Source of the DNA: Flexibacter flexilis DSM 6793
GTDB taxonomy: Bacteria > Bacteroidota > Bacteroidia > Cytophagales > Flexibacteraceae
DNA: 64,000 nucleotides
Assembly: GCF_900112255.1 (NCBI RefSeq)
Contig: NZ_FOLE01000003.1
Location: 186,001 to 250,000, forward strand
Direction of reading: 5' to 3'
The notes under the pieces are model-generated. The model saw only the letters and a program-made list of their open reading frames with translations, was not told the origin of the DNA and ran no database searches. The translations under genes and the position numbers were made by a program. Within the stretch, counting starts at the first letter, position 1; each line of letters opens with the position of its first letter. Of the stretch, positions 1-64,000 are shown piece by piece.

Positions 1-109
1 GCTGGTTGCTTTTGTTCAGGCTTACGTATTTACGCTTCTTAGCTCAATGTATTTGGGTAGTGCCGTAGAAGAGCATCATCACGAAGAAGGTCATGGCGGC
101 CATCATTAA
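1..109 (+). CDS. atpB: ATP synthase F0 subunit a, C-terminal end (partial)
   Basis: Only the last 35 codons lie in the window (frame begins at base 2, stop TAA at 107-109). The translated end contains LVAFVQAYVFTLLSSMYLG, which matches the last membrane helix of subunit a, the proton half-channel stator of F0. It is followed by a short tail very rich in His and Glu (EEHHHEEGHGGHH), as in many Bacteroidota AtpB proteins. Identity is supported by atpE, atpF, atpH, atpA and atpG following in the canonical order. The 5' part is outside the window. Confidence 0.9.
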   Translation, partial: LVAFVQAYVFTLLSSMYLGSAVEEHHHEEGHGGHH

Positions 110-168
110 TTCACTGAAAATCATTTGATTGTGCATTTATTGTAATTTTTGTTTAACTATATTTATAA

Positions 169-426
<258 letters not shown>

Positions 427-431
427 TGGCA

Positions 432-479
432 AAGTCCTGTGTCGCGCAACGCAAGTTCTAGACACAGGACTTAGTTTTT
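432..479 (+). terminator. Intra-operon hairpin with T-tract between atpE and atpF
   Basis: A perfect 12-bp stem (432-443 AAGTCCTGTGTC with 461-472 GACACAGGACTT) encloses a 17-nt loop and is followed after AG by five Ts (475-479). It looks like an intrinsic terminator but sits inside the ATP synthase operon, so partial termination or 3'-end protection of the atpE message is the likely role (inference). Confidence 0.7.
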
Positions 480-546
480 CAACACCCCCTGTTAAACAAA
501 ATTATTGACATCGTATAAAACAAAACCTCAAACTATTAGATAGATT

Positions 547-1044
547 ATGGATTTAGTAACCCCCGGCTTAGGTCTGATATTTTGGCAAGCCCTTACTTTT
601 ATTATTGTTTTGGTTGTTTTGTCTAAAGTGGCATGGAAACCAATCCTTAACACACTTAAAGAGCGCGAAGAAACGATTGAAAGTGCTTTGAAAGCTGCAG
701 ATGCTGCACGTTCTGAAATGCAAGCATTACAAGCCAATAACGAAAAACTTTTGCAAGAAGCTCGTATTGAGCGCGACCGCGTTTTGCGCGAAGCAGAAAC
801 AACTGCAACTGCTATCGTAATCGAAGCAAAAGACAAAGCGAATGAAGAAGCAACTCGTTTGTTGGAAAATGCTCGTTTGGCTATCAACAACGAAAAAGCA
901 GCAGCTTTGGCCGACATCAAAAATTATGTAGCTTCTCTTTCTATCGAAATGGCAGAAAAAGTATTGCGCAAAGAATTGGCTGACGCTTCTGCTCAAAAGA
1001 GCTTAGTAGAAGGCTATTTGCGTGATATGGACAAAAAGAACTAA
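547..1044 (+). CDS. atpF: ATP synthase F0 subunit b
   Basis: The 165-residue b subunit is the peripheral stalk linking F0 to F1. It has one N-terminal membrane helix (about residues 8-28, LIFWQALTFIIVLVVLSKV). A long charged heptad-type helix rich in Glu, Lys, Arg and Ala follows to the C-terminus, the usual dimeric coiled-coil stalk. The length is normal for the family. It lies between atpE and atpH, after the 432-479 hairpin. It has no paired b' copy here, so a b2 homodimer is expected. Confidence 0.95.
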   Translation: MDLVTPGLGLIFWQALTFIIVLVVLSKVAWKPILNTLKEREETIESALKAADAARSEMQALQANNEKLLQEARIERDRVLREAETTATAIVIEAKDKANEEATRLLENARLAINNEKAAALADIKNYVASLSIEMAEKVLRKELADASAQKSLVEGYLRDMDKKN

Positions 1045-1084
1045 TAACAGTTCTTTCGTTAAATTTTTCTAAAAAGCATACAAA

Positions 1085-1645
1085 ATGTCAGATATAAGAG
1101 TCGCTTCCAGATATGCAAAATCCTTACTGGAGTTAGCACAAGAACAAGGTGCGCTTGAGGAGGTAAACCGCGATATGCAGCTATTCACGAAAACTGTTCA
1201 ACAAAATCGTGATTTGGCTATGGCTATCAGCAGCCCCATTATTCAGAATGCCAAAAAACAAGCAATATTAAAGGCTGTTTTTTTCGGTAAGGTACATAAA
1301 CTCACCCTTGCTATTTTTGAGGTACTTTCTCGTAAAAATAGAGAGTCGTTCCTTCCTCTTATTGCCAAACAATTTGAAAGTCAATACGCAGAAAGTCAAG
1401 GCATTAAGATTGCGCAAATAGTTACTCCTTTTGCGCTTACGCCAGAGCTTCGTACCAATTTTGAGAAATTAGTTTCTCAAAAAACAGGCAGCAGCAAAGT
1501 TCAGCTTACCGAAAAAGTAGATACTTCCCTTATTGGTGGTTATGTGCTTAATATCGGCGATTTGCAAATAGATGAGTCAGTGAAGTCTAAACTTGCTGGC
1601 TTGAAAGTACAAATGCTTGACAAATCGTATGAGCATTTGATTTAG
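1085..1645 (+). CDS. atpH: ATP synthase F1 subunit delta
   Basis: This 186-residue protein is the OSCP/delta subunit that clamps the peripheral stalk to the top of the alpha3beta3 head. It shows the N-terminal helical domain signature (VASRYAKSLLELAQEQG) and the C-terminal element IGGYVLNIGDLQIDESVKSKL (around residues 149-169), which is the family's conserved end. It lies 40 nt after atpF and 75 nt before atpA in the standard gene order. Confidence 0.95.
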   Translation: MSDIRVASRYAKSLLELAQEQGALEEVNRDMQLFTKTVQQNRDLAMAISSPIIQNAKKQAILKAVFFGKVHKLTLAIFEVLSRKNRESFLPLIAKQFESQYAESQGIKIAQIVTPFALTPELRTNFEKLVSQKTGSSKVQLTEKVDTSLIGGYVLNIGDLQIDESVKSKLAGLKVQMLDKSYEHLI

Positions 1646-1720
1646 TAAAGAGTTTGGGCTCTTGCTATAATTTTAACTTTTGTATATTCAAAAAAATAAT
1701 CTTTTTCTCCTCAATATATT

Positions 1721-3295
1721 ATGGTAGATGTAAGACCTGACGAGGTTTCTGCGATTATCAGAGAGCAGTTAGCTGGTTTCAAGACTGAAGCAGAACTTGA
1801 AGAAGTGGGTACCGTCCTTCAAATTGGTGATGGTGTAGCCCGTATTTATGGACTTTCTAAAGCACAATCGGGCGAGTTGCTCGAGTTTTCTAATGGTTTG
1901 AAAGGCATGGTGCTTAACCTTGAAGAAGACAATGTAGGTACCGTACTTTTCGGTGATTATAGTGGTGTAAAAGAAGGTGATACTGTAAAACGTACTCGTA
2001 AAATCGCTTCTATCAAAGTGGGTAACGGTATGTGCGGACGTGTTGTTGATACATTGGGTAACCCAATCGACGGCAAAGGTCCTATCAGTGGCGAGCTATA
2101 TGAAATGCCTTTGGAACGTAAAGCTCCAGGTGTAATTTATCGTCAGCCTGTAAACGAACCTTTACAGACTGGTATCAAAGCGATTGACGCGATGATTCCT
2201 ATCGGTCGTGGCCAACGCGAACTTATCATCGGTGACCGTCAAACGGGTAAAACTGCCGTTGCGATTGACGCGATTATCAACCAAAAAGAATTTTTTGAAA
2301 AAGGCCAACCTGTATTCTGTATCTACGTGGCCGTAGGTCAGAAAGCAAGTACTATCGCTCAAGTAGTGAACGCACTTGAAAAAGGTGGTGCAATGGCTTA
2401 TACGGTGGTTGTAGCAGCTTCTGCGGCTGACCCAGCTCCAATGCAATTCTTCGCGCCGTTTACGGGTGCAGCTATCGGCGAGTTCTTCCGCGACAGCGGT
2501 CGTCCTGCTTTGGTAGTATATGACGATTTGTCGAAACAAGCGGTAGCTTACCGCGAAGTGTCTTTGTTGTTGCGTCGTCCTCCAGGCCGCGAAGCGTATC
2601 CTGGTGACGTATTCTATTTGCACAGCAGATTGCTTGAGCGTGCTGCGAAAATCAACGCTTCGGACAGCATCGCACAACAAATGAACGATTTGCCAGAAAG
2701 CCTTCGCCCAATCGTAAAAGGTGGCGGTTCGCTTACGGCTCTTCCAATCATCGAAACACAAGCAGGTGACGTTTCGGCTTATATCCCAACTAACGTAATT
2801 TCGATTACTGACGGTCAGATATTCTTGGAAACAAACTTGTTCAACTCAGGTATCCGTCCTGCGATTAACGTAGGTATTTCGGTATCTCGCGTAGGTGGTT
2901 CGGCTCAAATCAAGTCAATGAAAAAAGTAGCTGGTACGTTGAAACTTGACCAAGCGCAATTCCGTGAATTGGAAGCGTTTGCTAAGTTTGGTTCTGACCT
3001 TGATGCTTCTACGAAATTGACTATCGAACGCGGTCGTCGTAACCTTGAAATCTTGAAGCAATCTCAATTCTCACCTGTTTCTGTAGAGCAACAAGTAGCG
3101 ATTATTTATCTTTCTACAAACGGTTTGTTGGACAAAGTGCCAGTAAACAAAGTGAGAGAATTTGAGAAAAAATTTGCGGAAGTTCTTTCTGCTCAACACA
3201 GAGGTACGCTTGATGCGTTGCGTGCTGGTAAGCTCGACAAAGAGCAAACAGACGTGTTGCGCCAAGTAGCTCAAGATTTGTCTAAAGTGTACTAA
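1721..3295 (+). CDS. atpA: ATP synthase F1 subunit alpha
   Basis: The 524-residue alpha subunit is the non-catalytic nucleotide-binding subunit of F1. The Walker A loop GDRQTGKT is at about residues 171-178, the Walker B strand [11 protein letters not shown] lies downstream, and the family signature with the arginine finger is in [17 protein letters not shown]. Length and domain order (beta-barrel, nucleotide-binding, helical C-terminus) are complete. Codon use appears strongly biased to a small codon set (GGT, CGT, AAA), as expected for a highly expressed gene. The catalytic beta subunit gene (atpD) is not in this window. Confidence 0.98.
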
Positions 3296-3309
3296 TTTTC
3301 TCATCATAG

Positions 3310-3350
3310 ATAAAAGCAAAGTAGCTTGTAATGAGTTACTTTGCTTTTAT
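3310..3350 (+). terminator. Hairpin between atpA and atpG
   Basis: A perfect 14-bp stem (3310-3323 ATAAAAGCAAAGTA with 3337-3350 TACTTTGCTTTTAT) has a 13-nt loop. The 3' arm is T-rich but no separate T-run follows. It could attenuate transcription into atpG or protect the atpA message; it is not an operon end, because atpG follows 18 nt later. Confidence 0.6.
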
Positions 3351-3368
3351 TAACTAATTGAAGCCAAT

Positions 3369-4265
3369 ATGCCTAGCTTAAAGGAAGTCAGAAGCAGAAT
3401 ACAATCCGTAACCTCGACACAGCAAATTACCAAAGCCATGAAAATGGTGGCTGCGGCTAAGTTGCGCCGTGCGCAAGATGCTATTATGCAAATGCGCCCC
3501 TATTCGCAAAAACTCTCTGCGGTTTTGTCGAATGTGTCAGGTAGCGTAGAAGGCTCAGTAGAAAATCAGTTTGCGCAACAAAGACCCGTAAACAAACTCC
3601 TGTTGGTACTTGTTACTTCGGACAGAGGTTTGTGCGGTGCTTTTAATGCGAACGTCGTAAAATCGGCAATAGCGTTGTTGGCGGGCGAATACGCACACGT
3701 GGACAGAGCTAATGTAGAAATATTGTGTGTTGGTAAAAAAGGCTACGAACTTATGTCGCGTAGAGGCTTTAACTGTATCCCTGACTTTGTGGGTAGTTTT
3801 GCAAGCCTAAACTTTGATACTGTACGCAAAGCGGCTGAATTTGCCATGGGCGGATTTGCTTCTGGTAAATATGACAAAGTCGTGCTTATCTACAACGAAT
3901 TTAAAAACGTGGCTACGCAAATTATCCGTGAAGAGCAGTTTTTGCCAATCGTAGAAACAGCCTCTAACGTTGATGCAACAGCTAAAGCTGGTAGCGCAAG
4001 CGTTGATTATATTTTTGAACCATCAGTAGAATATATCATAAACGAACTTATCCCTACGTCTTTGAAGATTCAATTCTACAAAGCTACGTTGGAGTCTAAC
4101 GCCTCTGAAAATGGTGCGCGTATGACTGCTATGGATAAGGCTACTGAAAATGCTGGAGAGTTGCTCAAGCAATTGAAGCTCACGTATAACCGTACACGTC
4201 AGGCGGCTATTACTAAGGAAATCTTGGAAATCGTGGGTGGTGCAGAGGCTCTAAAAGCATCATAA
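3369..4265 (+). CDS. atpG: ATP synthase F1 subunit gamma
   Basis: The 298-residue gamma subunit is the central rotor shaft of F1. The N-terminal helix (SLKEVRSRIQSVTSTQQITKAMKMVAAAKL) and the C-terminal helix (ENGARMTAMDKATENAGELL) form the antiparallel coiled coil and carry the family signature. The central Rossmann-like domain contains VTSDRGLCGAFN. It is the last F1 gene of this operon: a strong terminator follows at 4305-4339, so atpD and atpC must be elsewhere, as is common in Bacteroidota. Confidence 0.97.
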   Translation: MPSLKEVRSRIQSVTSTQQITKAMKMVAAAKLRRAQDAIMQMRPYSQKLSAVLSNVSGSVEGSVENQFAQQRPVNKLLLVLVTSDRGLCGAFNANVVKSAIALLAGEYAHVDRANVEILCVGKKGYELMSRRGFNCIPDFVGSFASLNFDTVRKAAEFAMGGFASGKYDKVVLIYNEFKNVATQIIREEQFLPIVETASNVDATAKAGSASVDYIFEPSVEYIINELIPTSLKIQFYKATLESNASENGARMTAMDKATENAGELLKQLKLTYNRTRQAAITKEILEIVGGAEALKAS

Positions 4266-4304
4266 GACTTGATAGTTTAAATAACACATTTCGATTATTC
4301 TGCC

Positions 4305-4339
4305 AAATTGCCTCGTCTGATTCTGATGAGGCAATTTTT
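4305..4339 (+). terminator. Intrinsic terminator after atpG
   Basis: The stem 4305-4314 (AAATTGCCTC) pairs with 4328-4337 (GAGGCAATTT). It extends inward by three more pairs including one G-T, with a 7-nt loop, and runs into a T-run (4335-4339). It ends the ATP synthase transcript and argues that the lysA start lies downstream at 4386. Confidence 0.85.
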
Positions 4340-4385
4340 GTTTTATACCCTTTCATTATCTTTTCCCCGAACAAATAATACTACT

Positions 4386-5621
4386 ATGCAATTTTCCCAA
4401 CAAGGCCCTTACCAAATTCAGGGCTTATCCTTAGAGGCTTTAGCCCAAGAGTACGGCACGCCGCTTTATGTTTATGATGCCGACATTATCGAAAGGCAGG
4501 TACAGAGCCTGCACACGGCTTTTGGTGGCCTAAAGCATCGCATCAAATACGCGGCAAAAGCCCTCACCAATCAGGCGATTTTGAAGCTAATGAATAAAAA
4601 TGGCGTAGAATTAGATGTTGTTTCTATCGAAGAAGCCCAATTGGGTTTGCAGGCGGGTTTTGCTCCTTCGCAAATTCTTTATACGCCTAATAGCGTGTCT
4701 TTTAAAGAAATACAAGAGGCTGTGGCCTTGGGACTTACCATTAATATAGATAATATTTCGATTCTGGAACAGTTCGGGAACGCTTATGAAAGTTCCGTTC
4801 CGTGCTGTATTCGCATCAATCCGCACATTGTGGCGGGTGGCAATGCCAAAATCCAGACGGGACATATTGATTCCAAATTCGGCATTTCTATTTTGCAAAT
4901 GAAACACGTGGCGCGTGTCGTGCGTAGCAGCAACATCAGGGTAGAAGGGTTGCACATTCATACGGGTTCGGAATTTTTGAATTCTGATGTGTTTTTGCAA
5001 GGTGCGGAGTTGGTGTTTGATGCGGCTACGGATTTCCCAGATTTGCGTTTTATTGACTTTGGAAGTGGTTTTAAAGTGGCTTACAAAGAAGGCGACCACG
5101 TAACAGATGTGATGGAATTAGGTCAGAAAATGACACAGGCTTTCAAACGCTTTTGTGCGGAATATGGCCGCGAACTGGAAATTTGGTTTGAACCAGGTAA
5201 ATATTTGGTAAGCGAATGCGGCTATTTGTTGGCCAATGCCAATGTGGTGAAAACTACGCCTTCGTCCGTGTTTGTGGGTGTGGATACAGGTTTGAATCAC
5301 CTTATTCGCCCGATGATGTACGATGCGTACCACGAAATTGTCAATATCTCTAACCCCGAAGGCGCAAAACGCATTTACACGGTGGTGGGTTACATCTGCG
5401 AAACGGATACGTTTGGCTACGACCGCAAACTTTCGGAAGTGCGCGAAGGCGATGTTATTGCGTTTTTGAATGCGGGTGCGTATGGCTTTAGTATGAGTTC
5501 TAATTATAACTCACGTTTGCGCCCTGCCGAAGTGCTGATTTATAAAGGCAAGGCACATTTGATTCGCCGTCGCGAGGTGCTGGACGATTTGTTGCGCACG
5601 CAAGTAGATTTTCAGGTATAG
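4386..5621 (+). CDS. lysA: Diaminopimelate decarboxylase
   Basis: This 411-residue PLP-dependent decarboxylase converts meso-diaminopimelate to L-lysine and CO2. It shows the alanine-racemase-type barrel with the PLP-binding lysine in KYAAKALTN (K58) and the phosphate-binding HIHTGSEF. The substrate-site segments EPGKYLVSECG and CETDTFGYDR and the C-terminal MSSNYNSRLRP are also present. An in-frame ATG exists at 4308, but it lies inside the atpG terminator and adds 26 atypical residues, so 4386 (MQFSQQGPY) is chosen. Related carboxynorspermidine decarboxylases are less likely because of the C-E-T-D-x-F segment typical of the Bacteroidota LysA branch (family knowledge). It is apparently monocistronic. 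Confidence 0.88.
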   Translation: MQFSQQGPYQIQGLSLEALAQEYGTPLYVYDADIIERQVQSLHTAFGGLKHRIKYAAKALTNQAILKLMNKNGVELDVVSIEEAQLGLQAGFAPSQILYTPNSVSFKEIQEAVALGLTINIDNISILEQFGNAYESSVPCCIRINPHIVAGGNAKIQTGHIDSKFGISILQMKHVARVVRSSNIRVEGLHIHTGSEFLNSDVFLQGAELVFDAATDFPDLRFIDFGSGFKVAYKEGDHVTDVMELGQKMTQAFKRFCAEYGRELEIWFEPGKYLVSECGYLLANANVVKTTPSSVFVGVDTGLNHLIRPMMYDAYHEIVNISNPEGAKRIYTVVGYICETDTFGYDRKLSEVREGDVIAFLNAGAYGFSMSSNYNSRLRPAEVLIYKGKAHLIRRREVLDDLLRTQVDFQV

Positions 5622-5739
5622 CCATATTCTAAACCAATATTAAGAGAACTTCATTTTGCTTTTAGATGAGGCTTCTATACATTTGGTGTGCCTAATATTG
5701 ATTTTTTGACTAAGAAAAATATTATTATTTGTAATCAAA

Positions 5740-6465
5740 ATGAGCAAAGCAAGCCTTTCTTTGGTAATACCGTGTTATAATGAATCGGGAAATATTCCTT
5801 TGATTTTCAATAAATTAGAAGAATTACTCACCCAACTTCCCGAAATAGAAATTTTGTTGGTCAATAATGGTAGCAAAGACAATAGCAAAGATGTGTTTGA
5901 GCAAGAACTCTCCAAAACGCCATTCAAGCAAATACGTGTAGTAGATGTGGCAGTGAATCAGGGTTATGGTTTCGGGATATTGTCGGGGCTGAAAGAGGCA
6001 ACCGCTCCCGTGTTGTCTTGGACGCACGCCGATATGCAAACCGACCCAATGGACGTTTTGGCGGCTTTTCGCAAATACGAAAAAGCAAATAACAAAATGC
6101 TTTTGGTAAAAGGTACGCGCCTGAAACGCAATTTTGCCGATGCGTTTTTTACGTGGGGTATGCAGGTATTGGCCAGTGTTTTGTTGGCTGTTCCTTTGCA
6201 CGACATCAACGCCCAACCCAAGCTGTTTAGCCGTGAGTTTTACGATAAATTTATGAAGCAAAATGCGCCGTTGGATTTTTCGCTGGATTTGTATGCGTTG
6301 TATTGTGCCAAAAAATATGGAGCTATCGAAACCGTTCCCGTTTATTTTAACAAACGAATACACGGCGAAGCCAAAGGCGGCGGCTCTTTCAAAACCAAAA
6401 TTAAACTCATGAAGCGCACGTGGGCATATATGCTGCAATTGAGTAAAGAATTAAAACAAAAATAA
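5740..6465 (+). CDS. GT2 glycosyltransferase, polyprenyl-phosphate-sugar synthase type
   Basis: This 241-residue GT-A fold enzyme resembles DPM1/GtrB-type transferases that move a sugar from a nucleotide donor to polyprenyl phosphate. It begins SLVIPCYNESGNIPLIF, then has LLVNNGSKDNS, VNQGYGFGILSGL and a metal-binding acidic motif in SWTHADMQTDP (about residues 95-105). It has no predicted C-terminal membrane helices, unlike GtrB, so it is the short soluble DPM1-like form. It is followed after 29 nt by the GDPD-like gene. It faces a minus-strand operon encoding GtrA and GT-C domains, which supports a shared three-component glycosylation role (inference). The exact sugar is unknown. Confidence 0.8.
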   Translation: MSKASLSLVIPCYNESGNIPLIFNKLEELLTQLPEIEILLVNNGSKDNSKDVFEQELSKTPFKQIRVVDVAVNQGYGFGILSGLKEATAPVLSWTHADMQTDPMDVLAAFRKYEKANNKMLLVKGTRLKRNFADAFFTWGMQVLASVLLAVPLHDINAQPKLFSREFYDKFMKQNAPLDFSLDLYALYCAKKYGAIETVPVYFNKRIHGEAKGGGSFKTKIKLMKRTWAYMLQLSKELKQK

Positions 6466-6494
6466 AAGGGTTCAAGACTTTTTCTATCAATAAA

Positions 6495-7079
6495 ATGCAT
6501 AAAATAGCGCACCGCATCAATACCATTGAGCAACTTAAAGCACTCACAGACAAGTCTTTGGGCGTGGAACTGGATTTGAGATACGAAGGTAAAGACTTGG
6601 TACTTCACCACGATGCCTTACGAGCTGGTGACCTTCATTTTGAAGATTACCTCAAAGAATATCACCAAACTGGCACGATGATTTTGAATGTAAAAACGGA
6701 AGGAATTGAAGAAGAAGTATTGCGTTTGCTTCAAAAGTACAATGTTACAAACTACTTTTTCTTGGATTTGAGCTTGCCTTTTCTTATCAAATACATGAAA
6801 AAAGGTGAAAGCAAAATAGCCATTCGCTATTCAGAATACGAACCCATCGAATTGGCGTTGGCTTTTGCGGGGAAAATAGAATGGGTTTGGGTGGATTGTT
6901 TCAGCCATTTGCCGCTGGATAGCCACACGTACAAGCAACTCAAAGACGCTGGTTTTAAGATTTGTTTGGTAAGCCCTGAGTTGCAAGCACATCCTTTGGA
7001 ATGGATAGAAACGTTCAAAAAGCAATTGGATGGCTTAGAAATAGATGCTGTTTGTACCAAAAAGCCAGAACTTTGGTAA
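6495..7079 (+). CDS. GDPD-like PLC-fold phosphodiesterase
   Basis: This 194-residue protein resembles a short glycerophosphodiester phosphodiesterase. Recognisable pieces are KIAHRINTIEQL near the N-terminus (HR of the HRG motif), GVELDLRYEGKDLVLHHD (E-x-D plus the second catalytic His), and a C-terminal DAVCTKKPELW. Family members usually have about 240-300 residues, so this is a compact barrel. No signal peptide is seen, so it is probably cytoplasmic. It is co-oriented with the GT2 gene, 29 nt apart, and may act on a lipid- or glycan-linked phosphodiester (inference). Confidence 0.6.
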   Translation: MHKIAHRINTIEQLKALTDKSLGVELDLRYEGKDLVLHHDALRAGDLHFEDYLKEYHQTGTMILNVKTEGIEEEVLRLLQKYNVTNYFFLDLSLPFLIKYMKKGESKIAIRYSEYEPIELALAFAGKIEWVWVDCFSHLPLDSHTYKQLKDAGFKICLVSPELQAHPLEWIETFKKQLDGLEIDAVCTKKPELW

Positions 7080-7088
7080 AAAGTGAAC

Positions 7089-7138
7089 CTAATCACTTAC
7101 GCCCCTTACCGTTTCTGGAAAATGGCGTAAGTGATTAG
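7089..7138. repeat. Inverted repeat across a convergent gene junction
   Basis: A perfect 15-bp inverted repeat (7089-7103 CTAATCACTTACGCC and 7124-7138 GGCGTAAGTGATTAG) is separated by 20 nt. The right arm lies inside the last codons of the 842-residue fusion gene and the left arm is between the two genes. It may act as a bidirectional terminator, although no T-run follows on either side. Confidence 0.6.
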
Positions 7139-9634
7139 CACTTGCATAATGCCCGAATAACCATCGCGAATCTGTGGCAGTCGCCAATTTACTTCCTCGA
7201 AGTCAGGTATATGCTCGTAGAGTATGGCCATTAGTGCATTGCGGTCTGCTTGGCCATAAAAACTGATATGTTGGCGGTTGTGTTCGTCGTAATGTACCCG
7301 AACTTCAAGGCTTTCCAACTCCCCAATTTCATTAATCACATTGTCCAGATTTATGTGATTATTGCAAATGAAATTCAACTCCAAATCTGGTTCTACACCT
7401 TCTATACCAGGTTCTGGCAACGGCACGCGACTGCTGAAACTCACAATAATATCGGCATAAATGGCTTGGGTTTGGATAAATTTCTTGCTGTCTTCTTCGC
7501 GTTGTTTGAGTTGAGTCAATACTTTTTCGCGCGAATAACCGCGTTTTTTCATGTCGCGGCGCACTTTCCAATGTACGCGCAAGGCCTCTTCGGGCTGCAC
7601 GAATATTTTCAGGTCGTAGCGGTCTCTCGATTCTTTCAGATAAAAAGTATGCAATCCTTCAAAAATGACAAGTTTGGCCGGTTTGATAAATAGCGGCAAG
7701 GTAAACGTCCCTTTGTTGTGGTCGTAGTGTCGGCGTTGTACTTTGTTGCCTTGTACGAGCTGCCCCAAATCATATACGTCCGACTGCAAATGATTGGCCT
7801 GCGGGTTAAGATGCGTATATTCTTGCCATTTGTCGTGGCCACGTTCCCATTTGTGCATATCGTCGCCGCGTACAATGGTTACATTTTTCAGGTCAAGCAC
7901 CTCGCCAATGGCTTGTGTCAGGCTGCTTTTGCCCGACCCAGAGTCGCCACCAATGCCCAACAAAAATGGCATTGTGCGCAATTTGTATTCCATGTTACGT
8001 TTTAGTCCTTTCTGATAAATCCATAACACATTGACAGCCAGTAATGTTTGTAGCACTGTGAAAGACATATACAGGATTTTGGGTGCAGGCAAACCTGTTT
8101 TGTCCATAAATCCATAAAAATTACTGCTGTTGCTGCTATGGTTATTGATTAACTGAAATACTTGTACATAATCCGACTGTGGTTGCACAAAGAAATACAG
8201 CAGATAGGAGGCGATAAATAGTCCAAAAACAATTTTGGGAGCTTCGTCTTCTTTCAGATAATAATAAATGAAGAAAGGAATAGACCAATAATGCCAGCCT
8301 TGCATCGGTGGCACAAAAAATAATATTACCCCGAAGGCAAAAGCCAAGAACATAATAAAAACGTCGCGGCTAAATGTCTTCATGGTAAGGCTACGCACCA
8401 ATACTATCAACAATGCCGCAGGCACAGCATAAAGCACCAAGTTGGGCCCAAAAGGATAAGATACATCAAATATTTTGGCTTGTTCGGTGTTGGCATAAAC
8501 CATTTTCCAGAAGCCTGCGCTGAAAGCAAAAGGCAGATTAAGCACAATAACCGTAGCGGCTATAATAGCGGCATAATAGCTTGTTTTGATGATGTTATCA
8601 TTTTGCCGATAAAGATACAAGCAGTAAAAAGGCACAACCAGCACCATATTAAATTTGGTGGCAATGGAAAGCCCCAAAAAGATAGCCGAAATGATTACGC
8701 GTTCTCTAAAAAGCGTGTACAACGAGATGAAAAGTAGCGCAATCGGCAAAGAGTCCAATTGCCCGTGCACATAACTAATGTAAATGAGTACGGGATTGAG
8801 CCAATACCACCAAAGCAATTGTACGTGTGAACGTTTGAGCCATTGGCTTAAAATGTATAAAATGACGGTGTCGGCGGCCAATAGCGGCAAACGATACGCC
8901 AAAATAGCCAAATGCCCCACTTCGTTGTAGTTCCCCGACCAAAAAGGTGACAACAATACACGCGGTATGCTCAAAATATAAAGCATTAGCGGCGGATACG
9001 GAAACGCATTGGTGCTGCCTTGTGCTACAAAATAGTCGTAAGGATTTTGGAAACCACTTGATACATAATAGTTTACAAATGGGGCAAACAAATCTACCAA
9101 GTAATTGGAAGCCAGCGTAGAAGCCAATACCAATTTGATGAGAAACCCTATCAGAAAAATAGGAGACATCAGGACGGTATAGCGAAAAAAACCACGTTGG
9201 TCGTAAACCAAAAATTTAAGACGTTGGGATAAAGTGTTGTGTTGGGCATTATTAAATACCCAGAATCGCGTTCCGATAAAGTTTATAATCGTAGTGAGAA
9301 TAATGGAAAGTAAATTGCCCAAGGGTTTATACACTCCGATTTTGTCCACGACGATGTACAAGAACACAAGCCCACAAATCAGCGAACACAAATAGACGGT
9401 GGCGTATTTCCACCAATCATTTTTGGACGCTGTTTCGGCATTGAATGTCCATTTTTTATTAAAAAAATATCCCACAACAACCCCAACCAAAAAGCCAGTA
9501 GCCGAAGCCGCCAAATAATTTATATCCAGCAATTGGAGCAGTGCATAAAACGTACTGTAATTGACGGCTGTACTAAAGCCACCGACTACTGCAAACCGCA
9601 ATATTTGTTGGATAATAGGACTTTTGAGGTTCAT
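7106..9634 (-). CDS. GtrA / GT-C glycosyltransferase / P-loop kinase fusion protein
   Basis: This 842-residue protein has three parts. Residues about 10-130 form a four-helix GtrA domain (RFAVVGGFSTAVNY, then NKKWTF, ending FIGTRFWVF), the family that flips polyprenyl-linked sugars. Residues about 150-545 are a multi-pass GT-C-like membrane region containing NPYDYF, YPPLMLY and HGQLDSLP (290-297). Residues about 556-842 form a cytosolic P-loop kinase resembling uridine kinase or phosphoribulokinase, with Walker A GDSGSGKSS (563-571), a following RGDDMHKWERG and FEGLHTFY. The start at 9634 is chosen because it lies 1 nt after the stop of the upstream HAD gene; an ATG at 9703 would overlap that gene by 68 nt. 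It is the last gene of the operon. The fusion of kinase to flippase and transferase is unusual; the phosphorylated substrate is unknown. Confidence 0.8.
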   Translation of the reverse strand: MNLKSPIIQQILRFAVVGGFSTAVNYSTFYALLQLLDINYLAASATGFLVGVVVGYFFNKKWTFNAETASKNDWWKYATVYLCSLICGLVFLYIVVDKIGVYKPLGNLLSIILTTIINFIGTRFWVFNNAQHNTLSQRLKFLVYDQRGFFRYTVLMSPIFLIGFLIKLVLASTLASNYLVDLFAPFVNYYVSSGFQNPYDYFVAQGSTNAFPYPPLMLYILSIPRVLLSPFWSGNYNEVGHLAILAYRLPLLAADTVILYILSQWLKRSHVQLLWWYWLNPVLIYISYVHGQLDSLPIALLFISLYTLFRERVIISAIFLGLSIATKFNMVLVVPFYCLYLYRQNDNIIKTSYYAAIIAATVIVLNLPFAFSAGFWKMVYANTEQAKIFDVSYPFGPNLVLYAVPAALLIVLVRSLTMKTFSRDVFIMFLAFAFGVILFFVPPMQGWHYWSIPFFIYYYLKEDEAPKIVFGLFIASYLLYFFVQPQSDYVQVFQLINNHSSNSSNFYGFMDKTGLPAPKILYMSFTVLQTLLAVNVLWIYQKGLKRNMEYKLRTMPFLLGIGGDSGSGKSSLTQAIGEVLDLKNVTIVRGDDMHKWERGHDKWQEYTHLNPQANHLQSDVYDLGQLVQGNKVQRRHYDHNKGTFTLPLFIKPAKLVIFEGLHTFYLKESRDRYDLKIFVQPEEALRVHWKVRRDMKKRGYSREKVLTQLKQREEDSKKFIQTQAIYADIIVSFSSRVPLPEPGIEGVEPDLELNFICNNHINLDNVINEIGELESLEVRVHYDEHNRQHISFYGQADRNALMAILYEHIPDFEEVNWRLPQIRDGYSGIMQVLITYAIFQKR

Positions 9635-9635
9635 A

Positions 9636-10289
9636 TTAAATTTGTTGTGTTGAAATACCCAATACTTTCGCGCCAGCGATGTCTTTTTTCTCGGAGTCGC
9701 CAATCATTAAGGCCTGTTGCGGCAAAATCTTTAGTTTGGCCAATGCTAATTCAAATATATGTGGGTGTGGTTTTTCTACACCTGCCTCCTCTGAGCTCAC
9801 AACAAAGGAAATATAAGGCGCAAGATTCCAATGTGTCAGTTTACGCAATTGGATTTGTGCCGTCAGGTCGGTTATTAAGCAAACGGGCACGCCACTTTGT
9901 TTGCATTTTTCAAGAAAAACAATCGCTTCTTCAAATACGATAGCCGTATCTAAAAACGTAGCCCAGTAAATTTCTTCGGCCTCCAGCACTAATGCGGGAT
10001 TGCTTTTGCCTGTCAGTTTTTCGATTGCTCCTTGTGCATACAGCAGTCGTGAATGTGAGGCGGCTTGTCCGTGTAACCGATGGTGTACCAGTTGCCGCGA
10101 AGCCGATAACTGTTGCGAAACCTCAATTTCGGACGCGCCTGTTTGCTTGGCCAAAAACGCTAACATGGCGGCTTGTCCCGCTTCGTGCGCGGGTTGGTAG
10201 CTGTAAAGCGTATCGTCGAGGTCTAACAAAATTCCCGCAAATTCTTGGGGGTTAATACTTAAAAAGGCAGCCAAATGATGATGACGCAT
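9636..10289 (-). CDS. HAD-superfamily hydrolase
   Basis: This 217-residue haloacid-dehalogenase-like protein is likely a sugar or nucleotide phosphatase. Motif I is LLDLDDTLY (nucleophile D23, acid D25), with a helical cap from about residue 30 to 100. Motif II is in CLITDLTA, the motif III lysine in GVEKPHPHIF, and motif IV in MIGDSEKKD. Its ATG overlaps the stop of the upstream GT-C gene (TAATG), and its own stop is 1 nt from the next start, so the three genes are translationally coupled. In context it may remove phosphate during synthesis of an activated sugar or polyol (inference). Confidence 0.85.
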   Translation of the reverse strand: MRHHHLAAFLSINPQEFAGILLDLDDTLYSYQPAHEAGQAAMLAFLAKQTGASEIEVSQQLSASRQLVHHRLHGQAASHSRLLYAQGAIEKLTGKSNPALVLEAEEIYWATFLDTAIVFEEAIVFLEKCKQSGVPVCLITDLTAQIQLRKLTHWNLAPYISFVVSSEEAGVEKPHPHIFELALAKLKILPQQALMIGDSEKKDIAGAKVLGISTQQI

Positions 10290-12040
10290 TATTGTTGGGT
10301 TAATTGATTTTGAGTTGATGGCAAACGTAAAACATAGAAAAATACCTCGTTTTTGCCGTTGCTGGTTAAGGGTAGATATTCCACTTGTGTAGATGAATAA
10401 ACTTCTATTTTCTCCAGCACTTCCGCTTGTGCTACTACTTCTTTGTCATGAGGCGTTGCCTCTTCCCACTGCTTGAGCGGGGTGCGTGTGGACAGAAAAC
10501 CAAATATAGTAGGCAACTTGTTACTGTTCGTTTTTTCCAAGTCTTCAGTGCTTTCGCAACGCTTCCAACCTAAAATTTCCAAGTTATATGTATAAAGTCG
10601 CGTTACTACATCTTTTACTTGATGTTTTTCTAAAAGTGCTAATATTTTGGGTGCATCAAAGGCTTCCGTTCTTTCTTGCTGATTTTGAACCATATACACC
10701 CCAAATAAAACCAAGTGCAAAGCTACAAAGCCAATGGGTAAATATTGTTTTACCAAATCATTTTTGATAATAGACAATAGTTTGATGAGGCCATCCACTG
10801 CGCCGACCACAAATAACGGTTGCAAGATAAGTGAATGGCGTGTAGGGCTATAAGTGATTTTTTGTAGAACAGAAAGCACTACCCATGTTCCCATTATACA
10901 AACAAACAAAGCCCAAAAGCCCAGCATTTTTTTGTCTTGTGTTTTTATGGCTGTGTATAAACCGAAGAAACACAAACCCAAAACAATAGCCGTAATAAAG
11001 TGCGTATAAAAACCCTCTGGCGTAGTGCTGGCCGTCAGCGACTCGACGATATACCAAGTATTTTTACCAAAAAAAGTAAATGCGTAGCCAATTTTTTCGC
11101 CCAAACCACCAGCAGGCAGGCCAAACAAAAATTCATGATTGGGGCCTGCATTCCATTTTACAGCCCAATTATTATCTATCTTATCTTTTAGCGTAAGAAT
11201 CAGAACTTTATAAACCACTGGTACAATAAAAATAAACGCCGCCAGCGGATATAGCAGTGCTTTGATAATTTGCTGCCTAAATTGTGTTTTGTTGTTGATA
11301 TACCAACTTACCAAAGAGCCAACAAAAAAGGAGGGTATTATTACCAAAAATTGATACTGCCCCAGCAAACAAACCGAAAGTATAAAACCCAGTATCAGAT
11401 AGTATTTGATGTCCCATTTGCGCTCCGCAATAAAAAACCAGAGAGCCGCCGCAAAAAAACAAGGACCTATGGCATACGAACTCATTTGCCCTGCATAAAT
11501 AATATTTTCCCAAGCAAAAGCAGTAAGTGCAGCTCCCAACGCGCCAGTTATCAATTTATCTGTTTGTGTTTGGCTCGGATTGATTTTATAACAAACAATA
11601 AACGAAAGTAAAACTCCTATTGCACTCAATACAAACGGAATAAAACGCCCATTTTCTAATACAGATTGGTAGCTGTGGCGGTCTGCGGCACGAATGAGAT
11701 AAGAAGACCCAATGAACTGTAAAGGAGCATACGATGAGCCTTGCATGATAGTTTCTGCATCCGAATAAGCCTTTATGATAGAGCCAACGAATCGCCCTGC
11801 CACAGGAATTTTATGGGCATGACGAAGTTTGTTATAAACCCAGTTTTCTTCTTTGGGTTTTGTGCCGTTGAGCAGATGCGCTTCCATTTCTGCTGGTGCG
11901 GTATTGACGTACATATAAGTTGCTACAAGCAAATCGTCGCAGTGTGTAAAGTGGTGCTTCCAAGACCAAACACGAATGTATAGCCCCAAAGACAGAACCA
12001 ATACTGATAAGAAAATTACTGTAGCTTTTAATGCGTTCAT
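10289..12040 (-). CDS. GT-C type membrane glycosyltransferase (GT39/ArnT-like)
   Basis: This 583-residue multi-pass protein has many hydrophobic helices. After the first helix it has HCDDLLVA with D35-D36, the place where GT-C enzymes (PMT, ArnT) carry their catalytic acidic residues in the first periplasmic loop. A soluble C-terminal region (about 460-583) follows the last helix. GT-C enzymes use polyprenyl-phosphate sugars as donors on the periplasmic side, which fits the adjacent GT2 and GtrA components. It starts 4 nt after the upstream nucleotidyltransferase stop. The acceptor is unknown; assignment to a named family is tentative. Confidence 0.65.
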   Translation of the reverse strand: MNALKATVIFLSVLVLSLGLYIRVWSWKHHFTHCDDLLVATYMYVNTAPAEMEAHLLNGTKPKEENWVYNKLRHAHKIPVAGRFVGSIIKAYSDAETIMQGSSYAPLQFIGSSYLIRAADRHSYQSVLENGRFIPFVLSAIGVLLSFIVCYKINPSQTQTDKLITGALGAALTAFAWENIIYAGQMSSYAIGPCFFAAALWFFIAERKWDIKYYLILGFILSVCLLGQYQFLVIIPSFFVGSLVSWYINNKTQFRQQIIKALLYPLAAFIFIVPVVYKVLILTLKDKIDNNWAVKWNAGPNHEFLFGLPAGGLGEKIGYAFTFFGKNTWYIVESLTASTTPEGFYTHFITAIVLGLCFFGLYTAIKTQDKKMLGFWALFVCIMGTWVVLSVLQKITYSPTRHSLILQPLFVVGAVDGLIKLLSIIKNDLVKQYLPIGFVALHLVLFGVYMVQNQQERTEAFDAPKILALLEKHQVKDVVTRLYTYNLEILGWKRCESTEDLEKTNSNKLPTIFGFLSTRTPLKQWEEATPHDKEVVAQAEVLEKIEVYSSTQVEYLPLTSNGKNEVFFYVLRLPSTQNQLTQQ

Positions 12041-12044
12041 TGTT

Positions 12045-12803
12045 TTACTTTTTTAGTTTAGCAAAAAATCCTTCCCAGTATTGGAATGTGCGCAAGTCGT
12101 CGGGTGTGCCCCAACAAATGTATTTGTCCGCCTCAAAAGCCTTTACTTTTTGTCCGCTTTCGATGAGCTCGTTCATGAGTTCATCTACATAAAACTCCCC
12201 TTTGATGCGGCGATTTTTGGCTATCATGCTTTCGGCTGCTTTCACAAAATCGCTGCCTTTTTTGAATGAAAAAGCCCCAATTACAGCGTGGTCTTGGAGT
12301 GGATTATCGCTAATCGGAATTTTTACACTCACTTTGGTAGCGTTCTGTTCATTATCCACAGCTACCCAGCCGTATTGTTCGGGTTTGGGAACAACCGTTA
12401 CGTTATGCCGAAATGTCCAAACTTGTGCGTCGGAGGCTTCAAAGGTTTTGGCAAAGGCCGTTTCTTCCCAAATCATGCCGTTATCGCTTGCGCCAATTAC
12501 CAACGGTTCGTCGTTGTTGATGTATTCTTTGGCCAACAAACAAGTAGAGGCTTGTCCTTCGGTTAGGTAATCTATCGCAATAACGGTGGAGTTTGGAAAC
12601 CACTTTTTTAATTCTTTATCTATCTGATATTCAGTTATATGAAAGTCTCTGCAAACAAAAATATAATGGTCTGCTTTGGGCAAACTCTGCGCGGCACGCA
12701 CCACCATTGGCACGCCCATCACCTCAATAAGTGGCTTTGGTGTGGTATATCCTTCTTGTTTGTAGCGCGAACCTTCGCCCGCCATTGGGATTAATGCTAT
12801 CAT
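12045..12803 (-). CDS. Sugar-nucleotidyltransferase-like protein A
   Basis: This 252-residue NTP-transferase fold protein activates a sugar or alditol phosphate with an NTP. The signature PMAGEGSRYKQEGYTTPKPL (residues 6-25) gives the G-x-G-x-R nucleotide loop and the catalytic lysine K23. A metal-site-type aspartate is in GASDNGM, and the C-terminus has KAFEADKYICWGTPDDL, as in small bacterial sugar nucleotidyltransferases. It is a clear paralogue of the next gene upstream (12843-13628), with the same N- and C-terminal motifs, suggesting an old tandem duplication. Its substrate probably differs. Confidence 0.8.
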   Translation of the reverse strand: MIALIPMAGEGSRYKQEGYTTPKPLIEVMGVPMVVRAAQSLPKADHYIFVCRDFHITEYQIDKELKKWFPNSTVIAIDYLTEGQASTCLLAKEYINNDEPLVIGASDNGMIWEETAFAKTFEASDAQVWTFRHNVTVVPKPEQYGWVAVDNEQNATKVSVKIPISDNPLQDHAVIGAFSFKKGSDFVKAAESMIAKNRRIKGEFYVDELMNELIESGQKVKAFEADKYICWGTPDDLRTFQYWEGFFAKLKK

Positions 12804-12842
12804 ACTGGGTATTTTTGTCTTAAATAAAAGATGCTTTACGGC

Positions 12843-13628
12843 TTAGTGGCCTTGAGGTTTGAGGGCAAGGCTTTCAAATATTTCGCTCCAATAGTTGTAT
12901 TCTTCCAAATCTTGCGGCGTTCCCCATTGGCAGAAATGCGGAATTTTATCGTAAACCAATACTTTAAGCCCATCTCTCACCAACAAATTATAGGTTAAGC
13001 TCGCATAATATTCACCGTTTAGGTTTACATCTTCGGCGATTTGCTGCTGATAATATTTTTTGAGTAAAGCTCCACTTTTAAAATAATACATTCCCGAAGA
13101 GTGCTTGTCCAATTTCTTATCGGCATTCCACGCAAACTTTTCACGGATTTCGGTCAGATAGCCGTTTTCGTCCGTTTTGCAACTCGCGTATAGGTTGATG
13201 GCAGGCAACAAATGCGGATGAAATCCTGTGTAACAAGGAATTGCACCTTCGCAGCCATCGGCCAGCACCGTTTTTTTGAAATCTTCATAATCCCAATCTT
13301 GGAAATAATCGCAGTAGCTCACGATGCACGGCTCGTTGTCGTCGATAGCATCTAATACTTTGACGATAGAACCCGCAGGCCCCGATTTCTCGCCTTTTAC
13401 CGTCCTGATTTGGGCTGTTGGTTTGAGGCGTTGGAGTGTTTCCACCACGGGCGTTGTATTTACGTGCTCTTCGCGCACCACAAACAGAAAATTATCTTCG
13501 TTGGGAAACAGATTACAAACCCATTCGATAATAGGCTTCCCGTGTACGGGTATTAGTGGTTTAATGTCCTTATAACCAGCTCTTACAAATCGTGAGCCTT
13601 CGCCCGAAAGAGGAATTATTATTTGCAT
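12843..13628 (-). CDS. Sugar-nucleotidyltransferase-like protein B
   Basis: This 261-residue NTP-transferase fold protein is paralogous to its downstream neighbour. It has PLSGEGSRFVRAGYKDIKPL (catalytic K23), a metal-binding-like motif in SYCDYFQDWD and the terminal VYDKIPHFCQWGTPQDL. It lies 39 nt upstream of protein A and 9 nt downstream of the class II aldolase, so all three are probably co-transcribed. Two nucleotidyltransferases in one operon suggest either two activated donors or one that has become regulatory; both keep the key residues. Confidence 0.8.
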   Translation of the reverse strand: MQIIIPLSGEGSRFVRAGYKDIKPLIPVHGKPIIEWVCNLFPNEDNFLFVVREEHVNTTPVVETLQRLKPTAQIRTVKGEKSGPAGSIVKVLDAIDDNEPCIVSYCDYFQDWDYEDFKKTVLADGCEGAIPCYTGFHPHLLPAINLYASCKTDENGYLTEIREKFAWNADKKLDKHSSGMYYFKSGALLKKYYQQQIAEDVNLNGEYYASLTYNLLVRDGLKVLVYDKIPHFCQWGTPQDLEEYNYWSEIFESLALKPQGH

Positions 13629-13637
13629 AACTTTTGA

Positions 13638-14690
13638 TTATTTTTTGAGTAAAGCTCTGCGATAGGCTTCACTTTCCATGTTGTTGATGTAGTTGGCTTG
13701 GGTTTGGCCAATAAAATTAGGAGCACTGATATGGCTTCTCAAAAACAAATACGCCAATAGCGTTTCTTCTAAAGTAATGGCTTCTTTGAGCGTTTCCACC
13801 AGATAAGTAACACCGAAGTTTTCGCTATGAATATTTATTTTTTTGTCTGGATTTGGTGCAGACCTGATGGCGATATTCCCAGAAAAAAATACGACTTGGT
13901 CGGGGAAAAGCACTTGTTCAAAAAAGGCTGCGTCGCTGACGTGCAAAGCACTGAGCCACTGAGCCAACTCCGCGTTTTGGCTTTCAAAAAGTTTGTTTTC
14001 CTTGTGGGTTACGGCTGGGCGAGGGTAGGGCAGATTGATGTCAAAATATTTTTTCAATATATCGTTTACTTGCTCATCTAACGCCAAAGTACTTGCTACT
14101 TCGTCACCCGTAGTAACCAAACCATGATTTTGCAAGAAAAAAACAGATGGCACACAGCCATTTTTTTCAATAAAATCATTTTTTGCTTTCAGGATAGATT
14201 GACTCAAACCAAAACCTGGGTTTGCATACGGAATGTAAATAGGCCGAATGGCTGTATTTTCGAATATTTGGGACAAAAGCGACTCGCAATCTTGGGCGCA
14301 ATTCACCAAATTACTATAAACACTGTGCGTGTGATACACTACTTTTTCCAAAACGGCATGAAATCCAGTTTCCATACTTGGCCTTAGCACGGGATAATTG
14401 CCTGATTTGTCCACACATTCGCCCACAAATTTGGAAGTAATATCTTCTTGCTCTTTGGTCGGATTCTCGTTAATAGAATCATTAAACAATTGAATTACAG
14501 GCTTATAATTGACCATTGTATAAGCCTGCGATTCTGTCATCTCGGACAGCAAAAAACCAGAGGCTTTGATGGCCATTAGTTCTTCATTGATTTTGAAACT
14601 TGTATTGCCGCCGCCGCCTTGCACCAAATCCGATTTGCTGCCCAACAAACGCGATGCCGCCAAAAATGATTGGAATGTGTTTGTACTCAT
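13638..14690 (-). CDS. Class II aldolase/adducin-family protein
   Basis: This 350-residue protein resembles the aldolase part of rhamnulose-1-phosphate aldolase and related sugar-phosphate lyases or epimerases. It shows LVQGGGGNTSFK (phosphate-binding loop), the zinc-ligand pair in VVYHTHSVYSN and a third His in QNHGLVTTG. It is the first gene of the six-gene glycan operon. An ATG at 14735 would add 15 hydrophobic residues; 14690 (MSTNTFQSF) better fits a cytosolic enzyme. It may make or interconvert the phosphorylated sugar that the downstream nucleotidyltransferases activate (inference). The substrate cannot be read from sequence. Confidence 0.75.
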   Translation of the reverse strand: MSTNTFQSFLAASRLLGSKSDLVQGGGGNTSFKINEELMAIKASGFLLSEMTESQAYTMVNYKPVIQLFNDSINENPTKEQEDITSKFVGECVDKSGNYPVLRPSMETGFHAVLEKVVYHTHSVYSNLVNCAQDCESLLSQIFENTAIRPIYIPYANPGFGLSQSILKAKNDFIEKNGCVPSVFFLQNHGLVTTGDEVASTLALDEQVNDILKKYFDINLPYPRPAVTHKENKLFESQNAELAQWLSALHVSDAAFFEQVLFPDQVVFFSGNIAIRSAPNPDKKINIHSENFGVTYLVETLKEAITLEETLLAYLFLRSHISAPNFIGQTQANYINNMESEAYRRALLKK

Positions 14691-14835
14691 CGAAACAAAT
14701 AGAAAAATGACTTTAAATAATAAAGTTGTCTGCAATATTATGTTTTATAATCCCAATATACAATAAGGATTATGCTTTTGTCGGTGCGGATTGTGCTGTC
14801 TGTTAAATAGTGTTACGCTCTTTGTACTGGTCGTA

Positions 14836-14864
14836 TTTGCTTTACCCTAATTTTTTTAGCTTTG
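14836..14864 (+). promoter_or_regulatory. Predicted sigma-A promoter for the GNAT-like gene
   Basis: TTTG at 14836-14839 is followed after 17 nt by TAGCTTTG at 14857-14864, matching the Bacteroidota -33/-7 form (TTTG and TAnnTTTG). The start codon at 14902 is 37 nt downstream of the -7 box. Confidence 0.6.
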
Positions 14865-14901
14865 CGCCTTTAAGTCATGTCTTTTTCCAACTCCAACCGA
14901 G

Positions 14902-16077
14902 ATGAAAATACAACTCGTAACCAACGATAACACCGCACTTGTGCAAGAATTTTTGCAGTTGCCTGTGCGCCTATACAAAAACGAACCCAAATGGATTCGT
15001 CCGCTCGACAAAGACATTGAGGCGGTTTTTAACCCCAAAACCAATAAATATTTTGCGCATGGCTCATGTGTGCGTTGGATTTTGCAAGACGACAAAGGCC
15101 AAACCATTGGCCGTGTAGCCGCTTTTGTGGACAAACGCGCTGCCAACAAAAACAACGAGCAACCGACTGGCGGCATGGGTTTTTTTGAATGTATCAACGA
15201 CAAAGCCGCCGCGTATTTGCTGTTTGATACTTGCAAACAATGGCTCGTAGAACAAGGCATGGAAGCAATGGACGGCCCGATTAACTTCGGCGACCGCGAT
15301 AAATGGTGGGGACTTTTGGTAGATGGTTTTGAAGAACCAAACTACTGTATGCCTTATAACCACCTGTATTACAAAGGATTATTTGAGGCTTATGGCTTTC
15401 AAGATTATTTCCAACAATTTACGTTTAGGCGCGTAATTGCGGAGGCTGCCCCCGAAAAAATGAAGGAAAAGGCGCAACGCATCATGGATAATCCTGATTA
15501 TACGTTCGATTATTTGCATCGTAACAATATGGAAAAATACGCCGAAGATTTCCGTATTATTTACAACAAGGCTTGGGCAAAACACGCGGGTGTGCGCGAA
15601 ATGCCAAAGGCGCAAGCCATGAACATTATGAAGCAAATCAAGCCAATTTTGGACGAGAAATTGATTTTGTTCATCTACTTTCAAGGGCAACCTGTGGCTT
15701 TTTTTATTATGCTTCCCGAAATGAACCAAGTTTTTAAGCATTTCAACGGCCATTTTAACCAGAAAAACCCTTTGCATTTGCTCAAATTTTTGTGGTACAA
15801 ACGCAAAGTAGATAAAGTGTTTGGCGTGGCGTTTGGCGTAGCTCCAGAGCAGCAAGGCAAAGGCGTGGAAAGTGCTTTGATGGAATATTATCGCCGCTTT
15901 GCGCACGTGCCGAATTATCGCTACAAAACACTAGAGATGAACTGGATAGGCGACTTTAATCCCAAAATGGTAAAAGTAGTCAAAGATATAGACTCGCACG
16001 TATATAAAACGCATATCACGTACCGCAAACTATTCGACGAAAACAAGCCTTTTAGCCGTTGTCCCGCTATTCGTTAA
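14902..16077 (+). CDS. GNAT-fold protein of a Bacteroidota family
   Basis: This 391-residue cytosolic protein looks like the long GNAT-related family common in Bacteroidota. The N-terminus has FLQLPVRLYKNEPKWIRPL and then a region with YFAHGSCVRWIL and IGRVAAFVD. The C-terminal half carries an acetyl-CoA-site-like segment in GVAFGVAPEQQGKGVESAL (Q-x-x-G-K-G). No membrane segments or signal peptide are seen. It is divergent from the aldolase operon and followed 23 nt later by a small conserved gene, so the two may be co-transcribed. The acetyl acceptor is unknown. Confidence 0.65.
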   Translation: MKIQLVTNDNTALVQEFLQLPVRLYKNEPKWIRPLDKDIEAVFNPKTNKYFAHGSCVRWILQDDKGQTIGRVAAFVDKRAANKNNEQPTGGMGFFECINDKAAAYLLFDTCKQWLVEQGMEAMDGPINFGDRDKWWGLLVDGFEEPNYCMPYNHLYYKGLFEAYGFQDYFQQFTFRRVIAEAAPEKMKEKAQRIMDNPDYTFDYLHRNNMEKYAEDFRIIYNKAWAKHAGVREMPKAQAMNIMKQIKPILDEKLILFIYFQGQPVAFFIMLPEMNQVFKHFNGHFNQKNPLHLLKFLWYKRKVDKVFGVAFGVAPEQQGKGVESALMEYYRRFAHVPNYRYKTLEMNWIGDFNPKMVKVVKDIDSHVYKTHITYRKLFDENKPFSRCPAIR

Positions 16078-16100
16078 TTGTATAACAATAATAATTATTT

Positions 16101-16580
16101 ATGAAATATCGTATCCTAAGTAACGAGGAGTTACGGCATTTGGAGAAAGAATTTGTCCATTTTTTGGCTGTAAGTGGCATAGATCCGCCACTGTGGATAA
16201 ATATTAAAGAAAATGATACGCCTCGAATGTTGGTGCTAATAGAGCAGTTCAGCGAGATGGTTTTGGAGGGGGCTTTGCAGCGCGTGCAGCATATCGAACT
16301 GCGTCGTCCAAAGTCTGTACAAGTGATTCAGTGCCTGCCCGACAAGATGGTTTTGGCAGGTTTGAGCATTGCGCCAGATTCTGTAATAAATCTCACAGAA
16401 ACATCTGATTTACAGGATTTAATAGCAGAAAAGACGACTACTAAAGCTAATTATTTTATGTCCGAAAAGCCTTATACACAAAGTCGGGAAGAAGATATTT
16501 TCTTGATGCTAGAAACGGGCTTTTTGATTACCGATGCCAAACTTTTTGAGGCTTTCCAACGAATTAACCAAATAAAATAA
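16101..16580 (+). CDS. Conserved hypothetical protein (possibly DUF6495)
   Basis: This 159-residue soluble protein has no signal peptide or membrane segment. It begins MKYRILSNEELRHLEKEFVHFL and has a central ELRRPKSVQVIQCLPDKMVLAGLSI. From memory it resembles a small Bacteroidota family annotated DUF6495; this needs a profile search to confirm. It lies 23 nt after the GNAT-like gene in the same direction. Function is not known. Confidence 0.55.
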   Translation: MKYRILSNEELRHLEKEFVHFLAVSGIDPPLWINIKENDTPRMLVLIEQFSEMVLEGALQRVQHIELRRPKSVQVIQCLPDKMVLAGLSIAPDSVINLTETSDLQDLIAEKTTTKANYFMSEKPYTQSREEDIFLMLETGFLITDAKLFEAFQRINQIK

Positions 16581-16733
16581 CAGATTTACGCACACGGTTG
16601 CATAAAATTTGGCAAAATGTTATGTGAGTAATGTTTTAGGCTTTAAAAAATAAAGTCAGAAAAATTAACTTGCCTTTTCATTGTTGTTCGCTAATTTTAT
16701 CCCCTATTTACTCAATAAATCCAACAATAACCA

Positions 16734-17660
16734 ATGAAACCAATAATGAACACAGAACAATACTTAGGCATTGATATAGGAGGAAATCATGTTAAAATGG
16801 GATTTGTGGACAGAGCTGGAGTAATCCACGATTTCCAAAGCTATCCGACCGCAGAATGGCGTGCCACAGGCGATTTTGTTGGCCGTCTGATAGATACCAT
16901 ACAATTCAGACTTATTTCCCACAAAGAAACTACCCGTGTGGGAATCGGGCTGCCAGGCATGCTTTCCAAAGACCGTTCTACGCCACTGATTATTCCCGCC
17001 ATCCCCGAACTTGACAATGTACCATTACTCCAACGCCTCACAGAAGCACTACCACAATGTGAATTTATTTTGGAGAATGATGCCAATGCTGCCGCTTTAG
17101 GCGAATTGCTTTTTGCGCATAATGGCACTTTGCCAGATACGTTTGCTTTTGTTACGATGGGCACGGGTATCGGTAGCGCAGCGGTTATCGAACGCAAAAT
17201 CTTTACGGGTGGTGACGGCAACGGCCTTGAACTGGGGCATATTCCTTCGCGTGGCTCTTGGCTGGAACACAACGTAGGCAAACAAGGCATTATTCGCCTT
17301 GCCACCGAAAAGCTGCCGAGCTATCCGAAAGAAACGCTTATCCCGCGCGACCAACCTGTTTCGGCGACAAAACTGGTGGTTTCTGCCGAAAATAAAGATG
17401 AGTTTTCGCAGCAAGTTTTCTTTGAAGTGGGAGAAATTTTGGGCGAAGGATTGGTTTCGCTTATTCGCATCATGGACATTACAGACATCGTAATTGGCGG
17501 TGGTTTGTCGGCAAGTTTTGAGTTTGTAAAGCCAGGTATTGAAAAAGTGATTCATGAATACTTACCTCCATATTACACCAACAAACTTTCTTTGACGCGT
17601 GCCACACTCGGAAACGATGCAGGTTTGCTGGGAGCGGCATCGCTTTGTTTTGAAAAATAG
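16734..17660 (+). CDS. ROK-family sugar kinase lacking the zinc cysteines
   Basis: This 308-residue protein has the ROK/actin-like ATPase fold. It shows the phosphate-1 loop LGIDIGGNHVKMGF, ENDANAAALGE with the catalytic Asp, the phosphate-2 loop TMGTGIGSAAVI and an adenosine-site GGGLSASFEFV. The sugar-binding E-x-G-H is present (LELGHIPSRGSWLEH). The usual zinc-binding cysteine cluster after that His is absent, as in polyphosphate-glucokinase-like and other atypical members. It likely phosphorylates glucose or a related hexose. M5 (16746) is an alternative start. A perfect palindromic terminator follows. Confidence 0.8.
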   Translation: MKPIMNTEQYLGIDIGGNHVKMGFVDRAGVIHDFQSYPTAEWRATGDFVGRLIDTIQFRLISHKETTRVGIGLPGMLSKDRSTPLIIPAIPELDNVPLLQRLTEALPQCEFILENDANAAALGELLFAHNGTLPDTFAFVTMGTGIGSAAVIERKIFTGGDGNGLELGHIPSRGSWLEHNVGKQGIIRLATEKLPSYPKETLIPRDQPVSATKLVVSAENKDEFSQQVFFEVGEILGEGLVSLIRIMDITDIVIGGGLSASFEFVKPGIEKVIHEYLPPYYTNKLSLTRATLGNDAGLLGAASLCFEK

Positions 17661-17689
17661 CACAAAAAATATATTTATAACTATCTCAT

Positions 17690-17728
17690 ATACAGGCACA
17701 AAGAATTCTTTGTGCCTGTATTGTTTTT
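17690..17728 (+). terminator. Intrinsic terminator after the ROK kinase
   Basis: A 32-nt perfect palindrome (17690-17721, 16-bp arms, centre GAATTC) is followed by a T-rich stretch (TTGTTTTTAT). It closes the ROK gene transcript. Confidence 0.8.
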
Positions 17729-17812
17729 ATACGACTTTGTAATATCTTATTTGGCGAATAAACGCATAAAGACAATTTTTATTTTGATTTTTTTGAAATA
17801 ACACAAATATCG

Positions 17813-17846
17813 TATTGCTTATTTCGTTTTTTCTTTTTTATCTTTG
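17813..17846 (+). promoter_or_regulatory. Predicted promoter of an orphan transcription unit
   Basis: TATTG at 17813-17817 is followed after 21 nt by TATCTTTG at 17839-17846, an exact match to TAnnTTTG. No protein gene starts within the following 400 nt on this strand, but a terminator lies at 17954-17987. Confidence 0.55.
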
Positions 17847-17851
17847 TACAA

Positions 17852-17987
17852 CATCCTATTAAGATAGTTGGTAAAAGTATATTTTTCATGAAGGTAAACT
17901 TAATAATAGGTTTAAATAAGTGCTTATGAGTTAGGTTTAGTAAAACAGTAAGTAAAACGCCAGATATTTATCTGGCGTTTTCTTTTT
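17852..17987 (+). ncRNA. Candidate small RNA or leader transcript
   Basis: The interval is bounded by a predicted promoter (-7 at 17839-17846) and an intrinsic terminator (stem 17954-17964 / 17971-17981, then TCTTTTTT). The RNA would be about 135 nt. The only ATG-initiated reading frame I found is 13 codons (17888-17929, MKVNLIIGLNKCL). It could be a trans-acting small RNA or a terminated leader. I do not recognise a known family. Confidence 0.45.
17954..17987 (+). terminator. Intrinsic terminator of the orphan unit
   Basis: AAAACGCCAGA (17954-17964) pairs with TCTGGCGTTTT (17971-17981) across a 6-nt loop, followed by TCTTTTTT. The G/C-rich stem and T-run are textbook, and the loop is near the typical size. 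Confidence 0.85.
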
Positions 17988-18124
17988 TATGTAGTCTTCT
18001 CAAACGTGTGCGTTGTCGTTTTTTCTAACGTTTTATTTCTTTTATTGGGAAAAACATACAAAATGATTATTGTAGTTGTTTGTTTTTTAAAAAACAAAAC
18101 AAAATTTTGAATAAAATGTAAATT

Positions 18125-18160
18125 TTTGGTTTAAATGACGTTTATTTTGTTTAAACCAAA
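18125..18160. repeat. Inverted repeat upstream of the surface-protein gene
   Basis: TTTGGTTTAAA (18125-18135) and TTTAAACCAAA (18150-18160) are perfect 11-bp arms around a 14-nt spacer. The site lies about 105 nt before the start of the T9SS substrate. It could be an operator or a leader hairpin. Confidence 0.45.
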
Positions 18161-18264
18161 TAAGATATTGAATATTCCCTGTTTTTTATTTACTTCGCAC
18201 CTGCAAATTCCCTCTATTCCAATACCTATAAAAAACACATATCTGTTAAATTTTTATACCCACT

Positions 18265-21200
18265 ATGACAAACATATTTACTCAAATACAGCCTCGTCGT
18301 GGGGTTGCAGGCTATTGCTTGCCTCTGTTCTGCGGCTTTGGGGCTTTTTTTATTAGCCTTCTACTTTTATCAAATACTGCTTTTGCCCAATTCAATGGAC
18401 TTTCGGGCATTGGTTATGGTGCTATTTATACCACTTACGGCCAACAAACCGCTGGACTGGGTAACCTTTATGCCTATCCGTTGGGTACGTCGAGCGTAAC
18501 GTTTACCCAAGATTTTTGGGTGAGCGGTTTTAATACCAGCGTCAATTTGAGTAACCCAATTCTTTTTTGGGCAACCAATAGCAGTAGCGTTCCGACAATT
18601 GACGGCGCGGGCTGGACGCAAATCGCAGGAACGATTACTTCGGGCAGTCAAGGCGGTTCGGACAATGACCGCGTAACTTTTACAATTCCCGTTGGTAGCG
18701 GCGCAGGACAAGTTCCTGCTGGTACAGACATTATGTTTTACGTTCGCGCCGAATTTGGTGGGCAGACGCGTTACAGCCACGTAAATACATCAGGTTTCCC
18801 GACTGCCGCACCAAGCGTGCAGGCCGATATGTACAAAATGCGTTTTAGTGCCGATGCTATTTTTATTGATGGTAATACTTCGGACTGGAACATGAACTCC
18901 CAAATTTGCGATAGATCCTCGGCAGCCACAGGCCGTACACTCAATGTTACTTGGGACGATAACTATGTGTATGTACTCGTAAACGGCGGCTTTACGGCCA
19001 GTAACAACGACCGCGTTTTGTTGGGTTTTGATGTAAATCCAAGCAGTGGCGGCAATGCCAACGGCACAAAAGCAGCTTTTAATGGGGCTTATTTTCCTGA
19101 AAACTATCGCCCAGACATCATTTATCGCGCCAGAGGAACAGGCAGCAATACGTGGGCAAACGACAAAGGCATAAGCAATGGTTCAAACGGCTGGACGTAC
19201 ACGGGCAGCATTGCCAACGGCACAGAGATAAGCACGGCTTCGGGTAGCAACACTTCCAATCTGGAATTTAGAATTAGCCGCTCGGCTATTGGTTCGTTTA
19301 CGAGTTTGGGCTTGTTCGTGTGGCTTGGTACTAGCAGCGATGATATGTACGATGCTTTTCCATTCGGCAATCCGAATGCATATAGTTCCAACGATTTATT
19401 TTTACCAATTCAAATTGGTTTTTCGAGCCTAACCACTAGCGTCGCACCGAATACGGTTTCTTATTTTGATGGACAATACGAGCAAAGCGGCGGATTTGGA
19501 ATGTTTGGAATTGCGACCTACCGCAACCTTACGATAAATGCTTCTGGCAACACGATTTACAGCCCTTCGGCTGCTTTGACGCTTAACGGAAATTTGGCGG
19601 TAAGTGCTGGTACTTTTGAGTTTACGGGAAGCAGCAGCCACACCGTGAAAGGCAATGTAAATATTGCTTCGGGTACAACGCTCACACTTTCGAGCACTTC
19701 GGGCGGCGATTTGAACGTAGGCGGCAACTGGACACGGGGCGGCACTTTGAACACCAATACGCGCAGCGTAACATTTAATGGCACGGCAGCGCAAATTATT
19801 TACAATAACACTACTTTTCAAGCACTCAATATCAACAACCCAATATACGTCCAAATCAATGACGATATGCAGGCTACTACTTGCGATCTGTTGAGCGGTA
19901 GCACGTTTAAATTGAATAGCAAAACCCTTACCATTCTTAACAGTGGATTGAGGCAGTTAACCATCAATTCGGGTGCAACTTTTGAGGCTGGCACTGGCCG
20001 CATTAACTTCGACGGACAAGGTACTTTCACTAATTATGGCACTTTCGACAGAGGCACAAGCACGGTAGAATTTAAAGGAGGCGAAACGACATTGGCGGGA
20101 AATGTGGCTTTAAATTTCCATAACATTATCATTACAGGTCGTTGCGACTTTTCGGGAACGGGTGCACGTGGTCGTTTGAGCGGTACAATGGAAATCGGAG
20201 CAGCGGGTTTTGTACCAAATGCGCCTGTATATGAAACAGGCTCTACTTTAAGTTACAATTGTGGTTGCAGCTATGACCGCCGAACCGAATGGGACAACAA
20301 TTCTGTTTATAACGTAACGGTAAGCAATGGTACAACATTGAATTTGGGGAGTCAAGACCCGACTTCGGCACGTACCATGCTCGGCAACCTAAACGTAACC
20401 AATGGAACACTGACCCTGAACGCTCAATCGGCGGTTTTCACCGTAGGCGGAGATGTAACAGTAGCCAGCGGTCAATCGTTAGTTTTGTCGAGTGCGAGCG
20501 GTGGCGATTTGGTGATTAAAGGCAATTTGATTGCCAATTCTACGGGTTTTAATACGAATCGCCGTGCGGTACGTTTTAGCGGTACGGGCAGCCAAAGCAT
20601 TTCGGGTACGCAAGAGCCTATTTTTTCGTATGTAGAAATGCTCAAACCTTCGGGAACACTTACGTTGCAACGCAGCATAACATTAAACCACCCAGACAAT
20701 AGTGTGTCCGTAATGACGCTGAACGGCGCGGGTACTTTTGATCTCAATGGTCAAACCGTGCAGCGCGATGCCAGCGACGCAGGAACTTTGCTTCGTTTGG
20801 TGAATGGCACTTTACGCACTAGCGGCTCGGTGATTAATACGGCTATGGGCGTAGGCTTTACGCGCTACAATGCGACAGCCACTGTCAGCGATGAGACCGA
20901 CACCAGAACCGTAGGCGGCAAAGTAGATTACAGTGGCACAGCTACCGAAAATGTAGAAACATTGACTTACAATAAATTAAGCCTTGCGGGAAGCAATAGT
21001 AAATCTATTAGTGGCAGTATTACCGTGAATGATAGCCTTTGGTTAGAAAGCGGCGCAACCGCCGACTTTGGCGCGACTACCAGCGTACTAGACGGTAAAG
21101 GTTATATTAAAATTAATGGAGTGGCTACGGGTTCTTCTTCAAGTAAAATTCGCTTGCTGGGTAGTGTGGCTCAGACATTGGTAGCCACTGGTACGGTACG

Positions 21201-22335
21201 AAATTTGGAAGTGATCAATGCCAATGGAATTACACTTTCGGGCAAACTGACTGTAAACAATGCCCTGACCATTTCGTCGGGTGATCTAACCACAGGCTCA
21301 ACCGACACGTTGGTATTGGCTTCGGCGGCAACTATTTCCGAAAACATAGACTTTACTACTACCACAGGGGCTGATAGTTATTTGATTGGTAATTTAAAAA
21401 CTGTAAGAAGCGTAGGCACTGCTGCCGAAACTTTTGGCGGCATGGGTTTTAGCCTTACGGCTGGCGCGGATTTGGGTACGGTGACGGCTATTCGCGTTTC
21501 GGGTGCAAACGGCATGATAACCAGCAACGGAAATACGAGCATCAATCGCCACTGGGTGGTTACGCCAACTATTCAGCCAGCGACTGCCGACCGCAATGTT
21601 ACGTTTACGTGGCCTTCCGACGACGATAATGCCAAATCGCTTACTGCTTTCCAGATGTGGAAAAGTCCAGACGGTGTACAGCCTTACGAGAAATTTGGTT
21701 CGGAGCATAATGTAACAACGCATCCTCGTTCAGTAACTGTAAATAACATTGCTTCTTTCTCCACATTTACGGGCACTGATTCCAACGACCCTTTGCCAGT
21801 AGAATTACTTTCGTTTGAAGGCCGTAACGTGAACGGCGATGCGTATTTGTATTGGACTACATTGTCGGAGCGCAATAATAAAGGCTTTTTTATCGAAAAA
21901 TCGTCGGATAGCATGCATTTTTACGAAATTGGTTTTGTGGCAGGAAAAGGCACTTCTTCGGACGTGAATTTTTATTCATTTACGGACAAACAATTTACGG
22001 CGGATAGCTACTATCGCCTCAAACAAATGGACATGGATGGCAATTTTGAATACAGCAACAAAGTATTTGTACAAACCAATAAGTCAAGTATTGAAGTGGG
22101 TGTTTTCCCGAATCCATTTTCCCAAAATCTTCAATTTGCCCTAAATCAAAACGTGGCACGTGTGACGCTAAGCGTTTATAGCCTTGAAGGTAAACTGATC
22201 GGAACGTTTGATGGCTCTGTTGCCGAAGGTAATCAGTATCTTAATACAGAAACTGCTGCTTTAAGCAAAGGTTTGTATTTGGTTCGTTTTGAGGCCGAAG
22301 GACTAAACAAAACGGTGAAGATTGCCAAACAATAA
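18265..22335 (+). CDS. Large T9SS-secreted surface protein with repeat region
   Basis: This 1356-residue exported protein has a long signal peptide (hydrophobic stretch about 20-42, ending NTAFAQ). Residues about 190-380 resemble a CBM9/DOMON-like domain (FIDGNTSDWN, NVTWDDNYVYVLV). Residues about 400-1050 are built of repeated short beta-strand units (GNLNV, GTLTL, SGGDL and VRFSGTGSQ types), suggesting a beta-helix or adhesin-like stalk. The C-terminus from about 1275 (VGVFPNPFSQNLQF ... GLYLVRFEAEG) is a T9SS type A sorting domain, so it should be exported by the type IX system and attached to the surface. Catalytic residues are not evident. It is probably monocistronic, with a terminator right after. 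Confidence 0.8.
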   Translation: MTNIFTQIQPRRGVAGYCLPLFCGFGAFFISLLLLSNTAFAQFNGLSGIGYGAIYTTYGQQTAGLGNLYAYPLGTSSVTFTQDFWVSGFNTSVNLSNPILFWATNSSSVPTIDGAGWTQIAGTITSGSQGGSDNDRVTFTIPVGSGAGQVPAGTDIMFYVRAEFGGQTRYSHVNTSGFPTAAPSVQADMYKMRFSADAIFIDGNTSDWNMNSQICDRSSAATGRTLNVTWDDNYVYVLVNGGFTASNNDRVLLGFDVNPSSGGNANGTKAAFNGAYFPENYRPDIIYRARGTGSNTWANDKGISNGSNGWTYTGSIANGTEISTASGSNTSNLEFRISRSAIGSFTSLGLFVWLGTSSDDMYDAFPFGNPNAYSSNDLFLPIQIGFSSLTTSVAPNTVSYFDGQYEQSGGFGMFGIATYRNLTINASGNTIYSPSAALTLNGNLAVSAGTFEFTGSSSHTVKGNVNIASGTTLTLSSTSGGDLNVGGNWTRGGTLNTNTRSVTFNGTAAQIIYNNTTFQALNINNPIYVQINDDMQATTCDLLSGSTFKLNSKTLTILNSGLRQLTINSGATFEAGTGRINFDGQGTFTNYGTFDRGTSTVEFKGGETTLAGNVALNFHNIIITGRCDFSGTGARGRLSGTMEIGAAGFVPNAPVYETGSTLSYNCGCSYDRRTEWDNNSVYNVTVSNGTTLNLGSQDPTSARTMLGNLNVTNGTLTLNAQSAVFTVGGDVTVASGQSLVLSSASGGDLVIKGNLIANSTGFNTNRRAVRFSGTGSQSISGTQEPIFSYVEMLKPSGTLTLQRSITLNHPDNSVSVMTLNGAGTFDLNGQTVQRDASDAGTLLRLVNGTLRTSGSVINTAMGVGFTRYNATATVSDETDTRTVGGKVDYSGTATENVETLTYNKLSLAGSNSKSISGSITVNDSLWLESGATADFGATTSVLDGKGYIKINGVATGSSSSKIRLLGSVAQTLVATGTVRNLEVINANGITLSGKLTVNNALTISSGDLTTGSTDTLVLASAATISENIDFTTTTGADSYLIGNLKTVRSVGTAAETFGGMGFSLTAGADLGTVTAIRVSGANGMITSNGNTSINRHWVVTPTIQPATADRNVTFTWPSDDDNAKSLTAFQMWKSPDGVQPYEKFGSEHNVTTHPRSVTVNNIASFSTFTGTDSNDPLPVELLSFEGRNVNGDAYLYWTTLSERNNKGFFIEKSSDSMHFYEIGFVAGKGTSSDVNFYSFTDKQFTADSYYRLKQMDMDGNFEYSNKVFVQTNKSSIEVGVFPNPFSQNLQFALNQNVARVTLSVYSLEGKLIGTFDGSVAEGNQYLNTETAALSKGLYLVRFEAEGLNKTVKIAKQ

Positions 22336-22363
22336 TTAATTGAACCATTTGGTACAAACATTT

Positions 22364-22399
22364 AACCTATAAGGCCTCAACAACCTTATAGGTTTTTTT
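22364..22399 (+). terminator. Intrinsic terminator after the surface-protein gene
   Basis: AACCTATAAGG (22364-22374) pairs with CCTTATAGGTT (22384-22394), loop 9 nt, followed by five more Ts. Confidence 0.85.
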
Positions 22400-22419
22400 A
22401 TTGGTTAGCCGAATTGTAT

Positions 22420-22427
22420 TACTTTTG
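22420..22427 (+). promoter_or_regulatory. Predicted -7 box for the DUF423 gene
   Basis: TACTTTTG matches TAnnTTTG exactly and lies 18 nt before the chosen start at 22446. I see no good -33 TTTG at the usual distance. Confidence 0.4.
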
Positions 22428-22445
22428 CCACAAAATACCAAACTC

Positions 22446-22835
22446 ATGAGTTTACAAAGAAAAATTGTAGTGATCGCCGCCGTCTTGGGCGGGCTTTCGG
22501 TGGCCATTGGCGCATTTGGGGCGCACGCACTCAAAGAAACGCTTTTGCTCAACCAACGCACAGACACTTTTGAGACGGCTGTACGTTATCAATTTTATCA
22601 CGCACTGGCCTTGCTCATACTCGGCAATTCGGTGCTTTCGATACCCGCCAAGCGTTTGCAAATTATCGCCGCCTTGTTTGTGGTAGGCATTGTTATCTTT
22701 TCGGGTTCGTTGTATGTGCTATGCCTGACGGGAATCCGTTGGCTGGGTGCTATTACGCCGCTGGGCGGCACGGCTTTTATTATTGGCTGGATAATTTGGG
22801 CAGTTTCGGCAGCTCAAAAGTCTGAACAACAATAG
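22446..22835 (+). CDS. DUF423-family small membrane protein
   Basis: This 129-residue inner-membrane protein has four hydrophobic helices. The signature GGLSVAIGAFGAHALK near the N-terminus and YQFYHALALLILG in the middle are typical of DUF423 (YgdD/YwdK-like). The C-terminus has GAITPLGGTAFIIGW. The start at 22446 is preferred over an upstream ATG at 22401, because the promoter-like -7 box and family alignments begin near MSLQRK. The biochemical function of the family is not established. Confidence 0.85.
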   Translation: MSLQRKIVVIAAVLGGLSVAIGAFGAHALKETLLLNQRTDTFETAVRYQFYHALALLILGNSVLSIPAKRLQIIAALFVVGIVIFSGSLYVLCLTGIRWLGAITPLGGTAFIIGWIIWAVSAAQKSEQQ

Positions 22836-22879
22836 TTTACTTCTTCATGAATTTAATTTTATTTAATAATTTAATCTAA

Positions 22880-24202
22880 ATGTTCAAATCAAAAATGTTG
22901 CCTTTGGCGGGTTTGCTCGCCTTGGCTGCTTGTAATAGCAACTCCTTCAAAACTTCCCCAGACGGATTGGAGTATAAATTTTTTACCGAAAATAAAAGCG
23001 ACCGTAAGCCTGCCGCTGGCGATATGCTTACACTGCATTTTATTGTAAAAAATGACAAAGATTCGGTACTCGACGACTCGCACAAACTCTCGAAGTTGGA
23101 TTCGTTGATGAAACGTCCCGTGCAACCACGCACCGTAGAACTCCAAAAACCATCGTTCAAAGGCGGTTTGGAGTCTGGCCTCATGATGATGAGCGAAGGC
23201 GACAGCGCAGAATTTAAACTACCTGTAGATTCACTTTACAAAGGTGGCCCAGTTCCGCCGATGTTGAAGGCTGGTACTAAAATGGCTTTCGTAGTGAAAT
23301 TGCTCAAAATCGTGAAATCAACGGAATTGAAGCAAAAAGAAGAAAAAACAATTGATTCGACACTGAACGCCAACAAAGTAGCTTCGCAACGTACTGCTTC
23401 AGGTTTGCGTTATGTGATTACTTCGCAAGGAACTGGCCAAAAGCCAAACAATGGTGATGTTGTATCGGTACATCATAAAGTTACATTGCTCAACGATACG
23501 GTCACTGTGGTTAATTCATTTGGCAAACGCTCAATGCAATTCCCGTTGGGCAATGCAGCTCAAATGGGTTTACCGCCGTTCTATGACGAAGCCATTGCCT
23601 TGTTGCCGTATGGCGGACGTGGTGTGTTTTACGTGCCTTCGTCGTTGGCATTTGGTGGTAAGGGTATTCAAGGACTTATTCCGCCAAACTCGATGCTAAC
23701 TGCCGAAATTGGCGTACTTACTGCCGAAGAAGGCAAAGCCGAAGCCGAAAAAGTGGCCAAAGAAGAAGCTGAAATGCAGAAAAATCAGCAAGAGGCGATG
23801 GGCAAACAAAAGAAAATTGATGATCAAGTAATTAAAGATTACATCAAGAAAGAAAAACTTTCGGGTGTAGAAAAAACAGCCTCAGGCATTTACTATTTGG
23901 TTACTAAAAAAGGCAATGGCGCAAAACCAACCGCAGGCCAAAAAGTATCTGTACAATACAGAGGTACTTTGCTTGACGGTAAAGAATTTGACGCATCTAA
24001 AGGCAAAGCATTTGAATTTACCATTGGTCAAAGAGAAGTAATCGCAGGCTGGGACGAAGCCATCGCATTGCTCAACGAAGGTTCTAAAGCTACATTGCTA
24101 ATTCCTTCAGGCTTGGCGTATGGACCAGGCGGCGCAGGCAATGACATTGCTCCTAACTCTGTACTACGTTTTGATGTAGAATTGGTGAAAGTGAGCAAAT
24201 AA
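22880..24202 (+). CDS. Lipoprotein with three FKBP-type prolyl isomerase domains
   Basis: This 440-residue exported lipoprotein has lipobox LAAC with the acylated Cys at residue 18. Three FKBP-like units follow: about 25-155 (poorly conserved, containing KGGLESGLMMMSEGD), about 165-290 (FYDEAIALLPYGGRGVFYVPSSLAFG), and after a charged linker rich in Glu, Lys and Ala, about 325-440 (VQYRGTLLDGKEFDAS, AGWDEAIALLNEGSKATLLIPSGLAYG). Only the third keeps the full set of aromatic active-site residues, so the first two are probably binding modules. It likely acts as a periplasmic or outer-membrane-anchored folding factor. A bidirectional terminator follows. Confidence 0.88.
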   Translation: MFKSKMLPLAGLLALAACNSNSFKTSPDGLEYKFFTENKSDRKPAAGDMLTLHFIVKNDKDSVLDDSHKLSKLDSLMKRPVQPRTVELQKPSFKGGLESGLMMMSEGDSAEFKLPVDSLYKGGPVPPMLKAGTKMAFVVKLLKIVKSTELKQKEEKTIDSTLNANKVASQRTASGLRYVITSQGTGQKPNNGDVVSVHHKVTLLNDTVTVVNSFGKRSMQFPLGNAAQMGLPPFYDEAIALLPYGGRGVFYVPSSLAFGGKGIQGLIPPNSMLTAEIGVLTAEEGKAEAEKVAKEEAEMQKNQQEAMGKQKKIDDQVIKDYIKKEKLSGVEKTASGIYYLVTKKGNGAKPTAGQKVSVQYRGTLLDGKEFDASKGKAFEFTIGQREVIAGWDEAIALLNEGSKATLLIPSGLAYGPGGAGNDIAPNSVLRFDVELVKVSK

Positions 24203-24224
24203 AAAATAGCAAACTGCAAAACAA

Positions 24225-24263
24225 AAAAAAGGTAAGTGCAACAAGTCGGCACTTACCTTTTTT
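24225..24263. terminator. Bidirectional terminator between convergent genes
   Basis: GGTAAGTGC (24231-24239) pairs with GCACTTACC (24249-24257). The stem is flanked by an A-run on the left and a T-run on the right, which extend the pairing, so it can end both the FKBP gene and the TonB-receptor gene. Confidence 0.85.
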
Positions 24264-24298
24264 ATTTCACTAAAAAAATCAAATGTAATAACGTACTG

Positions 24299-26431
24299 TT
24301 AAAATTTATAGCGAACGCCGCCCCAGAACCAACGTCCTGTTTGTTGGTAGGCAAATGGCGTGCTACCGCCCTGTTCGTAATGCGTGTCTGCAAGGTTATA
24401 AACACGGGCTTCTAAACTAAAACGACCGATTTTGTCCCATATTACGCCAGTGTTCCACAACCCAACGGCATCAACTGTGTAATTAGGGTCTGAGAAGGCC
24501 ACACCATTCTTGAATGTGTTGCCGATAGGTGAGTGTTGTTTGCCGATATAGCGGTACGAAATATTAAACCAAACATTTTTGGTAAGGTTATAAATAGGGT
24601 TAAAATCTGCGATAATATTGGCCGTGAGGCTCGGAACATTATTGATAGATTTGTCCGTTACGCCGTAGTCTTCTGCTGAAATAGCGTATTGCAAACCTGC
24701 CACCGCTTTCAGCTTGAAATATTGGCGCAAGTAAGTGATTTCATTTTCCCAACCCCACGATTTGAGGCTGCCCGCGTTGCGATAACGTGGCGCGTCACCT
24801 GTAGCAGTAGGGTCACGGAAAATAAAGTCTGTGAGCGAGTTATAAAATACATTGCTCGACCATTGTACCTTTTTGCTGATAGTCCAAGAAGGCGTTAGTT
24901 GCCACGAAGACAAATATTCTGGTTTCAAATCCTGAGAGCCTTTATAACTTGCCAACGTATTGTAACGATACCAATACGGGGCATCTACAAACGCGTTTGA
25001 GTACGAGGCCTTGATATTAAACGCTGAATTTGCATTGTAAATCAGGGCAATACGTGGGCTGATATTGCCGATGTTCGCACCTTTATGACGGTCTTTGTGG
25101 TCGTAGCGCAAACCTGCATTCAGAATTAATTTACTTGTAAAATAATGTTTTACTTGTGCAAATGCGGAATAAATAACTTCCGAACCAGTATCTAACAAAC
25201 GTCTGTACGAACGGTCTTGTACCGTGAGCAACTCGCCACCTTTGCCCGATAGCTGATAGCTGTCGTAGAGGCTCATGCGGTCAAGTTGTGTACCTCCCAA
25301 AATGTCACCGTTCATATTGCCCAGCGTGTATTTTTTACCCAATTGGCCTACAAATCCTTGACTAAATTCACGCCAGCTAATCACGGAATAGGCTGTATCT
25401 TTGGGATTGGTAATAATTGCGCTATTTACATTATTCAAATCCATGTAGCCATTGAGACTGTACGACCAGCCATTTTTTAAGGCTTTTTCGTATTTCAAAT
25501 CAAAGTTTGCAGACGTGGACTGAAGACCAGCACCTACCCCATAATATTTGCGGTATTGGTCATAGTCATATACTTCACCTGTAACACCACCTGCCGAATA
25601 TGGTTCGGTGTATTTGCCGTTGCGCACAGCACCTAGCATCGAAAATCCTTTGTTACGAAGATTAAAGCCCAAATCAATAGAGGGCAAGTCGCTTACGCGG
25701 TCGAGGTAAATATGGCCGTCTTTGGGATTGGTCGAATAGTCGTCTGCTTTACTAACATTGCGTTTTTCGCCATCGGCTTTGTAATAATTTGCCCAAAACA
25801 TATAGTTGTAGTTGGGTGCAATGCTATCGCCGTACAGTGCCGAAATTTTTTGTTGGCCATAATTGCCTACCATTACTTGCGCTGAGCCGCCTTTTAGGTC
25901 ATTGCCCGATTTAGTAATAATATTTACAACCGCCGTCAGGGCTACGTTTCCGTAAAGCGAAGAGGCAGGGCCGCGCAGAATCTCAATTTGCTTGATTTTA
26001 TCCAAAGAAATACTGTAATCTGGATTTGCTTCTGAGTAAACTCTTGAGTTGAGGCGGTGGCCGTTGAGCATTATCAAGATTTTCTGCTGAGAAGACGAAT
26101 ACACGCCACGCATGGCAATATTCATTTCGTTGTGGTCTTGTACTGAAGTCATGTTTGGTACAAAAAGAGCCAACAAGTCACGTAGGTTTTTAGATCCGCT
26201 ATGCTCTATCATTTCACTGGTAATGACTGTTACGGGTACTGGTACTTCCGAAAGTGTTTCTTTTTGTTGGGAAGCTGTAACAATTTCAATTTGCATGAGT
26301 TGCTCTAACGATAGCTCATAAAGTCCCTGCAAGTCATTGTTAATGAGGGTAGTATCTGTTTGTCCGAAGGTTGTTAGAGGAAGTAAGCTGCTACAAACCA
26401 GTAACCCAGACAATAGGTAGTGTTTTTTCAT
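24299..26431 (-). CDS. TonB-dependent outer-membrane receptor
   Basis: This 710-residue protein has a signal peptide (MKKHYLLSGLLVCSSLLPLTTFGQ, about 1-24) and a plug domain from about 50 to 165 (VPVPVTVITSEMIEHSG, RDLLALFVPNM, IEILRGPASSLYGNVALTAVVNIITK). A beta-barrel ends in the aromatic terminus GGVRYKF. The plug is BtuB/IroN-like rather than SusC-like: there is no carboxypeptidase-like N-terminal extension and no SusD neighbour. The substrate (vitamin B12, haem or siderophore) cannot be read out. A promoter -7 box and a hairpin lie in its leader (26465-26499). Confidence 0.85.
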   Translation of the reverse strand: MKKHYLLSGLLVCSSLLPLTTFGQTDTTLINNDLQGLYELSLEQLMQIEIVTASQQKETLSEVPVPVTVITSEMIEHSGSKNLRDLLALFVPNMTSVQDHNEMNIAMRGVYSSSQQKILIMLNGHRLNSRVYSEANPDYSISLDKIKQIEILRGPASSLYGNVALTAVVNIITKSGNDLKGGSAQVMVGNYGQQKISALYGDSIAPNYNYMFWANYYKADGEKRNVSKADDYSTNPKDGHIYLDRVSDLPSIDLGFNLRNKGFSMLGAVRNGKYTEPYSAGGVTGEVYDYDQYRKYYGVGAGLQSTSANFDLKYEKALKNGWSYSLNGYMDLNNVNSAIITNPKDTAYSVISWREFSQGFVGQLGKKYTLGNMNGDILGGTQLDRMSLYDSYQLSGKGGELLTVQDRSYRRLLDTGSEVIYSAFAQVKHYFTSKLILNAGLRYDHKDRHKGANIGNISPRIALIYNANSAFNIKASYSNAFVDAPYWYRYNTLASYKGSQDLKPEYLSSWQLTPSWTISKKVQWSSNVFYNSLTDFIFRDPTATGDAPRYRNAGSLKSWGWENEITYLRQYFKLKAVAGLQYAISAEDYGVTDKSINNVPSLTANIIADFNPIYNLTKNVWFNISYRYIGKQHSPIGNTFKNGVAFSDPNYTVDAVGLWNTGVIWDKIGRFSLEARVYNLADTHYEQGGSTPFAYQQTGRWFWGGVRYKF

Positions 26432-26464
26432 ATAAAAAAATAAAAAAGTCTTATAGCTAAAAAT

Positions 26465-26488
26465 GCCTAAGATTAAAAAACCTTAGGC
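26465..26488 (-). promoter_or_regulatory. Hairpin at the 5' end of the TonB-receptor transcript
   Basis: On the minus strand GCCTAAG (26488-26482) pairs with CTTAGGC (26471-26465) around a T-rich loop and is followed by ATTTTT. It begins within a few nt of the start site predicted from the -7 box at 26492-26499, so it would form a 5'-terminal stem-loop with attenuator-like features. Confidence 0.45.
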
Positions 26489-26491
26489 TCG

Positions 26492-26499
26492 CAAAAGTA
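26492..26499 (-). promoter_or_regulatory. Predicted -7 box for the TonB-receptor gene
   Basis: The minus-strand TACTTTTG matches TAnnTTTG exactly, 60 nt before the start codon at 26431. No clear -33 element is seen at the expected distance. Confidence 0.45.
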
Positions 26500-26598
26500 G
26501 CTATATACCTATTGCTTTAAAAAGCCGTGTTTATAGGATTTATTACATTTATAGTTTTGTGTTCAAAAAGTATATTTTTATGTAAAGTAGAATTAGTT

Positions 26599-27366
26599 CT
26601 ATTGAAATTTAATACCAATACCACCCCCAAAAAGCCATGTATCAACGGCATTGAAATAGCGATTATAGACACCTTGTGCGATAAAATGTGTAGAAAAATG
26701 CCCTCGTTCGGCTATTTTACGACTTATTTTGAGCGATAATTCTTTGCGTGGTGCTGCTCCGCTTGTTTGGCTGGCAATGCGGCCTTCTGCTCCAATCTGC
26801 CAATCATTCAAATAAACATCGGCCATTGCTGTATTTTCCCAATAACTTTTTTGGTCAAAATCTTGATACATAAAGCCCGAACCTACACGCAAATTGAACT
26901 CGTCTAAGGCAATAAGGTTTAATCCAAGTATTTGCCAGTCTTTTGTATGAAAGCCACCAAACGAACCGTCTGGAGCTTGGTCGTAGAGCATGGCAACCCG
27001 AAAATCAGTAGAAAAAAGTCCCCAATTGCCGCGCACACGTGGCCGAAAACCGTAATAAGGTTCTACTAAATTGCTGTATGCGGTGGCCTCTACCTCTATG
27101 CTATTGATGCGCTCCACGTTACCGCGATAGAGCGATTCGTGGTAGCTCCACATATTGACAAAAAGTTCTGTAAACAAAATCTGGCAACCAATGTCGGCGC
27201 AGCCATTGGCGCAACCCGAAGCCGCCGCATCTCCACCACCGCTTGAATAACTTTTGGCCACAGAACCACTGGCTTTGGCAGCTCCTTTAATAGCGTCTGT
27301 TACTTGGGCTTGCATCGTTTGCCATAAACCCAACAATATTGCAAGTATTAGTTTAGTCTTTTTCAT
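26599..27366 (-). CDS. Exported hypothetical protein, probably outer membrane
   Basis: This 255-residue protein begins with a signal peptide (MKKTKLILAILLGLWQTMQAQ). A Gly/Ala/Ser-rich stretch with four cysteines in SGCANGCADIGC follows (about 46-58). The rest alternates polar and aromatic residues, with many strands such as FNLRVGSGFMYQDF and a last strand WLFGGGIGIKFQ, consistent with a small beta-barrel or barrel-associated protein (inference). An upstream ATG at 27480 gives an unlikely 38-residue extension, so 27366 is chosen. No family is recognised. It is co-directional with the TonB receptor, 167 nt upstream of it. Confidence 0.6.
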   Translation of the reverse strand: MKKTKLILAILLGLWQTMQAQVTDAIKGAAKASGSVAKSYSSGGGDAAASGCANGCADIGCQILFTELFVNMWSYHESLYRGNVERINSIEVEATAYSNLVEPYYGFRPRVRGNWGLFSTDFRVAMLYDQAPDGSFGGFHTKDWQILGLNLIALDEFNLRVGSGFMYQDFDQKSYWENTAMADVYLNDWQIGAEGRIASQTSGAAPRKELSLKISRKIAERGHFSTHFIAQGVYNRYFNAVDTWLFGGGIGIKFQ

Positions 27367-27533
27367 AGAAATATTTTTAAAAATCAAACAAACAAAAATT
27401 AGGCCAAAAGCCCAATGGTTTTGTTTTTTTCGGACAAAATAGATGATTTCTGTAAAATAGTGCTGACGAATGTGCGGCAAGTTCGCCGCAGGACTGTATT
27501 TTTACAGCCAATTTACTAATAAATATTTATCTG

Positions 27534-28322
27534 ATGCCGCATTTATTTCATCGTTTTGTAAGCTATTGGCAATATCGCACGAAGGCAGGCAACGCGCACC
27601 ATATTCATTCACCTTTTGTGTTCGAACTTTATACAAAACTAATTGATTTACAGAAAGATTATTATGTTTTTGATGAAATAGAAGACCTCCGCGCCGAGCT
27701 AATCTTGTCTGATGAAAAAATAGAAGTTACAGACTTTGGCGCAGGCCACAACCGCACCCGAACGCGTGGCGTTAGCTTCATCACCAAAACGTCGGCTAAG
27801 TCGGCGGCTACTGGCCAACTGCTTTTCAAATTAGTAAATAAATTCCAACCTAATACAATGCTTGAACTCGGTACTTCACTGGGGATCAGTACATTGTATC
27901 AGGCTACGGCACGCCGAAACGCTACGTTTTATACGTTGGAAGGTTGCCCAAATACGGCACAATGGGCGGCCAAACATCTCAAACGTTTTGGCTTAAACAA
28001 CGTACAACAAATAGTGGGGAATATAGACGAAACGTTGCCGTCTGTGCTGGCGAAAGTGGAGTGTCTAGATTATGTGCTGTTTGATGCCAACCACCGCCAC
28101 GAGCCGACTATGCGATATTTTGAACTTTGCTTTGACAAAGCCCATGAAGATAGCCTTTTTGTGTTTGATGATATTCATTGGTCTGCCGATATGCAACGCG
28201 CATGGCAGCAGATTTGCGCTGACCCGCGTGTTACTGTTAGCATAGATTTGTATGATGTGGGTTTGGTATTCTTTAGAAAAAAACAACCCAAACAGCATTT
28301 TGTATTGCAGTTTGGGTCATAA
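27534..28322 (+). CDS. Class I SAM-dependent methyltransferase
   Basis: This 262-residue soluble protein has SAM motif I in MLELGTSLGISTLYQA (about residues 111-126), then FYTLEGCP (acidic ribose-binding residue) and VLFDANHRHEPTMRYFE (motif IV region). It also has FVFDDIHWSADMQ, resembling O-methyltransferases of the CmoM/COMT-like group. The N-terminal segment HIHSPFVFELY is typical of a Bacteroidota branch. No neighbour explains the substrate: it faces a convergent O-acylation pair 1 nt away on the other strand. Confidence 0.75.
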   Translation: MPHLFHRFVSYWQYRTKAGNAHHIHSPFVFELYTKLIDLQKDYYVFDEIEDLRAELILSDEKIEVTDFGAGHNRTRTRGVSFITKTSAKSAATGQLLFKLVNKFQPNTMLELGTSLGISTLYQATARRNATFYTLEGCPNTAQWAAKHLKRFGLNNVQQIVGNIDETLPSVLAKVECLDYVLFDANHRHEPTMRYFELCFDKAHEDSLFVFDDIHWSADMQRAWQQICADPRVTVSIDLYDVGLVFFRKKQPKQHFVLQFGS

Positions 28323-28323
28323 T

Positions 28324-29223
28324 TTATTGTGGTAACTCTTTTAATCGTTGGTCAATTATTTTGCTAAAAATAGTTGCACCATATTTATTTAGGTGGTCTC
28401 CATCTTGAAAACATTTATCTTCCATTTTTAAATTACTGTAATCTAAAAATACTTCTTGTGAATCTATTTTTGAAATGGTATGCTCAAAATATTCACGATT
28501 GAATTTAGGAATTTTATTGCTATATCTATAGTTAAGTGGAGTACTTACTAGTACAATTTTAATGCTATTAGCATTGCATAGCCGTATTATTTTTTCTAAA
28601 TATTCAGCTTGGTTACCTGAAATTTGGTTAGGGTATTTTTCATAATGTCTTTCGATGGAAATATGAATGACTTTGTCGTACAATCTGCTTTCAGATACGG
28701 GCTCGTATTTTCCAATAAAAGGGTACTGATTATAATTATTATACTTCTTTACTGTGGCCAATAAAAGTTGCTTGGTTATACTGGGTAATGTATTTAGCGC
28801 AGTAACAGGATTTTTTTTGAGCAACCAATACGCAGATTCCCAATTTAGTATAGGAAAATATTTGATGTAAATTTCACCAGCTGTTTCCGAATCAATCAAT
28901 TGCTTGTCCCAATTTTGTCCGAAATTATGAAAAGAACTACCAATAATTATTTCACGTATTTGTTTAGGATTGTTGGTAATAATATTAGATAAAATATTAT
29001 AAGTGAAGATATAGTTTTGAGAATGTTGCGCTATATTTAAGCTATTGCTAATGAGGCTATCGTTGATACCTGTCATTATATGTGAGTCCCCACAAATAAC
29101 AGTATCTATATTTTTGGGTAGCTGAATGCTATTTATTTTTTGATGATACAAATATATAGTTCCTATAACTGTAATTGCAATAGGGATTAGAAAAGCAATA
29201 AATGTTTTTAAATATAATTTCAT
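28324..29223 (-). CDS. SGNH/DltD-like protein of an O-acylation pair
   Basis: This 299-residue protein has one N-terminal membrane anchor (about 7-27). An SGNH-hydrolase-like domain follows: VICGDSHIMTG carries the catalytic Ser after GDS, and DGDHLNKYGA supplies the Asp-His pair near the C-terminus. In alginate and teichoic acid systems such proteins (AlgJ/AlgX, DltD) work with an MBOAT partner to move acyl groups to an extracytoplasmic polymer. The MBOAT gene lies 5 nt upstream in the same operon. The region is much richer in A+T than its surroundings, suggesting acquisition by transfer. Confidence 0.7.
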   Translation of the reverse strand: MKLYLKTFIAFLIPIAITVIGTIYLYHQKINSIQLPKNIDTVICGDSHIMTGINDSLISNSLNIAQHSQNYIFTYNILSNIITNNPKQIREIIIGSSFHNFGQNWDKQLIDSETAGEIYIKYFPILNWESAYWLLKKNPVTALNTLPSITKQLLLATVKKYNNYNQYPFIGKYEPVSESRLYDKVIHISIERHYEKYPNQISGNQAEYLEKIIRLCNANSIKIVLVSTPLNYRYSNKIPKFNREYFEHTISKIDSQEVFLDYSNLKMEDKCFQDGDHLNKYGATIFSKIIDQRLKELPQ

Positions 29224-29228
29224 AAGAA

Positions 29229-30680
29229 TTAAAACTGAAAGTATATAAACTCTTGTTTGCTATCTCTTGCAAAAAAGATAATAATTAAAATGAGGTAGTA
29301 AAATGCCCAACGTAAAGACTTATGCCATTTAATTCCTAATTTTTGGATAGCATAATTATTTTCTCTTCCAAGCCATTCTATTGTAAAGAAAAATATTATG
29401 TATAGGATGAGTCTGTTTCCACTATGATTAGTAATAATTCCCTTTAATGTATTTGATTCTGTTATATTAACAAACATTTTTTCTATAAAATGTATTGCTT
29501 TTGGTAGTGATTCAGCCCTAAAAAATATCCAAGCAAAAGTAGATAAACCAAATGTAATGACGACGGAAATAAGCTCTCTGAAAGACGGAATAATGCGACC
29601 TTGTGCTACAATATCTAAATTATTTCGATTGGTTTTGAATAAAATAGAAGGCATAATAAATAAAGCATTAAGGAAGCCCCAAACAATAAATGTCCAGTTT
29701 GCACCATGCCAAAAACCACTTACCAAAAATATAATAAATGTATTACGAACCCTGTACCAAGTACCGCCTTTGCTACCTCCAAGCGGAATATATAAGTAAT
29801 CTTTGAACCAAGAGGAAAGTGAAATGTGCCAGCGTCTCCAAAACTCGGCAATATCCCGCGAAAAATAAGGAAATGAAAAATTGCGCAATAGCTCAAATCC
29901 GAATAATCTTGCGGTGCCTAATGCCATATCAGAATAGCCAGAAAAATCTCCATAAATCTGAAAACTAAATAAAATAGCACCAAATATTAAAGTAATACCT
30001 GTGTATTTTTCGTCTGCATAAATTATATTGACTAATTCGGCACATTGGTCTGCAATTACTACTTTTTTGAATAAGCCCCAAAGTATTTGACGCATACCAT
30101 CTTTTGCCTTTTCAAAATCAAAGACTCTTGGCTTTTTTATTTGTGGTAAAAGGTGTGTCGCTCGTTCAATAGGCCCTGCTACCAATAGCGGAAAAAAGCT
30201 TACAAATAGTGCATAATCAACGAAATCTTTTTCAGGTTTTATCCTATCATAATAAATATCAATTACATAAGAAAGACCATGAAATGTATAAAAAGAAATA
30301 CCAACAGGAAGAATTATGTCTAATAATGTAGGGTGTATTTTAAATCCTAATAAAGACGTAAAACTTGCAAATGATAATGCAAAAAAGTTATAGTATTTAA
30401 AAATTCCTAAAAAGCCAAGATTTACAATGATGCTAAGCCAAAACCAAATTTTTTTTTGAGAAATTTTCCCTGATTCGACCATTTTTAGACCTGTAAAATA
30501 ATCTAAAAAGGTAGAAAACATTAACAAAAATAAAAAACGCCAATCCCAGCAGCTATAAAAAAAGTAACTTGCTACCAATATTAATATATTTTGTGTTTTT
30601 AGGTTTTTATTTGCCATAAACCAGTACAAAATAAAAACTATTGGTAGAAATAATGCGTAGCTAACCGTATTAAAAAGCAT
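29229..30680 (-). CDS. MBOAT-family membrane O-acyltransferase (AlgI-like)
   Basis: This 483-residue multi-pass protein has the MBOAT hallmarks. RRWHISLSSWFKDYLYIPLGGS marks the conserved central loop, and SGFWHGANWTFIVWG contains the catalytic His. About ten hydrophobic helices are visible. It likely transfers acetyl or another acyl group across the inner membrane to its SGNH partner for modification of a surface polysaccharide. It shares the low-G+C character of that partner: 14 of 60 bases are G or C at 30361-30420, against 33 of 60 at 31021-31080 in lpxA. Confidence 0.85.
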   Translation of the reverse strand: MLFNTVSYALFLPIVFILYWFMANKNLKTQNILILVASYFFYSCWDWRFLFLLMFSTFLDYFTGLKMVESGKISQKKIWFWLSIIVNLGFLGIFKYYNFFALSFASFTSLLGFKIHPTLLDIILPVGISFYTFHGLSYVIDIYYDRIKPEKDFVDYALFVSFFPLLVAGPIERATHLLPQIKKPRVFDFEKAKDGMRQILWGLFKKVVIADQCAELVNIIYADEKYTGITLIFGAILFSFQIYGDFSGYSDMALGTARLFGFELLRNFSFPYFSRDIAEFWRRWHISLSSWFKDYLYIPLGGSKGGTWYRVRNTFIIFLVSGFWHGANWTFIVWGFLNALFIMPSILFKTNRNNLDIVAQGRIIPSFRELISVVITFGLSTFAWIFFRAESLPKAIHFIEKMFVNITESNTLKGIITNHSGNRLILYIIFFFTIEWLGRENNYAIQKLGIKWHKSLRWAFYYLILIIIFFARDSKQEFIYFQF

Positions 30681-30725
30681 TTAATATTGAATTAAAATAA
30701 AAAAAATGATTTTATTGGTTTATTG

Positions 30726-30768
30726 AAAAAATAGCACAATAAATCCGTAAAGACTTAATGTGCTATTT
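30726..30768 (-). terminator. Intrinsic terminator after lpxA
   Basis: AAATAGCACA (30729-30738) and TGTGCTATTT (30759-30768) form a 10-bp stem. On the minus strand it runs into a T-run (complement of the As at 30726-30730). It separates the lpx operon from the AT-rich MBOAT pair. Confidence 0.7.
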
Positions 30769-30790
30769 CTATAGAATAAAAGAATGTGTA

Positions 30791-31570
30791 TTACGCGCCG
30801 TAACCTTTCATCATTCCGCGCTCTGAGTTGCGGAAAAAGTTAAGAATAAGGTCTCGTTCGTCGGACGCGGCAAATTCCATTTCGATTTTGTCCATGGCAG
30901 TCGTGTTGTTCACGCCGCTCAAGTACAAAATGCGGTAAATTTCTTGCACTTGCGAAATTTGTTCGCTGGTAAAACCTCTGCGACGCAAGCCAATGGAGTT
31001 AATTCCCGCATAGCTCAACGGTTCGCGAGCGGCTTTTACGAATGGCGGAACGTCTTTGCGAACCAATGAGCCACCCGAAATCATGGAGTGTGCGCCAATC
31101 TTAACGAACTGATGCACAGCACTTGAGCCGCCGATTACAACCCAGTCGTCCACTTCTACGTGGCCAGCCAACTGTACTGTATTGGCAATGATGCAATTAT
31201 CTCCGATTATACAATCGTGTGCCACGTGCACGTAAGCCATAAGCAAACAGTTAGCACCGACTACGGTTTTGTATTTGTCTTTTGTACCGCGACTGATGGT
31301 TACACACTCGCGAACTACAGTGTTGTCGCCCACTACGGCAATGGTATCTTCGCCTTCAAACTTAAGGTCTTGAGGCACAGAAGAAATCACCGCACCAGGG
31401 AATACTTTTACGTTTTTACCGATACGCGCACCTTCCATAATGACGGCGTGCGAACCAATCCAACTTCCTTCGCCAATCTCTACGTTTTTATGAATAACGG
31501 CGAAGGGTTCTACTACCACGCTGGGAGCTAATTTGGCTTCAGGGTGAATATATGCTAAGGGTTGTATCAT
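30791..31570 (-). CDS. lpxA: UDP-N-acetylglucosamine O-acyltransferase
   Basis: The 259-residue LpxA performs the first step of lipid A synthesis, moving a 3-hydroxyacyl chain from ACP to UDP-GlcNAc. It begins IQPLAYIHPEAKL and consists of left-handed beta-helix hexapeptide repeats, with the catalytic His in YVHVAHDCIIG. The LpxA C-terminal helical domain starts near INSIGLRRRGF. Its ATG overlaps the stop of lpxC/fabZ (ATGA), so translation is coupled. It is the last gene of the lipid A operon in this window. Confidence 0.95.
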   Translation of the reverse strand: MIQPLAYIHPEAKLAPSVVVEPFAVIHKNVEIGEGSWIGSHAVIMEGARIGKNVKVFPGAVISSVPQDLKFEGEDTIAVVGDNTVVRECVTISRGTKDKYKTVVGANCLLMAYVHVAHDCIIGDNCIIANTVQLAGHVEVDDWVVIGGSSAVHQFVKIGAHSMISGGSLVRKDVPPFVKAAREPLSYAGINSIGLRRRGFTSEQISQVQEIYRILYLSGVNNTTAMDKIEMEFAASDERDLILNFFRNSERGMMKGYGA

Positions 31571-32958
31571 GATTTTCTAACAATGCTTGCCGACATAACC
31601 GCCTCACATACAAGGTTTCCAGCTACAAAAGCCTGACCGTGCATTTTAGCGATGCCGCGTTTGATAGGAGCTAAAAGTTCACACTTAAAAATAATGGTAT
31701 CACCTGGCACAACCATTTTCTTGAAACGGCAATTTTCGATGGCCAAAAAGTATGTCCAGTAGTTTTCGGGGTCTGGCACAGTGCCCAACACCAAAATACC
31801 GCCTGTTTGCGCCATAGCTTCTATTTGCAAAACGCCTGGCATAACGGGGTTGTTCGGAAAGTGACCTTGAAAGAATGGTTCATTAAACGTAACATTCTTT
31901 ACACTTGCTACCGTTGTCTCGTCTAAGTGAATGATTTTATCAATCAACTGGAACGGGTAGGCGTGCGGCAAACGTTGGTAAATTTGTTGCGCTGTAAGTA
32001 CTGGCGTTTCGCGTGGGTCGTAAGTAGGGATGGCTTTACGACTTTGCTCTTTCATTATTTTTTTAATCTTTTTGGCTAAACCAATGTTGGCCGCATGGCC
32101 AGGGCGTGCTGCCAAGATTTGAGCTTTCAGCGGGCGACCCACCAAAGCCAAATCACCGACCAAATCAAGCAATTTGTGGCGTGCTGGCTCATTTTTATAA
32201 CGCAATTCTACGTTATTGAGTGTTCCTTCCGACTTTACTTCGATTTTTGGTTGTTTGAACAAATCGGCCAAATACGCCAATTCGTCATCTTTTACGATTC
32301 TGTCCACAATCACAATGGCGTTGTTGAGTGCGCCACCCTGAATGAGGTTTTGTTTGTAAAGATATTCCAGCTCATGCAAAAAGCAGAATGTGCGGCACGA
32401 AGCAATTTCGGGAACAAATTGGCCAATATTAGTGATAGAAGCGTGTTGGCTACCCAATACTGGCGAGTTGTAATCTACCATTACCGTGAGGCGATAATCG
32501 TCCAGAGGCAAAGCCGCAATTTCTACGTTGCGTTCTTCATCTTTGAAGAAAATTCCTTCGGGTACTTCAAAATAGTCGCGTAGAGCGTTTTGCTCTTCTA
32601 CGCCAACCGATTGTAAGGCATTTACAAACTCAATGGAACTTCCGTCCATGATGGGCGGCTCTGGGCCGTCGAGTTGAATCAGAACATTGTCAATTTCCAG
32701 CCCCACCAAAGCGGCTAAGGTATGTTCTACGGTGTTTACGCGTGCACCATTTTTTTCGATGGTTGTGCCACGCGATAAGTCCACCACATAATCCACATCT
32801 GCTTCTACAGTGGGCTGGTCGGGCAAATCAACGCGCTGAAACACAATGCCATGATTGGGTGGCGCAGGTAAAAATGTCATATTGGCAACCACACCCGTAT
32901 GTAGGCCGACTCCCGAAACGGTTACAGGAGCTGTAATGGTATGCTGTTTAGTAGTCAT
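31567..32958 (-). CDS. lpxC/fabZ: Bifunctional LpxC deacetylase / FabZ dehydratase
   Basis: This 463-residue fusion combines two lipid enzymes. Residues 1 to about 300 are LpxC, the zinc deacetylase committing UDP-3-acyl-GlcNAc to lipid A: HTLAALVGLEIDN holds a zinc His and HKLLDLVGDLAL the H-x-x-x-D zinc ligands, with a further active-site His in RPGHAANI. Residues about 315-463 are FabZ, the 3-hydroxyacyl-ACP dehydratase, with the catalytic His in LPHAYPFQLID and the Glu in VMPGVLQIEAMAQ. The fusion is characteristic of Bacteroidota and couples the use of hydroxyacyl-ACP for lipid A and membrane lipids. Confidence 0.95.
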   Translation of the reverse strand: MTTKQHTITAPVTVSGVGLHTGVVANMTFLPAPPNHGIVFQRVDLPDQPTVEADVDYVVDLSRGTTIEKNGARVNTVEHTLAALVGLEIDNVLIQLDGPEPPIMDGSSIEFVNALQSVGVEEQNALRDYFEVPEGIFFKDEERNVEIAALPLDDYRLTVMVDYNSPVLGSQHASITNIGQFVPEIASCRTFCFLHELEYLYKQNLIQGGALNNAIVIVDRIVKDDELAYLADLFKQPKIEVKSEGTLNNVELRYKNEPARHKLLDLVGDLALVGRPLKAQILAARPGHAANIGLAKKIKKIMKEQSRKAIPTYDPRETPVLTAQQIYQRLPHAYPFQLIDKIIHLDETTVASVKNVTFNEPFFQGHFPNNPVMPGVLQIEAMAQTGGILVLGTVPDPENYWTYFLAIENCRFKKMVVPGDTIIFKCELLAPIKRGIAKMHGQAFVAGNLVCEAVMSASIVRKS

Positions 32959-33025
32959 TCTGAGAAGATGTGTAATGATGAATTGGCGTTCTTATTTGGT
33001 TATTATTTGTCGTGTGTGCAAAATA

Positions 33026-34066
33026 TTAACTTTGCGACAAATTTATCACTTTTTCCTCAAGTTTAGCGACGCGCTCTTGGAGTTCAGGTAATTTTCTGAA
33101 AATAACCCCAGACTTTAAGTTCGCTTTGTAGTCGAAGGCTGGCGAGCCTTGAATGGCCATATTTTCTTTTTCGGGAGATTTGGAAACGCCCGATTGTGCG
33201 CCAATTTTCGTGCCCTTGATCAGGTTGATGTGTCCCACGATGCCGACTTGTCCCGCAATGACGCAGTTTTCGCCGATGACCGCCGAACCCGAAATGCCTG
33301 TCTGAGCAGCAATAACAGTGTTACTGCCAATCTCTACGTTATGGGCTATCTGAATGAGATTATCGAGCTTTACGCCTTTGCGGATAATAGTAGAACCCAT
33401 TGTAGCACAATCAATTACGGTATTTGCGCCAATGTCCACGTTATCTTCGATAATAACATTGCCTACTTGCGGAATCGCTTTGTAAGAGCCGTCGGGCTGC
33501 GGTGCAAAACCAAAACCATCTGAGCCAATGACTACGCCCGAATGAAGGGTGCAATGTTGGCCGATAACGCAATCCGCGTAAATTTTTACGCCAGCGTATA
33601 AGATGGTATTGTCGCCTACCGTGCAGTTGTCGCCGATGCTTACGTGTGCGTGAATCTTTACATTGTTACCAATTTTAACATTGTTGCCGATGTAAGAAAA
33701 AGCCGCACGATACACGCCTTCTCCCACTTGTGAGCCTTTGCCTAAGTAAGCGGGTTCTTCCACGCCGACTTTGGCCATGAGGCGCATACGTTGGTATTGT
33801 TCGAGCAATACCGTGAAACTCGTGTAAGGGTCTTCTACTAAAATAAGACTTGCTGTAACGGGTTCTTTTGGTGTAAAATCTTTGGCCACAATCACGGCAG
33901 AGGCGTTTGTGGAGTATAGATATTGTTCGTATTTGAGGTTCGACAAAAACGCAATACTGCCTTTTTCGGCTTCTTGTATTTTAGCTAAAGTATTGACTTT
34001 CTGTGATGAATCACCTTGAACTGTTCCGCCCAACAGGGCAGCGACTTCGCCTATCGAAAATTCCAT
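33026..34066 (-). CDS. lpxD: UDP-3-O-acylglucosamine N-acyltransferase
   Basis: The 346-residue LpxD adds the second acyl chain in lipid A synthesis. The N-terminal uridine-binding domain begins MEFSIGEVAALLGGTVQGD. A long run of hexapeptide repeats follows, with the catalytic His in LIQIAHNVEIG, and the C-terminal helix (LPELQERVAKLEEKV) is coiled-coil-like. It lies between the HD-domain gene and lpxC/fabZ; gaps of 21 and 67 nt suggest co-transcription. Confidence 0.95.
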   Translation of the reverse strand: MEFSIGEVAALLGGTVQGDSSQKVNTLAKIQEAEKGSIAFLSNLKYEQYLYSTNASAVIVAKDFTPKEPVTASLILVEDPYTSFTVLLEQYQRMRLMAKVGVEEPAYLGKGSQVGEGVYRAAFSYIGNNVKIGNNVKIHAHVSIGDNCTVGDNTILYAGVKIYADCVIGQHCTLHSGVVIGSDGFGFAPQPDGSYKAIPQVGNVIIEDNVDIGANTVIDCATMGSTIIRKGVKLDNLIQIAHNVEIGSNTVIAAQTGISGSAVIGENCVIAGQVGIVGHINLIKGTKIGAQSGVSKSPEKENMAIQGSPAFDYKANLKSGVIFRKLPELQERVAKLEEKVINLSQS

Positions 34067-34087
34067 GTAGAAAATAGTGTTCTTATA

Positions 34088-35329
34088 TCAATCTCGCAAA
34101 GATATGTTTTTGGGGCTGCATACATAATATTTTTTTACAATTTTACGCATGGCCTCAATGTTGGGCAGGTCGGTGGCTTGCGCCAAATCCGCAATTTTGC
34201 CGTTTTTCATCAATATCTTAATGTTTCGGTCGCCACCCATATACGCCGCATTCGTAATGTAACCTTGCGGCATGAGGTACTGCAAATCTTCTTCCCCGAT
34301 TTGGTAGGCTTGGCAAATGTCTGCGCTGATGCGTTGCAAATATTTTTCCGAAAAAGGTTCGTTAGAAATATTGATTCTGAAAACTTTACGGTCTAAAATG
34401 CTACTGGCCAACAGCGACAAAATCGCGTCGGGGTGCGCCGTCCAATCTTTGATACAAGCCCAAACGTCCGTATCGTCCAGTGCCAAATAAACCTCCAAAT
34501 ATTTCTTTTCTTTCATGAAAATATCAAGGCTAATGTCTTGACTTAGAAAAAGTTGCATGTTGTCAGACGGCGCGACAAGTTCGCCACGTTGTGCCAGCCA
34601 TCGCGCCCGACTAATCAAGCGAATCAGCATTTGTTCGGCCACAACGGTTGTTTTGTGGAAATACACTTGCCAGTACATGAGCCGCCGCGCCCCAATAAAA
34701 TGTTCGATGCTGTAAATGCCTTTTTCTTCTATCACCAAATGCCCGTCATGGATTTCGAGCATTCGTAGGATTTGACTTGCGCCTACATTGCCTTCGGTTA
34801 CACCCGTAAAAAAGCTGTCGCGGCACAGGTAGTCGAGCCTGTCCACATCAAACTGACCCGAAACCAACTCATGAAAAAAGCGGCGCGGATACGTGTCTTT
34901 GAAAATTTCGATGGCCAACCCCAAATTCCCGCCCAGTTCGGCGTAGAGTTTTTCCATAATCAGCAACGAAACTTTTTCGTGGGCGATATTGTGCAAAAGG
35001 CTGTGTTCGAGGGCGTGCGAAAACGGACTATGTCCCACGTCGTGCAGCAAAATGGCCAAGTGCGCGGCTTCCCATTCGTCGTCGGAAATGGTGTGGCCTT
35101 TTTCGCGCAGCGTTTGTAAGGCAATTCCCATCAGGTGCATTGCGCCAATGGCATGATGAAAACGCGTGTGCATAGCACCCAAATACACATATTCGGTCAG
35201 GCCGAGTTGCCGAATGCGGCGTAGTCGCTGGAAATAGCGATGCTCCATCACATCAAAAATAAAGTCTGTGGGAATGGTGATGAAGCCATGCACAGGGTCG
35301 TTGATAATCTTCTTTTTATTTTGAGCCAC
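34088..35329 (-). CDS. HD-domain phosphohydrolase (dNTPase-like)
   Basis: This 413-residue cytosolic protein belongs to the SAMHD1/dGTPase-like HD group. Metal-binding residues are seen in MHTRFHHAIGAMHL and in AILLHDVGHSPFSHALEH (the HD pair and following His residues), and a further Asp in QFDVDRLDYLCRD. It starts with GTG at 35329; no upstream in-frame ATG is seen. The first gene of the lpx operon in many Bacteroidota is this type of protein. Its nucleotide substrate is unknown. Confidence 0.85.
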   Translation of the reverse strand: MAQNKKKIINDPVHGFITIPTDFIFDVMEHRYFQRLRRIRQLGLTEYVYLGAMHTRFHHAIGAMHLMGIALQTLREKGHTISDDEWEAAHLAILLHDVGHSPFSHALEHSLLHNIAHEKVSLLIMEKLYAELGGNLGLAIEIFKDTYPRRFFHELVSGQFDVDRLDYLCRDSFFTGVTEGNVGASQILRMLEIHDGHLVIEEKGIYSIEHFIGARRLMYWQVYFHKTTVVAEQMLIRLISRARWLAQRGELVAPSDNMQLFLSQDISLDIFMKEKKYLEVYLALDDTDVWACIKDWTAHPDAILSLLASSILDRKVFRINISNEPFSEKYLQRISADICQAYQIGEEDLQYLMPQGYITNAAYMGGDRNIKILMKNGKIADLAQATDLPNIEAMRKIVKKYYVCSPKNISLRD

Positions 35330-35495
35330 CGTAAAAATCGTTTAGAAATTGATAGAAAATCGCTGCGCAAAAGGCCGATTTGTTATTTCGCTCAAAATTT
35401 AGATTTTTTGTACATCTAATCAACTGCCAGCCGCCCGAAAAATATTTTTGTAAGAAAGTTTTCGTCTTGGTTGGAATGGTACACAAGGGAGATGT

Positions 35496-35643
35496 CACGC
35501 CTACGGCGTTTATTTTTCCAAACAATAACCTGCTACAAAGATGCCAAGCCAAAAGGCTTTGTATGGTGCTCAGAATAAATCCGTTAGGATTGGAATATTG
35601 GTAGCGAATGATAATTTAAGCAGTGGCGAACGCCGTAGGCGTG
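35496..35643. repeat. Dispersed palindromic repeat, copy 1
   Basis: The element is bounded by a perfect 15-bp inverted repeat (35496-35510 CACGCCTACGGCGTT and 35629-35643 AACGCCGTAGGCGTG). Inside are a stem TACAAAG / CTTTGTA (35534-35540 / 35557-35563) and a palindrome AATCCGTTAGGATT (35578-35591). Two internal blocks recur in copy 2 at 63614-63754. The 35330-35843 gap holds no convincing gene otherwise; short open frames within it are spurious. Confidence 0.75.
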
Positions 35644-35783
35644 GTATCTTGGGCTGAAATAAGGAATAGTTTTATAATAAAATTGAAATAGATTGACTGT
35701 TCATTTTTAAGCGTATTCGCCACACCAAAGTAAAAATGAAAGCATTTCAGAAAGATTTTGCGCATGTACAAGTTTCGGAATTA

Positions 35784-35814
35784 TTGGCAAAGCGAAATTA
35801 AATTGCTACTTTTA
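35784..35814 (+). promoter_or_regulatory. Predicted promoter for the comF-like gene
   Basis: TTG at 35784-35786 is followed after 20 nt by TACTTTTA at 35807-35814, one mismatch from TAnnTTTG. The start codon is at 35844. Confidence 0.4.
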
Positions 35815-35843
35815 ATTCTACCACCAACCAACCCTATTTTGCT

Positions 35844-36536
35844 ATGTTACAGACACTTTGGACGGATTTTCTCACGCTCGTTTTTCCAGAATCTTGTATG
35901 GCTTGCGGCGAACCTTTGGGCAAACAAGAACATTTAGTTTGTTTGTCGTGCCAGTTGGCCATGCCCCAAACCCAATTTCATTTGCAGCCCAACGAAAACC
36001 CGCTGGCCAAACGTTTTTGGGGGAAAGTGCCTTTGCAACACGCTTTTGCGTATTATCGCTTTAGCAAACACAGCCGTATCCAACGCCTTTTGCATCAACT
36101 CAAATACCGCAATCAACCCGAAATAGGGGAATTGTTGGGCTTTTGGTATGGGCAGCAGTTGGCGCGAGACGGTTTTGCGGGGCAGTTTGATATGATTGTT
36201 CCTGTGCCTTTGCACCCCGCTAAGCAACGCAAACGCGGCTACAATCAAGCCGATTATATTGCGCAAGGAATGTCGCGGGGGTTAAATGTTCCTGCTTTGC
36301 CGACGGCTCTCACGCGCCTTGTCAATACCCAAACCCAAACGCGCAAGCATCGTTTTGAACGTTACGAAAACGTAAAAGGCGTGTTTGCCACACACAATGC
36401 CAATTTGCTGCGCGGCCAACGTATTTTGATTGTGGACGATGTAATTACGACTGGTTCAACGCTGGAAACCTGCGCGGCTTTAGTGCTGGATTGCGGTTGC
36501 CAAAGTGTTAGTGTAGCTTCCTTGGCGACGGGTTGA
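35844..36536 (+). CDS. ComF-family phosphoribosyltransferase-like protein
   Basis: This 230-residue protein has an N-terminal zinc-finger pattern (CMACGEPLGKQEHLVCLSC, two CxxC pairs) and a phosphoribosyltransferase fold. The PRPP loop is ILIVDDVITTGSTLETC and the core motif is VPVPLHPAKQRKRGYNQA. In competent bacteria ComF takes part in DNA uptake and processing; in most Bacteroidota the role is not tested. It appears to be a single-gene unit after the repeat. Confidence 0.85.
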   Translation: MLQTLWTDFLTLVFPESCMACGEPLGKQEHLVCLSCQLAMPQTQFHLQPNENPLAKRFWGKVPLQHAFAYYRFSKHSRIQRLLHQLKYRNQPEIGELLGFWYGQQLARDGFAGQFDMIVPVPLHPAKQRKRGYNQADYIAQGMSRGLNVPALPTALTRLVNTQTQTRKHRFERYENVKGVFATHNANLLRGQRILIVDDVITTGSTLETCAALVLDCGCQSVSVASLATG

Positions 36537-36678
36537 TTTTGTCGTAATATTAGTCTATCTGTATTTTATGAAGTGGCATAGAACTTAATGACTGTATGTT
36601 GTGTTTGGCTTTTTTGTGAGTGAATCGTTTATTAAAATCAATCTTCTTTCAAGTAATACCAGCAAGCAATAAACATCT

Positions 36679-39600
36679 ATGACGCTTTCAGACCTTAGTT
36701 TGCGCCGACCCGTACTGGCAATCGTGATGAGTATCATTATCGTATTGTTTGGTGCGCTCGGCTTTAATTTTTTGGGCGTGCGCGAATATCCAGCCATTGA
36801 CCCGCCCACTATCACCGTGCGAACCGTTTACACAGGCGCAAACCCCGATATTGTGGAGTCGCAGATTACTGAGCCTTTGGAAAAGGCCATCAACGGGATT
36901 CAGGGGATTAAATCTATTTCGTCCACCAGTGCCTTGTCGCAAAGTACGATTACCGTCGAATTTGAGTTGGGTAGCGATTTGGAACAAGCCGCCAACGACG
37001 TGCGCGATAAAGTTTCGCAGGCTACGCGCAATTTGCCGCAAGACATTGATGCGCCGCCTGTTGTGTCCAAAGCCGATGCCAACAGCGACCCGATTGTATT
37101 TATGCCTTTGCAAAGCACTACGCGCAATGCCGTAGAGTTGAGCGATTATGCTGAAAATGTATTGGTAGAAAAGTTGCAAACGATAAAAGGCGTAAGTCAG
37201 GTGCAAGTCTTTGGTTTGCGCCGCCCTGCCATGCGTTTGTGGATTAATCCTTCCAAACTTGCGGCCTATCAACTTACCGTACAAGATGTGCGTACGGCCT
37301 TAGACCGCGAAAATGTGGAACTTCCGAGCGGTAAAGTACGCGGCGATGCCACCGAGCTGACCGTAAAAACATTTGGTCGCTTGAATACGGAAGATGATTT
37401 TAATAATATGATTATCAAGGAAGTGAGCAATCAAACAATACGTTTCCGTGATATTGGTGAGGCGGTTTTGGGACCAGAAATCGAAGAAACTTCAATTCGT
37501 CGTAACGATATGGCAGCCGTTTCACTGGCCGTGATTCCGCAACCTGGTGCAAACTACATAGAGATTGCCGACGAGTTTTATAAGCGTTACGACCAAATCA
37601 AAAAAGATTTGCCGCCCGATATGATTATCGACATTGGTATCGACAAATCTAAATTTGTGCGCCGCTCTATTACTGAAGTAGGTGAAACCATTTTGATAGC
37701 GTTTTTGCTGGTAGTAATCATTGTGTATCTGTTCTTTAGAGATTGGCTTATTGCGATTCGTCCGCTCATAGACATTCCTGTTTCGTTGGTAGGTGCGTTT
37801 TTTGTCATGTATATTTTTGGTTTTTCTATCAATATCTTGACGCTGTTGGCTATCGTGTTGGCTACGGGCTTGGTGGTGGATGATGGCATTGTGGTAACCG
37901 AAAATATTTTTAAGAAAATAGAACAAGGCGAAGATAAATGGACAGCAGCCAAAGAAGGCACGAACGAAATTTTCTTTGCGGTAATTTCGACCTCTATCAC
38001 GTTGGCGGTGGTGTTTATTCCTGTTATCTTTTTGCAAGGTTTTACGGGGCGTTTGTTCCGCGAATTTGGGATTGTGGTGGCCGCTGCCGTATTAATTTCG
38101 GCTTTTGTGTCGCTTACGCTTACGCCAGTGCTCAACGTAAAACTTTCCCGCAACGACCATGAACGCAGCCGTTTTTATCATTTTTCTGAACCGTTTTTTG
38201 TGGGCTTGGACAATGGTTATAAAAGTTGGCTCACGGGGTTCATGCGTGTAAAATGGGTGGCTTTGGTAATGTTGGCTATTTGTATGGGTTTGATCGTGGG
38301 ATTGAATAAATATTTGCCGTCCGAACTGGCACCGCTCGAAGACCGAAGCCTTATCCGCACGCCTGTTACAGCACCCGAAGGAACAGACTTTGATTATACG
38401 GAAGGTGTCGTGAGTAAGGCTTCGCGCATGGTCATGGATTCTGTACCCGAAATGCGCATGGTGTTTGGTGGAACTGCACCCGCGTTTGGTGGGGTAGGGG
38501 TAACGAACAGTGGCTTTGTGAACGTGATTCTTTCTGATCCAGACGAACGCAAACGTTCACAACAAGAAATTTACCAACAACTCAACCGAATGTTCAAACG
38601 CATTCCAGAGGCGCGTATGTTCCCGAACCAAGAACAGACTATTTCTACTTCTTTGGCGGCTGGTATGCAATTGCCCGTACAGTTTGTTATTCAAACGCTG
38701 GATTTTAATAAACTACAAACCACTGTTCCGAAATTTTTGGAAGAAGCCCGGAAAAGCCCTGTATTTCAGAATGTTGATGTGAATTTAAAATTCAATAAAC
38801 CTGAATTGCGCATCAATATTGATCGCCTGAAAGCGGCAGAGTTGGGCGTTTCGGTGCGCGATATTGCCACGATATTGCAATCGGCATTGAGTGGTGGCCG
38901 TTTCGGTTATTTCTTGATGAAAGGAAAACAATATCAAGTAATTGGGCAAGTGGAGCGCGACCAACGTGATGAGCCGTTGGATTTGGCTTCATTTTATGTG
39001 CGCAGCAACAAAGGCGAACTTATTCAGTTGGATAATTTGGTGAGTATGGAAGAAATGAGTAGCCCACCGCAATTGTACCATTTTAATCGCTACAAATCGG
39101 CTACGATTTCCGCTTCGTTGGCGCAAGGCAAGACTATCGGTGAAGGTATTGAAGTAATGCGCGGCATTGCGGCCAAACAATTGGACGAGAGTTTTGTTAC
39201 GGAACTTTCGGGGCCTTCGCGCGACTTTGCGGAAAGTGCCTCGAATACGTCTTTTGCTTTGGTATTGGCCTTGTTGCTGATTTACTTGATCTTAGCCGCG
39301 CAATTCGAGAGTTTCCGCGACCCATTTATCATTATGCTTACCGTGCCGTTGGCATTGGCGGGAGCTTTGTTATCGTTATGGAGCTTTGGCCTGACGCTCA
39401 ACATTTTCTCTCAAATCGGGATGATTATGTTGGTGGGTTTGGTAACCAAAAACGGAATTTTGATTGTGGAGTTTGCCAACCAAAAACGCGAGGAAGGTTT
39501 GAGTAAAACAGAAGCGGCGATAGAGGCTGCGCAGGCGCGTTTGCGTCCTATTTTGATGACCTCATTGGCGACGGTTTTGGGAGCTTTACCGATTGCGTTG

Positions 39601-39744
39601 GCACTGGGTGCTGGGGCGCAAAGTCGCGTACCATTGGGCGTGGTGATTGTGGGTGGCCTGATGTTTTCGTTGGTGCTAACGCTGTTTGTTATTCCTGCGA
39701 TGTATGTATTTTTGGCAGGAAATAAACAAAAAGTTTCTGTGTAA
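36679..39744 (+). CDS. RND-family efflux transporter, inner-membrane subunit
   Basis: This 1021-residue protein is an HAE1/AcrB-like proton-driven pump. It has twelve expected membrane helices and two large periplasmic loops. It begins SDLSLRRPVLAIVMSIIIVL. The TM4 proton-relay Asp pair is in GLVVDDGIVVTENIF (about residue 405), and TM10-11 contain FSQIGMIMLVGLVTKNGIL. The periplasmic adaptor and TolC-like channel that normally accompany it are not in the 1-kb flanks, so the partners must lie elsewhere. Substrate unknown. A strong terminator follows. Confidence 0.92.
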   Translation: MTLSDLSLRRPVLAIVMSIIIVLFGALGFNFLGVREYPAIDPPTITVRTVYTGANPDIVESQITEPLEKAINGIQGIKSISSTSALSQSTITVEFELGSDLEQAANDVRDKVSQATRNLPQDIDAPPVVSKADANSDPIVFMPLQSTTRNAVELSDYAENVLVEKLQTIKGVSQVQVFGLRRPAMRLWINPSKLAAYQLTVQDVRTALDRENVELPSGKVRGDATELTVKTFGRLNTEDDFNNMIIKEVSNQTIRFRDIGEAVLGPEIEETSIRRNDMAAVSLAVIPQPGANYIEIADEFYKRYDQIKKDLPPDMIIDIGIDKSKFVRRSITEVGETILIAFLLVVIIVYLFFRDWLIAIRPLIDIPVSLVGAFFVMYIFGFSINILTLLAIVLATGLVVDDGIVVTENIFKKIEQGEDKWTAAKEGTNEIFFAVISTSITLAVVFIPVIFLQGFTGRLFREFGIVVAAAVLISAFVSLTLTPVLNVKLSRNDHERSRFYHFSEPFFVGLDNGYKSWLTGFMRVKWVALVMLAICMGLIVGLNKYLPSELAPLEDRSLIRTPVTAPEGTDFDYTEGVVSKASRMVMDSVPEMRMVFGGTAPAFGGVGVTNSGFVNVILSDPDERKRSQQEIYQQLNRMFKRIPEARMFPNQEQTISTSLAAGMQLPVQFVIQTLDFNKLQTTVPKFLEEARKSPVFQNVDVNLKFNKPELRINIDRLKAAELGVSVRDIATILQSALSGGRFGYFLMKGKQYQVIGQVERDQRDEPLDLASFYVRSNKGELIQLDNLVSMEEMSSPPQLYHFNRYKSATISASLAQGKTIGEGIEVMRGIAAKQLDESFVTELSGPSRDFAESASNTSFALVLALLLIYLILAAQFESFRDPFIIMLTVPLALAGALLSLWSFGLTLNIFSQIGMIMLVGLVTKNGILIVEFANQKREEGLSKTEAAIEAAQARLRPILMTSLATVLGALPIALALGAGAQSRVPLGVVIVGGLMFSLVLTLFVIPAMYVFLAGNKQKVSV

Positions 39745-39767
39745 ATTGATTCTGAATATATTGGATT

Positions 39768-39806
39768 TATAGCTCACTCTTTTTAGAAGAGTGAGCTATA
39801 TTTTTT
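39768..39806 (+). terminator. Intrinsic terminator after the RND gene
   Basis: TATAGCTCACTCTT (39768-39781) pairs with AAGAGTGAGCTATA (39787-39800), loop 5 nt, followed by TTTTTT. Confidence 0.9.
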
Positions 39807-40043
39807 GTGAGAAGCAATAACATTAGCAATGTTACCTAAAAATCACATTATTTTTTGTAATAAATTATGCAAAAAATAACGGAAAATTACATTGCACTAT
39901 TTTTATGTTTTTCTGCTAAAGTGATAATTATTCTTTTTTTTAAACCGCTGTAATTCAGTAGTTTATTATTGTTGTGATTGCATTTATACTATAAGGATGC
40001 AAAATAATTACGACAATAGGTATTTAATTTTGAATATTTTTTA

Positions 40044-40074
40044 TTTGAATTTAAGAAATCGTATCTTAAATTTG
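40044..40074 (+). promoter_or_regulatory. Predicted promoter of the surface-protein/SprF operon
   Basis: TTTG at 40044-40047 is followed after 19 nt by TAAATTTG at 40067-40074, a full match to the Bacteroidota consensus. The leader to the start at 40182 would be about 100 nt. The rest of the 39808-40181 gap is AT-rich with no gene seen. Confidence 0.7.
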
Positions 40075-40181
40075 TAACCCAAACATATTCCGATTATTTG
40101 GAATTTGTTTTAGATTTTTGATAATCTATCAAAATTGTTAGCAAAACTCAGTAAGAGTATAATTTTAAAGGTGTATTTCAA

Positions 40182-43100
40182 ATGAAACAATTTTTCCTGT
40201 TTGGTAAGGCTTGTTTGTTATTGATTGGGCTGATGTGTTTTTCGTCAAAGGCGTTTGCACAGGCAATTAATTATGAGCTTTCATTACAACAACAAGTGCT
40301 TAGTGGTTCTCTTGTCGTTGATATTAAAGTGAAAAAAACTGGGGGAGCTGATGCCGCCTTGGGTAATGTAGATTTAGTATTGAATGTAAACCCTGATTTG
40401 CTGAATGCGCTTGCTGCTACAAAAGATGCGGCTGGAGATGGTTTGTGGGATAATGGTAATAGTGCCGCCAACTACAACGATATGACTATTGAAAAAGGAG
40501 ATGGTTTTGTTAAACTAAAGATAAGAAGACGTGTGCCTGGTGCGGGTGGTGTTAATATTCCATCGAACTTAGCACAAGTTGGTCGTATTAAATTTCCTAT
40601 TATAGATTGTAATAGCAATGGCCGAGCGGTGTGGTCTCAAGATGAGGTGGTGCTTGCTCGCTGGGATTCGACGGAGATAAAAGACAATAGTAATGCTGGT
40701 GTTGCCACTTTTATAAACCCAGAACTTATGCCGTTGCGTGCGGTGGGTTTACCTACAACATTTACTACTTCCGCTACTACTATTTGTAATACGGCAGCAC
40801 TTTCGATGACAGCCCCTTCAGGTTTTTCTTCGTATAGCTTTTATAAAAAGACAGGAACAGCAGATCCCAAATTGCTAAAAACACAATCTTCAAATACGTT
40901 TACATATACGCCAACTATTGCATCTTCCTCCACTTATTGGTTAGATGGCGATACAGTATATAGTGTTTACAGTAATGGATATTGTTTGTACACCACGGAT
41001 AAAGTTGTACTTACTGTCCATTCTAAATTATCAATGCCTCCAGTTCCTACGTCGTCTGTTTCTTTGGCTACTGGTTTTTGTGGGGCTTCGCCAATTCCTA
41101 ATACAACTTTTACAATTCCTGCACAAGCTACTGCAACTTCGTATGTTTGGTCTGTTAATCCAGCTCAAGGAGGCTCTATTGTTTCTAACGGTTCAAACAG
41201 TGTAGAGATAGATTGGAATGAGTCTTATACAGGAAAAGTGTATATTACGGTATATGCTGTTAATATATGTGGAGATGGGGTTTCGTCTTCGCCAGCTGTA
41301 GCTCGTATTAGTGCAACAGCTCCCAACAAACCAAATGCACCATCTAATACAAACTTCACATCTACTGATGTTATTTGTATTAATAATACACTTAACAATG
41401 TGTATCGCACCGATACTGTGGCCAATGTTGCGTCTTACTCATGGCGTGTAATTCCCACAGATGCTGTCAATTCACAACCTGTGGGTACTATTTCTGGGGC
41501 ATTTGCTCAAAGCGTCATTTCTTGGAATCGAAAATATCAAGGTACTACTGCTACTATTTTTGTAAAAGCTAATAATGGTTGTGGAAGTAGTGTTGAAGAT
41601 TCTATAAAAATACAATTGCAACCACTTCCTCCAAAAGCAAATAAACCGCAAGGAGACTCTGTTATTTTTTGCCAAAAGAGAGTGGCTTATACTACAACTT
41701 ATACAGTTGATCCAATACCAGGCATTGCAGCAACAAATGGTTATCGTTGGTATGTATTAAACGATGCTACGGGTGCTATTTTGACTGGTGCTACTGCTCC
41801 TGCCACTTCAACACCTTCTGTTACGATTACTTGGCCGTCTAATTTTTCTGGCAAAGCCAGAGTTGTGGTAGGTGGTTTTTCCGCCGCCTGTCAGCTGACT
41901 ACGGCAACTAATCCTTATTCTTTTGCTGCTGCTGCTGCAGGACGTTCTATGGGAGATACAGGTGTTTTGGTTGTTACTGTGAAGCCTTTGCCCGCCAAGC
42001 CTGCCAATATTAAAGGCATTCGTGGTTTTTGTAATACAGTACCAATTGCAAGTACTACTTATAGCGTAGGTAAGGTATTGGGTGCAACTTCTTATCAGTG
42101 GTCAATTAGTTCAAGTTTGTCTGCTCAGGGAGCAGTTATAACGGGAACAGATACGTCAGCTATCCTAACTTTTGGTCCTACCACTAATGGTGGTTTGTAC
42201 ACTGTAAGAGTGAGAGGGTTTAATGATTGTGGCGTTGGTCCATGGTCTCCTGCATTTAACATACAAGTAAATGATGCTCCGCCTGGCCCAGCAACACCAC
42301 TATTAGGTAATAAGATTGTTTGTGCTGCAACTCCTTCTACATTGTATGCTACGGGATCTGCTGATGCGGCAAGTTATGTATGGACTATCATTCCAACAGA
42401 AGCAGGTACATTTATTCCTAAAAATGATACTTCTGCTATTGATGAAGATTCTGTGATGGTACAATGGAGTCCTACTTATGTTGGAGGAGTAAGAGTTACA
42501 GCAACTCCTATCAATGGTTGTGGTTCTGCTACCGTTGCCACGGATACTATTACAGTAGCCCCTCTTCCTGTGGTGGTAGCGGGCTCTAACGTAGTTATTC
42601 CTCTTGGTTCTCAGTATTCTTTGGGTGGTAGCCCTACTGCAACTTCTGGTACACCTCCTTATACCTATGTATGGTCTGCTGTGGCTGGTTCTCTTGCCAA
42701 TGTTACCCAGTTAAGTTCTATCAATGATGCCAATCCTGTTTTTACCCCAACAGTTGCTGGGACTTATCGATTTGCTATTGATGTTACGGATTTCAATAAT
42801 TGTAAAGCTGTTCGTTCGATTATTACGCTTACTGTAAGAGCTAGTTATCTCTGTAATTTGAATGTGTTGTTGGAGGGTGCTTACTCTTCTTCAATTGGCA
42901 AAATGCATGATAGTCTTTTTGTAGCAAGTACGGCAGGCGGTATTCTTAAAGATTTTGAAAAATACGGAAATGCAGCTCCTGCTGGTTTCTCCGAAATGAG
43001 TTCAGGATATTCTTTGCCAATCCAAACTGGAAATAATGTTGTTGATGTGATTACAGTTCAGTTGTATCGAGATTCAATATCAGGCGCAGCTCTTGTAGAA

Positions 43101-43601
43101 AATGCATATGCTTGGTTGTTGCAAGATGGTACGATTAGAGATTTTGAAACAGGAACGAAACCTTATGTTTACTTCTATAGGGCTACTACCCTAAAAGCTG
43201 CTGGATACTTTGTGAAAGTTCTTCATAGAAATCACTTACCAATATTTAGTGCAGACTCTGTTAAGTTAGTGGCTAGTCCGAGTGAGTTGGGTGCTACTTT
43301 GCAGACTGGTTTCTTGAATATGACTCAGCCCAATTTAATATTTAAAGCAAACCCTAACGCTAGTTTGGGGGCTAAGTTACTGAACGGAAAAGCAGCAATG
43401 ATTGCAGCAGATGTTTATAAAGGAACTATCAATGAGGTAAATACAGCTGATTACGATATGGTTAGTCGTGCTGTATTTTTAGCCCCAGCATCTCCAATAT
43501 ATACAAGTGAAGATGTGAATATGAATGGCAAAGTAGATGTAGCTGACGTATTTTTTGCTAACAGGCAAAATGCGAGAGTTTATTATTCTACGATTCCATA
43601 G
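40182..43601 (+). CDS. Large secreted protein with Ig/PKD-like domains
   Basis: This 1139-residue exported protein has signal peptide MKQFFLFGKACLLLIGLMCFSSKAFAQ (about 1-27). The N-terminal unit (about 28-170; LSLQQQVLSGSLVVDIKVKK, VDLVLNVNPDLL) resembles that of the next gene's product. Several Ig/PKD-like units follow, each with a core such as SYVWSVNP, SYSWRVIP, SYQWSIS or SYVWTIIPTEAG. From about 885 (NLNVLLEGAYSSSIGKM, then GYFVKVLHRNHLP) it matches a C-terminal module I recall from Bacteroidota secreted proteins, ending in a Ca-loop-like EDVNMNGKVDVADVFF. No type A or B T9SS sorting domain is seen. Codon use is AT-richer than in the other T9SS gene at 18265. Confidence 0.75.
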   Translation: MKQFFLFGKACLLLIGLMCFSSKAFAQAINYELSLQQQVLSGSLVVDIKVKKTGGADAALGNVDLVLNVNPDLLNALAATKDAAGDGLWDNGNSAANYNDMTIEKGDGFVKLKIRRRVPGAGGVNIPSNLAQVGRIKFPIIDCNSNGRAVWSQDEVVLARWDSTEIKDNSNAGVATFINPELMPLRAVGLPTTFTTSATTICNTAALSMTAPSGFSSYSFYKKTGTADPKLLKTQSSNTFTYTPTIASSSTYWLDGDTVYSVYSNGYCLYTTDKVVLTVHSKLSMPPVPTSSVSLATGFCGASPIPNTTFTIPAQATATSYVWSVNPAQGGSIVSNGSNSVEIDWNESYTGKVYITVYAVNICGDGVSSSPAVARISATAPNKPNAPSNTNFTSTDVICINNTLNNVYRTDTVANVASYSWRVIPTDAVNSQPVGTISGAFAQSVISWNRKYQGTTATIFVKANNGCGSSVEDSIKIQLQPLPPKANKPQGDSVIFCQKRVAYTTTYTVDPIPGIAATNGYRWYVLNDATGAILTGATAPATSTPSVTITWPSNFSGKARVVVGGFSAACQLTTATNPYSFAAAAAGRSMGDTGVLVVTVKPLPAKPANIKGIRGFCNTVPIASTTYSVGKVLGATSYQWSISSSLSAQGAVITGTDTSAILTFGPTTNGGLYTVRVRGFNDCGVGPWSPAFNIQVNDAPPGPATPLLGNKIVCAATPSTLYATGSADAASYVWTIIPTEAGTFIPKNDTSAIDEDSVMVQWSPTYVGGVRVTATPINGCGSATVATDTITVAPLPVVVAGSNVVIPLGSQYSLGGSPTATSGTPPYTYVWSAVAGSLANVTQLSSINDANPVFTPTVAGTYRFAIDVTDFNNCKAVRSIITLTVRASYLCNLNVLLEGAYSSSIGKMHDSLFVASTAGGILKDFEKYGNAAPAGFSEMSSGYSLPIQTGNNVVDVITVQLYRDSISGAALVENAYAWLLQDGTIRDFETGTKPYVYFYRATTLKAAGYFVKVLHRNHLPIFSADSVKLVASPSELGATLQTGFLNMTQPNLIFKANPNASLGAKLLNGKAAMIAADVYKGTINEVNTADYDMVSRAVFLAPASPIYTSEDVNMNGKVDVADVFFANRQNARVYYSTIP

Positions 43602-43652
43602 ATATCTATCACTTAATAAGTTATAATGTTTAACATAAGATTAAAAAAAGAG

Positions 43653-45587
43653 ATGAAGTTTTTTCATAAAAATATTCTTGCCACTCTTCTTATATGTATG
43701 GTATCTATTGGTCATGCTTACGCACAAAGACTTGATCTGCGTATAGACCAAAGTATTGATGCTAACTCAGATACACTCTTTGTTAGTGTTTTGTTGAAGA
43801 AGTCGCAAAGTAATGCAGATGTCAGATTAGGAGCTTCAGATTTCCTCATTAATTTGAATACCAATGCGTTGGATACGGCCAATATGGTGATTAAAGAAAA
43901 TGGCTTATGGTCTTCTGCTAATAATCCCTTTTATGCGAATCCTGTAGTTTCTGCAGGTGTTGGCAGCTTCATTAACTTAAGGGTTTTGAGAAATTATTCT
44001 TCAGTGGATACTTTAGGTTCTTTGGTTTCTGGTTCGTATAAGTTAGTAGCTAAGATTGCTATCCCGATTAAGCCTGGACATTGCCAAGATACAAGTAATG
44101 TTTCGTGGAGAGGTTATGCGAGTGCTACTAAGGCGCAGGGCGTGCTCAGAAGAGATAATGGCACAATATGGTTGTCATCAAACATATCTCAATTAGTTTC
44201 TTCTCTTGTATTTCCGCTTCATTATGAGTTGGGAGAGCCTGTTATATCAGCAGAAGCCAAGCCTAATGGTATTTTGTATCGTTGGAGTCCTGTAGAAAAT
44301 GCAGTAGGCTATGGTTTTGCGCTAAATGGAACATCTAACTGGATTGATACGATTAGTGCTACTCGCAATTATTTATTTATTCCTCTCGCTTTTGGAGACT
44401 CTACTAGTTTTGCATTAAGAGCTCTTGGTGGTTGCGATACCGCTTATTCTGATACGCTTGGTAAAAAAACAATTCCTTGTACAACGATTACAAGTAATGT
44501 AGTTGCTTCTGCATCTTCTATTTGTGCAGGTATCCCCCTGACCGTTACTGCTAATCATACTTATGCAAACGGCTTGGTTTCTTTTGATGGTGGGTTAACC
44601 TTTGTAACGAAGAAAGACTCTGTATTTTCTCTAATAAAATCAGATACGACTATTAATGTGATGGTTAAAGATAGTTTTGGTTGTAGCTCAGCAATTATTC
44701 CTATCACTGTTACACTCAAAACGTCAGTAGTGCCAACGGCAGAAATCGCGGCTATCAATACTAATTCTTGTACCAACCAGTCTATTATTTTGAATGGTAC
44801 TGCTACAGGAGGAACCGAACAGAATCCGTTAACAATTTTATGGACTACCACTGGTTTGGGTGTAATTTCTAATGCTAATACATTAAATGCAACTTATACG
44901 CCAAGTCCGTTAGATGCTGGAAATATTGAATTTAAACTTTCGGCAAGTAATGAATGTAAAAACACTGAAGTTACGACATCAACTACGATGACCTTCTCGC
45001 CTGATGCTGGAGTTGTTTATTATGTTCAAAGTAGTGATGGTAGCAAATATTTTTCTCCAGCCAAATCATTTGTAACAGAGCCAGTTTATTTTGAAATACA
45101 GAATGCAAGTAGTGCAGCCAAGTATAGATGGTCTTTTGGTACTGGAAATGTTGCTGATACGTCAGTCAATGCGAATACTTCCTTTGCGTTTACTGCTGCG
45201 GGGACATATCAAGTAAAAGTGAAAGTATCAAACATTGATGGTTCTGTGCCCGCTTGTCCTGATTCTACGATTATTACGATTGTAGTAGAAAAATCAAACT
45301 CGCTATATGTTCCTAACGTATTTTCGCCGTATGCAACTAATGCAGCAGACCGTACGCTTCGTGTGTTTGGTTATATCGCGGCAGACGGATTTGAAATGGT
45401 TGTTTACAATCGTTGGGGAGCTGAGGTTTTCAAAACATCTGATGTAACAGAAGCTAAAAAAGGCTGGAATGGCGGAAAAGATAACGGAAGTGAGTTACCA
45501 CAAGGTACTTATACTTACTCCATCAAAGGGAAATTCTTAGATGGTACGTCATTTGATAAAGTTGGTACTGTGGCACTTATCCGATAA
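43653..45587 (+). CDS. Secreted protein with T9SS type B (gliding-associated) C-terminus
   Basis: This 644-residue protein begins MKFFHKNILATLLICMVSIGHAYAQ (signal peptide); an ATG at 43626 would add nine charged residues and is less likely. The N-terminal region (RLDLRIDQSIDANSDTLFVSVLLKK) resembles that of its upstream neighbour. Ig/PKD-like segments follow. The last 100 residues (YVPNVFSPYATN, FEMVVYNRWGAEVFKT, GTYTYSIKGKFLDG) are a CHU_C/gliding-motility-associated type B sorting domain. Type B cargo needs a dedicated PorP/SprF partner, and one is encoded 34 nt downstream. It likely forms part of a surface adhesin. Confidence 0.85.
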   Translation: MKFFHKNILATLLICMVSIGHAYAQRLDLRIDQSIDANSDTLFVSVLLKKSQSNADVRLGASDFLINLNTNALDTANMVIKENGLWSSANNPFYANPVVSAGVGSFINLRVLRNYSSVDTLGSLVSGSYKLVAKIAIPIKPGHCQDTSNVSWRGYASATKAQGVLRRDNGTIWLSSNISQLVSSLVFPLHYELGEPVISAEAKPNGILYRWSPVENAVGYGFALNGTSNWIDTISATRNYLFIPLAFGDSTSFALRALGGCDTAYSDTLGKKTIPCTTITSNVVASASSICAGIPLTVTANHTYANGLVSFDGGLTFVTKKDSVFSLIKSDTTINVMVKDSFGCSSAIIPITVTLKTSVVPTAEIAAINTNSCTNQSIILNGTATGGTEQNPLTILWTTTGLGVISNANTLNATYTPSPLDAGNIEFKLSASNECKNTEVTTSTTMTFSPDAGVVYYVQSSDGSKYFSPAKSFVTEPVYFEIQNASSAAKYRWSFGTGNVADTSVNANTSFAFTAAGTYQVKVKVSNIDGSVPACPDSTIITIVVEKSNSLYVPNVFSPYATNAADRTLRVFGYIAADGFEMVVYNRWGAEVFKTSDVTEAKKGWNGGKDNGSELPQGTYTYSIKGKFLDGTSFDKVGTVALIR

Positions 45588-45621
45588 GCTCAATTTCTGT
45601 ATTTTCCAAAATAAGTTGAAA

Positions 45622-46662
45622 ATGAAAAACATTAACAAATATATCATAATGGTTTTGGGGTTGAGCTTTTTAGCTAGCTATGCTTATGCTCAAGATGCCC
45701 AGTTTTCTCAATATTACGCCTCTTCCTTGTACCTTAATCCTGCAATGGTTGGCATAGAACATGACCTTACTTTCAGTACAGCCTATCGTTCGCAATGGCG
45801 TGGTGCTGCAAAGCCATACACGACCAACCAAGTGTCTGCCATTATTCCATTGCTTGCAGGTGTATCCAAAAGACACCCTGTGGGTGGAATTGGTGTGTCT
45901 GTATTCAATGACCAAAGTGGTGATGCTGCACTAAGAACTACGGGTGCAAACCTTAGCTTTGCTTATACTAAAAGTCTGAGGAGCGATTTGAGTCGTTTCT
46001 CTATTGCGGGTCAAGTGGGCGTTATCCAAAAAAATATTGATTTTACAAATGCTGAATGGGGTTCGTATTATAATGATTTGGGCTACACTAACCCTACAAG
46101 TTTCACAGGTACAGGTATCAGCAACAGTAAACTAATGCCTGACGTATCGTTGGGTGCTATGTGGAGTTTCAACCCTACACATAACTATTTCCGTTCAGGC
46201 TTAAGTGGTTATTTGGGCGTGGCAGCTATGCACGTGAATCAACCAAATGAATCGTTGGTGGAAGGTTATCAGAGTGCCATGCCAATGGCTTTTAAAGCAC
46301 ATGGTGGCTTGGAGTTTCACATGTCTCCAAAACTTAACGTAGGCCCAAGTTTTTTGTTTGTCTCACAAGGGAAAGCCTCACAAGTAAATGCAGGAGCTTA
46401 TTTGAACTATCGAATTGTTGAAAATCCCTTTAGTCCGTTGGCTAACAGCGACTTGATTTTTGGTACTTGGTACAGATTGCAGGACGCCTTTATTTTTGCC
46501 ACAGGTATTACCAACAATAACTTTACCTTAGGCGTGAGCTACGACATGAATGCTTCATCGCTCAGAACCAATACCAACGCACGCGGAGCTTATGAAATAA
46601 CACTTGCTATCCGCAATGCACGCGAGAAAAAACGTAAACGTTTCGATACACCTCGTATATAG
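45622..46662 (+). CDS. PorP/SprF-family T9SS outer-membrane protein
   Basis: This 346-residue beta-barrel protein has a signal peptide ending ASYAYAQ and the family start DAQFSQYYASSLYLNPAMVG. Typical later segments are YRSQWRG, PVGGIGVSVFNDQSGD and YDMNASSLRTNTNARGAYEITL. SprF-type proteins accompany type B T9SS substrates, bind the PorE/SprE machinery and help export or anchor their cargo. The position directly after the type B cargo gene fits. An ATG at 45541 lies inside the previous gene and is rejected. Confidence 0.92.
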   Translation: MKNINKYIIMVLGLSFLASYAYAQDAQFSQYYASSLYLNPAMVGIEHDLTFSTAYRSQWRGAAKPYTTNQVSAIIPLLAGVSKRHPVGGIGVSVFNDQSGDAALRTTGANLSFAYTKSLRSDLSRFSIAGQVGVIQKNIDFTNAEWGSYYNDLGYTNPTSFTGTGISNSKLMPDVSLGAMWSFNPTHNYFRSGLSGYLGVAAMHVNQPNESLVEGYQSAMPMAFKAHGGLEFHMSPKLNVGPSFLFVSQGKASQVNAGAYLNYRIVENPFSPLANSDLIFGTWYRLQDAFIFATGITNNNFTLGVSYDMNASSLRTNTNARGAYEITLAIRNAREKKRKRFDTPRI

Positions 46663-46687
46663 GTTCTGAACACTTACAAAATACGGA

Positions 46688-46724
46688 AGCCGCTCATATC
46701 GTTTTGGATAGAGCGGCTTTTTTT
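46688..46724 (+). terminator. Intrinsic terminator after the SprF-like gene
   Basis: GCCGCTC (46689-46695) pairs with GAGCGGC (46711-46717), extended by TATC/GATA after a one-base bulge, followed by TTTTTTT. Confidence 0.85.
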
Positions 46725-46804
46725 ATTATCTTTTCAAACCCAAATACACCAAGAAAATTAAACCTCACCTTTTATTGTTAGTTTTTACTTAAAATGAAAA
46801 TGCC

Positions 46805-47902
46805 ATGAACAATTCCAATGTCTCTTGGTTGGGAAAAAACACCCCGTACATTATTGCTGGCCCTTGCAGTGCCGAAACAGAAGAACAGGTACTACAAACT
46901 GCCCACGAATTAGCAAAAGACCCGCGTATTACCGCGTTTCGAGCTGGTATTTGGAAACCCCGAACGCGCCCGAATAATTTTGAAGGACATGGCACAATGG
47001 CTTTACCTTGGTTGCAACGCGTAAAAGCCGAGACAGGCTTGCCTGTTTGTACGGAAGTGGCCAATGCCGCGCACGTAGAAGACTGTCTCAAACATGGTGT
47101 TGATATACTTTGGATTGGTGCAAGAACGACCGTAAATCCGTTTTCGGTACAAGAAATTGCTGATGCACTGCGCGGTACGGATATTCCCGTGATGGTCAAA
47201 AACCCCGTAACGCCAGATTTACAACTTTGGTTGGGAGCAATTGAGCGTTTGCACAATGTGGGTCTGACGAAAATTGCGGCGATTCATCGCGGTTTTAGTT
47301 CTTTGGAAAAAACAGCGTATCGCAATGCGCCTTTGTGGTCGTTGGCCATTGATTTTAGAGTTCAGATGCCCGAAATTCCGATGATTTGCGACCCAAGCCA
47401 CATTGCAGGCAAAGCCAATTTACTTTCGGAAGTTTCGCAAATGGCTTTAGACCTTGATATGGCTGGCTTGATGATAGAAACGCACCCCAACCCGCCTGCG
47501 GCGTGGAGCGATGCGGCGCAGCAAGTTACGCCACACGTGTTGCTTACGGAGCTATTGGCTGGCCTGACGGTGAAACAGTCAAATTCTGATGACATTGATT
47601 TTGTGATAAAAATGGAACAGTTGCGCCAACGCATTGACCATATAGACAAATCTTTGTTGCAGCTTTTGGCCGACCGCATGGAAGTTGCCCGCGAAATCGG
47701 GGTGAGCAAGCACGACCACCGCGTTACGCTTTTGCAATTGCGCCGTTGGGCTGATTTGCTTGACAAGCGTCTGGAGCAAGCCAAAGCCCTGCAATTGTCT
47801 GACAAATTGATTGAACAATTGTACAATCTTATTCACCAAGAAGCGATTCTTACGCAAAAAGATGCGGCTTTGTCGCAAAAAGATAAAGCGAAGTCTTTAT
47901 AA
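46805..47902 (+). CDS. DAHP synthase / chorismate mutase fusion
   Basis: This 365-residue enzyme covers two steps of aromatic amino acid synthesis. Residues about 1-260 are a type I-beta 3-deoxy-7-phosphoheptulonate synthase, with AGPCSAETEEQ at the start, FRAGIWKPRTRP, WIGARTTVNPF, MVKNPV and metal-site MICDPSHIAGK. Residues about 275-355 are an AroQ-type chorismate mutase helix bundle (MEQLRQRIDHIDKSLLQLLADRMEVAREIG). In such fusions the mutase domain commonly makes the synthase sensitive to prephenate (family knowledge). It is a single gene between terminators. Confidence 0.93.
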   Translation: MNNSNVSWLGKNTPYIIAGPCSAETEEQVLQTAHELAKDPRITAFRAGIWKPRTRPNNFEGHGTMALPWLQRVKAETGLPVCTEVANAAHVEDCLKHGVDILWIGARTTVNPFSVQEIADALRGTDIPVMVKNPVTPDLQLWLGAIERLHNVGLTKIAAIHRGFSSLEKTAYRNAPLWSLAIDFRVQMPEIPMICDPSHIAGKANLLSEVSQMALDLDMAGLMIETHPNPPAAWSDAAQQVTPHVLLTELLAGLTVKQSNSDDIDFVIKMEQLRQRIDHIDKSLLQLLADRMEVAREIGVSKHDHRVTLLQLRRWADLLDKRLEQAKALQLSDKLIEQLYNLIHQEAILTQKDAALSQKDKAKSL

Positions 47903-47913
47903 GTCAAATAAAT

Positions 47914-47943
47914 GGGGTTTGTCGAGAGGCAAATCCCTTTTTG
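47914..47943 (+). terminator. Likely terminator after the DAHP synthase gene
   Basis: GGGGTTTG (47914-47921) pairs with CAAATCCC (47930-47937) with one G-T pair and an 8-nt loop, then TTTTTG. Confidence 0.7.
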
Positions 47944-47963
47944 TTTGGTTTTTGGTACAAAGA

Positions 47964-47995
47964 TTTGTTTGGCGCGTTTAGAAACCTTAAATTTG
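47964..47995 (+). promoter_or_regulatory. Predicted promoter for nusB
   Basis: TTTG at 47964-47967 is followed after 20 nt by TAAATTTG at 47988-47995, matching the Bacteroidota consensus. The start codon lies about 50 nt downstream at 48046. Confidence 0.65.
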
Positions 47996-48045
47996 CACCC
48001 CGAAATCAAGCTCATTGAAATATTGTTTCTTTATTTAATAAAATA

Positions 48046-49218
48046 ATGCTCAACCGACGACTGCTACGAATAAAGGCGATGCAAGCCTTGTACGCTTTCA
48101 AACAGGCCGAAAAATCGGGTTACGATGTAGCCCGCGACCTCATTGGCGAATCTTTTGAACAATTGGCACTGGTAGAAGGCCGTGACATCATTCTTCCCGA
48201 AAAGCAAACCGCTATTGGCGTGGCTCTTTTCGACGAAGCTTTTAAAAGTGGTCGTATGCCTGCCGACATCGAACACCCAGAGGCGCGCCGCGAAGCTGCC
48301 GCAGCTTTTGAGTATTATCTGAAACAATTACAAAAAGATCGCGACTTTGTTGGCCGCAACATGGTCTTAGAAGCTGAAAAAATCTACAAACATTACGTTT
48401 CTGTGTTGGCACTTACCTTGGCGTTGGCCGAGCAAGTGCAAATGGAAGAAGATGAAAAAACGCAAATGCACATCAAACCTGCGCCGCTGCCAGGTTATAT
48501 GCTCAAATTGCATACAAACACGATTTTGCAGACGTTGCGCGACTTCAAACCTTACGAAGATGAGCGTATCCGCCAAGACGTAACTTGGGAAGATACCGAA
48601 AACGCCGCTTTTGTACGCAAGCTTTACCGCGACAGCCTCAAAAACGACGAACGTTATCAAGAATATATAGCTGCCAAGCAAGTAAGTCCCGAAGAAGAGG
48701 AGAAAATTTTAAGACATATTGCCAAAAATATTATCCTCAAAAACGAATTGACCAAAGTATTTTTTGAGGAAGACGATATTACTTGGAACGAAGACCGCGA
48801 CGTTATTTTTAGTATGGTTTCCAAAACGTTCAAATCTGCTGCTGCTGGCCAGCCCGAAATGGCTGCACTTTCGCCCGACTGGGTCGAAGACCGCCAGTTT
48901 TTCAGAGATTTGTATTCGCTCACACTCAGCCACGAGAAAGAGCACGAGCCACTTATCGCTACAAAACTTCAAAACTGGGACATGAGCCGCGTGGCCACTA
49001 CCGACAGCATTATGTTGCACATGGCCTTGACCGAAATGCTTTATTTCCCAAGTATTCCCGTAAAAGCCACCATCAACGAATATTTGGAGTTGGCCAAAGT
49101 TTACAGCACGCCACAGAGCAAGCAGTTTATTAACGGGGTGCTCGATGCGCTTTCGGCGGAACTTACAACTGCTGGCCGAATTAAGAAAAGCGGTAGAGGT
49201 CTTATTGATAATCAATAG
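48046..49218 (+). CDS. nusB: Transcription antitermination factor NusB (long form)
   Basis: NusB binds boxA RNA with NusE (S10) for antitermination, mainly on rRNA operons. This 390-residue protein is the long Bacteroidota form: standard NusB has about 140 residues. The N-terminal MLNRRLLRIKAMQALYAF is the typical first helix. The NusB core is completed at the C-terminus by WDMSRVATTDSIMLHMALTEML, then SIPVKATINEYLELAKVYS and QFINGVLDAL. The long middle part (about 60-280) is charged and helical; its role is unknown. It is followed by a very strong terminator. Confidence 0.88.
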   Translation: MLNRRLLRIKAMQALYAFKQAEKSGYDVARDLIGESFEQLALVEGRDIILPEKQTAIGVALFDEAFKSGRMPADIEHPEARREAAAAFEYYLKQLQKDRDFVGRNMVLEAEKIYKHYVSVLALTLALAEQVQMEEDEKTQMHIKPAPLPGYMLKLHTNTILQTLRDFKPYEDERIRQDVTWEDTENAAFVRKLYRDSLKNDERYQEYIAAKQVSPEEEEKILRHIAKNIILKNELTKVFFEEDDITWNEDRDVIFSMVSKTFKSAAAGQPEMAALSPDWVEDRQFFRDLYSLTLSHEKEHEPLIATKLQNWDMSRVATTDSIMLHMALTEMLYFPSIPVKATINEYLELAKVYSTPQSKQFINGVLDALSAELTTAGRIKKSGRGLIDNQ

Positions 49219-49225
49219 TTTATAT

Positions 49226-49270
49226 AAAGCGATAAAGTTTGCGACAACCCGCAATTTTATCGCTTTTGCT
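49226..49270 (+). terminator. Intrinsic terminator after nusB
   Basis: AAAGCGATAAA (49226-49236) pairs with TTTATCGCTTT (49256-49266). An inner stem TTGCG/CGCAA (49239-49243 / 49250-49254) completes the hairpin, and the outer 3' arm runs into Ts. Confidence 0.85.
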
Positions 49271-49302
49271 TATAATTTTTTTGCCCTATTTTGCCCCAAG
49301 TT

Positions 49303-49944
49303 ATGTTTATACTTACTGAAACAAATTCGATTGCTTCGCGTTTTGTAACGGAATTGCGCGACGTTACTGTTCAGACAGACTCTATGCGTTTCCGCCGCAA
49401 TATGGAGCGTATCGGCGAGGTTTTGGCCTACGAAATTTCAAAAACATTGGATTTTTCGGCAGAAACCATCCAAACGCCACTTGCACCGATTGCCGTGCAA
49501 CAACCCGAAAAACCCGTATTAGCAACGGTTTTGCGTGCAGGTTTGCCGCTTTATCAAGGTTTTCTGAATTATTTTGATGGGGCAGAAAGTGCCTTTATTG
49601 GCGCGTATCGTGCTGCACACAAAGACGACCATTCTTTTGAGGTGGCCATGGAATATTTGGCTGCGCCATCGTTAGAAGGAAAAACATTGATAATTATTGA
49701 CCCAATGCTTGCCACTGGCAAATCTTTGGTACTTTCGTATAAATCATTGCTCAACGCGGGCACGCCGAAAGCCGTACACATTGCCGCAGCCATTGGCAGC
49801 AGGGCAGGAGTGGACTATTTGTTGGCCAATATTCCGAATGCAAAACTTTGGATTGGTGCGGTAGATGAGTCGCTCAACGACCATTTTTATATTGTACCAG
49901 GTTTGGGCGACGCTGGCGATTTGGCTTACGGTTCAAAACTTTAG
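49303..49944 (+). CDS. upp: Uracil phosphoribosyltransferase
   Basis: This 213-residue enzyme salvages uracil to UMP using PRPP. The PRPP-binding loop is IIDPMLATGKSLVLS and the uracil-binding C-terminal loop is VPGLGDAGDLAYG. The N-terminal half has RRNMERIGEVLAYEISKTL and VLRAGLPLYQGFLNYFD. The start at the ATG 49303 (MFILTETNS) is preferred to an upstream TTG at 49291. It is followed after 22 nt by nuoJ, probably in the same transcript. Confidence 0.95.
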   Translation: MFILTETNSIASRFVTELRDVTVQTDSMRFRRNMERIGEVLAYEISKTLDFSAETIQTPLAPIAVQQPEKPVLATVLRAGLPLYQGFLNYFDGAESAFIGAYRAAHKDDHSFEVAMEYLAAPSLEGKTLIIIDPMLATGKSLVLSYKSLLNAGTPKAVHIAAAIGSRAGVDYLLANIPNAKLWIGAVDESLNDHFYIVPGLGDAGDLAYGSKL

Positions 49945-49966
49945 TTTTTAACTTTTTTTGGAGAAA

Positions 49967-50482
49967 ATGGGTATTTACGTTTGGCTATTTTTTGCGTTAA
50001 TGGCTGTAATTGGAGCAATAACCATGCTTTTTACACGCAATTTGATGTATGCGGCACTTTCGCTTTTGGTGGTGTTGCTTAGTGTGGCGGCATTGTATGT
50101 GCTGGCCAATGCTGAATTTTTGGCTGTAACGCAAATACTCATTTACATTGGCGCGGTGCTGGTGTTGTTGGTGCTCGGCATTATGCTCACGCCTCGCGCA
50201 GCCTCGCAGCCGCCTACTGTAACTTCTTATCAGTGGGCAATGGGCTTGTTTTTGGCGGGTTCTGTGGGCTTTTTCTTAACAAAAATTATTGCGCAAGCCG
50301 ATTTTATCCAAGACAAAGAAACCGCACGACCTGCGCCGCTACAAGAAATAGGCACAAGACTGATTACAGAACATTTGCTTACGTTTGAAGTGGCGGGTGT
50401 GCTGTTGCTCGTGGCACTGGTAGGCGCGGCGGCTTTGGCTACTTACAAATCAAAAGCTACGCAAACGGCTGATTTTGATTGA
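49967..50482 (+). CDS. nuoJ: NADH-quinone oxidoreductase subunit J (stand-alone)
   Basis: This 171-residue inner-membrane protein has five hydrophobic helices. FFALMAVIGAITMLFTRNLMYAALSLL and LYVLANAEFLAVTQILIYIGAVLVLLVLGIML are the NuoJ family core, including the conserved Glu in ANAEFLA within the third helix. It forms part of the membrane arm of complex I. Normally nuoJ sits within a nuo cluster; here no other nuo gene is in the window, and the gene follows upp by 22 nt. An upstream TTG at 49958 is less likely than the ATG. Confidence 0.85.
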   Translation: MGIYVWLFFALMAVIGAITMLFTRNLMYAALSLLVVLLSVAALYVLANAEFLAVTQILIYIGAVLVLLVLGIMLTPRAASQPPTVTSYQWAMGLFLAGSVGFFLTKIIAQADFIQDKETARPAPLQEIGTRLITEHLLTFEVAGVLLLVALVGAAALATYKSKATQTADFD

Positions 50483-50483
50483 T

Positions 50484-51770
50484 TTAATACGGAATATTTT
50501 CGCCGTGCGGGTCGGTAGTCGGGAAGCGAAGTTGTTCTTCTAAGGCGCGTTCTATTTCGGGCGTAATGATGTGCTCCATCGTTTCGGCATCGTCGTGCAC
50601 GTGGTCGGGCGCAATGTTAAGATGCGTTGTCAAATACATTTCCCAAAGTCTGTGCAGTTTTGTTACACGTTTGCCGCGTTGCTGGCCTTCGGGTGTGAGC
50701 GTCCAAAGTCCATGTTCTTTGAGCACGTAGCCGTGTTGGCGCAATCGGCGCAAGCCTGTCCGCAATTGGCTTGGCTCTATGTCGCGTTTGATAATAATTT
50801 CCTCAAAACTTCTATGTTTGAAAAAGTCATTTTCTTGTTCGCCCAAATGGAACAAGGCTTTCAGGATATTTTCTTCGATGATTTGCAAACGGTTTTTGCG
50901 TTGGAGTAACAAACTACCCACGATGCCTTTGCGCGGCGCAAACGAAAATGAAACCACTGCCAACAGCGAAACCACCAACACAATCCAAGGGCCTGTGGGC
51001 ATGGCTGGTGCGGCATACGAAATATAGGCTCCCGTAATTCCCGAAATTGCTCCGAAAGTAGCGGCCAATGCCACCATTTTGCGAATGTCGTGTGTCCAGT
51101 AACGCGCCGCAGCCGCTGGCGTAATGAGCATGGCGGCCATTAGTACCACCCCAACCGACTGAATACCAATGACTACGGCCAAAACCGTAAGCGTTGTAAG
51201 GAGCAGTTCCAAACCGCGAACAGGCAAACCCAACGCGGCGGCATATTGTTTGTCGAAACTCAGCAGCGTAAATTCTTTGAAAAAAAGAAACGTAATGAGC
51301 AGTAGCACACTGACCACGCCCAAGAATAACCATAAGTCACTACCAATCAGCGAAGCGGCTTTCCCAAATAAAAATTTATCCAAACCCGATTGCGATGCCT
51401 CGCCCGATTGTTGTATGTGTGTGAGCAGCAAAATGCCAATCCCGAAAAAAACAGATAGCACCAAGCCGATAGAAGTATCTTCTTTGAGTTTGGAATTTTT
51501 ACTAATAAAATCAATAGAAAGTAATGAAAGCCAGCCTGTTACGAAAGCTCCGAGCAGCAACCAAAGCGGATTTTTTGTCCCCGAAAGCATGAAAGCCAAA
51601 CATACACCAGGTAGTACAGAATGCGCCACGGCATCGCCGACCAAAGCCCTTTTTCGCAAAAAACTAAAACAGCCAACTACTGCCGAGCCTACCGAAAGTA
51701 GTACTGTTCCCAGCACAATATATTTGATGTTGGGGTCTGCGAAGGTGATAAAATTCCAAAATGTGCTCAT
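50484..51770 (-). CDS. ABC metal permease fused to a DtxR/MntR-type repressor
   Basis: This 428-residue fusion has residues 1 to about 280 as an ABC-3 family permease (ZnuB/MntB/TroC type) with VGCFSFLRKRALVGDAVAHSVLPG and QSVGVVLMAAMLITPAAAARYW. Residues about 295-365 are a winged helix (FEEIIIKRDIEPSQLRTGLRRLRQHGYV), and about 370-428 a DtxR-type metal and dimerisation domain with ligands H373, E377, H392, E396, E399, H400. E396 at the place of the DtxR Cys is the MntR-like pattern, favouring manganese (inference). No ATPase or binding protein gene is adjacent. Chlamydial YtgCR is a known similar fusion. The start MSTFWNF at 51770 is preferred to 51791. Confidence 0.88.
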   Translation of the reverse strand: MSTFWNFITFADPNIKYIVLGTVLLSVGSAVVGCFSFLRKRALVGDAVAHSVLPGVCLAFMLSGTKNPLWLLLGAFVTGWLSLLSIDFISKNSKLKEDTSIGLVLSVFFGIGILLLTHIQQSGEASQSGLDKFLFGKAASLIGSDLWLFLGVVSVLLLITFLFFKEFTLLSFDKQYAAALGLPVRGLELLLTTLTVLAVVIGIQSVGVVLMAAMLITPAAAARYWTHDIRKMVALAATFGAISGITGAYISYAAPAMPTGPWIVLVVSLLAVVSFSFAPRKGIVGSLLLQRKNRLQIIEENILKALFHLGEQENDFFKHRSFEEIIIKRDIEPSQLRTGLRRLRQHGYVLKEHGLWTLTPEGQQRGKRVTKLHRLWEMYLTTHLNIAPDHVHDDAETMEHIITPEIERALEEQLRFPTTDPHGENIPY

Positions 51771-51795
51771 AATCAATCTTTTTTGCTGCAAAAAA

Positions 51796-52452
51796 TCAAC
51801 TAATATACTCCCGACTTACTACCAAAGCAAGCACAATCCCGACTACCAACCCAACGGCAATGGCTACAAAAAGGCCTGTGCGGATGTTACTAACGGAGGT
51901 TTCTGTTTTTTGATAAAGTTGTTTGCCTAATAATACTTGGTCGTCTTCGAGGCGTTCCATGGGGCGCACGGCTGCCTGAAAAGCAGGATAAGTCTTTTTG
52001 GTGAAAAGCTCAGCGGCTATTTGTTTTTGATTTTGGCGACTAAGTTGTAAAATTTCTTTTTCTAATAAACGATAACTGCGAATGGCATTGCGGTACTTTT
52101 TGAGCTCTTGCGCTTCTACGGCATCAAGCACGTTGCCGCCGTCGGCATAATGATTAATCATAGAATCGACTTGCGCATTGTTTTGGGCAATATCGTTTTC
52201 TAATTCGGTATAATTTTCGATACTAATCCCCGAAATGTGTTCTTCTAAGTGAAAGCGGTTTTGATATTGTTTTTCGATAATGTGCGAAATGTCCATGGCG
52301 GGTACTAAGCGGCGTTCGTACATTTCCCGAAATGAGTCGTTGGTTTTATAAATCCCAAAACTTCCCATCGCGCCCGTGATGAGCATTAGTCCAAAAATGA
52401 TACCAAAACTGTTAAGGATTCTTCGTGCAGCCGAATTACTGGGGAATTGCAT
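51796..52452 (-). CDS. Four-helix-bundle (4HB_MCP-like) membrane sensor without output domain
   Basis: This 218-residue protein has a first membrane helix at about 14-34 and a periplasmic helical segment of about 150 residues (AMDISHIIEKQYQNRFHLEEHISG ... KYRNAIRSYRLLEKEI). A second helix at about 189-210 is followed by only a few residues (SREYIS). This is the ligand-binding part of a chemoreceptor or sensor kinase (4HB_MCP_1 type) with no HAMP, methyl-accepting or kinase domain. It starts the operon, 25 nt before the permease-repressor gene. It may partner with another protein, or it may be a truncated receptor. Confidence 0.65.
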   Translation of the reverse strand: MQFPSNSAARRILNSFGIIFGLMLITGAMGSFGIYKTNDSFREMYERRLVPAMDISHIIEKQYQNRFHLEEHISGISIENYTELENDIAQNNAQVDSMINHYADGGNVLDAVEAQELKKYRNAIRSYRLLEKEILQLSRQNQKQIAAELFTKKTYPAFQAAVRPMERLEDDQVLLGKQLYQKTETSVSNIRTGLFVAIAVGLVVGIVLALVVSREYIS

Positions 52453-52500
52453 ATTTTATAATCGTTTGTATTAGAATAGGTTAGATGATTGAGTAAATAA

Positions 52501-52543
52501 AAAACTAAAAAAGCCGTCTTATGGGTTAGATAAAGACGGCTTT
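52501..52543 (-). terminator. Intrinsic terminator after the desaturase gene
   Basis: AAAGCCGTCTT (52510-52520) pairs with AAGACGGCTTT (52533-52543). On the minus strand it runs into TTTTTTAGTTTT. Confidence 0.85.
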
Positions 52544-52564
52544 GATGTCATTGTTATAAAGCTA

Positions 52565-53311
52565 TTACTGAGCCGCTACGTTGGCAAAGCGAATAATGCG
52601 CAACCACGAAAGCATTTTAATCACAGGATAAGTTGGGTCAAATTCAAACCACTTTACTCCGAAGTTTACGCGGTTCGGAAGTTTGTGGTGATTGTTTTGG
52701 AACAATTCGCCCATCATCAAAAAGTCCATGATAAGTGAGTTTTTGGATTTATCGTGATTGTCAAAATTTTGATAACCGTATTTGTGGCCGCTCCAGTTCA
52801 CGATAGCACCGTGTACGGGTCCCATCAAGAAATGCACAGGCAACAAAAGGAACAAATACCACATATCCGTTGGCACGAAATAAATGTAGAAAACCACGTA
52901 AGCAGTTCCCCACACAAGGCGCGAAATCCACGAATCGCCTAATTTCTCAATAAAATGCCAAACAGGAATGTTGCCACCGAAGCGTTTTTCTTCGTCGGTG
53001 TGGTTGTTAAGCAGGTAGTTGTACACATCTTTGGTCTTCCACATCATCGTAAAAACGTTTTTGGTGTGGTGTGGTGTGTGTGGGTCTTTTTCGGTGTCGC
53101 TGTAAGCGTGGTGCATACGGTGCAAAATGGCGTATGCACGCGGACTCAAATAAGACGAACCCTGCGTAACGTAAGTAAAAGCATAAAAGAATTTCTCCCA
53201 AAACTTGTTCATTATGAACATTTTGTGAGCGGCATATCGGTGCAAAAAGAATGTTTGCGAGAACAACGATAAATACCAATGGGCTACAAAAAAGATGATA
53301 ATTGCTAGCAC
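52565..53311 (-). CDS. Membrane fatty acid desaturase
   Basis: This 248-residue integral membrane di-iron enzyme is an acyl-CoA/acyl-lipid desaturase. The three histidine boxes are [15 protein letters not shown] and NNHHKLPN, with hydrophobic helices between. The start is uncertain: no ATG precedes the first His box in frame, and a GTG at 53311 gives [17 protein letters not shown], which matches the usual beginning of the family; a TTG at 53398 is further upstream. It likely adjusts membrane fluidity. It is a single gene. Confidence 0.88.
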
Positions 53312-53529
53312 TTTTGTAAACGGGATAATAGTTGAAAATAATGTTTTTGATGTTGACAGAGCCGTCTGGCGACACCATCTGCAAGATTGCGAAAGCAATT
53401 TAACATATTATTACTGTATTCCCAAAATAACCCGCCGCTATAAAAAAAGTGCCGAAAGCTATATTGTAGAAAAAATACAATTTTTTACTTTTGGCAAAAT
53501 CTAATTAATGTTAATATTAAATTTTATTT

Positions 53530-53563
53530 AAAAATGTTTCTTTGTTGAAAATGTAAAGAAACA
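53530..53563 (-). terminator. Possible terminator after the TlpA-like gene
   Basis: TGTTTCTTT (53535-53543) pairs with AAAGAAACA (53555-53563). On the minus strand it is followed by TTTTTAAAT. The stem is A/T-rich, so strength is uncertain. Confidence 0.4.
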
Positions 53564-53594
53564 AGAAATATAATATTTTTAGGTGTAAGTTTTT

Positions 53595-54842
53595 TTATTT
53601 TTCGTTTGAAAGTTCAGCGATTTTCTTGCGAAAATCAGCGACGAATTTTTCATATTCTTGCCCAGTTCCTTGCCCGCTAAAGCCTGTGTGTATGTATCTA
53701 ACTTTGCCTTTTTTGTCGATAATAATCGTAGTTGGAAACGCTAAAACTTGCTGTAAAGCAGGTAAAACAGCCGCCGCAGAATCTTTATTGGCAATGCCTG
53801 CTACTAATAATGGATAACGAATATTAAAGCGTTTTTTCATAATTTCAAGACGCTGTTTGGCGTAAGAAAATTCTTTTTTACGTTCAAATCCTAACCCAAT
53901 AATGGCCACTTTATTCGCATCTTGTTTGGCGTACCAATCAGTTAAAAAAGCAGTTTCGTCCATACAATTCGGACACCAACTACCAAGCATCTGGACGATA
54001 ACGACTTTATCTTTGAATTGCTTATCGCTTAGGCTTATTTTTTTGCCTTCTAAATTTGGAAAACTAAAGTCTAAACGTTCGTAGCCTTTTTTCAAAAATG
54101 TAAGCGATTCGGCATCAGGCAAAGCGGCGTTTGGGTTGGCGGTTGCTGTCCAAGTTTCGTGGCCAGTAGTGCCAGCCCAGAAATGCCCGTTCGTGATTTT
54201 GTTGCCGTCTATGTCTGCCGTAAATAAAAACGCATGAGAACCATCAAAAGCACTCATTTTTAGTGTGTTATTTTCTACATAGCCTTCCAAAAAGCGATAG
54301 TCGCCAGTGGTTGTAAGGAATGTTCCTGTCAGGTGGCCTTTGGCTTTTTGCTCGAAAATGCCGACGGCTTGTGTGGTGTCGGCGGCATTTTCTCCGCGAA
54401 AAGTAACCGCCCAACGCCCTGAAATATTGGCAGTTGGCTTGTTGTTGGTAAGTGGCTTGAAGCGATAATTTACGCCTGCTTCGGCCTGAAATGGCAAGGA
54501 ATATTGCGGATCTTTGGCATCATATTTTCTATAAACACCGTGCATTTTATTGCCTTCTATTTTAGCTAAAATAGCCCCATCAAAAATGTGCATTTTTACA
54601 AAAATAGAATCATTTTTTTGTTTTAAATCTTGTAATAATAAACGCTCTGTTCCGTTCAGTATATACATTATTTGTTTTCCTTTTTCTTTTTCGGATACTT
54701 CTAATGAAAAGGGAAGTTCTTTTTGGCCTTTATCAACCAAAATAGTGGCACGCCAAATGCCATTTTTTAAAACAGATTGCGCATTAGCATAAAAGCTAAA
54801 TAAAAAAATAATATGGAATGTAAAAAAACGTATGATTTTCAT
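53595..54842 (-). CDS. Exported TlpA-like thiol-disulfide oxidoreductase
   Basis: This 415-residue protein has a signal peptide (MKIIRFFTFHIIFLFSFYANAQ). An N-terminal region of about 240 residues is built of lipocalin- or DUF4369-like strands (GIWRATILVDKG, ISGRWAVTFRGE), and a C-terminal thioredoxin domain (about 255-410) carries W289-C290-P291-N292-C293. The reactive C-P-N-C pair and the cis-proline region FPTTIIIDKKGKVRY match the TlpA/ResA type, periplasmic reductants used in cytochrome maturation or stress. It stands alone between the desaturase and the M43 protease. Confidence 0.85.
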   Translation of the reverse strand: MKIIRFFTFHIIFLFSFYANAQSVLKNGIWRATILVDKGQKELPFSLEVSEKEKGKQIMYILNGTERLLLQDLKQKNDSIFVKMHIFDGAILAKIEGNKMHGVYRKYDAKDPQYSLPFQAEAGVNYRFKPLTNNKPTANISGRWAVTFRGENAADTTQAVGIFEQKAKGHLTGTFLTTTGDYRFLEGYVENNTLKMSAFDGSHAFLFTADIDGNKITNGHFWAGTTGHETWTATANPNAALPDAESLTFLKKGYERLDFSFPNLEGKKISLSDKQFKDKVVIVQMLGSWCPNCMDETAFLTDWYAKQDANKVAIIGLGFERKKEFSYAKQRLEIMKKRFNIRYPLLVAGIANKDSAAAVLPALQQVLAFPTTIIIDKKGKVRYIHTGFSGQGTGQEYEKFVADFRKKIAELSNEK

Positions 54843-55137
54843 TATGAATATAAAAATAAGTATAGTTGGTGAAATTATATGTAAGTAAAAATTGTATTAT
54901 TGGGCTAAGAATGTTTTGTTATAGCACAAACCTATGTAAATTTAACATTTTTTAACAAAAGATATTGCCCTTGCTTTCTTAGGGATTTACGAAGTTCGAT
55001 AAAATTTCGGATATTTGTGTTTTAGGCTATTTTTATATTATAAAATAATACAAACACTACTCTTTGTCTAAAAGTATCAATTCCTTTTCTTTTGAAATTT
55101 ATATCTAATTATTAAATTTTTACCAACCTACAAAATT

Positions 55138-58100
55138 ATGATGAAAAAAAGCATACTATCAACGGCCTTGATAGTGAGTGCATTGTTCACTGCACACGGG
55201 CAAGCACATCGTCAATTTCAGGGCATAGGGTCTAAACCTTCTCGCTCTTTGCAAAAAGGAGTTGCCACGAATGGCACTTCAACTAACATGATAACACCAG
55301 CCTTTGCTGTTCCTGTTCGCCGTACTTGTGGTACTATGGAGCTTTTGCAAGAGCAACAAGCACAAGGACTAATGCCATCTGATGCAGAATTTGAAAACTG
55401 GATTAGTGAAAAACAAGCCTCTATGCGTGCGGCTCGCCAAGCACAAGGCGTACTCTCTCCGAATGCTCCTGCGGCAGTTATCCAAATCCCTGTAATTGTA
55501 CACGTAATCCATAACGGCGAAGCTATTGGCGTAGGTGCGAATATCTCTGCTGCCCAAGTTAATTCTCAAATAGAGGTACTTAACGATGATTTTAGAAAAA
55601 AAATCAACACTCCTGGTTATAACACTCACCCTGCTGGGGCTGACATGGAAATTGAATTTGTGCCTGCACAAGTGGATTTGAGTGGCAACCCTTTGGCTGA
55701 GCCAGGTATTCATCGTTATGCGGGAACAGCATCTAGTTATTCACAGACTACCTTTAATAGTACAATTAAGCCTGCTACTTCTTGGGATCCTACTAAGTAT
55801 GCTAATTTGTGGACAGCTAATTTATCTGGAGGTATTTTGGGTTACGCACAGTTCCCGAGCAACTCCACACTGACTGGCCTTAATACCAATGGTGGTGCTA
55901 GTAATACTGATGGTGTGGTTATTGGTTACCAATATTTTGGCTCAATTGCTAAAGTAACCACTTCGCAGCTTTCACAAGGAGCACCATATAACAGAGGTCG
56001 TACGCTTACACACGAACTAGGCCACTGGTTAGGTTTGCGCCATATTTGGGGCGATGCAAGTTGTGGTACTGACTACTGTAACGATACTCCAACGCATGCA
56101 GAGGCAAATTATTCGCCAACAAATAACCCCAATGGTTGCTTTACACACCCTAAATCGAATAGCTGTGGTACGGCCGACGAAATGTTTGAGAACTACATGG
56201 ACTATACCAATGATGTGTGTATGAACATTTTTACCAACGACCAAAAAGGACGTATGGCGGCAGTAATAGCTAATTCTCCACGCCGCGCAGAATTGCTTAC
56301 CTCTACAGTAGGAAATGCGCCTATTACTTGTGCTGCTACACCAAACTTGTTGCCATTGGCACAAGATTTTGAAGCTGGTTTTCTGCCAACTGGCTGGACT
56401 ATCCGTAACGCTGGCGGTGATAGTACTTGGCACAAAGCAAACGTAAGTGCTAATGGTATAGGTACAGGAGCTGTGGTAATGAATAACTTTACTACGAATG
56501 CAGCAGGTGCTTTGGATTTCTTGATGACTCCGCAACATAACTTTACAGCCGTAACGGGTGCAGTACTAAAATTTGATGTGGCTTATAGTCCATTTAGTGC
56601 TACAAGTACAGACTCTTTGTTTTTGGCTTACTCGGTAGATTGCGGTAACACCTTCCAAACTTTCTGGAAAAAAGGCGGTAGTGCACTTTCTACGACAGGC
56701 TCTGCTTATTCTACCTCGGCATTTACGCCAACAGCCACGCAATGGCGCACCGAAACCGTGAATTTGGCCACTGTTGGTAGTCAAATTTTTGGAGCAGGTA
56801 AAGATCACGTAGTAATTGCTTTCCAAAACAAGTCTGGTTATGGTAACTATTTGTATTTGGATAATATTCAAATTACGACTGGCTCGCCAGTAGCTGCTGT
56901 TCCAGTAGCTGACTTTGTTTCGTCGGTTGATGGTGGTTGTGCTGGTACATCAGTAACTTTCACGAACCAATCAACCAATACACCAACTTCTTATGCTTGG
57001 ACTTTTGAAGGTGGCACGCCTGCTACTTCTACGGCTGCTAACCCAACTGTAACTTATAGCACACCAGGTTCGTATAATGTATCTTTGGTGGCGACAAACT
57101 CGGCTGGTGCTGATACAACCGTAAAATCTGACTTTATTTTTATTGGCAATGCTACGGCTCAAATTTTGCCACTTACCACTACTTTCGAGACAACAGATGC
57201 TGATTCGGTGGCTTGGTCTGTAATCAATCCTAATTCTGATACTACTTGGGTGTTGGTTAACACAGGCTCGAATGGAAGTGCGACCTCTGCCATGATGGAC
57301 AACTATTCATCAGCAAGCGTATATGGCACAGCAGACGTATTGCTTTCTCCAAAAATGAAATTTACTGCTACTACACAAAAACTTTCGTTTGATGTAGCTT
57401 ATGGTTTCTATGGTACAGATAGCACCCAAACGCCTCCTATTGTTATGGCTGATACGATTATCGTGTTAGCTTCTACGGATTGCGGTAATACTTTCAAACG
57501 TATTTGGGCTAAAGGTGGTGCAGAATTGGCAACCGTTACAGGCTTAGTGAAAACGGCATTCACGCCAACTTCCTCTACGCAATGGAGACGCGAAGGTATT
57601 TCGTTAGCGGCTTTCAAAAATTTAGCTAATGTACAGTTTGCCATCATGAACAAATCGGGCTATGGTAACAGAGTCTTTTTGGATAGTATCACGATTGCTG
57701 CGCAAACGACTTGTCCTACTGCTCCGACGATTACTTCGACTACAACCAATATTTGTGAAGGTTCGGCTATCACCATGACTGTTCCAAATTTTGCGGGTAC
57801 TACTTACAAATGGACTGGCCCTAACGGTTTTACTTCTACGGTGCGTAACCCATCTATTTTGGCAGCTACACCAGCCAATAGCGGTACATATTATGTAACG
57901 GCTACAGTTGCGGGCTGTACAAGTGTTCCTTCGGTTATTACTGTAAATGTAAATCCAAAACCTGCTGCTCCTGTGGCTACTGTTTCGGCTGCCACTTTGT
58001 GTAGCAATGATACAATCCGTTTGCATGCTAGTACTGTGGCAGATGCGGCTTACTACTGGACTGGCCCTAATAACTTTACTTCAAACGTACAAAATCCTGT

Positions 58101-58938
58101 ACTTGCTAATCCTACATCTGCCATGGTTGGTACTTACTCGGTATATGCTATTGCAAGAGGTTGTACTAGTGCTGTGGCTACGGCTATGGTTACTTCGGTA
58201 GTAACAGGTCCTACAACTATTGCGGTTACTGGTTCTGCCTCTATTTGTGCTGGTCTGAATCTTAGCCTAGCTGCTACAAACGTAACTGGTGCTACTTATG
58301 CTTGGACTGGCCCGAACGGTTATACCGCTGCAACTCGTACTATTTCTATCACGGCGGCTACTGTCGCAGCTTCTGGTACATACACGGTGGTGGCTACCAA
58401 AAATGGTTGTGCGAGCAATACGGTAACGACAACGGTTACGGTTAAGCCTGCGCCTAATATGCCTACTGTTTCATTGGTAAATGACTCGTTAATATCTGAT
58501 ACCGTAGCGGCTACTTACCAATGGTACAAAAATACAACACCTATTACTGGTGCTACAAGCCGCAAATATAAGCCAACTGTAAGTGGCAATTATGCGGTTC
58601 GTATTGGTAATGCACAACCTTGCTATGCTACTTCTACGTTATTTGCCTATACTTTGGTAGGGGTGGGTTCACAAATCTTGAATCAAGCGGTGAGCTTGTT
58701 CCCTAGCCCTAGCACTGGTTTGTTCCACCTCAACATCGAAGACGACCGCAACGCAGACATCAAAATCAATGTGTTTGATATATTGGGCAAAGAAGTTGCC
58801 AACGTAGCGGCTCGCAAGTCTGACGCATTATTTGAGCAAACACTTGATTTGCAACATTTGCCAGACGGAACATATTTCGTTAAAATCCAAGAAGGCAACC
58901 TCATCACTACACGTCGTATCGTAAAAGCGGCTAAATAG
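55138..58938 (+). CDS. T9SS-secreted M43-type metalloprotease with Ig-like repeats
   Basis: This 1266-residue exported protein has a signal peptide (to about residue 22). The protease domain spans about 110-380 and contains the zinc motif HELGHWLGLRH (H292, H296, H302, catalytic E293) and the Met-turn Met at 362. Two beta-sandwich units (LPLAQDFEAGFLPTGW; LPLTTTFETTDADSVAW) flank a PKD-like unit (about 595-675, YAWTFEGGTPATST). Three Ig-like units share YxWTGPNGFT-type cores, and a T9SS type A sorting domain covers about 1180-1266. It is likely a surface or released protease. A strong terminator follows. Confidence 0.9.
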   Translation: MMKKSILSTALIVSALFTAHGQAHRQFQGIGSKPSRSLQKGVATNGTSTNMITPAFAVPVRRTCGTMELLQEQQAQGLMPSDAEFENWISEKQASMRAARQAQGVLSPNAPAAVIQIPVIVHVIHNGEAIGVGANISAAQVNSQIEVLNDDFRKKINTPGYNTHPAGADMEIEFVPAQVDLSGNPLAEPGIHRYAGTASSYSQTTFNSTIKPATSWDPTKYANLWTANLSGGILGYAQFPSNSTLTGLNTNGGASNTDGVVIGYQYFGSIAKVTTSQLSQGAPYNRGRTLTHELGHWLGLRHIWGDASCGTDYCNDTPTHAEANYSPTNNPNGCFTHPKSNSCGTADEMFENYMDYTNDVCMNIFTNDQKGRMAAVIANSPRRAELLTSTVGNAPITCAATPNLLPLAQDFEAGFLPTGWTIRNAGGDSTWHKANVSANGIGTGAVVMNNFTTNAAGALDFLMTPQHNFTAVTGAVLKFDVAYSPFSATSTDSLFLAYSVDCGNTFQTFWKKGGSALSTTGSAYSTSAFTPTATQWRTETVNLATVGSQIFGAGKDHVVIAFQNKSGYGNYLYLDNIQITTGSPVAAVPVADFVSSVDGGCAGTSVTFTNQSTNTPTSYAWTFEGGTPATSTAANPTVTYSTPGSYNVSLVATNSAGADTTVKSDFIFIGNATAQILPLTTTFETTDADSVAWSVINPNSDTTWVLVNTGSNGSATSAMMDNYSSASVYGTADVLLSPKMKFTATTQKLSFDVAYGFYGTDSTQTPPIVMADTIIVLASTDCGNTFKRIWAKGGAELATVTGLVKTAFTPTSSTQWRREGISLAAFKNLANVQFAIMNKSGYGNRVFLDSITIAAQTTCPTAPTITSTTTNICEGSAITMTVPNFAGTTYKWTGPNGFTSTVRNPSILAATPANSGTYYVTATVAGCTSVPSVITVNVNPKPAAPVATVSAATLCSNDTIRLHASTVADAAYYWTGPNNFTSNVQNPVLANPTSAMVGTYSVYAIARGCTSAVATAMVTSVVTGPTTIAVTGSASICAGLNLSLAATNVTGATYAWTGPNGYTAATRTISITAATVAASGTYTVVATKNGCASNTVTTTVTVKPAPNMPTVSLVNDSLISDTVAATYQWYKNTTPITGATSRKYKPTVSGNYAVRIGNAQPCYATSTLFAYTLVGVGSQILNQAVSLFPSPSTGLFHLNIEDDRNADIKINVFDILGKEVANVAARKSDALFEQTLDLQHLPDGTYFVKIQEGNLITTRRIVKAAK

Positions 58939-58968
58939 TGTAAGTTAAAATCTTGCCATTCATTGCCT

Positions 58969-59002
58969 AGAGGCTGTTCCATTACGGGGCAGCCTCTTTT
59001 TA
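58969..59002 (+). terminator. Intrinsic terminator after the M43 protease gene
   Basis: AGAGGCTG (58969-58976) pairs with CAGCCTCT (58990-58997), extended inward by TTCC/GGGG with G-T pairs, then TTTTT. Confidence 0.85.
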
Positions 59003-59083
59003 CTTTTTGTGAAATTACTCGACCCAAAAATGTTGTATTTCTAGGTTTATAGAAATTATATTGGTTTAAATACTGCCCTTCAC

Positions 59084-59125
59084 AAAAAAACGCCCCACCC
59101 ACTTAAAACAAAAGTGAGTAGGGCG
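59084..59125 (-). terminator. Intrinsic terminator after clpP
   Basis: On the minus strand an imperfect stem of about 11 bp (GCGCCCTACTCAC with GTGGGTGGGGCG, including G-T pairs) is followed by TTTTTTT (complement of 59084-59090). Confidence 0.7.
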
Positions 59126-59158
59126 CATGATTTTTTTTACGCAATGTAACAGCAGCGA

Positions 59159-59830
59159 TTATTTTTCGCGAACCAAAACCTCGTCAATGAGGCCGTAATC
59201 GCGTGCTTCTGGTGCTTTCATCCAATAGTCGCGGTCGGAGTCTTTCTCTACTTTGTCGAAAGGCTGGCCGCTGTGGTGCGAAATGATGTCGTACAATTCT
59301 TTGCGCAACAACACGATTTGCTTGGCCGTAATCTCGATGTCCGAAGACTGACCTTGCGCACCGCCCGAAGGTTGGTGAATCATTACGCGTGCGTGTGGCA
59401 ATGCTGCACGTTTGCCTTTTGCACCACCACAAAGCAATACCGCGCCCATAGAGGCGGCAAGGCTCGTACACACCGTCGAAACGTCTGGACGGATATATTG
59501 CATCGTGTCATAAATGCCCAAACCTGCATATACCGAACCGCCTGGGCTGTTGATATACATCACAATGTCTTTTTTGGCGTCCACCGACTCCAAGAAAAGC
59601 ATTTGTGCGATGAGAATGTTAGCAATGTTATCATCTACGCCCATTCCCATAAAGATTACTCTGTCCATAATCAGGCGCGAGAAAACGTCGATTTCTGCAA
59701 AACGCGTAGGGCGTTCTTCGATTACCGAACGAGTCATATTTTCTACCTGATGCACATAGCTATCTACCGTAAGGCCATTCAAGCCACGACCTTGTACGGC
59801 AAATTTTCTAAATTCATTTGTGTTTAACAT
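59159..59830 (-). CDS. clpP: ATP-dependent Clp protease proteolytic subunit
   Basis: The 223-residue serine peptidase assembles as a double heptamer and works with ClpX or ClpA-type unfoldases. The catalytic triad is visible: S127 in AASMGAV, H152 in MIHQPSGG and D201 in SDRDYWM, with the spacing expected from E. coli ClpP (25 and 49 residues). The N-terminus has a short propeptide-like extension. It lies 183 nt downstream of tig, the common tig-clpP arrangement; clpX is not in the window. Confidence 0.95.
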   Translation of the reverse strand: MLNTNEFRKFAVQGRGLNGLTVDSYVHQVENMTRSVIEERPTRFAEIDVFSRLIMDRVIFMGMGVDDNIANILIAQMLFLESVDAKKDIVMYINSPGGSVYAGLGIYDTMQYIRPDVSTVCTSLAASMGAVLLCGGAKGKRAALPHARVMIHQPSGGAQGQSSDIEITAKQIVLLRKELYDIISHHSGQPFDKVEKDSDRDYWMKAPEARDYGLIDEVLVREK

Positions 59831-59962
59831 CTTCTGTGGATTGGGTTTTTGTTAATCAAAATACTCTTAATTATACCAAAAAAGATTCCGAAAAGTTCAA
59901 TAATCGGCCTTTTCAGGCGCACGCGCCTTTTCGTGTGGCATAACTCTCACCCGTAAAAATAG

Positions 59963-59991
59963 AAAAAGCCGTTAATCTATAACGGCTTTTT
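59963..59991 (-). terminator. Intrinsic terminator after tig
   Basis: AAAAAGCCGTTA (59963-59974) and TAACGGCTTTTT (59980-59991) form a perfect 12-bp stem with a 5-nt loop. Both sides are A/T tracts, so it could end transcription on either strand; only the minus strand has a gene to terminate. Confidence 0.85.
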
Positions 59992-60013
59992 CAAAATTAT
60001 TTTCAGAAAAATA

Positions 60014-61345
60014 TTAAGCTTCTACTTTCGCGAACTCGTCAGCGTTGATGCTTTCAGATACAAATGTTACTTTACCGAAAATCGCTTCGTCAGAAAGCAT
60101 ATTGAAGGTATCTTGAGCAGCTTTGCGGTAGTTTTCGCCTTTTTCGCCCGACAAGTAGTTTTCTGTGAAGTTGTTAAGTTGTTCTTCACCTACGTTGTGC
60201 AAGCCCATTTGGCCGAGTTGCATGCTAATCATCATTCTTGTAAAGTCTTTGATTTTCGCTTCGTCCAACTGGATTTTGTCAGCTACAGCCACTTTCGCGC
60301 GAAGCAAATCCCATACGATGTCTTTTTTGAAGATTGGGAATTCTGCGTCGATTTGTTCTGGCGTTACTTTGTTTTTAGCATTTACTACCAACAACCAACG
60401 TTTCAAGAACTCTTCTGGAAGCACCAAACCCGAAAGGCTTTCAAGGATAGTGGCTTTTGCTTCGTTGTAAGATTTGCTTGTCGAATCGTTTGTGTAGTTG
60501 GCTTCCATGCGTCTTTTTAGCTCTGCGCGGAAAGCCTCTTCGTTGTCGAAAGAAGCATCGCCCAATACTTTACCGAAGAAGTCAGCATCAAAAGCCGCAG
60601 GCTCAACGCTCTTTACTTCTGTTACGGTGAAACGATATTGACCTTCTGCCGCTTCAGCTTCTTCTTTAGAAAGAGCCGCAACGTGGCGGATATGCTCAGG
60701 TTTGAAAGTCGCACGAATATCGAAGGTAATCAAATCGCCTGCTTTTTTGCCCAAGAAAAGTTCCAAAGCGGCCTCTTCTACTTGGTTGGTAGGGATAAGC
60801 GTTTCTTTTTCAGTTTCTGCGCCTTCTTTCTTGATAAGACCGAAAAGTTGGTGACCTTTTTCCGAAACCTCCACGGCTTGCGTATTGGCCAAACGTTGTC
60901 TTAGGTCTTCGATTGTTTTTTCTACTTCGTCAGCAGCTACTTCTACGCTATAGCGTTTGATGCTGAAAGTAGAGAAGTCAGGCAATTCAAATTCTGGAGA
61001 AAGACCCAAATCGAAAGTAACTTCAACTTCTGTGTCTTTGCCGTAGTCGAACAACTTAGAATCTTTGTTGAGCAAAGGTTGGCCAAGTGTTTCGATTTTA
61101 TTTTCTTTTAGGTAAGAATCCAACGTTTCACCGATGATTTCATCAATTACTTCCGAAGTGATGCTTGCTCCGTAAAGGCGTTTGAGGTGTGCGGCAGGCA
61201 CTTTGCCAGGACGGAAACCTTTTATTTGCGCAGTTTTCGCAAGTTCTTTTACTTTTTTCTCAACTTTCGGCTGGTAATCACCTTCTTGTAGGCTGATAGT
61301 AAGTAAAGCCGTATTATTTTCTTGCTTATTGAATGAAATATTCAA
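60014..61345 (-). CDS. tig: Trigger factor
   Basis: This 443-residue ribosome-associated chaperone has the N-terminal ribosome-binding domain with the signature KGFRPGKVPAAHLKRLYG (the G-F-R-x-G-K-x-P motif). Its prolyl-isomerase-like middle (about 160-245) is weakly conserved, and a helical C-terminal substrate-cradle domain follows. The start is TTG at 61345 (MNISFNKQE); no in-frame ATG is present upstream. It is followed by clpP, with tRNA-Leu just upstream, and forms part of a proteostasis block with dnaJ and grpE. Confidence 0.92.
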   Translation of the reverse strand: MNISFNKQENNTALLTISLQEGDYQPKVEKKVKELAKTAQIKGFRPGKVPAAHLKRLYGASITSEVIDEIIGETLDSYLKENKIETLGQPLLNKDSKLFDYGKDTEVEVTFDLGLSPEFELPDFSTFSIKRYSVEVAADEVEKTIEDLRQRLANTQAVEVSEKGHQLFGLIKKEGAETEKETLIPTNQVEEAALELFLGKKAGDLITFDIRATFKPEHIRHVAALSKEEAEAAEGQYRFTVTEVKSVEPAAFDADFFGKVLGDASFDNEEAFRAELKRRMEANYTNDSTSKSYNEAKATILESLSGLVLPEEFLKRWLLVVNAKNKVTPEQIDAEFPIFKKDIVWDLLRAKVAVADKIQLDEAKIKDFTRMMISMQLGQMGLHNVGEEQLNNFTENYLSGEKGENYRKAAQDTFNMLSDEAIFGKVTFVSESINADEFAKVEA

Positions 61346-61380
61346 GGCTGTAAAAGTTTGAAGTGATGAAATATTTTTAC

Positions 61381-61412
61381 AAAAAAACCCCCAACCTGTT
61401 CAGTTGAGGGTT
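61381..61412 (-). terminator. Terminator between tRNA-Leu and tig
   Basis: AACCCCCAAC (61386-61395) pairs with GTTGAGGGTT (61403-61412) with one G-T pair. On the minus strand it runs into TTTTTTT. It ends the tRNA transcript. Confidence 0.75.
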
Positions 61413-61423
61413 AGGAGCTTGTG

Positions 61424-61505
61424 TGCGGATGGATGGACTCGAACCTCCATGCCTCGCGGCGCTAGATCCTAAGTCTAGTGCGTCTACCAATTTCGCCACA
61501 TCCGC
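61424..61505 (-). tRNA. tRNA-Leu (anticodon TAG)
   Basis: The acceptor arms GCGGATG and CATCCGC pair perfectly, with discriminator A. The D region has GGCGAAATTGGTAGACGC, and the anticodon stem-loop is CTAGA-CTTAGGA-TCTAG with anticodon TAG. A long variable arm (GCCGCGAGGC) is typical of class II tRNA-Leu, and the T-arm has GGTTCGAGTCC. Length is 82 nt. CCA is not encoded. Confidence 0.95.
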
Positions 61506-61691
61506 ATATTTGCTTTTTGCTTTCGCCCTTTTTCGGTGGGTTTTGCGGGTGCAAAGGTAATAGCGTTTCCCGAACTTACAAACATTTCCCTCAAAAAAAA
61601 TGAATTTTATTTTCCGAGAAACGCTAACCTACTGATTTACAAATTTTATTTCTTTTTATTTTTTGAAAAAGAAAAATAACTTCTGAATAGC

Positions 61692-62834
61692 TCAATGAAA
61701 AAATTCACGCATCTTATCGAAAAAGCCTTTGTCGTTTTTGTTCGGATTGGGCGTAAAGTTTTCCGACGTGCGCAACTTTTCCAAAATAGCGGTTTCTTCT
61801 TTGTTGAGCTGCTTTGGTGTCCAGACGTTCACGTGAATGAGTTGGTCGCCTGTTTCGTAGCCGTTCACATCTTTAATGCCTTTTCCTTTTAGGCGCAAAA
61901 TCTTGCCGCTTTGCGTGCCAGCATCTATTTTGATGCGTGCTTTGCCCGTAATGGTTGGCACTTCTACACTCGTCCCCAAAGCCGCATCCGCGAAATTGAT
62001 GTACAATTCAAAAATCACGTTGTTGCCTTCGCGTTTGAGTACTTCGTCTTCGGCTTCTTCAATGACGATGAGCAAATCGCCAGCCACGCCACCGCGCGGC
62101 GGTACGTTGCCTTTGCCAGCCATCGACAGTTGCATTCCGTCGCCAACGCCCGCAGGAACTGGGATAGAAATTACTTCTTCGGTGAGTGTACGGCCATCGC
62201 CATGACAAGATTCGCAACGCGTCGTAATGGTTTTGCCTTCGCCGTTACACACGGGGCAAGGCGATGACGAGACCATTTGTCCCAACATGGTATTGACCAC
62301 GCGGCGCACTTGGCCAGTGCCGTTACAGTTGCCGCAATTTTGTACGGCAGTTCCGTTTTTAGAACCATTGCCACCGCACGACTGACAAGTTACGTGGCGT
62401 TTTACTTTTACTTTTTTCTCTACACCGCCCGCGATTTCTTGCAAATTGAGTTTGAGCTTAATGCGCAAGTTGGGGCCTTTGCGCACGCCACGACGACCGC
62501 CGCCGCCAAAACCATCTTCAAAGCCGCCGAATCCACCGCCGAAAATATCGCCAAAGCGCGAGAAAATGTCGTTCATGTCGTGGAAACCGCCGCCTCCACC
62601 GCCGCCCATTTGCTCGGCCTGATGTCCGAAACGGTCGTAACGTGCGCGTTTGTCGGCATCGCTCAACACTTCGTAGGCTTCGGCAGCTTCCTTAAATTTG
62701 TCTTCGGCTGCTGGGTTGTCGGGGTTTTTGTCGGGGTGATATTTGATGGCCAATTGTCTGTAAGCCTTCTTTATTTCTTCGGGTGTGGCCGTTTTGGCAA
62801 CGCCTAACACCTCGTAGTAATCTCTTTTTGCCAT
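61692..62834 (-). CDS. dnaJ: Chaperone protein DnaJ
   Basis: This 380-residue type I Hsp40 co-chaperone stimulates DnaK. It has the J-domain with H33-P34-D35, a Gly/Phe-rich segment (about 75-115) and four zinc-finger repeats of type CxxCxGxG ([32 protein letters not shown]). Two C-terminal substrate domains follow ([18 protein letters not shown]). The start [12 protein letters not shown] at 62834 is chosen over an ATG 36 nt upstream. grpE lies 86 nt upstream on the same strand. dnaK is not in the window. Confidence 0.97.
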
Positions 62835-62920
62835 TTTCGTTTGTATAAAGAAACTTTCCGCCGCTTTCACAAGGGGCGATTTTGCTATAAAATCAAAATA
62901 TTGCTTTCAGAATGAGGAGA

Positions 62921-63478
62921 TTATGCACCAATAATCACTTTAGCAAAGCGAATCGGTTTTTCGTGCAAATAATACCCTTTTTCTACCTCGTCGATTACTT
63001 TGCCTTTCAGCTCGTCGGTTGGGGCAGGGATTTGGGTAATGGCCTCATGCAAATCGGCATCGAATGGCGTGCCGTTGGCGTTCATGGGTTTTAGGCCGTT
63101 GCTTTCTAAGGTTTTGAATAATTTACCGAAAACCAATTGCAAACCTTCGCGCAATGCTTCGATGTCTTGGCTTGATTCTACGGCTTTTTGGGCGCGTTGG
63201 GCATCGTCCAAAACAGGCAATAAAGCCTTCATAAGGTCTTCGGTTGCGGTTTTGACAAGTTCGCTTTTTTCTTTGGCCGTGCGGCGACGGAAGTTGTCGA
63301 ACTCAGAATACAAACGGATATACTTCTCTTTTTGCTCGCCTAATTCCTGTTGCAACTGAACCACAGGGTCGCTGTCGGTTTGTGCTGCGGTGTTGTCAGT
63401 GGCTGTTGCCTCTTGTTGGTTGTTTTCTGCCATTTCGTCGGGCGTAGGAGTATATTCTTTTTCGTTGTTATTGTCCAT
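62921..63478 (-). CDS. grpE: Nucleotide exchange factor GrpE
   Basis: This 185-residue protein is the nucleotide exchange factor for DnaK. An acidic, Gln/Asn-rich N-terminal tail (about 1-40) leads to a long helix for dimerisation (QQELGEQKEKYIRLYSEFDNFRRRT). The family signature for the four-helix bundle and beta domain is GLQLVFGKLFKTLESNGL and FDADLHEAITQIP, ending YYLHEKPIRFAKVIIG. It is followed by dnaJ. Confidence 0.95.
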   Translation of the reverse strand: MDNNNEKEYTPTPDEMAENNQQEATATDNTAAQTDSDPVVQLQQELGEQKEKYIRLYSEFDNFRRRTAKEKSELVKTATEDLMKALLPVLDDAQRAQKAVESSQDIEALREGLQLVFGKLFKTLESNGLKPMNANGTPFDADLHEAITQIPAPTDELKGKVIDEVEKGYYLHEKPIRFAKVIIGA

Positions 63479-63568
63479 TGCTCAAATTTTTTGAATAATA
63501 TTCTTATGGAGTGATTGCGCAATTTCTTTGCCACAGACACTGCGCGTGTCATTATGGCAGAAATCCTA

Positions 63569-63576
63569 CAAAAGTA
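63569..63576 (-). promoter_or_regulatory. Predicted -7 box for grpE-dnaJ
   Basis: The minus-strand TACTTTTG matches TAnnTTTG exactly, about 90 nt before the grpE start. No clear -33 element is seen; heat-shock control elements were not recognised. Confidence 0.4.
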
Positions 63577-63613
63577 AGCGTTTGTTTTGGATTTATAAAA
63601 ATAGAAATCGCAG

Positions 63614-63754
63614 GCCTACGGCTTAGCTTTTGGTCGCAAAAAACAATGCCCTACAAAGATGCCAAGCCCAAAGGTTTTTGTAGTAATGAGCAAATCCGTT
63701 AGGATTAAAATCTTTGTAGGAACACCAAAACAAGCCATCACAAACGCCGTAGGT
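63614..63754. repeat. Dispersed palindromic repeat, copy 2
   Basis: The boundary arms are GCCTACGGC (63614-63622) and GCCGTAGGT (63746-63754). The internal block CTACAAAGATGCCAAGCC (63651-63668) is identical over 18 nt to copy 1, and AAATCCGTTAGGATT (63692-63706) over 15 nt. The rest has diverged. The 63479-63807 gap holds this element and the grpE promoter, and otherwise no gene. Confidence 0.75.
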
Positions 63755-63807
63755 GTGGCATATTGAACATCATATTCAAATCATTTTCAACAAGAAAGGC
63801 TTTTTCT

Positions 63808-64000
63808 TTACGCAAACTCAGGGCTTTTTCCGCCTTTGTTCTTTTTGTTTTTATCCTGAAAACTAAACGTAATGCGTGCGCAAGCCTCCCGCAAAAAATC
63901 AATGGTCGTTTGTTCGGGCATTTTCATGTACGCAATTTCCAGCACCCCGATACTTTTGTATTCGTTCTGAATCGGGACAATCAGGACGGCAGCGGGAGCA
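63808..64000 (-). CDS. GAF-domain-like protein, C-terminal end (partial)
   Basis: Sixty-three codons plus the stop lie in the window; the stop TAA is at 63808-63810 on the minus strand and the gene continues past base 64000. The readable part includes AAVLIVPIQNEYKSIGVLEI and FLREACARIT, which resembles the last strands and helix of a GAF sensor domain, followed by a short Lys-rich tail. Whether other domains precede it cannot be seen. Confidence 0.55.
   Translation of the reverse strand, partial: APAAVLIVPIQNEYKSIGVLEIAYMKMPEQTTIDFLREACARITFSFQDKNKKNKGGKSPEFA

Follow-up and report, generated by a model that had tools for sequence, protein, structure and literature searches.

Phosphoribulokinase (PRK) is known mainly from carbon fixation, and finding it in a genome is commonly taken as a sign of CO2 fixation. 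What use might a bacterium have for a kinase of this type on the same chain as a membrane glycosyltransferase? The question is raised by one reading frame in a 64,000-nucleotide stretch of the Flexibacter flexilis DSM 6793 genome (the window). A first-pass annotation of this sequence had described an uninterrupted 842-codon frame at positions 7106-9634, naming no strand, in which a GtrA flippase domain is joined to a GT-C glycosyltransferase domain with the motif HGQLDSLP and to a P-loop kinase with the motif GDSGSGKSS.

One reading frame carries two membrane domains and a kinase

This frame was recovered on the minus strand, where 842 codons from an ATG plus a stop form a single open frame and both motifs lie within it; the plus strand of the same interval was ruled out by its many stops. 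The three proposed domains could indeed be assigned to one chain (Table 1), the two ends by Pfam and the middle, which had no Pfam match, by predicted structure. At the GtrA end PF04138 scored 91.7 bits against a gathering score of 26.1, and at the other end a complete kinase matched the PRK/uridine kinase family over residues 559-732 (E 2.2e-36). The charge of the loops picked in the structure model would put the kinase domain in the cytosol. The GtrA part of this model is poor (pLDDT mostly below 50 for residues 1-72) because the other rows of the alignment lack GtrA. No frameshift was seen at the GtrA/GT-C junction, since both sides are in one frame and the N-terminal D-K/Q-x-G stretch of the GT-C family is kept at residues 143-146 of the fusion protein; this join is supported by a single assembly.

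Table 1. Features of the fusion protein and its neighbours in the window.
Feature	Position	Strand	Basis
GT2 glycosyltransferase, polyprenyl-phosphate-sugar synthase type	5740..6465	+	Pfam PF00535, 5.9e-17
Small glycerophosphodiesterase-fold (GDPD-like) protein, 194 aa	6495..7079	+	Predicted structure, pLDDT 96.7
PRK C-terminal domain, residues 736-842	7109..7429	-	Structural match to 9qko
PRK-type catalytic domain, residues 554-735, predicted cytosolic	7430..7975	-	Pfam PRK
GT-C (GT-CA fold) glycosyltransferase domain, residues 150-549	7988..9187	-	Predicted structure
GtrA-type four-helix flippase domain, residues 1-133	9236..9634	-	Pfam PF04138, residues 13-127, E 4.8e-26
HAD phosphatase, ribulose-1,5-bisphosphate 5-phosphatase-like	9636..10289	-	NCBIfam NF053830, E 3.9e-48, below curated cutoff
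Polytopic membrane protein, 583 aa, possibly another glycosyltransferase of GT-C type	10289..12040	-	Eight hydrophobic stretches
Sugar-phosphate nucleotidyltransferase A	12045..12803	-	Pfam PF00483, 2e-9; NCBIfam rmlA_long, 1.1e-14, below cutoff
Sugar-phosphate nucleotidyltransferase B	12843..13628	-	Pfam PF12804, 2.5e-8; conserved in cassette
Class II (FucA/RhaD-type) aldolase-like protein	13638..14690	-	Pfam PF00596, 3.6e-17

The predicted middle domain has the GT-CA transmembrane fold. Its model aligned over 347 residues with GPI mannosyltransferase I (PIG-M) carrying Dol-P-Man (9wno; Z 29.0, 3.8 A), followed by ALG3 (Z 26.6), ALG6 (Z 24.9) and PimE (Z 20.1), so that the fold is held in common at Z 20-29 with 12-14% identity. 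The nearest folds to the model are users of polyprenyl-P-sugars, and the earlier placement of GtrA and GT-C in lipid-linked glycosylation was supported. In an alignment of 59 sequences HGQLD is nearly invariant. A catalytic acidic residue is looked for in the first extracytoplasmic loop of GT-C enzymes; between residues 174 and 216 position 181 is Asp or Glu in 42 of 59, and there is no invariant acidic position; D255 and D294 are acidic in all 59, and neither was placed in an active site.

The kinase domain is predicted to be of the phosphoribulokinase type

The kinase had been likened to uridine kinase or PRK, and only the second half of this comparison held, by sequence, fold and site. In phmmer searches against solved relatives a cyanobacterial PRK was matched at 1.5e-41, while the best-scoring uridine kinase reached 5.8e-17. 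The predicted structure combines a P-loop kinase fold with a PRK C-terminal domain: residues 554-841 matched the cyanobacterial PRK 9qko over 279 of 302 residues (Z 31.1, 2.3 A), whereas uridine kinases aligned over about 195 residues with a Z of about 22. The curated NCBIfam model PRK07429 gave 193.8 bits, below its cutoff of 236, and spans residues 554-735 only, so the assignment is limited to a PRK-type kinase rather than to that curated subfamily.

The available text on an archaeal PRK lists His55, Arg59, Tyr98, His100, Lys151 and Arg154 as binding ribulose 5-phosphate (Ru5P), its phosphate or ATP (PMC5241800). Their counterparts in the fusion, H594, R598, Y637, H639, K690 and R693, are invariant in 59 of 59 relatives, and all six also occur in a PRK that adjoins RuBisCO in another Bacteroidota genome. 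The uridine kinase of F. flexilis, a separate gene, has other residues at four of these positions (Y/N/F/R against H/R/H/K in the fusion), and a uridine kinase identity was rejected on these grounds. Arg62, a further phosphate-site residue of the archaeal enzyme, is said by its authors not to be conserved in all PRKs (PMC5241800, in the text available). Its position holds Asp601 in the fusion and an acidic residue in 47 of 59 relatives (Glu in 30, Asp in 17), and the RuBisCO-linked PRK keeps Arg there; the substrate may therefore differ from Ru5P. Searching the F. flexilis genome with the RuBisCO family PF00016 gave no match, while the same search was positive in five of 14 control genomes, and with no RuBisCO in the genome a Calvin-cycle role of the kinase was rejected. 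The domain thus shares with known PRKs (archaeal 5b3f, cyanobacterial 9qko) both domain folds, the P-loop and the six Ru5P/ATP residues, but it is fused to a membrane glycosyltransferase, lies in a glycan cassette and is mostly acidic at the Arg62 position.

The GT-C/kinase join recurs across phyla and appears old

A contig scan with two peptide patterns yielded 65 homologous loci, an incomplete census in which many loci end at contig ends and several records are metagenome bins with possibly wrong organism labels. GT-C and kinase lay in one frame at 63 of the 65, distributed over several bacterial phyla and an archaeal phylum. Judged from these sequences the join is an old fusion, which answers the suspicion of a frameshift or assembly join at codons 545-556 and the concern that homologues might always be split into separate genes. 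One of the two exceptions (L094) is cut by a contig end. In the other (L091) the GT-C and kinase are split, which looks like a frameshift because the kinase frame has no stop in the 75 or more bases that precede its apparent start and extends into that of GT-C.

It is otherwise with the full order of three domains: the GT-C/kinase part recurs, but among 69 anchored loci the window is the single case in which GtrA and GT-C lie in one frame, and the triple fusion was rejected as a general architecture. GtrA is a separate frame in 24 of the 69 (22 when L097 and L098, repeats of L059 and L083, are left out). It is present at only 16 of 39 well-flanked loci, and in at least one other genome, G027, it lies outside the locus. 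The conserved unit is the GT-C/kinase fusion, and it is accompanied by a set of precursor genes; both points had escaped the first-pass annotation.

The alignment behind the residue counts (A2, 59 rows) omits L003, L032, L036, L053, L056, L058, L066, L082, L083, L091, L094, L098 and L099 as short, cut or split sequences, as near copies or as a Calvin-type PRK, with L032 and L036 represented as L002 and L004. L094, L056, L082, L099, L091, L003 and L066 are left out of the tree, in which the window protein falls into no starred group, so that its nearest relatives are unsure. L032, L036 and L066 belong to genomes that were also reached by the genome search (G007, G027 and G003, respectively).

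A conserved cassette of putative precursor genes surrounds the fusion

Of the 39 loci flanked by 7 kb in each direction, 30 have genes for all of HAD phosphatase, aldolase, nucleotidyltransferase, GT2 and GDPD-like protein, and 328 of the 334 matches to cassette members share the strand of the anchor (window and repeated records left out). GT2 is present at 33 of the 39, and HAD, nucleotidyltransferases, GT2 and GDPD-like gene are missing together at four. Five genomes whose fusion locus is without HAD encode it elsewhere (237-287 bits), adjoining a GDPD-like gene in G003 and G007 and GtrA in G027; genomes G446, G447 and G451 gave no such HAD at any position.

The window HAD scored 164 bits with NF053830, the curated model of the haloarchaeal ribulose-1,5-bisphosphate 5-phosphatase (cutoff 330), and the next HAD of the same genome 39 bits. 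This model was the best for all 21 members scanned singly (117-200 bits, all below cutoff); it matches all 52 members, as do other HAD models, and is not selective at low scores, since it gave sub-cutoff matches in 14 of 14 control genomes. The HAD motifs (DxD, Asp-Thr/Ser, Lys, acidic) are represented by D23, D25, D141, K173, D198 and D203, invariant in the 52. In the aldolase-like protein, H120, H122 and H189 of the His-x-His and His motifs and E107 are invariant in 38 sequences; we take these to be the zinc-binding His residues and the catalytic Glu. Five draft genomes have a true GDPD in the place of the aldolase, which is absent from four of them and represented by a 74-bit match in the fifth; the aldolase is thereby weakened as an obligatory core enzyme.

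The nearest solved relatives of the GT2 are DPM synthase and ArnC. Its hydropathy profile has one hydrophobic stretch, at residues 135-153, and none at the C terminus, where a GtrB-type membrane anchor would lie; 11 of 50 family members have a stretch above the same threshold. The window itself encodes all of GT2, flippase and GT-C, the parts of a three-component system. The model of the small GDPD-like protein is a TIM barrel of the GDPD type (best match GDPD 2pz0, Z 17.2, 182 of 194 residues, 2.5 A). This nature is visible from the fold only, because Pfam PF03009 was reached by none of 47 such sequences; one gave a stray TIR_2 match and the window protein had no Pfam match. Six loci have a true GDPD gene (PF03009) after the fusion, and all six of these genes were confirmed. 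The 583-aa membrane protein had a sub-threshold PMT_2 match (E 0.014) and was found in no other anchored locus.

A candidate route to a lipid-linked sugar

From the domains, folds, PRK site, cassette conservation, genome-level co-occurrence and RuBisCO absence that the computation showed, we infer a route in every chemical step as well as in its sugar and acceptor. We lean, by a little, towards the fusion being the membrane end plus one precursor enzyme of a three-component system with its own precursor route. The kinase would phosphorylate C1 of a pentose 5-phosphate, with D-ribulose 5-phosphate as the likeliest substrate, and the HAD would remove the 5-phosphate from the resulting 1,5-bisphosphate, leaving a pentulose 1-phosphate able to form a furanose ring. 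The paired nucleotidyltransferases could turn this compound, or an aldolase-made derivative, into an NDP-sugar, from which the soluble GT2 would transfer the sugar to polyprenyl phosphate; GtrA would then flip the polyprenyl-linked sugar and the GT-C domain hand it to an outside acceptor. With the kinase tethered, precursor would be supplied where it is consumed, and the two processes would be coupled at the membrane. Production of a phosphorylated sugar precursor, one of the roles originally suggested for the kinase, is supported as the most likely one.

Some features fit this scheme less well. In a ketose the anomeric carbon is C2, so that a nucleotide attached to C1 does not make a normal glycosyl donor, and we know of no precedent for GT2 forming its product from an NDP-pentulose. 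The aldolase, for its part, could split ribulose 1-phosphate instead of helping to build a sugar. The scheme also leaves unexplained what the GDPD-like protein and two nucleotidyltransferases contribute.

More broadly, the recurring cassette in distant bacteria and archaea points to an undescribed route to a lipid-carried cell-surface sugar, and literature searches aimed at the gene set found no description of such a system. Tentatively, at somewhat under an even chance, PRK may have a second, biosynthetic life, in which the GT-C-fused enzyme makes ribulose bisphosphate (RuBP) as the committed precursor of a new activated ketopentose or ketopentose-derived donor borne on polyprenyl phosphate, in both bacteria and archaea and with no need for RuBisCO. 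In a bolder form of this reading the substrate of the tethered kinase would be a lipid-linked sugar phosphate, taken up at the membrane by its phosphate-binding site. If true, RuBP would gain another use through a PRK-type kinase in a glycan cassette, genome calls of autotrophy based on PRK could be misled, and lipid-linked glycosylation would have an extra feed beside NDP-hexoses and PRPP. Orphan HAD, nucleotidyltransferase, GT2 and GDPD-like genes would also be tied across phyla into one testable pathway.

Alternative explanations

The difficulty with the ketose donor would disappear if the kinase had drifted to ribose or arabinose 5-phosphate and phosphorylated the anomeric hydroxyl, with the HAD then giving a pentose 1-phosphate, an NDP-pentose and finally polyprenyl-P-pentofuranose. 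Such a series suits the chemistry of GT2, GtrA and GT-C, the acidic Arg62 position would be in line with it, and three-component systems add pentofuranoses in other bacteria (PMC11127046, in the text available); it would provide an alternative to the PRPP route of those systems. We nevertheless regard it as unlikely, given that the six PRK residues for Ru5P and ATP are retained, that an aldolase of the ketose-1-phosphate type travels with the cassette, and that the archaeal PRK, active on Ru5P, is reported in the accessible text to be inactive on ribose 5-phosphate, uridine and six other substrates tested (PMC5241800). Rather improbable in our estimate is a series in which ribulose 1-phosphate becomes CDP-1-ribulose, or a reduced derivative, and is moved with its phosphate onto a glycan, the GDPD-fold protein editing or recycling such diesters and the set of GT2, GtrA and GT-C supplying the glycan with another sugar. 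The GDPD-fold protein and the six true GDPD genes would find a place here, and activation of a ketose phosphate through a primary hydroxyl by a nucleotidyltransferase has a precedent in the formation of CDP-6-fructose from CTP and fructose 6-phosphate (PMC10918830, as far as its available text goes); on the other side, no dedicated phosphotransferase or reductase was recognised in the conserved cassette, for which no targeted search was made.

Three further readings seem less likely still. RuBisCO-free breakdown of pentose bisphosphates (Ru5P to RuBP, ribulose 1-phosphate, and dihydroxyacetone phosphate plus glycolaldehyde), with the fusion only coupling carbon flow to glycosylation, seems very improbable. 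Bacteria usually already possess the pentose phosphate pathway, the aldolase was not found in the four draft genomes mentioned above, and the nucleotidyltransferases, GT2 and GT-C would be left without a role, even though the HAD and FucA-type aldolase form a pair as in halophilic archaea (PMC9700705, in the text available). Hardly any more credible is a non-catalytic kinase domain that senses ATP or pentose phosphate and controls GT-C: a kinase tethered to a transferase that presumably does not itself use ATP would fit, but bacteria and archaea alike have kept the active site with its P-loop, Asp, His, Lys and Arg residues. We give almost no credence to the recycling of a nucleoside released by glycosylation, another role first suggested. 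Recycling of a polyprenol product, proposed along with it, has nothing positive in its favour. Uridine kinases belong to the same Pfam family, but the Ru5P site is present and the genome's separate uridine kinase departs from it.

Relation to described systems

The favoured route, a kinase and HAD feeding a three-component system, has partial parallels in several pathways, each as described in the available part of its report. Halophilic archaea have a non-carboxylating pentose bisphosphate pathway in which an RuBP 5-phosphatase, resembled by the window HAD, yields ribulose 1-phosphate (by NMR) and has a FucA-type aldolase encoded beside it; that pathway is catabolic and obtains RuBP from ribose 1,5-bisphosphate isomerase rather than PRK (PMC9700705), whereas here nucleotidyltransferases and glycosyltransferases follow. 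The Campylobacter CDP-6-fructose pathway, encoded in a capsule locus, likewise has a nucleotidyltransferase for a ketose phosphate, but concerns a hexose, has a reductase afterwards and is described with no kinase fusion (PMC10918830). Periplasmic three-component systems (GtrA/GtrB/GT-C, and pentofuranose systems with GT136; PMC11127046) share the polyprenyl-phosphate-type GT2, the GtrA flippase and GT-C. In F. flexilis the GT2 is without a C-terminal membrane anchor, the kinase is fused to GT-C, and the proposed kinase and HAD route would stand where the pentofuranose system uses PRPP.

The GT-C::kinase fusion and its distribution

The first-pass annotation had read a GtrA domain, a GT-C glycosyltransferase and a P-loop kinase from one window frame, and this fused frame holds (see the table). 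Pfam placed GtrA at residues 13-127 and phosphoribulokinase (PRK) at 559-732. In an AlphaFold2 model built with a 59-sequence alignment (mean pLDDT 85.6), predicted residues 150-557 resembled solved GT-C enzymes (GPI mannosyltransferase I, Z 29.0; ALG3, 26.6; ALG6, 24.9; PimE, 20.1; ArnT, 18.6), while residues 554-841 matched phosphoribulokinase, including its C-terminal domain (Z 31.1, 279/302 residues). Positive charge alternated between loops hand-picked from this model, in agreement with an outward-facing HGQLD loop and a cytosolic kinase.

Two peptide patterns, sought in contigs of 84,980 species, yielded 65 loci, in 63 of which GT-C and kinase share a frame; an artefact at the GT-C/kinase join, suspected earlier around codons 545-556, is thus not what we found. 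Of the two exceptions, L094 is interrupted by a contig end and L091 is split, its kinase frame staying open upstream of the apparent start. The full three-domain order did not recur: among 69 loci anchored by a fusion homologue, GtrA is joined to the fusion solely in the window; at 24 of the remaining 68 (22 without repeated records) it has a frame of its own. The conserved and surprising part is the GT-C::PRK join with its gene cassette, rather than the GtrA join. No description of such a system was found in open-licence PubMed Central literature.

By label, the records include Bacteroidota, Patescibacteria, Paenibacillus, a spirochaete symbiont, a Myxococcales bin, two Aenigmatarchaeota bins and, among Pseudomonadota, Acetobacter, Aureimonas, Martelella, Brucella pecoris, and SAR86 and Rickettsiales bins. 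The fusion is rare in Bacteroidota (3 of 395 genomes, F. flexilis counted; a fourth match is the RuBisCO-linked PRK). Among 390 genomes of the order that includes F. flexilis, 5 carried a full-length member, and three more matches spanned little beyond the kinase part. In the tree, the 14 Pseudomonadota rows and the spirochaete symbiont form one group (support 90). Another (support 93) places Paenibacillus, Patescibacteria and archaea beside two Cytophagales rows, inside a larger, mostly Bacteroidota group; the tree gave no resolved placement of the window protein's neighbours.

Features located in the window and at other loci
Feature	Location	Strand	Remarks
GtrA::GT-C::PRK-type kinase frame	window 7106-9634	-	single frame, 842 codons
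Polytopic protein, 583 aa	window 10289-12040	-	within cassette; no clear family
Frame resembling LpxC-FabZ fusion	window 31567-32958	-	
RuBisCO-linked gene row	L108 (G095:C7:96001-106000), 2261-9740		consecutive RuBisCO large subunit, phosphoribulokinase, transketolase, class II aldolase and GlpX genes; Bacteroidota genome
GDPD-like modules	L105 9889-11895; L106 9849-13040		GDPD-like gene, different HAD, one or two nucleotidyltransferases; glycan loci without fusion

The kinase is of the phosphoribulokinase type

Of the two kinase types proposed earlier, sequence, fold and site residues favour PRK over uridine kinase. The nearest solved proteins are PRKs (cyanobacterial, 1.5e-41; archaeal, 3e-34), with the best uridine kinase at 5.8e-17. 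Residues of archaeal PRK contacting ribulose 5-phosphate (Ru5P), its phosphate or ATP, as listed in the excerpted text of Kono et al. (PMC5241800), were carried onto the window kinase through a gap-free alignment. Six were identical, and invariant in 59/59 family members; the uridine kinase of F. flexilis itself differs at four of these positions. Arg62, not conserved across all PRKs according to the same excerpts, is replaced by Asp in the window kinase and by Asp or Glu in 47/59 members. The L108 PRK has all six residues and Arg62, and its gene row is a Calvin-cycle-like operon within Bacteroidota. No RuBisCO large subunit was found in the F. flexilis genome. For archaeal PRK, Ru5P is given as the sole active substrate among nine assayed (PMC5241800, in part).

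A conserved cassette surrounds the fusion

Profiles from the window's neighbour genes were run on the 69 anchored loci (window counted, many loci cut short). The aldolase-like gene was present at 59, GT2 at 53, the HAD phosphatase at 52 and the GDPD-like gene at 49; nucleotidyltransferases B and A were assigned at 55 and 45, a rough split because both profiles compete for the same genes. Where at least 7 kb flanked each side, 30 of 39 loci had all five kinds of gene (15 of these 30 also GtrA), and at four the aldolase was the sole cassette gene, once with GtrA. Excluding window and repeats, 328 of 334 matches lay on the anchor's strand; in the window, the GT2 and GDPD-like genes are encoded on the other strand and run towards the fusion. 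A single frame of ~550 aa holds two nucleotidyltransferases at 13 loci: eleven from Flavobacteriaceae, one from Paenibacillus and one from another Bacteroidia bin. G464 has an additional frame of this kind, open at a contig end. Large membrane proteins of kinds other than the window's polytopic one occur near the fusion elsewhere.

The aldolase-like protein belongs to the FucA/RhaD type, and its zinc histidines and Glu are conserved; among solved proteins, the uncharacterised 3m4r is closest to it and fuculose phosphate aldolases come next. The GT2, nearest to DPM synthase and ArnC, lacks a C-terminal membrane anchor. The 194-aa protein has the GDPD-type barrel fold (Z 17.2). Its relatives at 49% or more occur in exactly the three of 395 Bacteroidota genomes that carry the fusion, and two remote relatives (34-35%) sit in glycan loci elsewhere. 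The modules at L105 and L106 show that the GDPD-like/nucleotidyltransferase link extends beyond the fusion cassette. A full-length true GDPD (PF03009, 6/6) directly follows the fusion at L044, L052, L054, L062, L063 and L084, taking the aldolase's usual place at all except L062; no aldolase was found in four of these five draft genomes, and the fifth gave a weak match only.

The cassette HAD lies off-locus in five genomes (237-287 bits; the next HAD across all genomes searched, 89), adjoining the GDPD-like gene in G003 and G007 and GtrA in G027. Whole-genome searches did not find it in G446, G447 and G451. At two Aenigmatarchaeota loci, L069 and L093, an HAD of different type immediately follows the fusion; the usual one is absent from L093 and its genome.

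For all 21 HADs scanned singly (the window's and 20 of the other 51), the best curated model was haloarchaeal ribulose-1,5-bisphosphate 5-phosphatase, at 117-200 bits, always under its cutoff of 330. This model matched 52/52 cassette HADs, as did three other HAD models with weaker best E-values, and it gave below-cutoff matches in 14/14 control genomes, so the match shows nearness, not identity. The haloarchaeal enzyme, according to part of PMC9700705, yields ribulose 1-phosphate, and its gene adjoins a FucA-type Ru1P aldolase.

A proposed pathway and the sugar it would make

Residues and fold suggest that the fused kinase would convert a pentose 5-phosphate, most likely Ru5P, to the 1,5-bisphosphate. 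From family resemblance, the HAD is proposed to release the 1-phosphate. Gene context suggests that the nucleotidyltransferases would then form an NDP-sugar, GT2 a polyprenyl-phosphate sugar, which GtrA would flip and GT-C transfer. A similar logic is found in the heptose route, where C1 phosphorylation of a 7-phosphate sugar precedes removal of the 7-phosphate by an HAD enzyme. Known pentofuranose systems, in contrast, start from PRPP (PMC11127046, in part) rather than from a kinase acting on a pentose 5-phosphate, as proposed here.

The weak point is which sugar is made. To our knowledge, a nucleotide at C1 of a ketose is no glycosyl donor. Hence either the product is a phosphodiester, or the true kinase substrate is an aldose, or the aldolase or a nucleotidyltransferase carries out a novel reaction. 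The phosphodiester has a precedent in CDP-6-fructose, as described in part of PMC10918830.

Elsewhere in the window, one frame looks like an LpxC-FabZ fusion (see the table). Such fusions are common in Bacteroidota.
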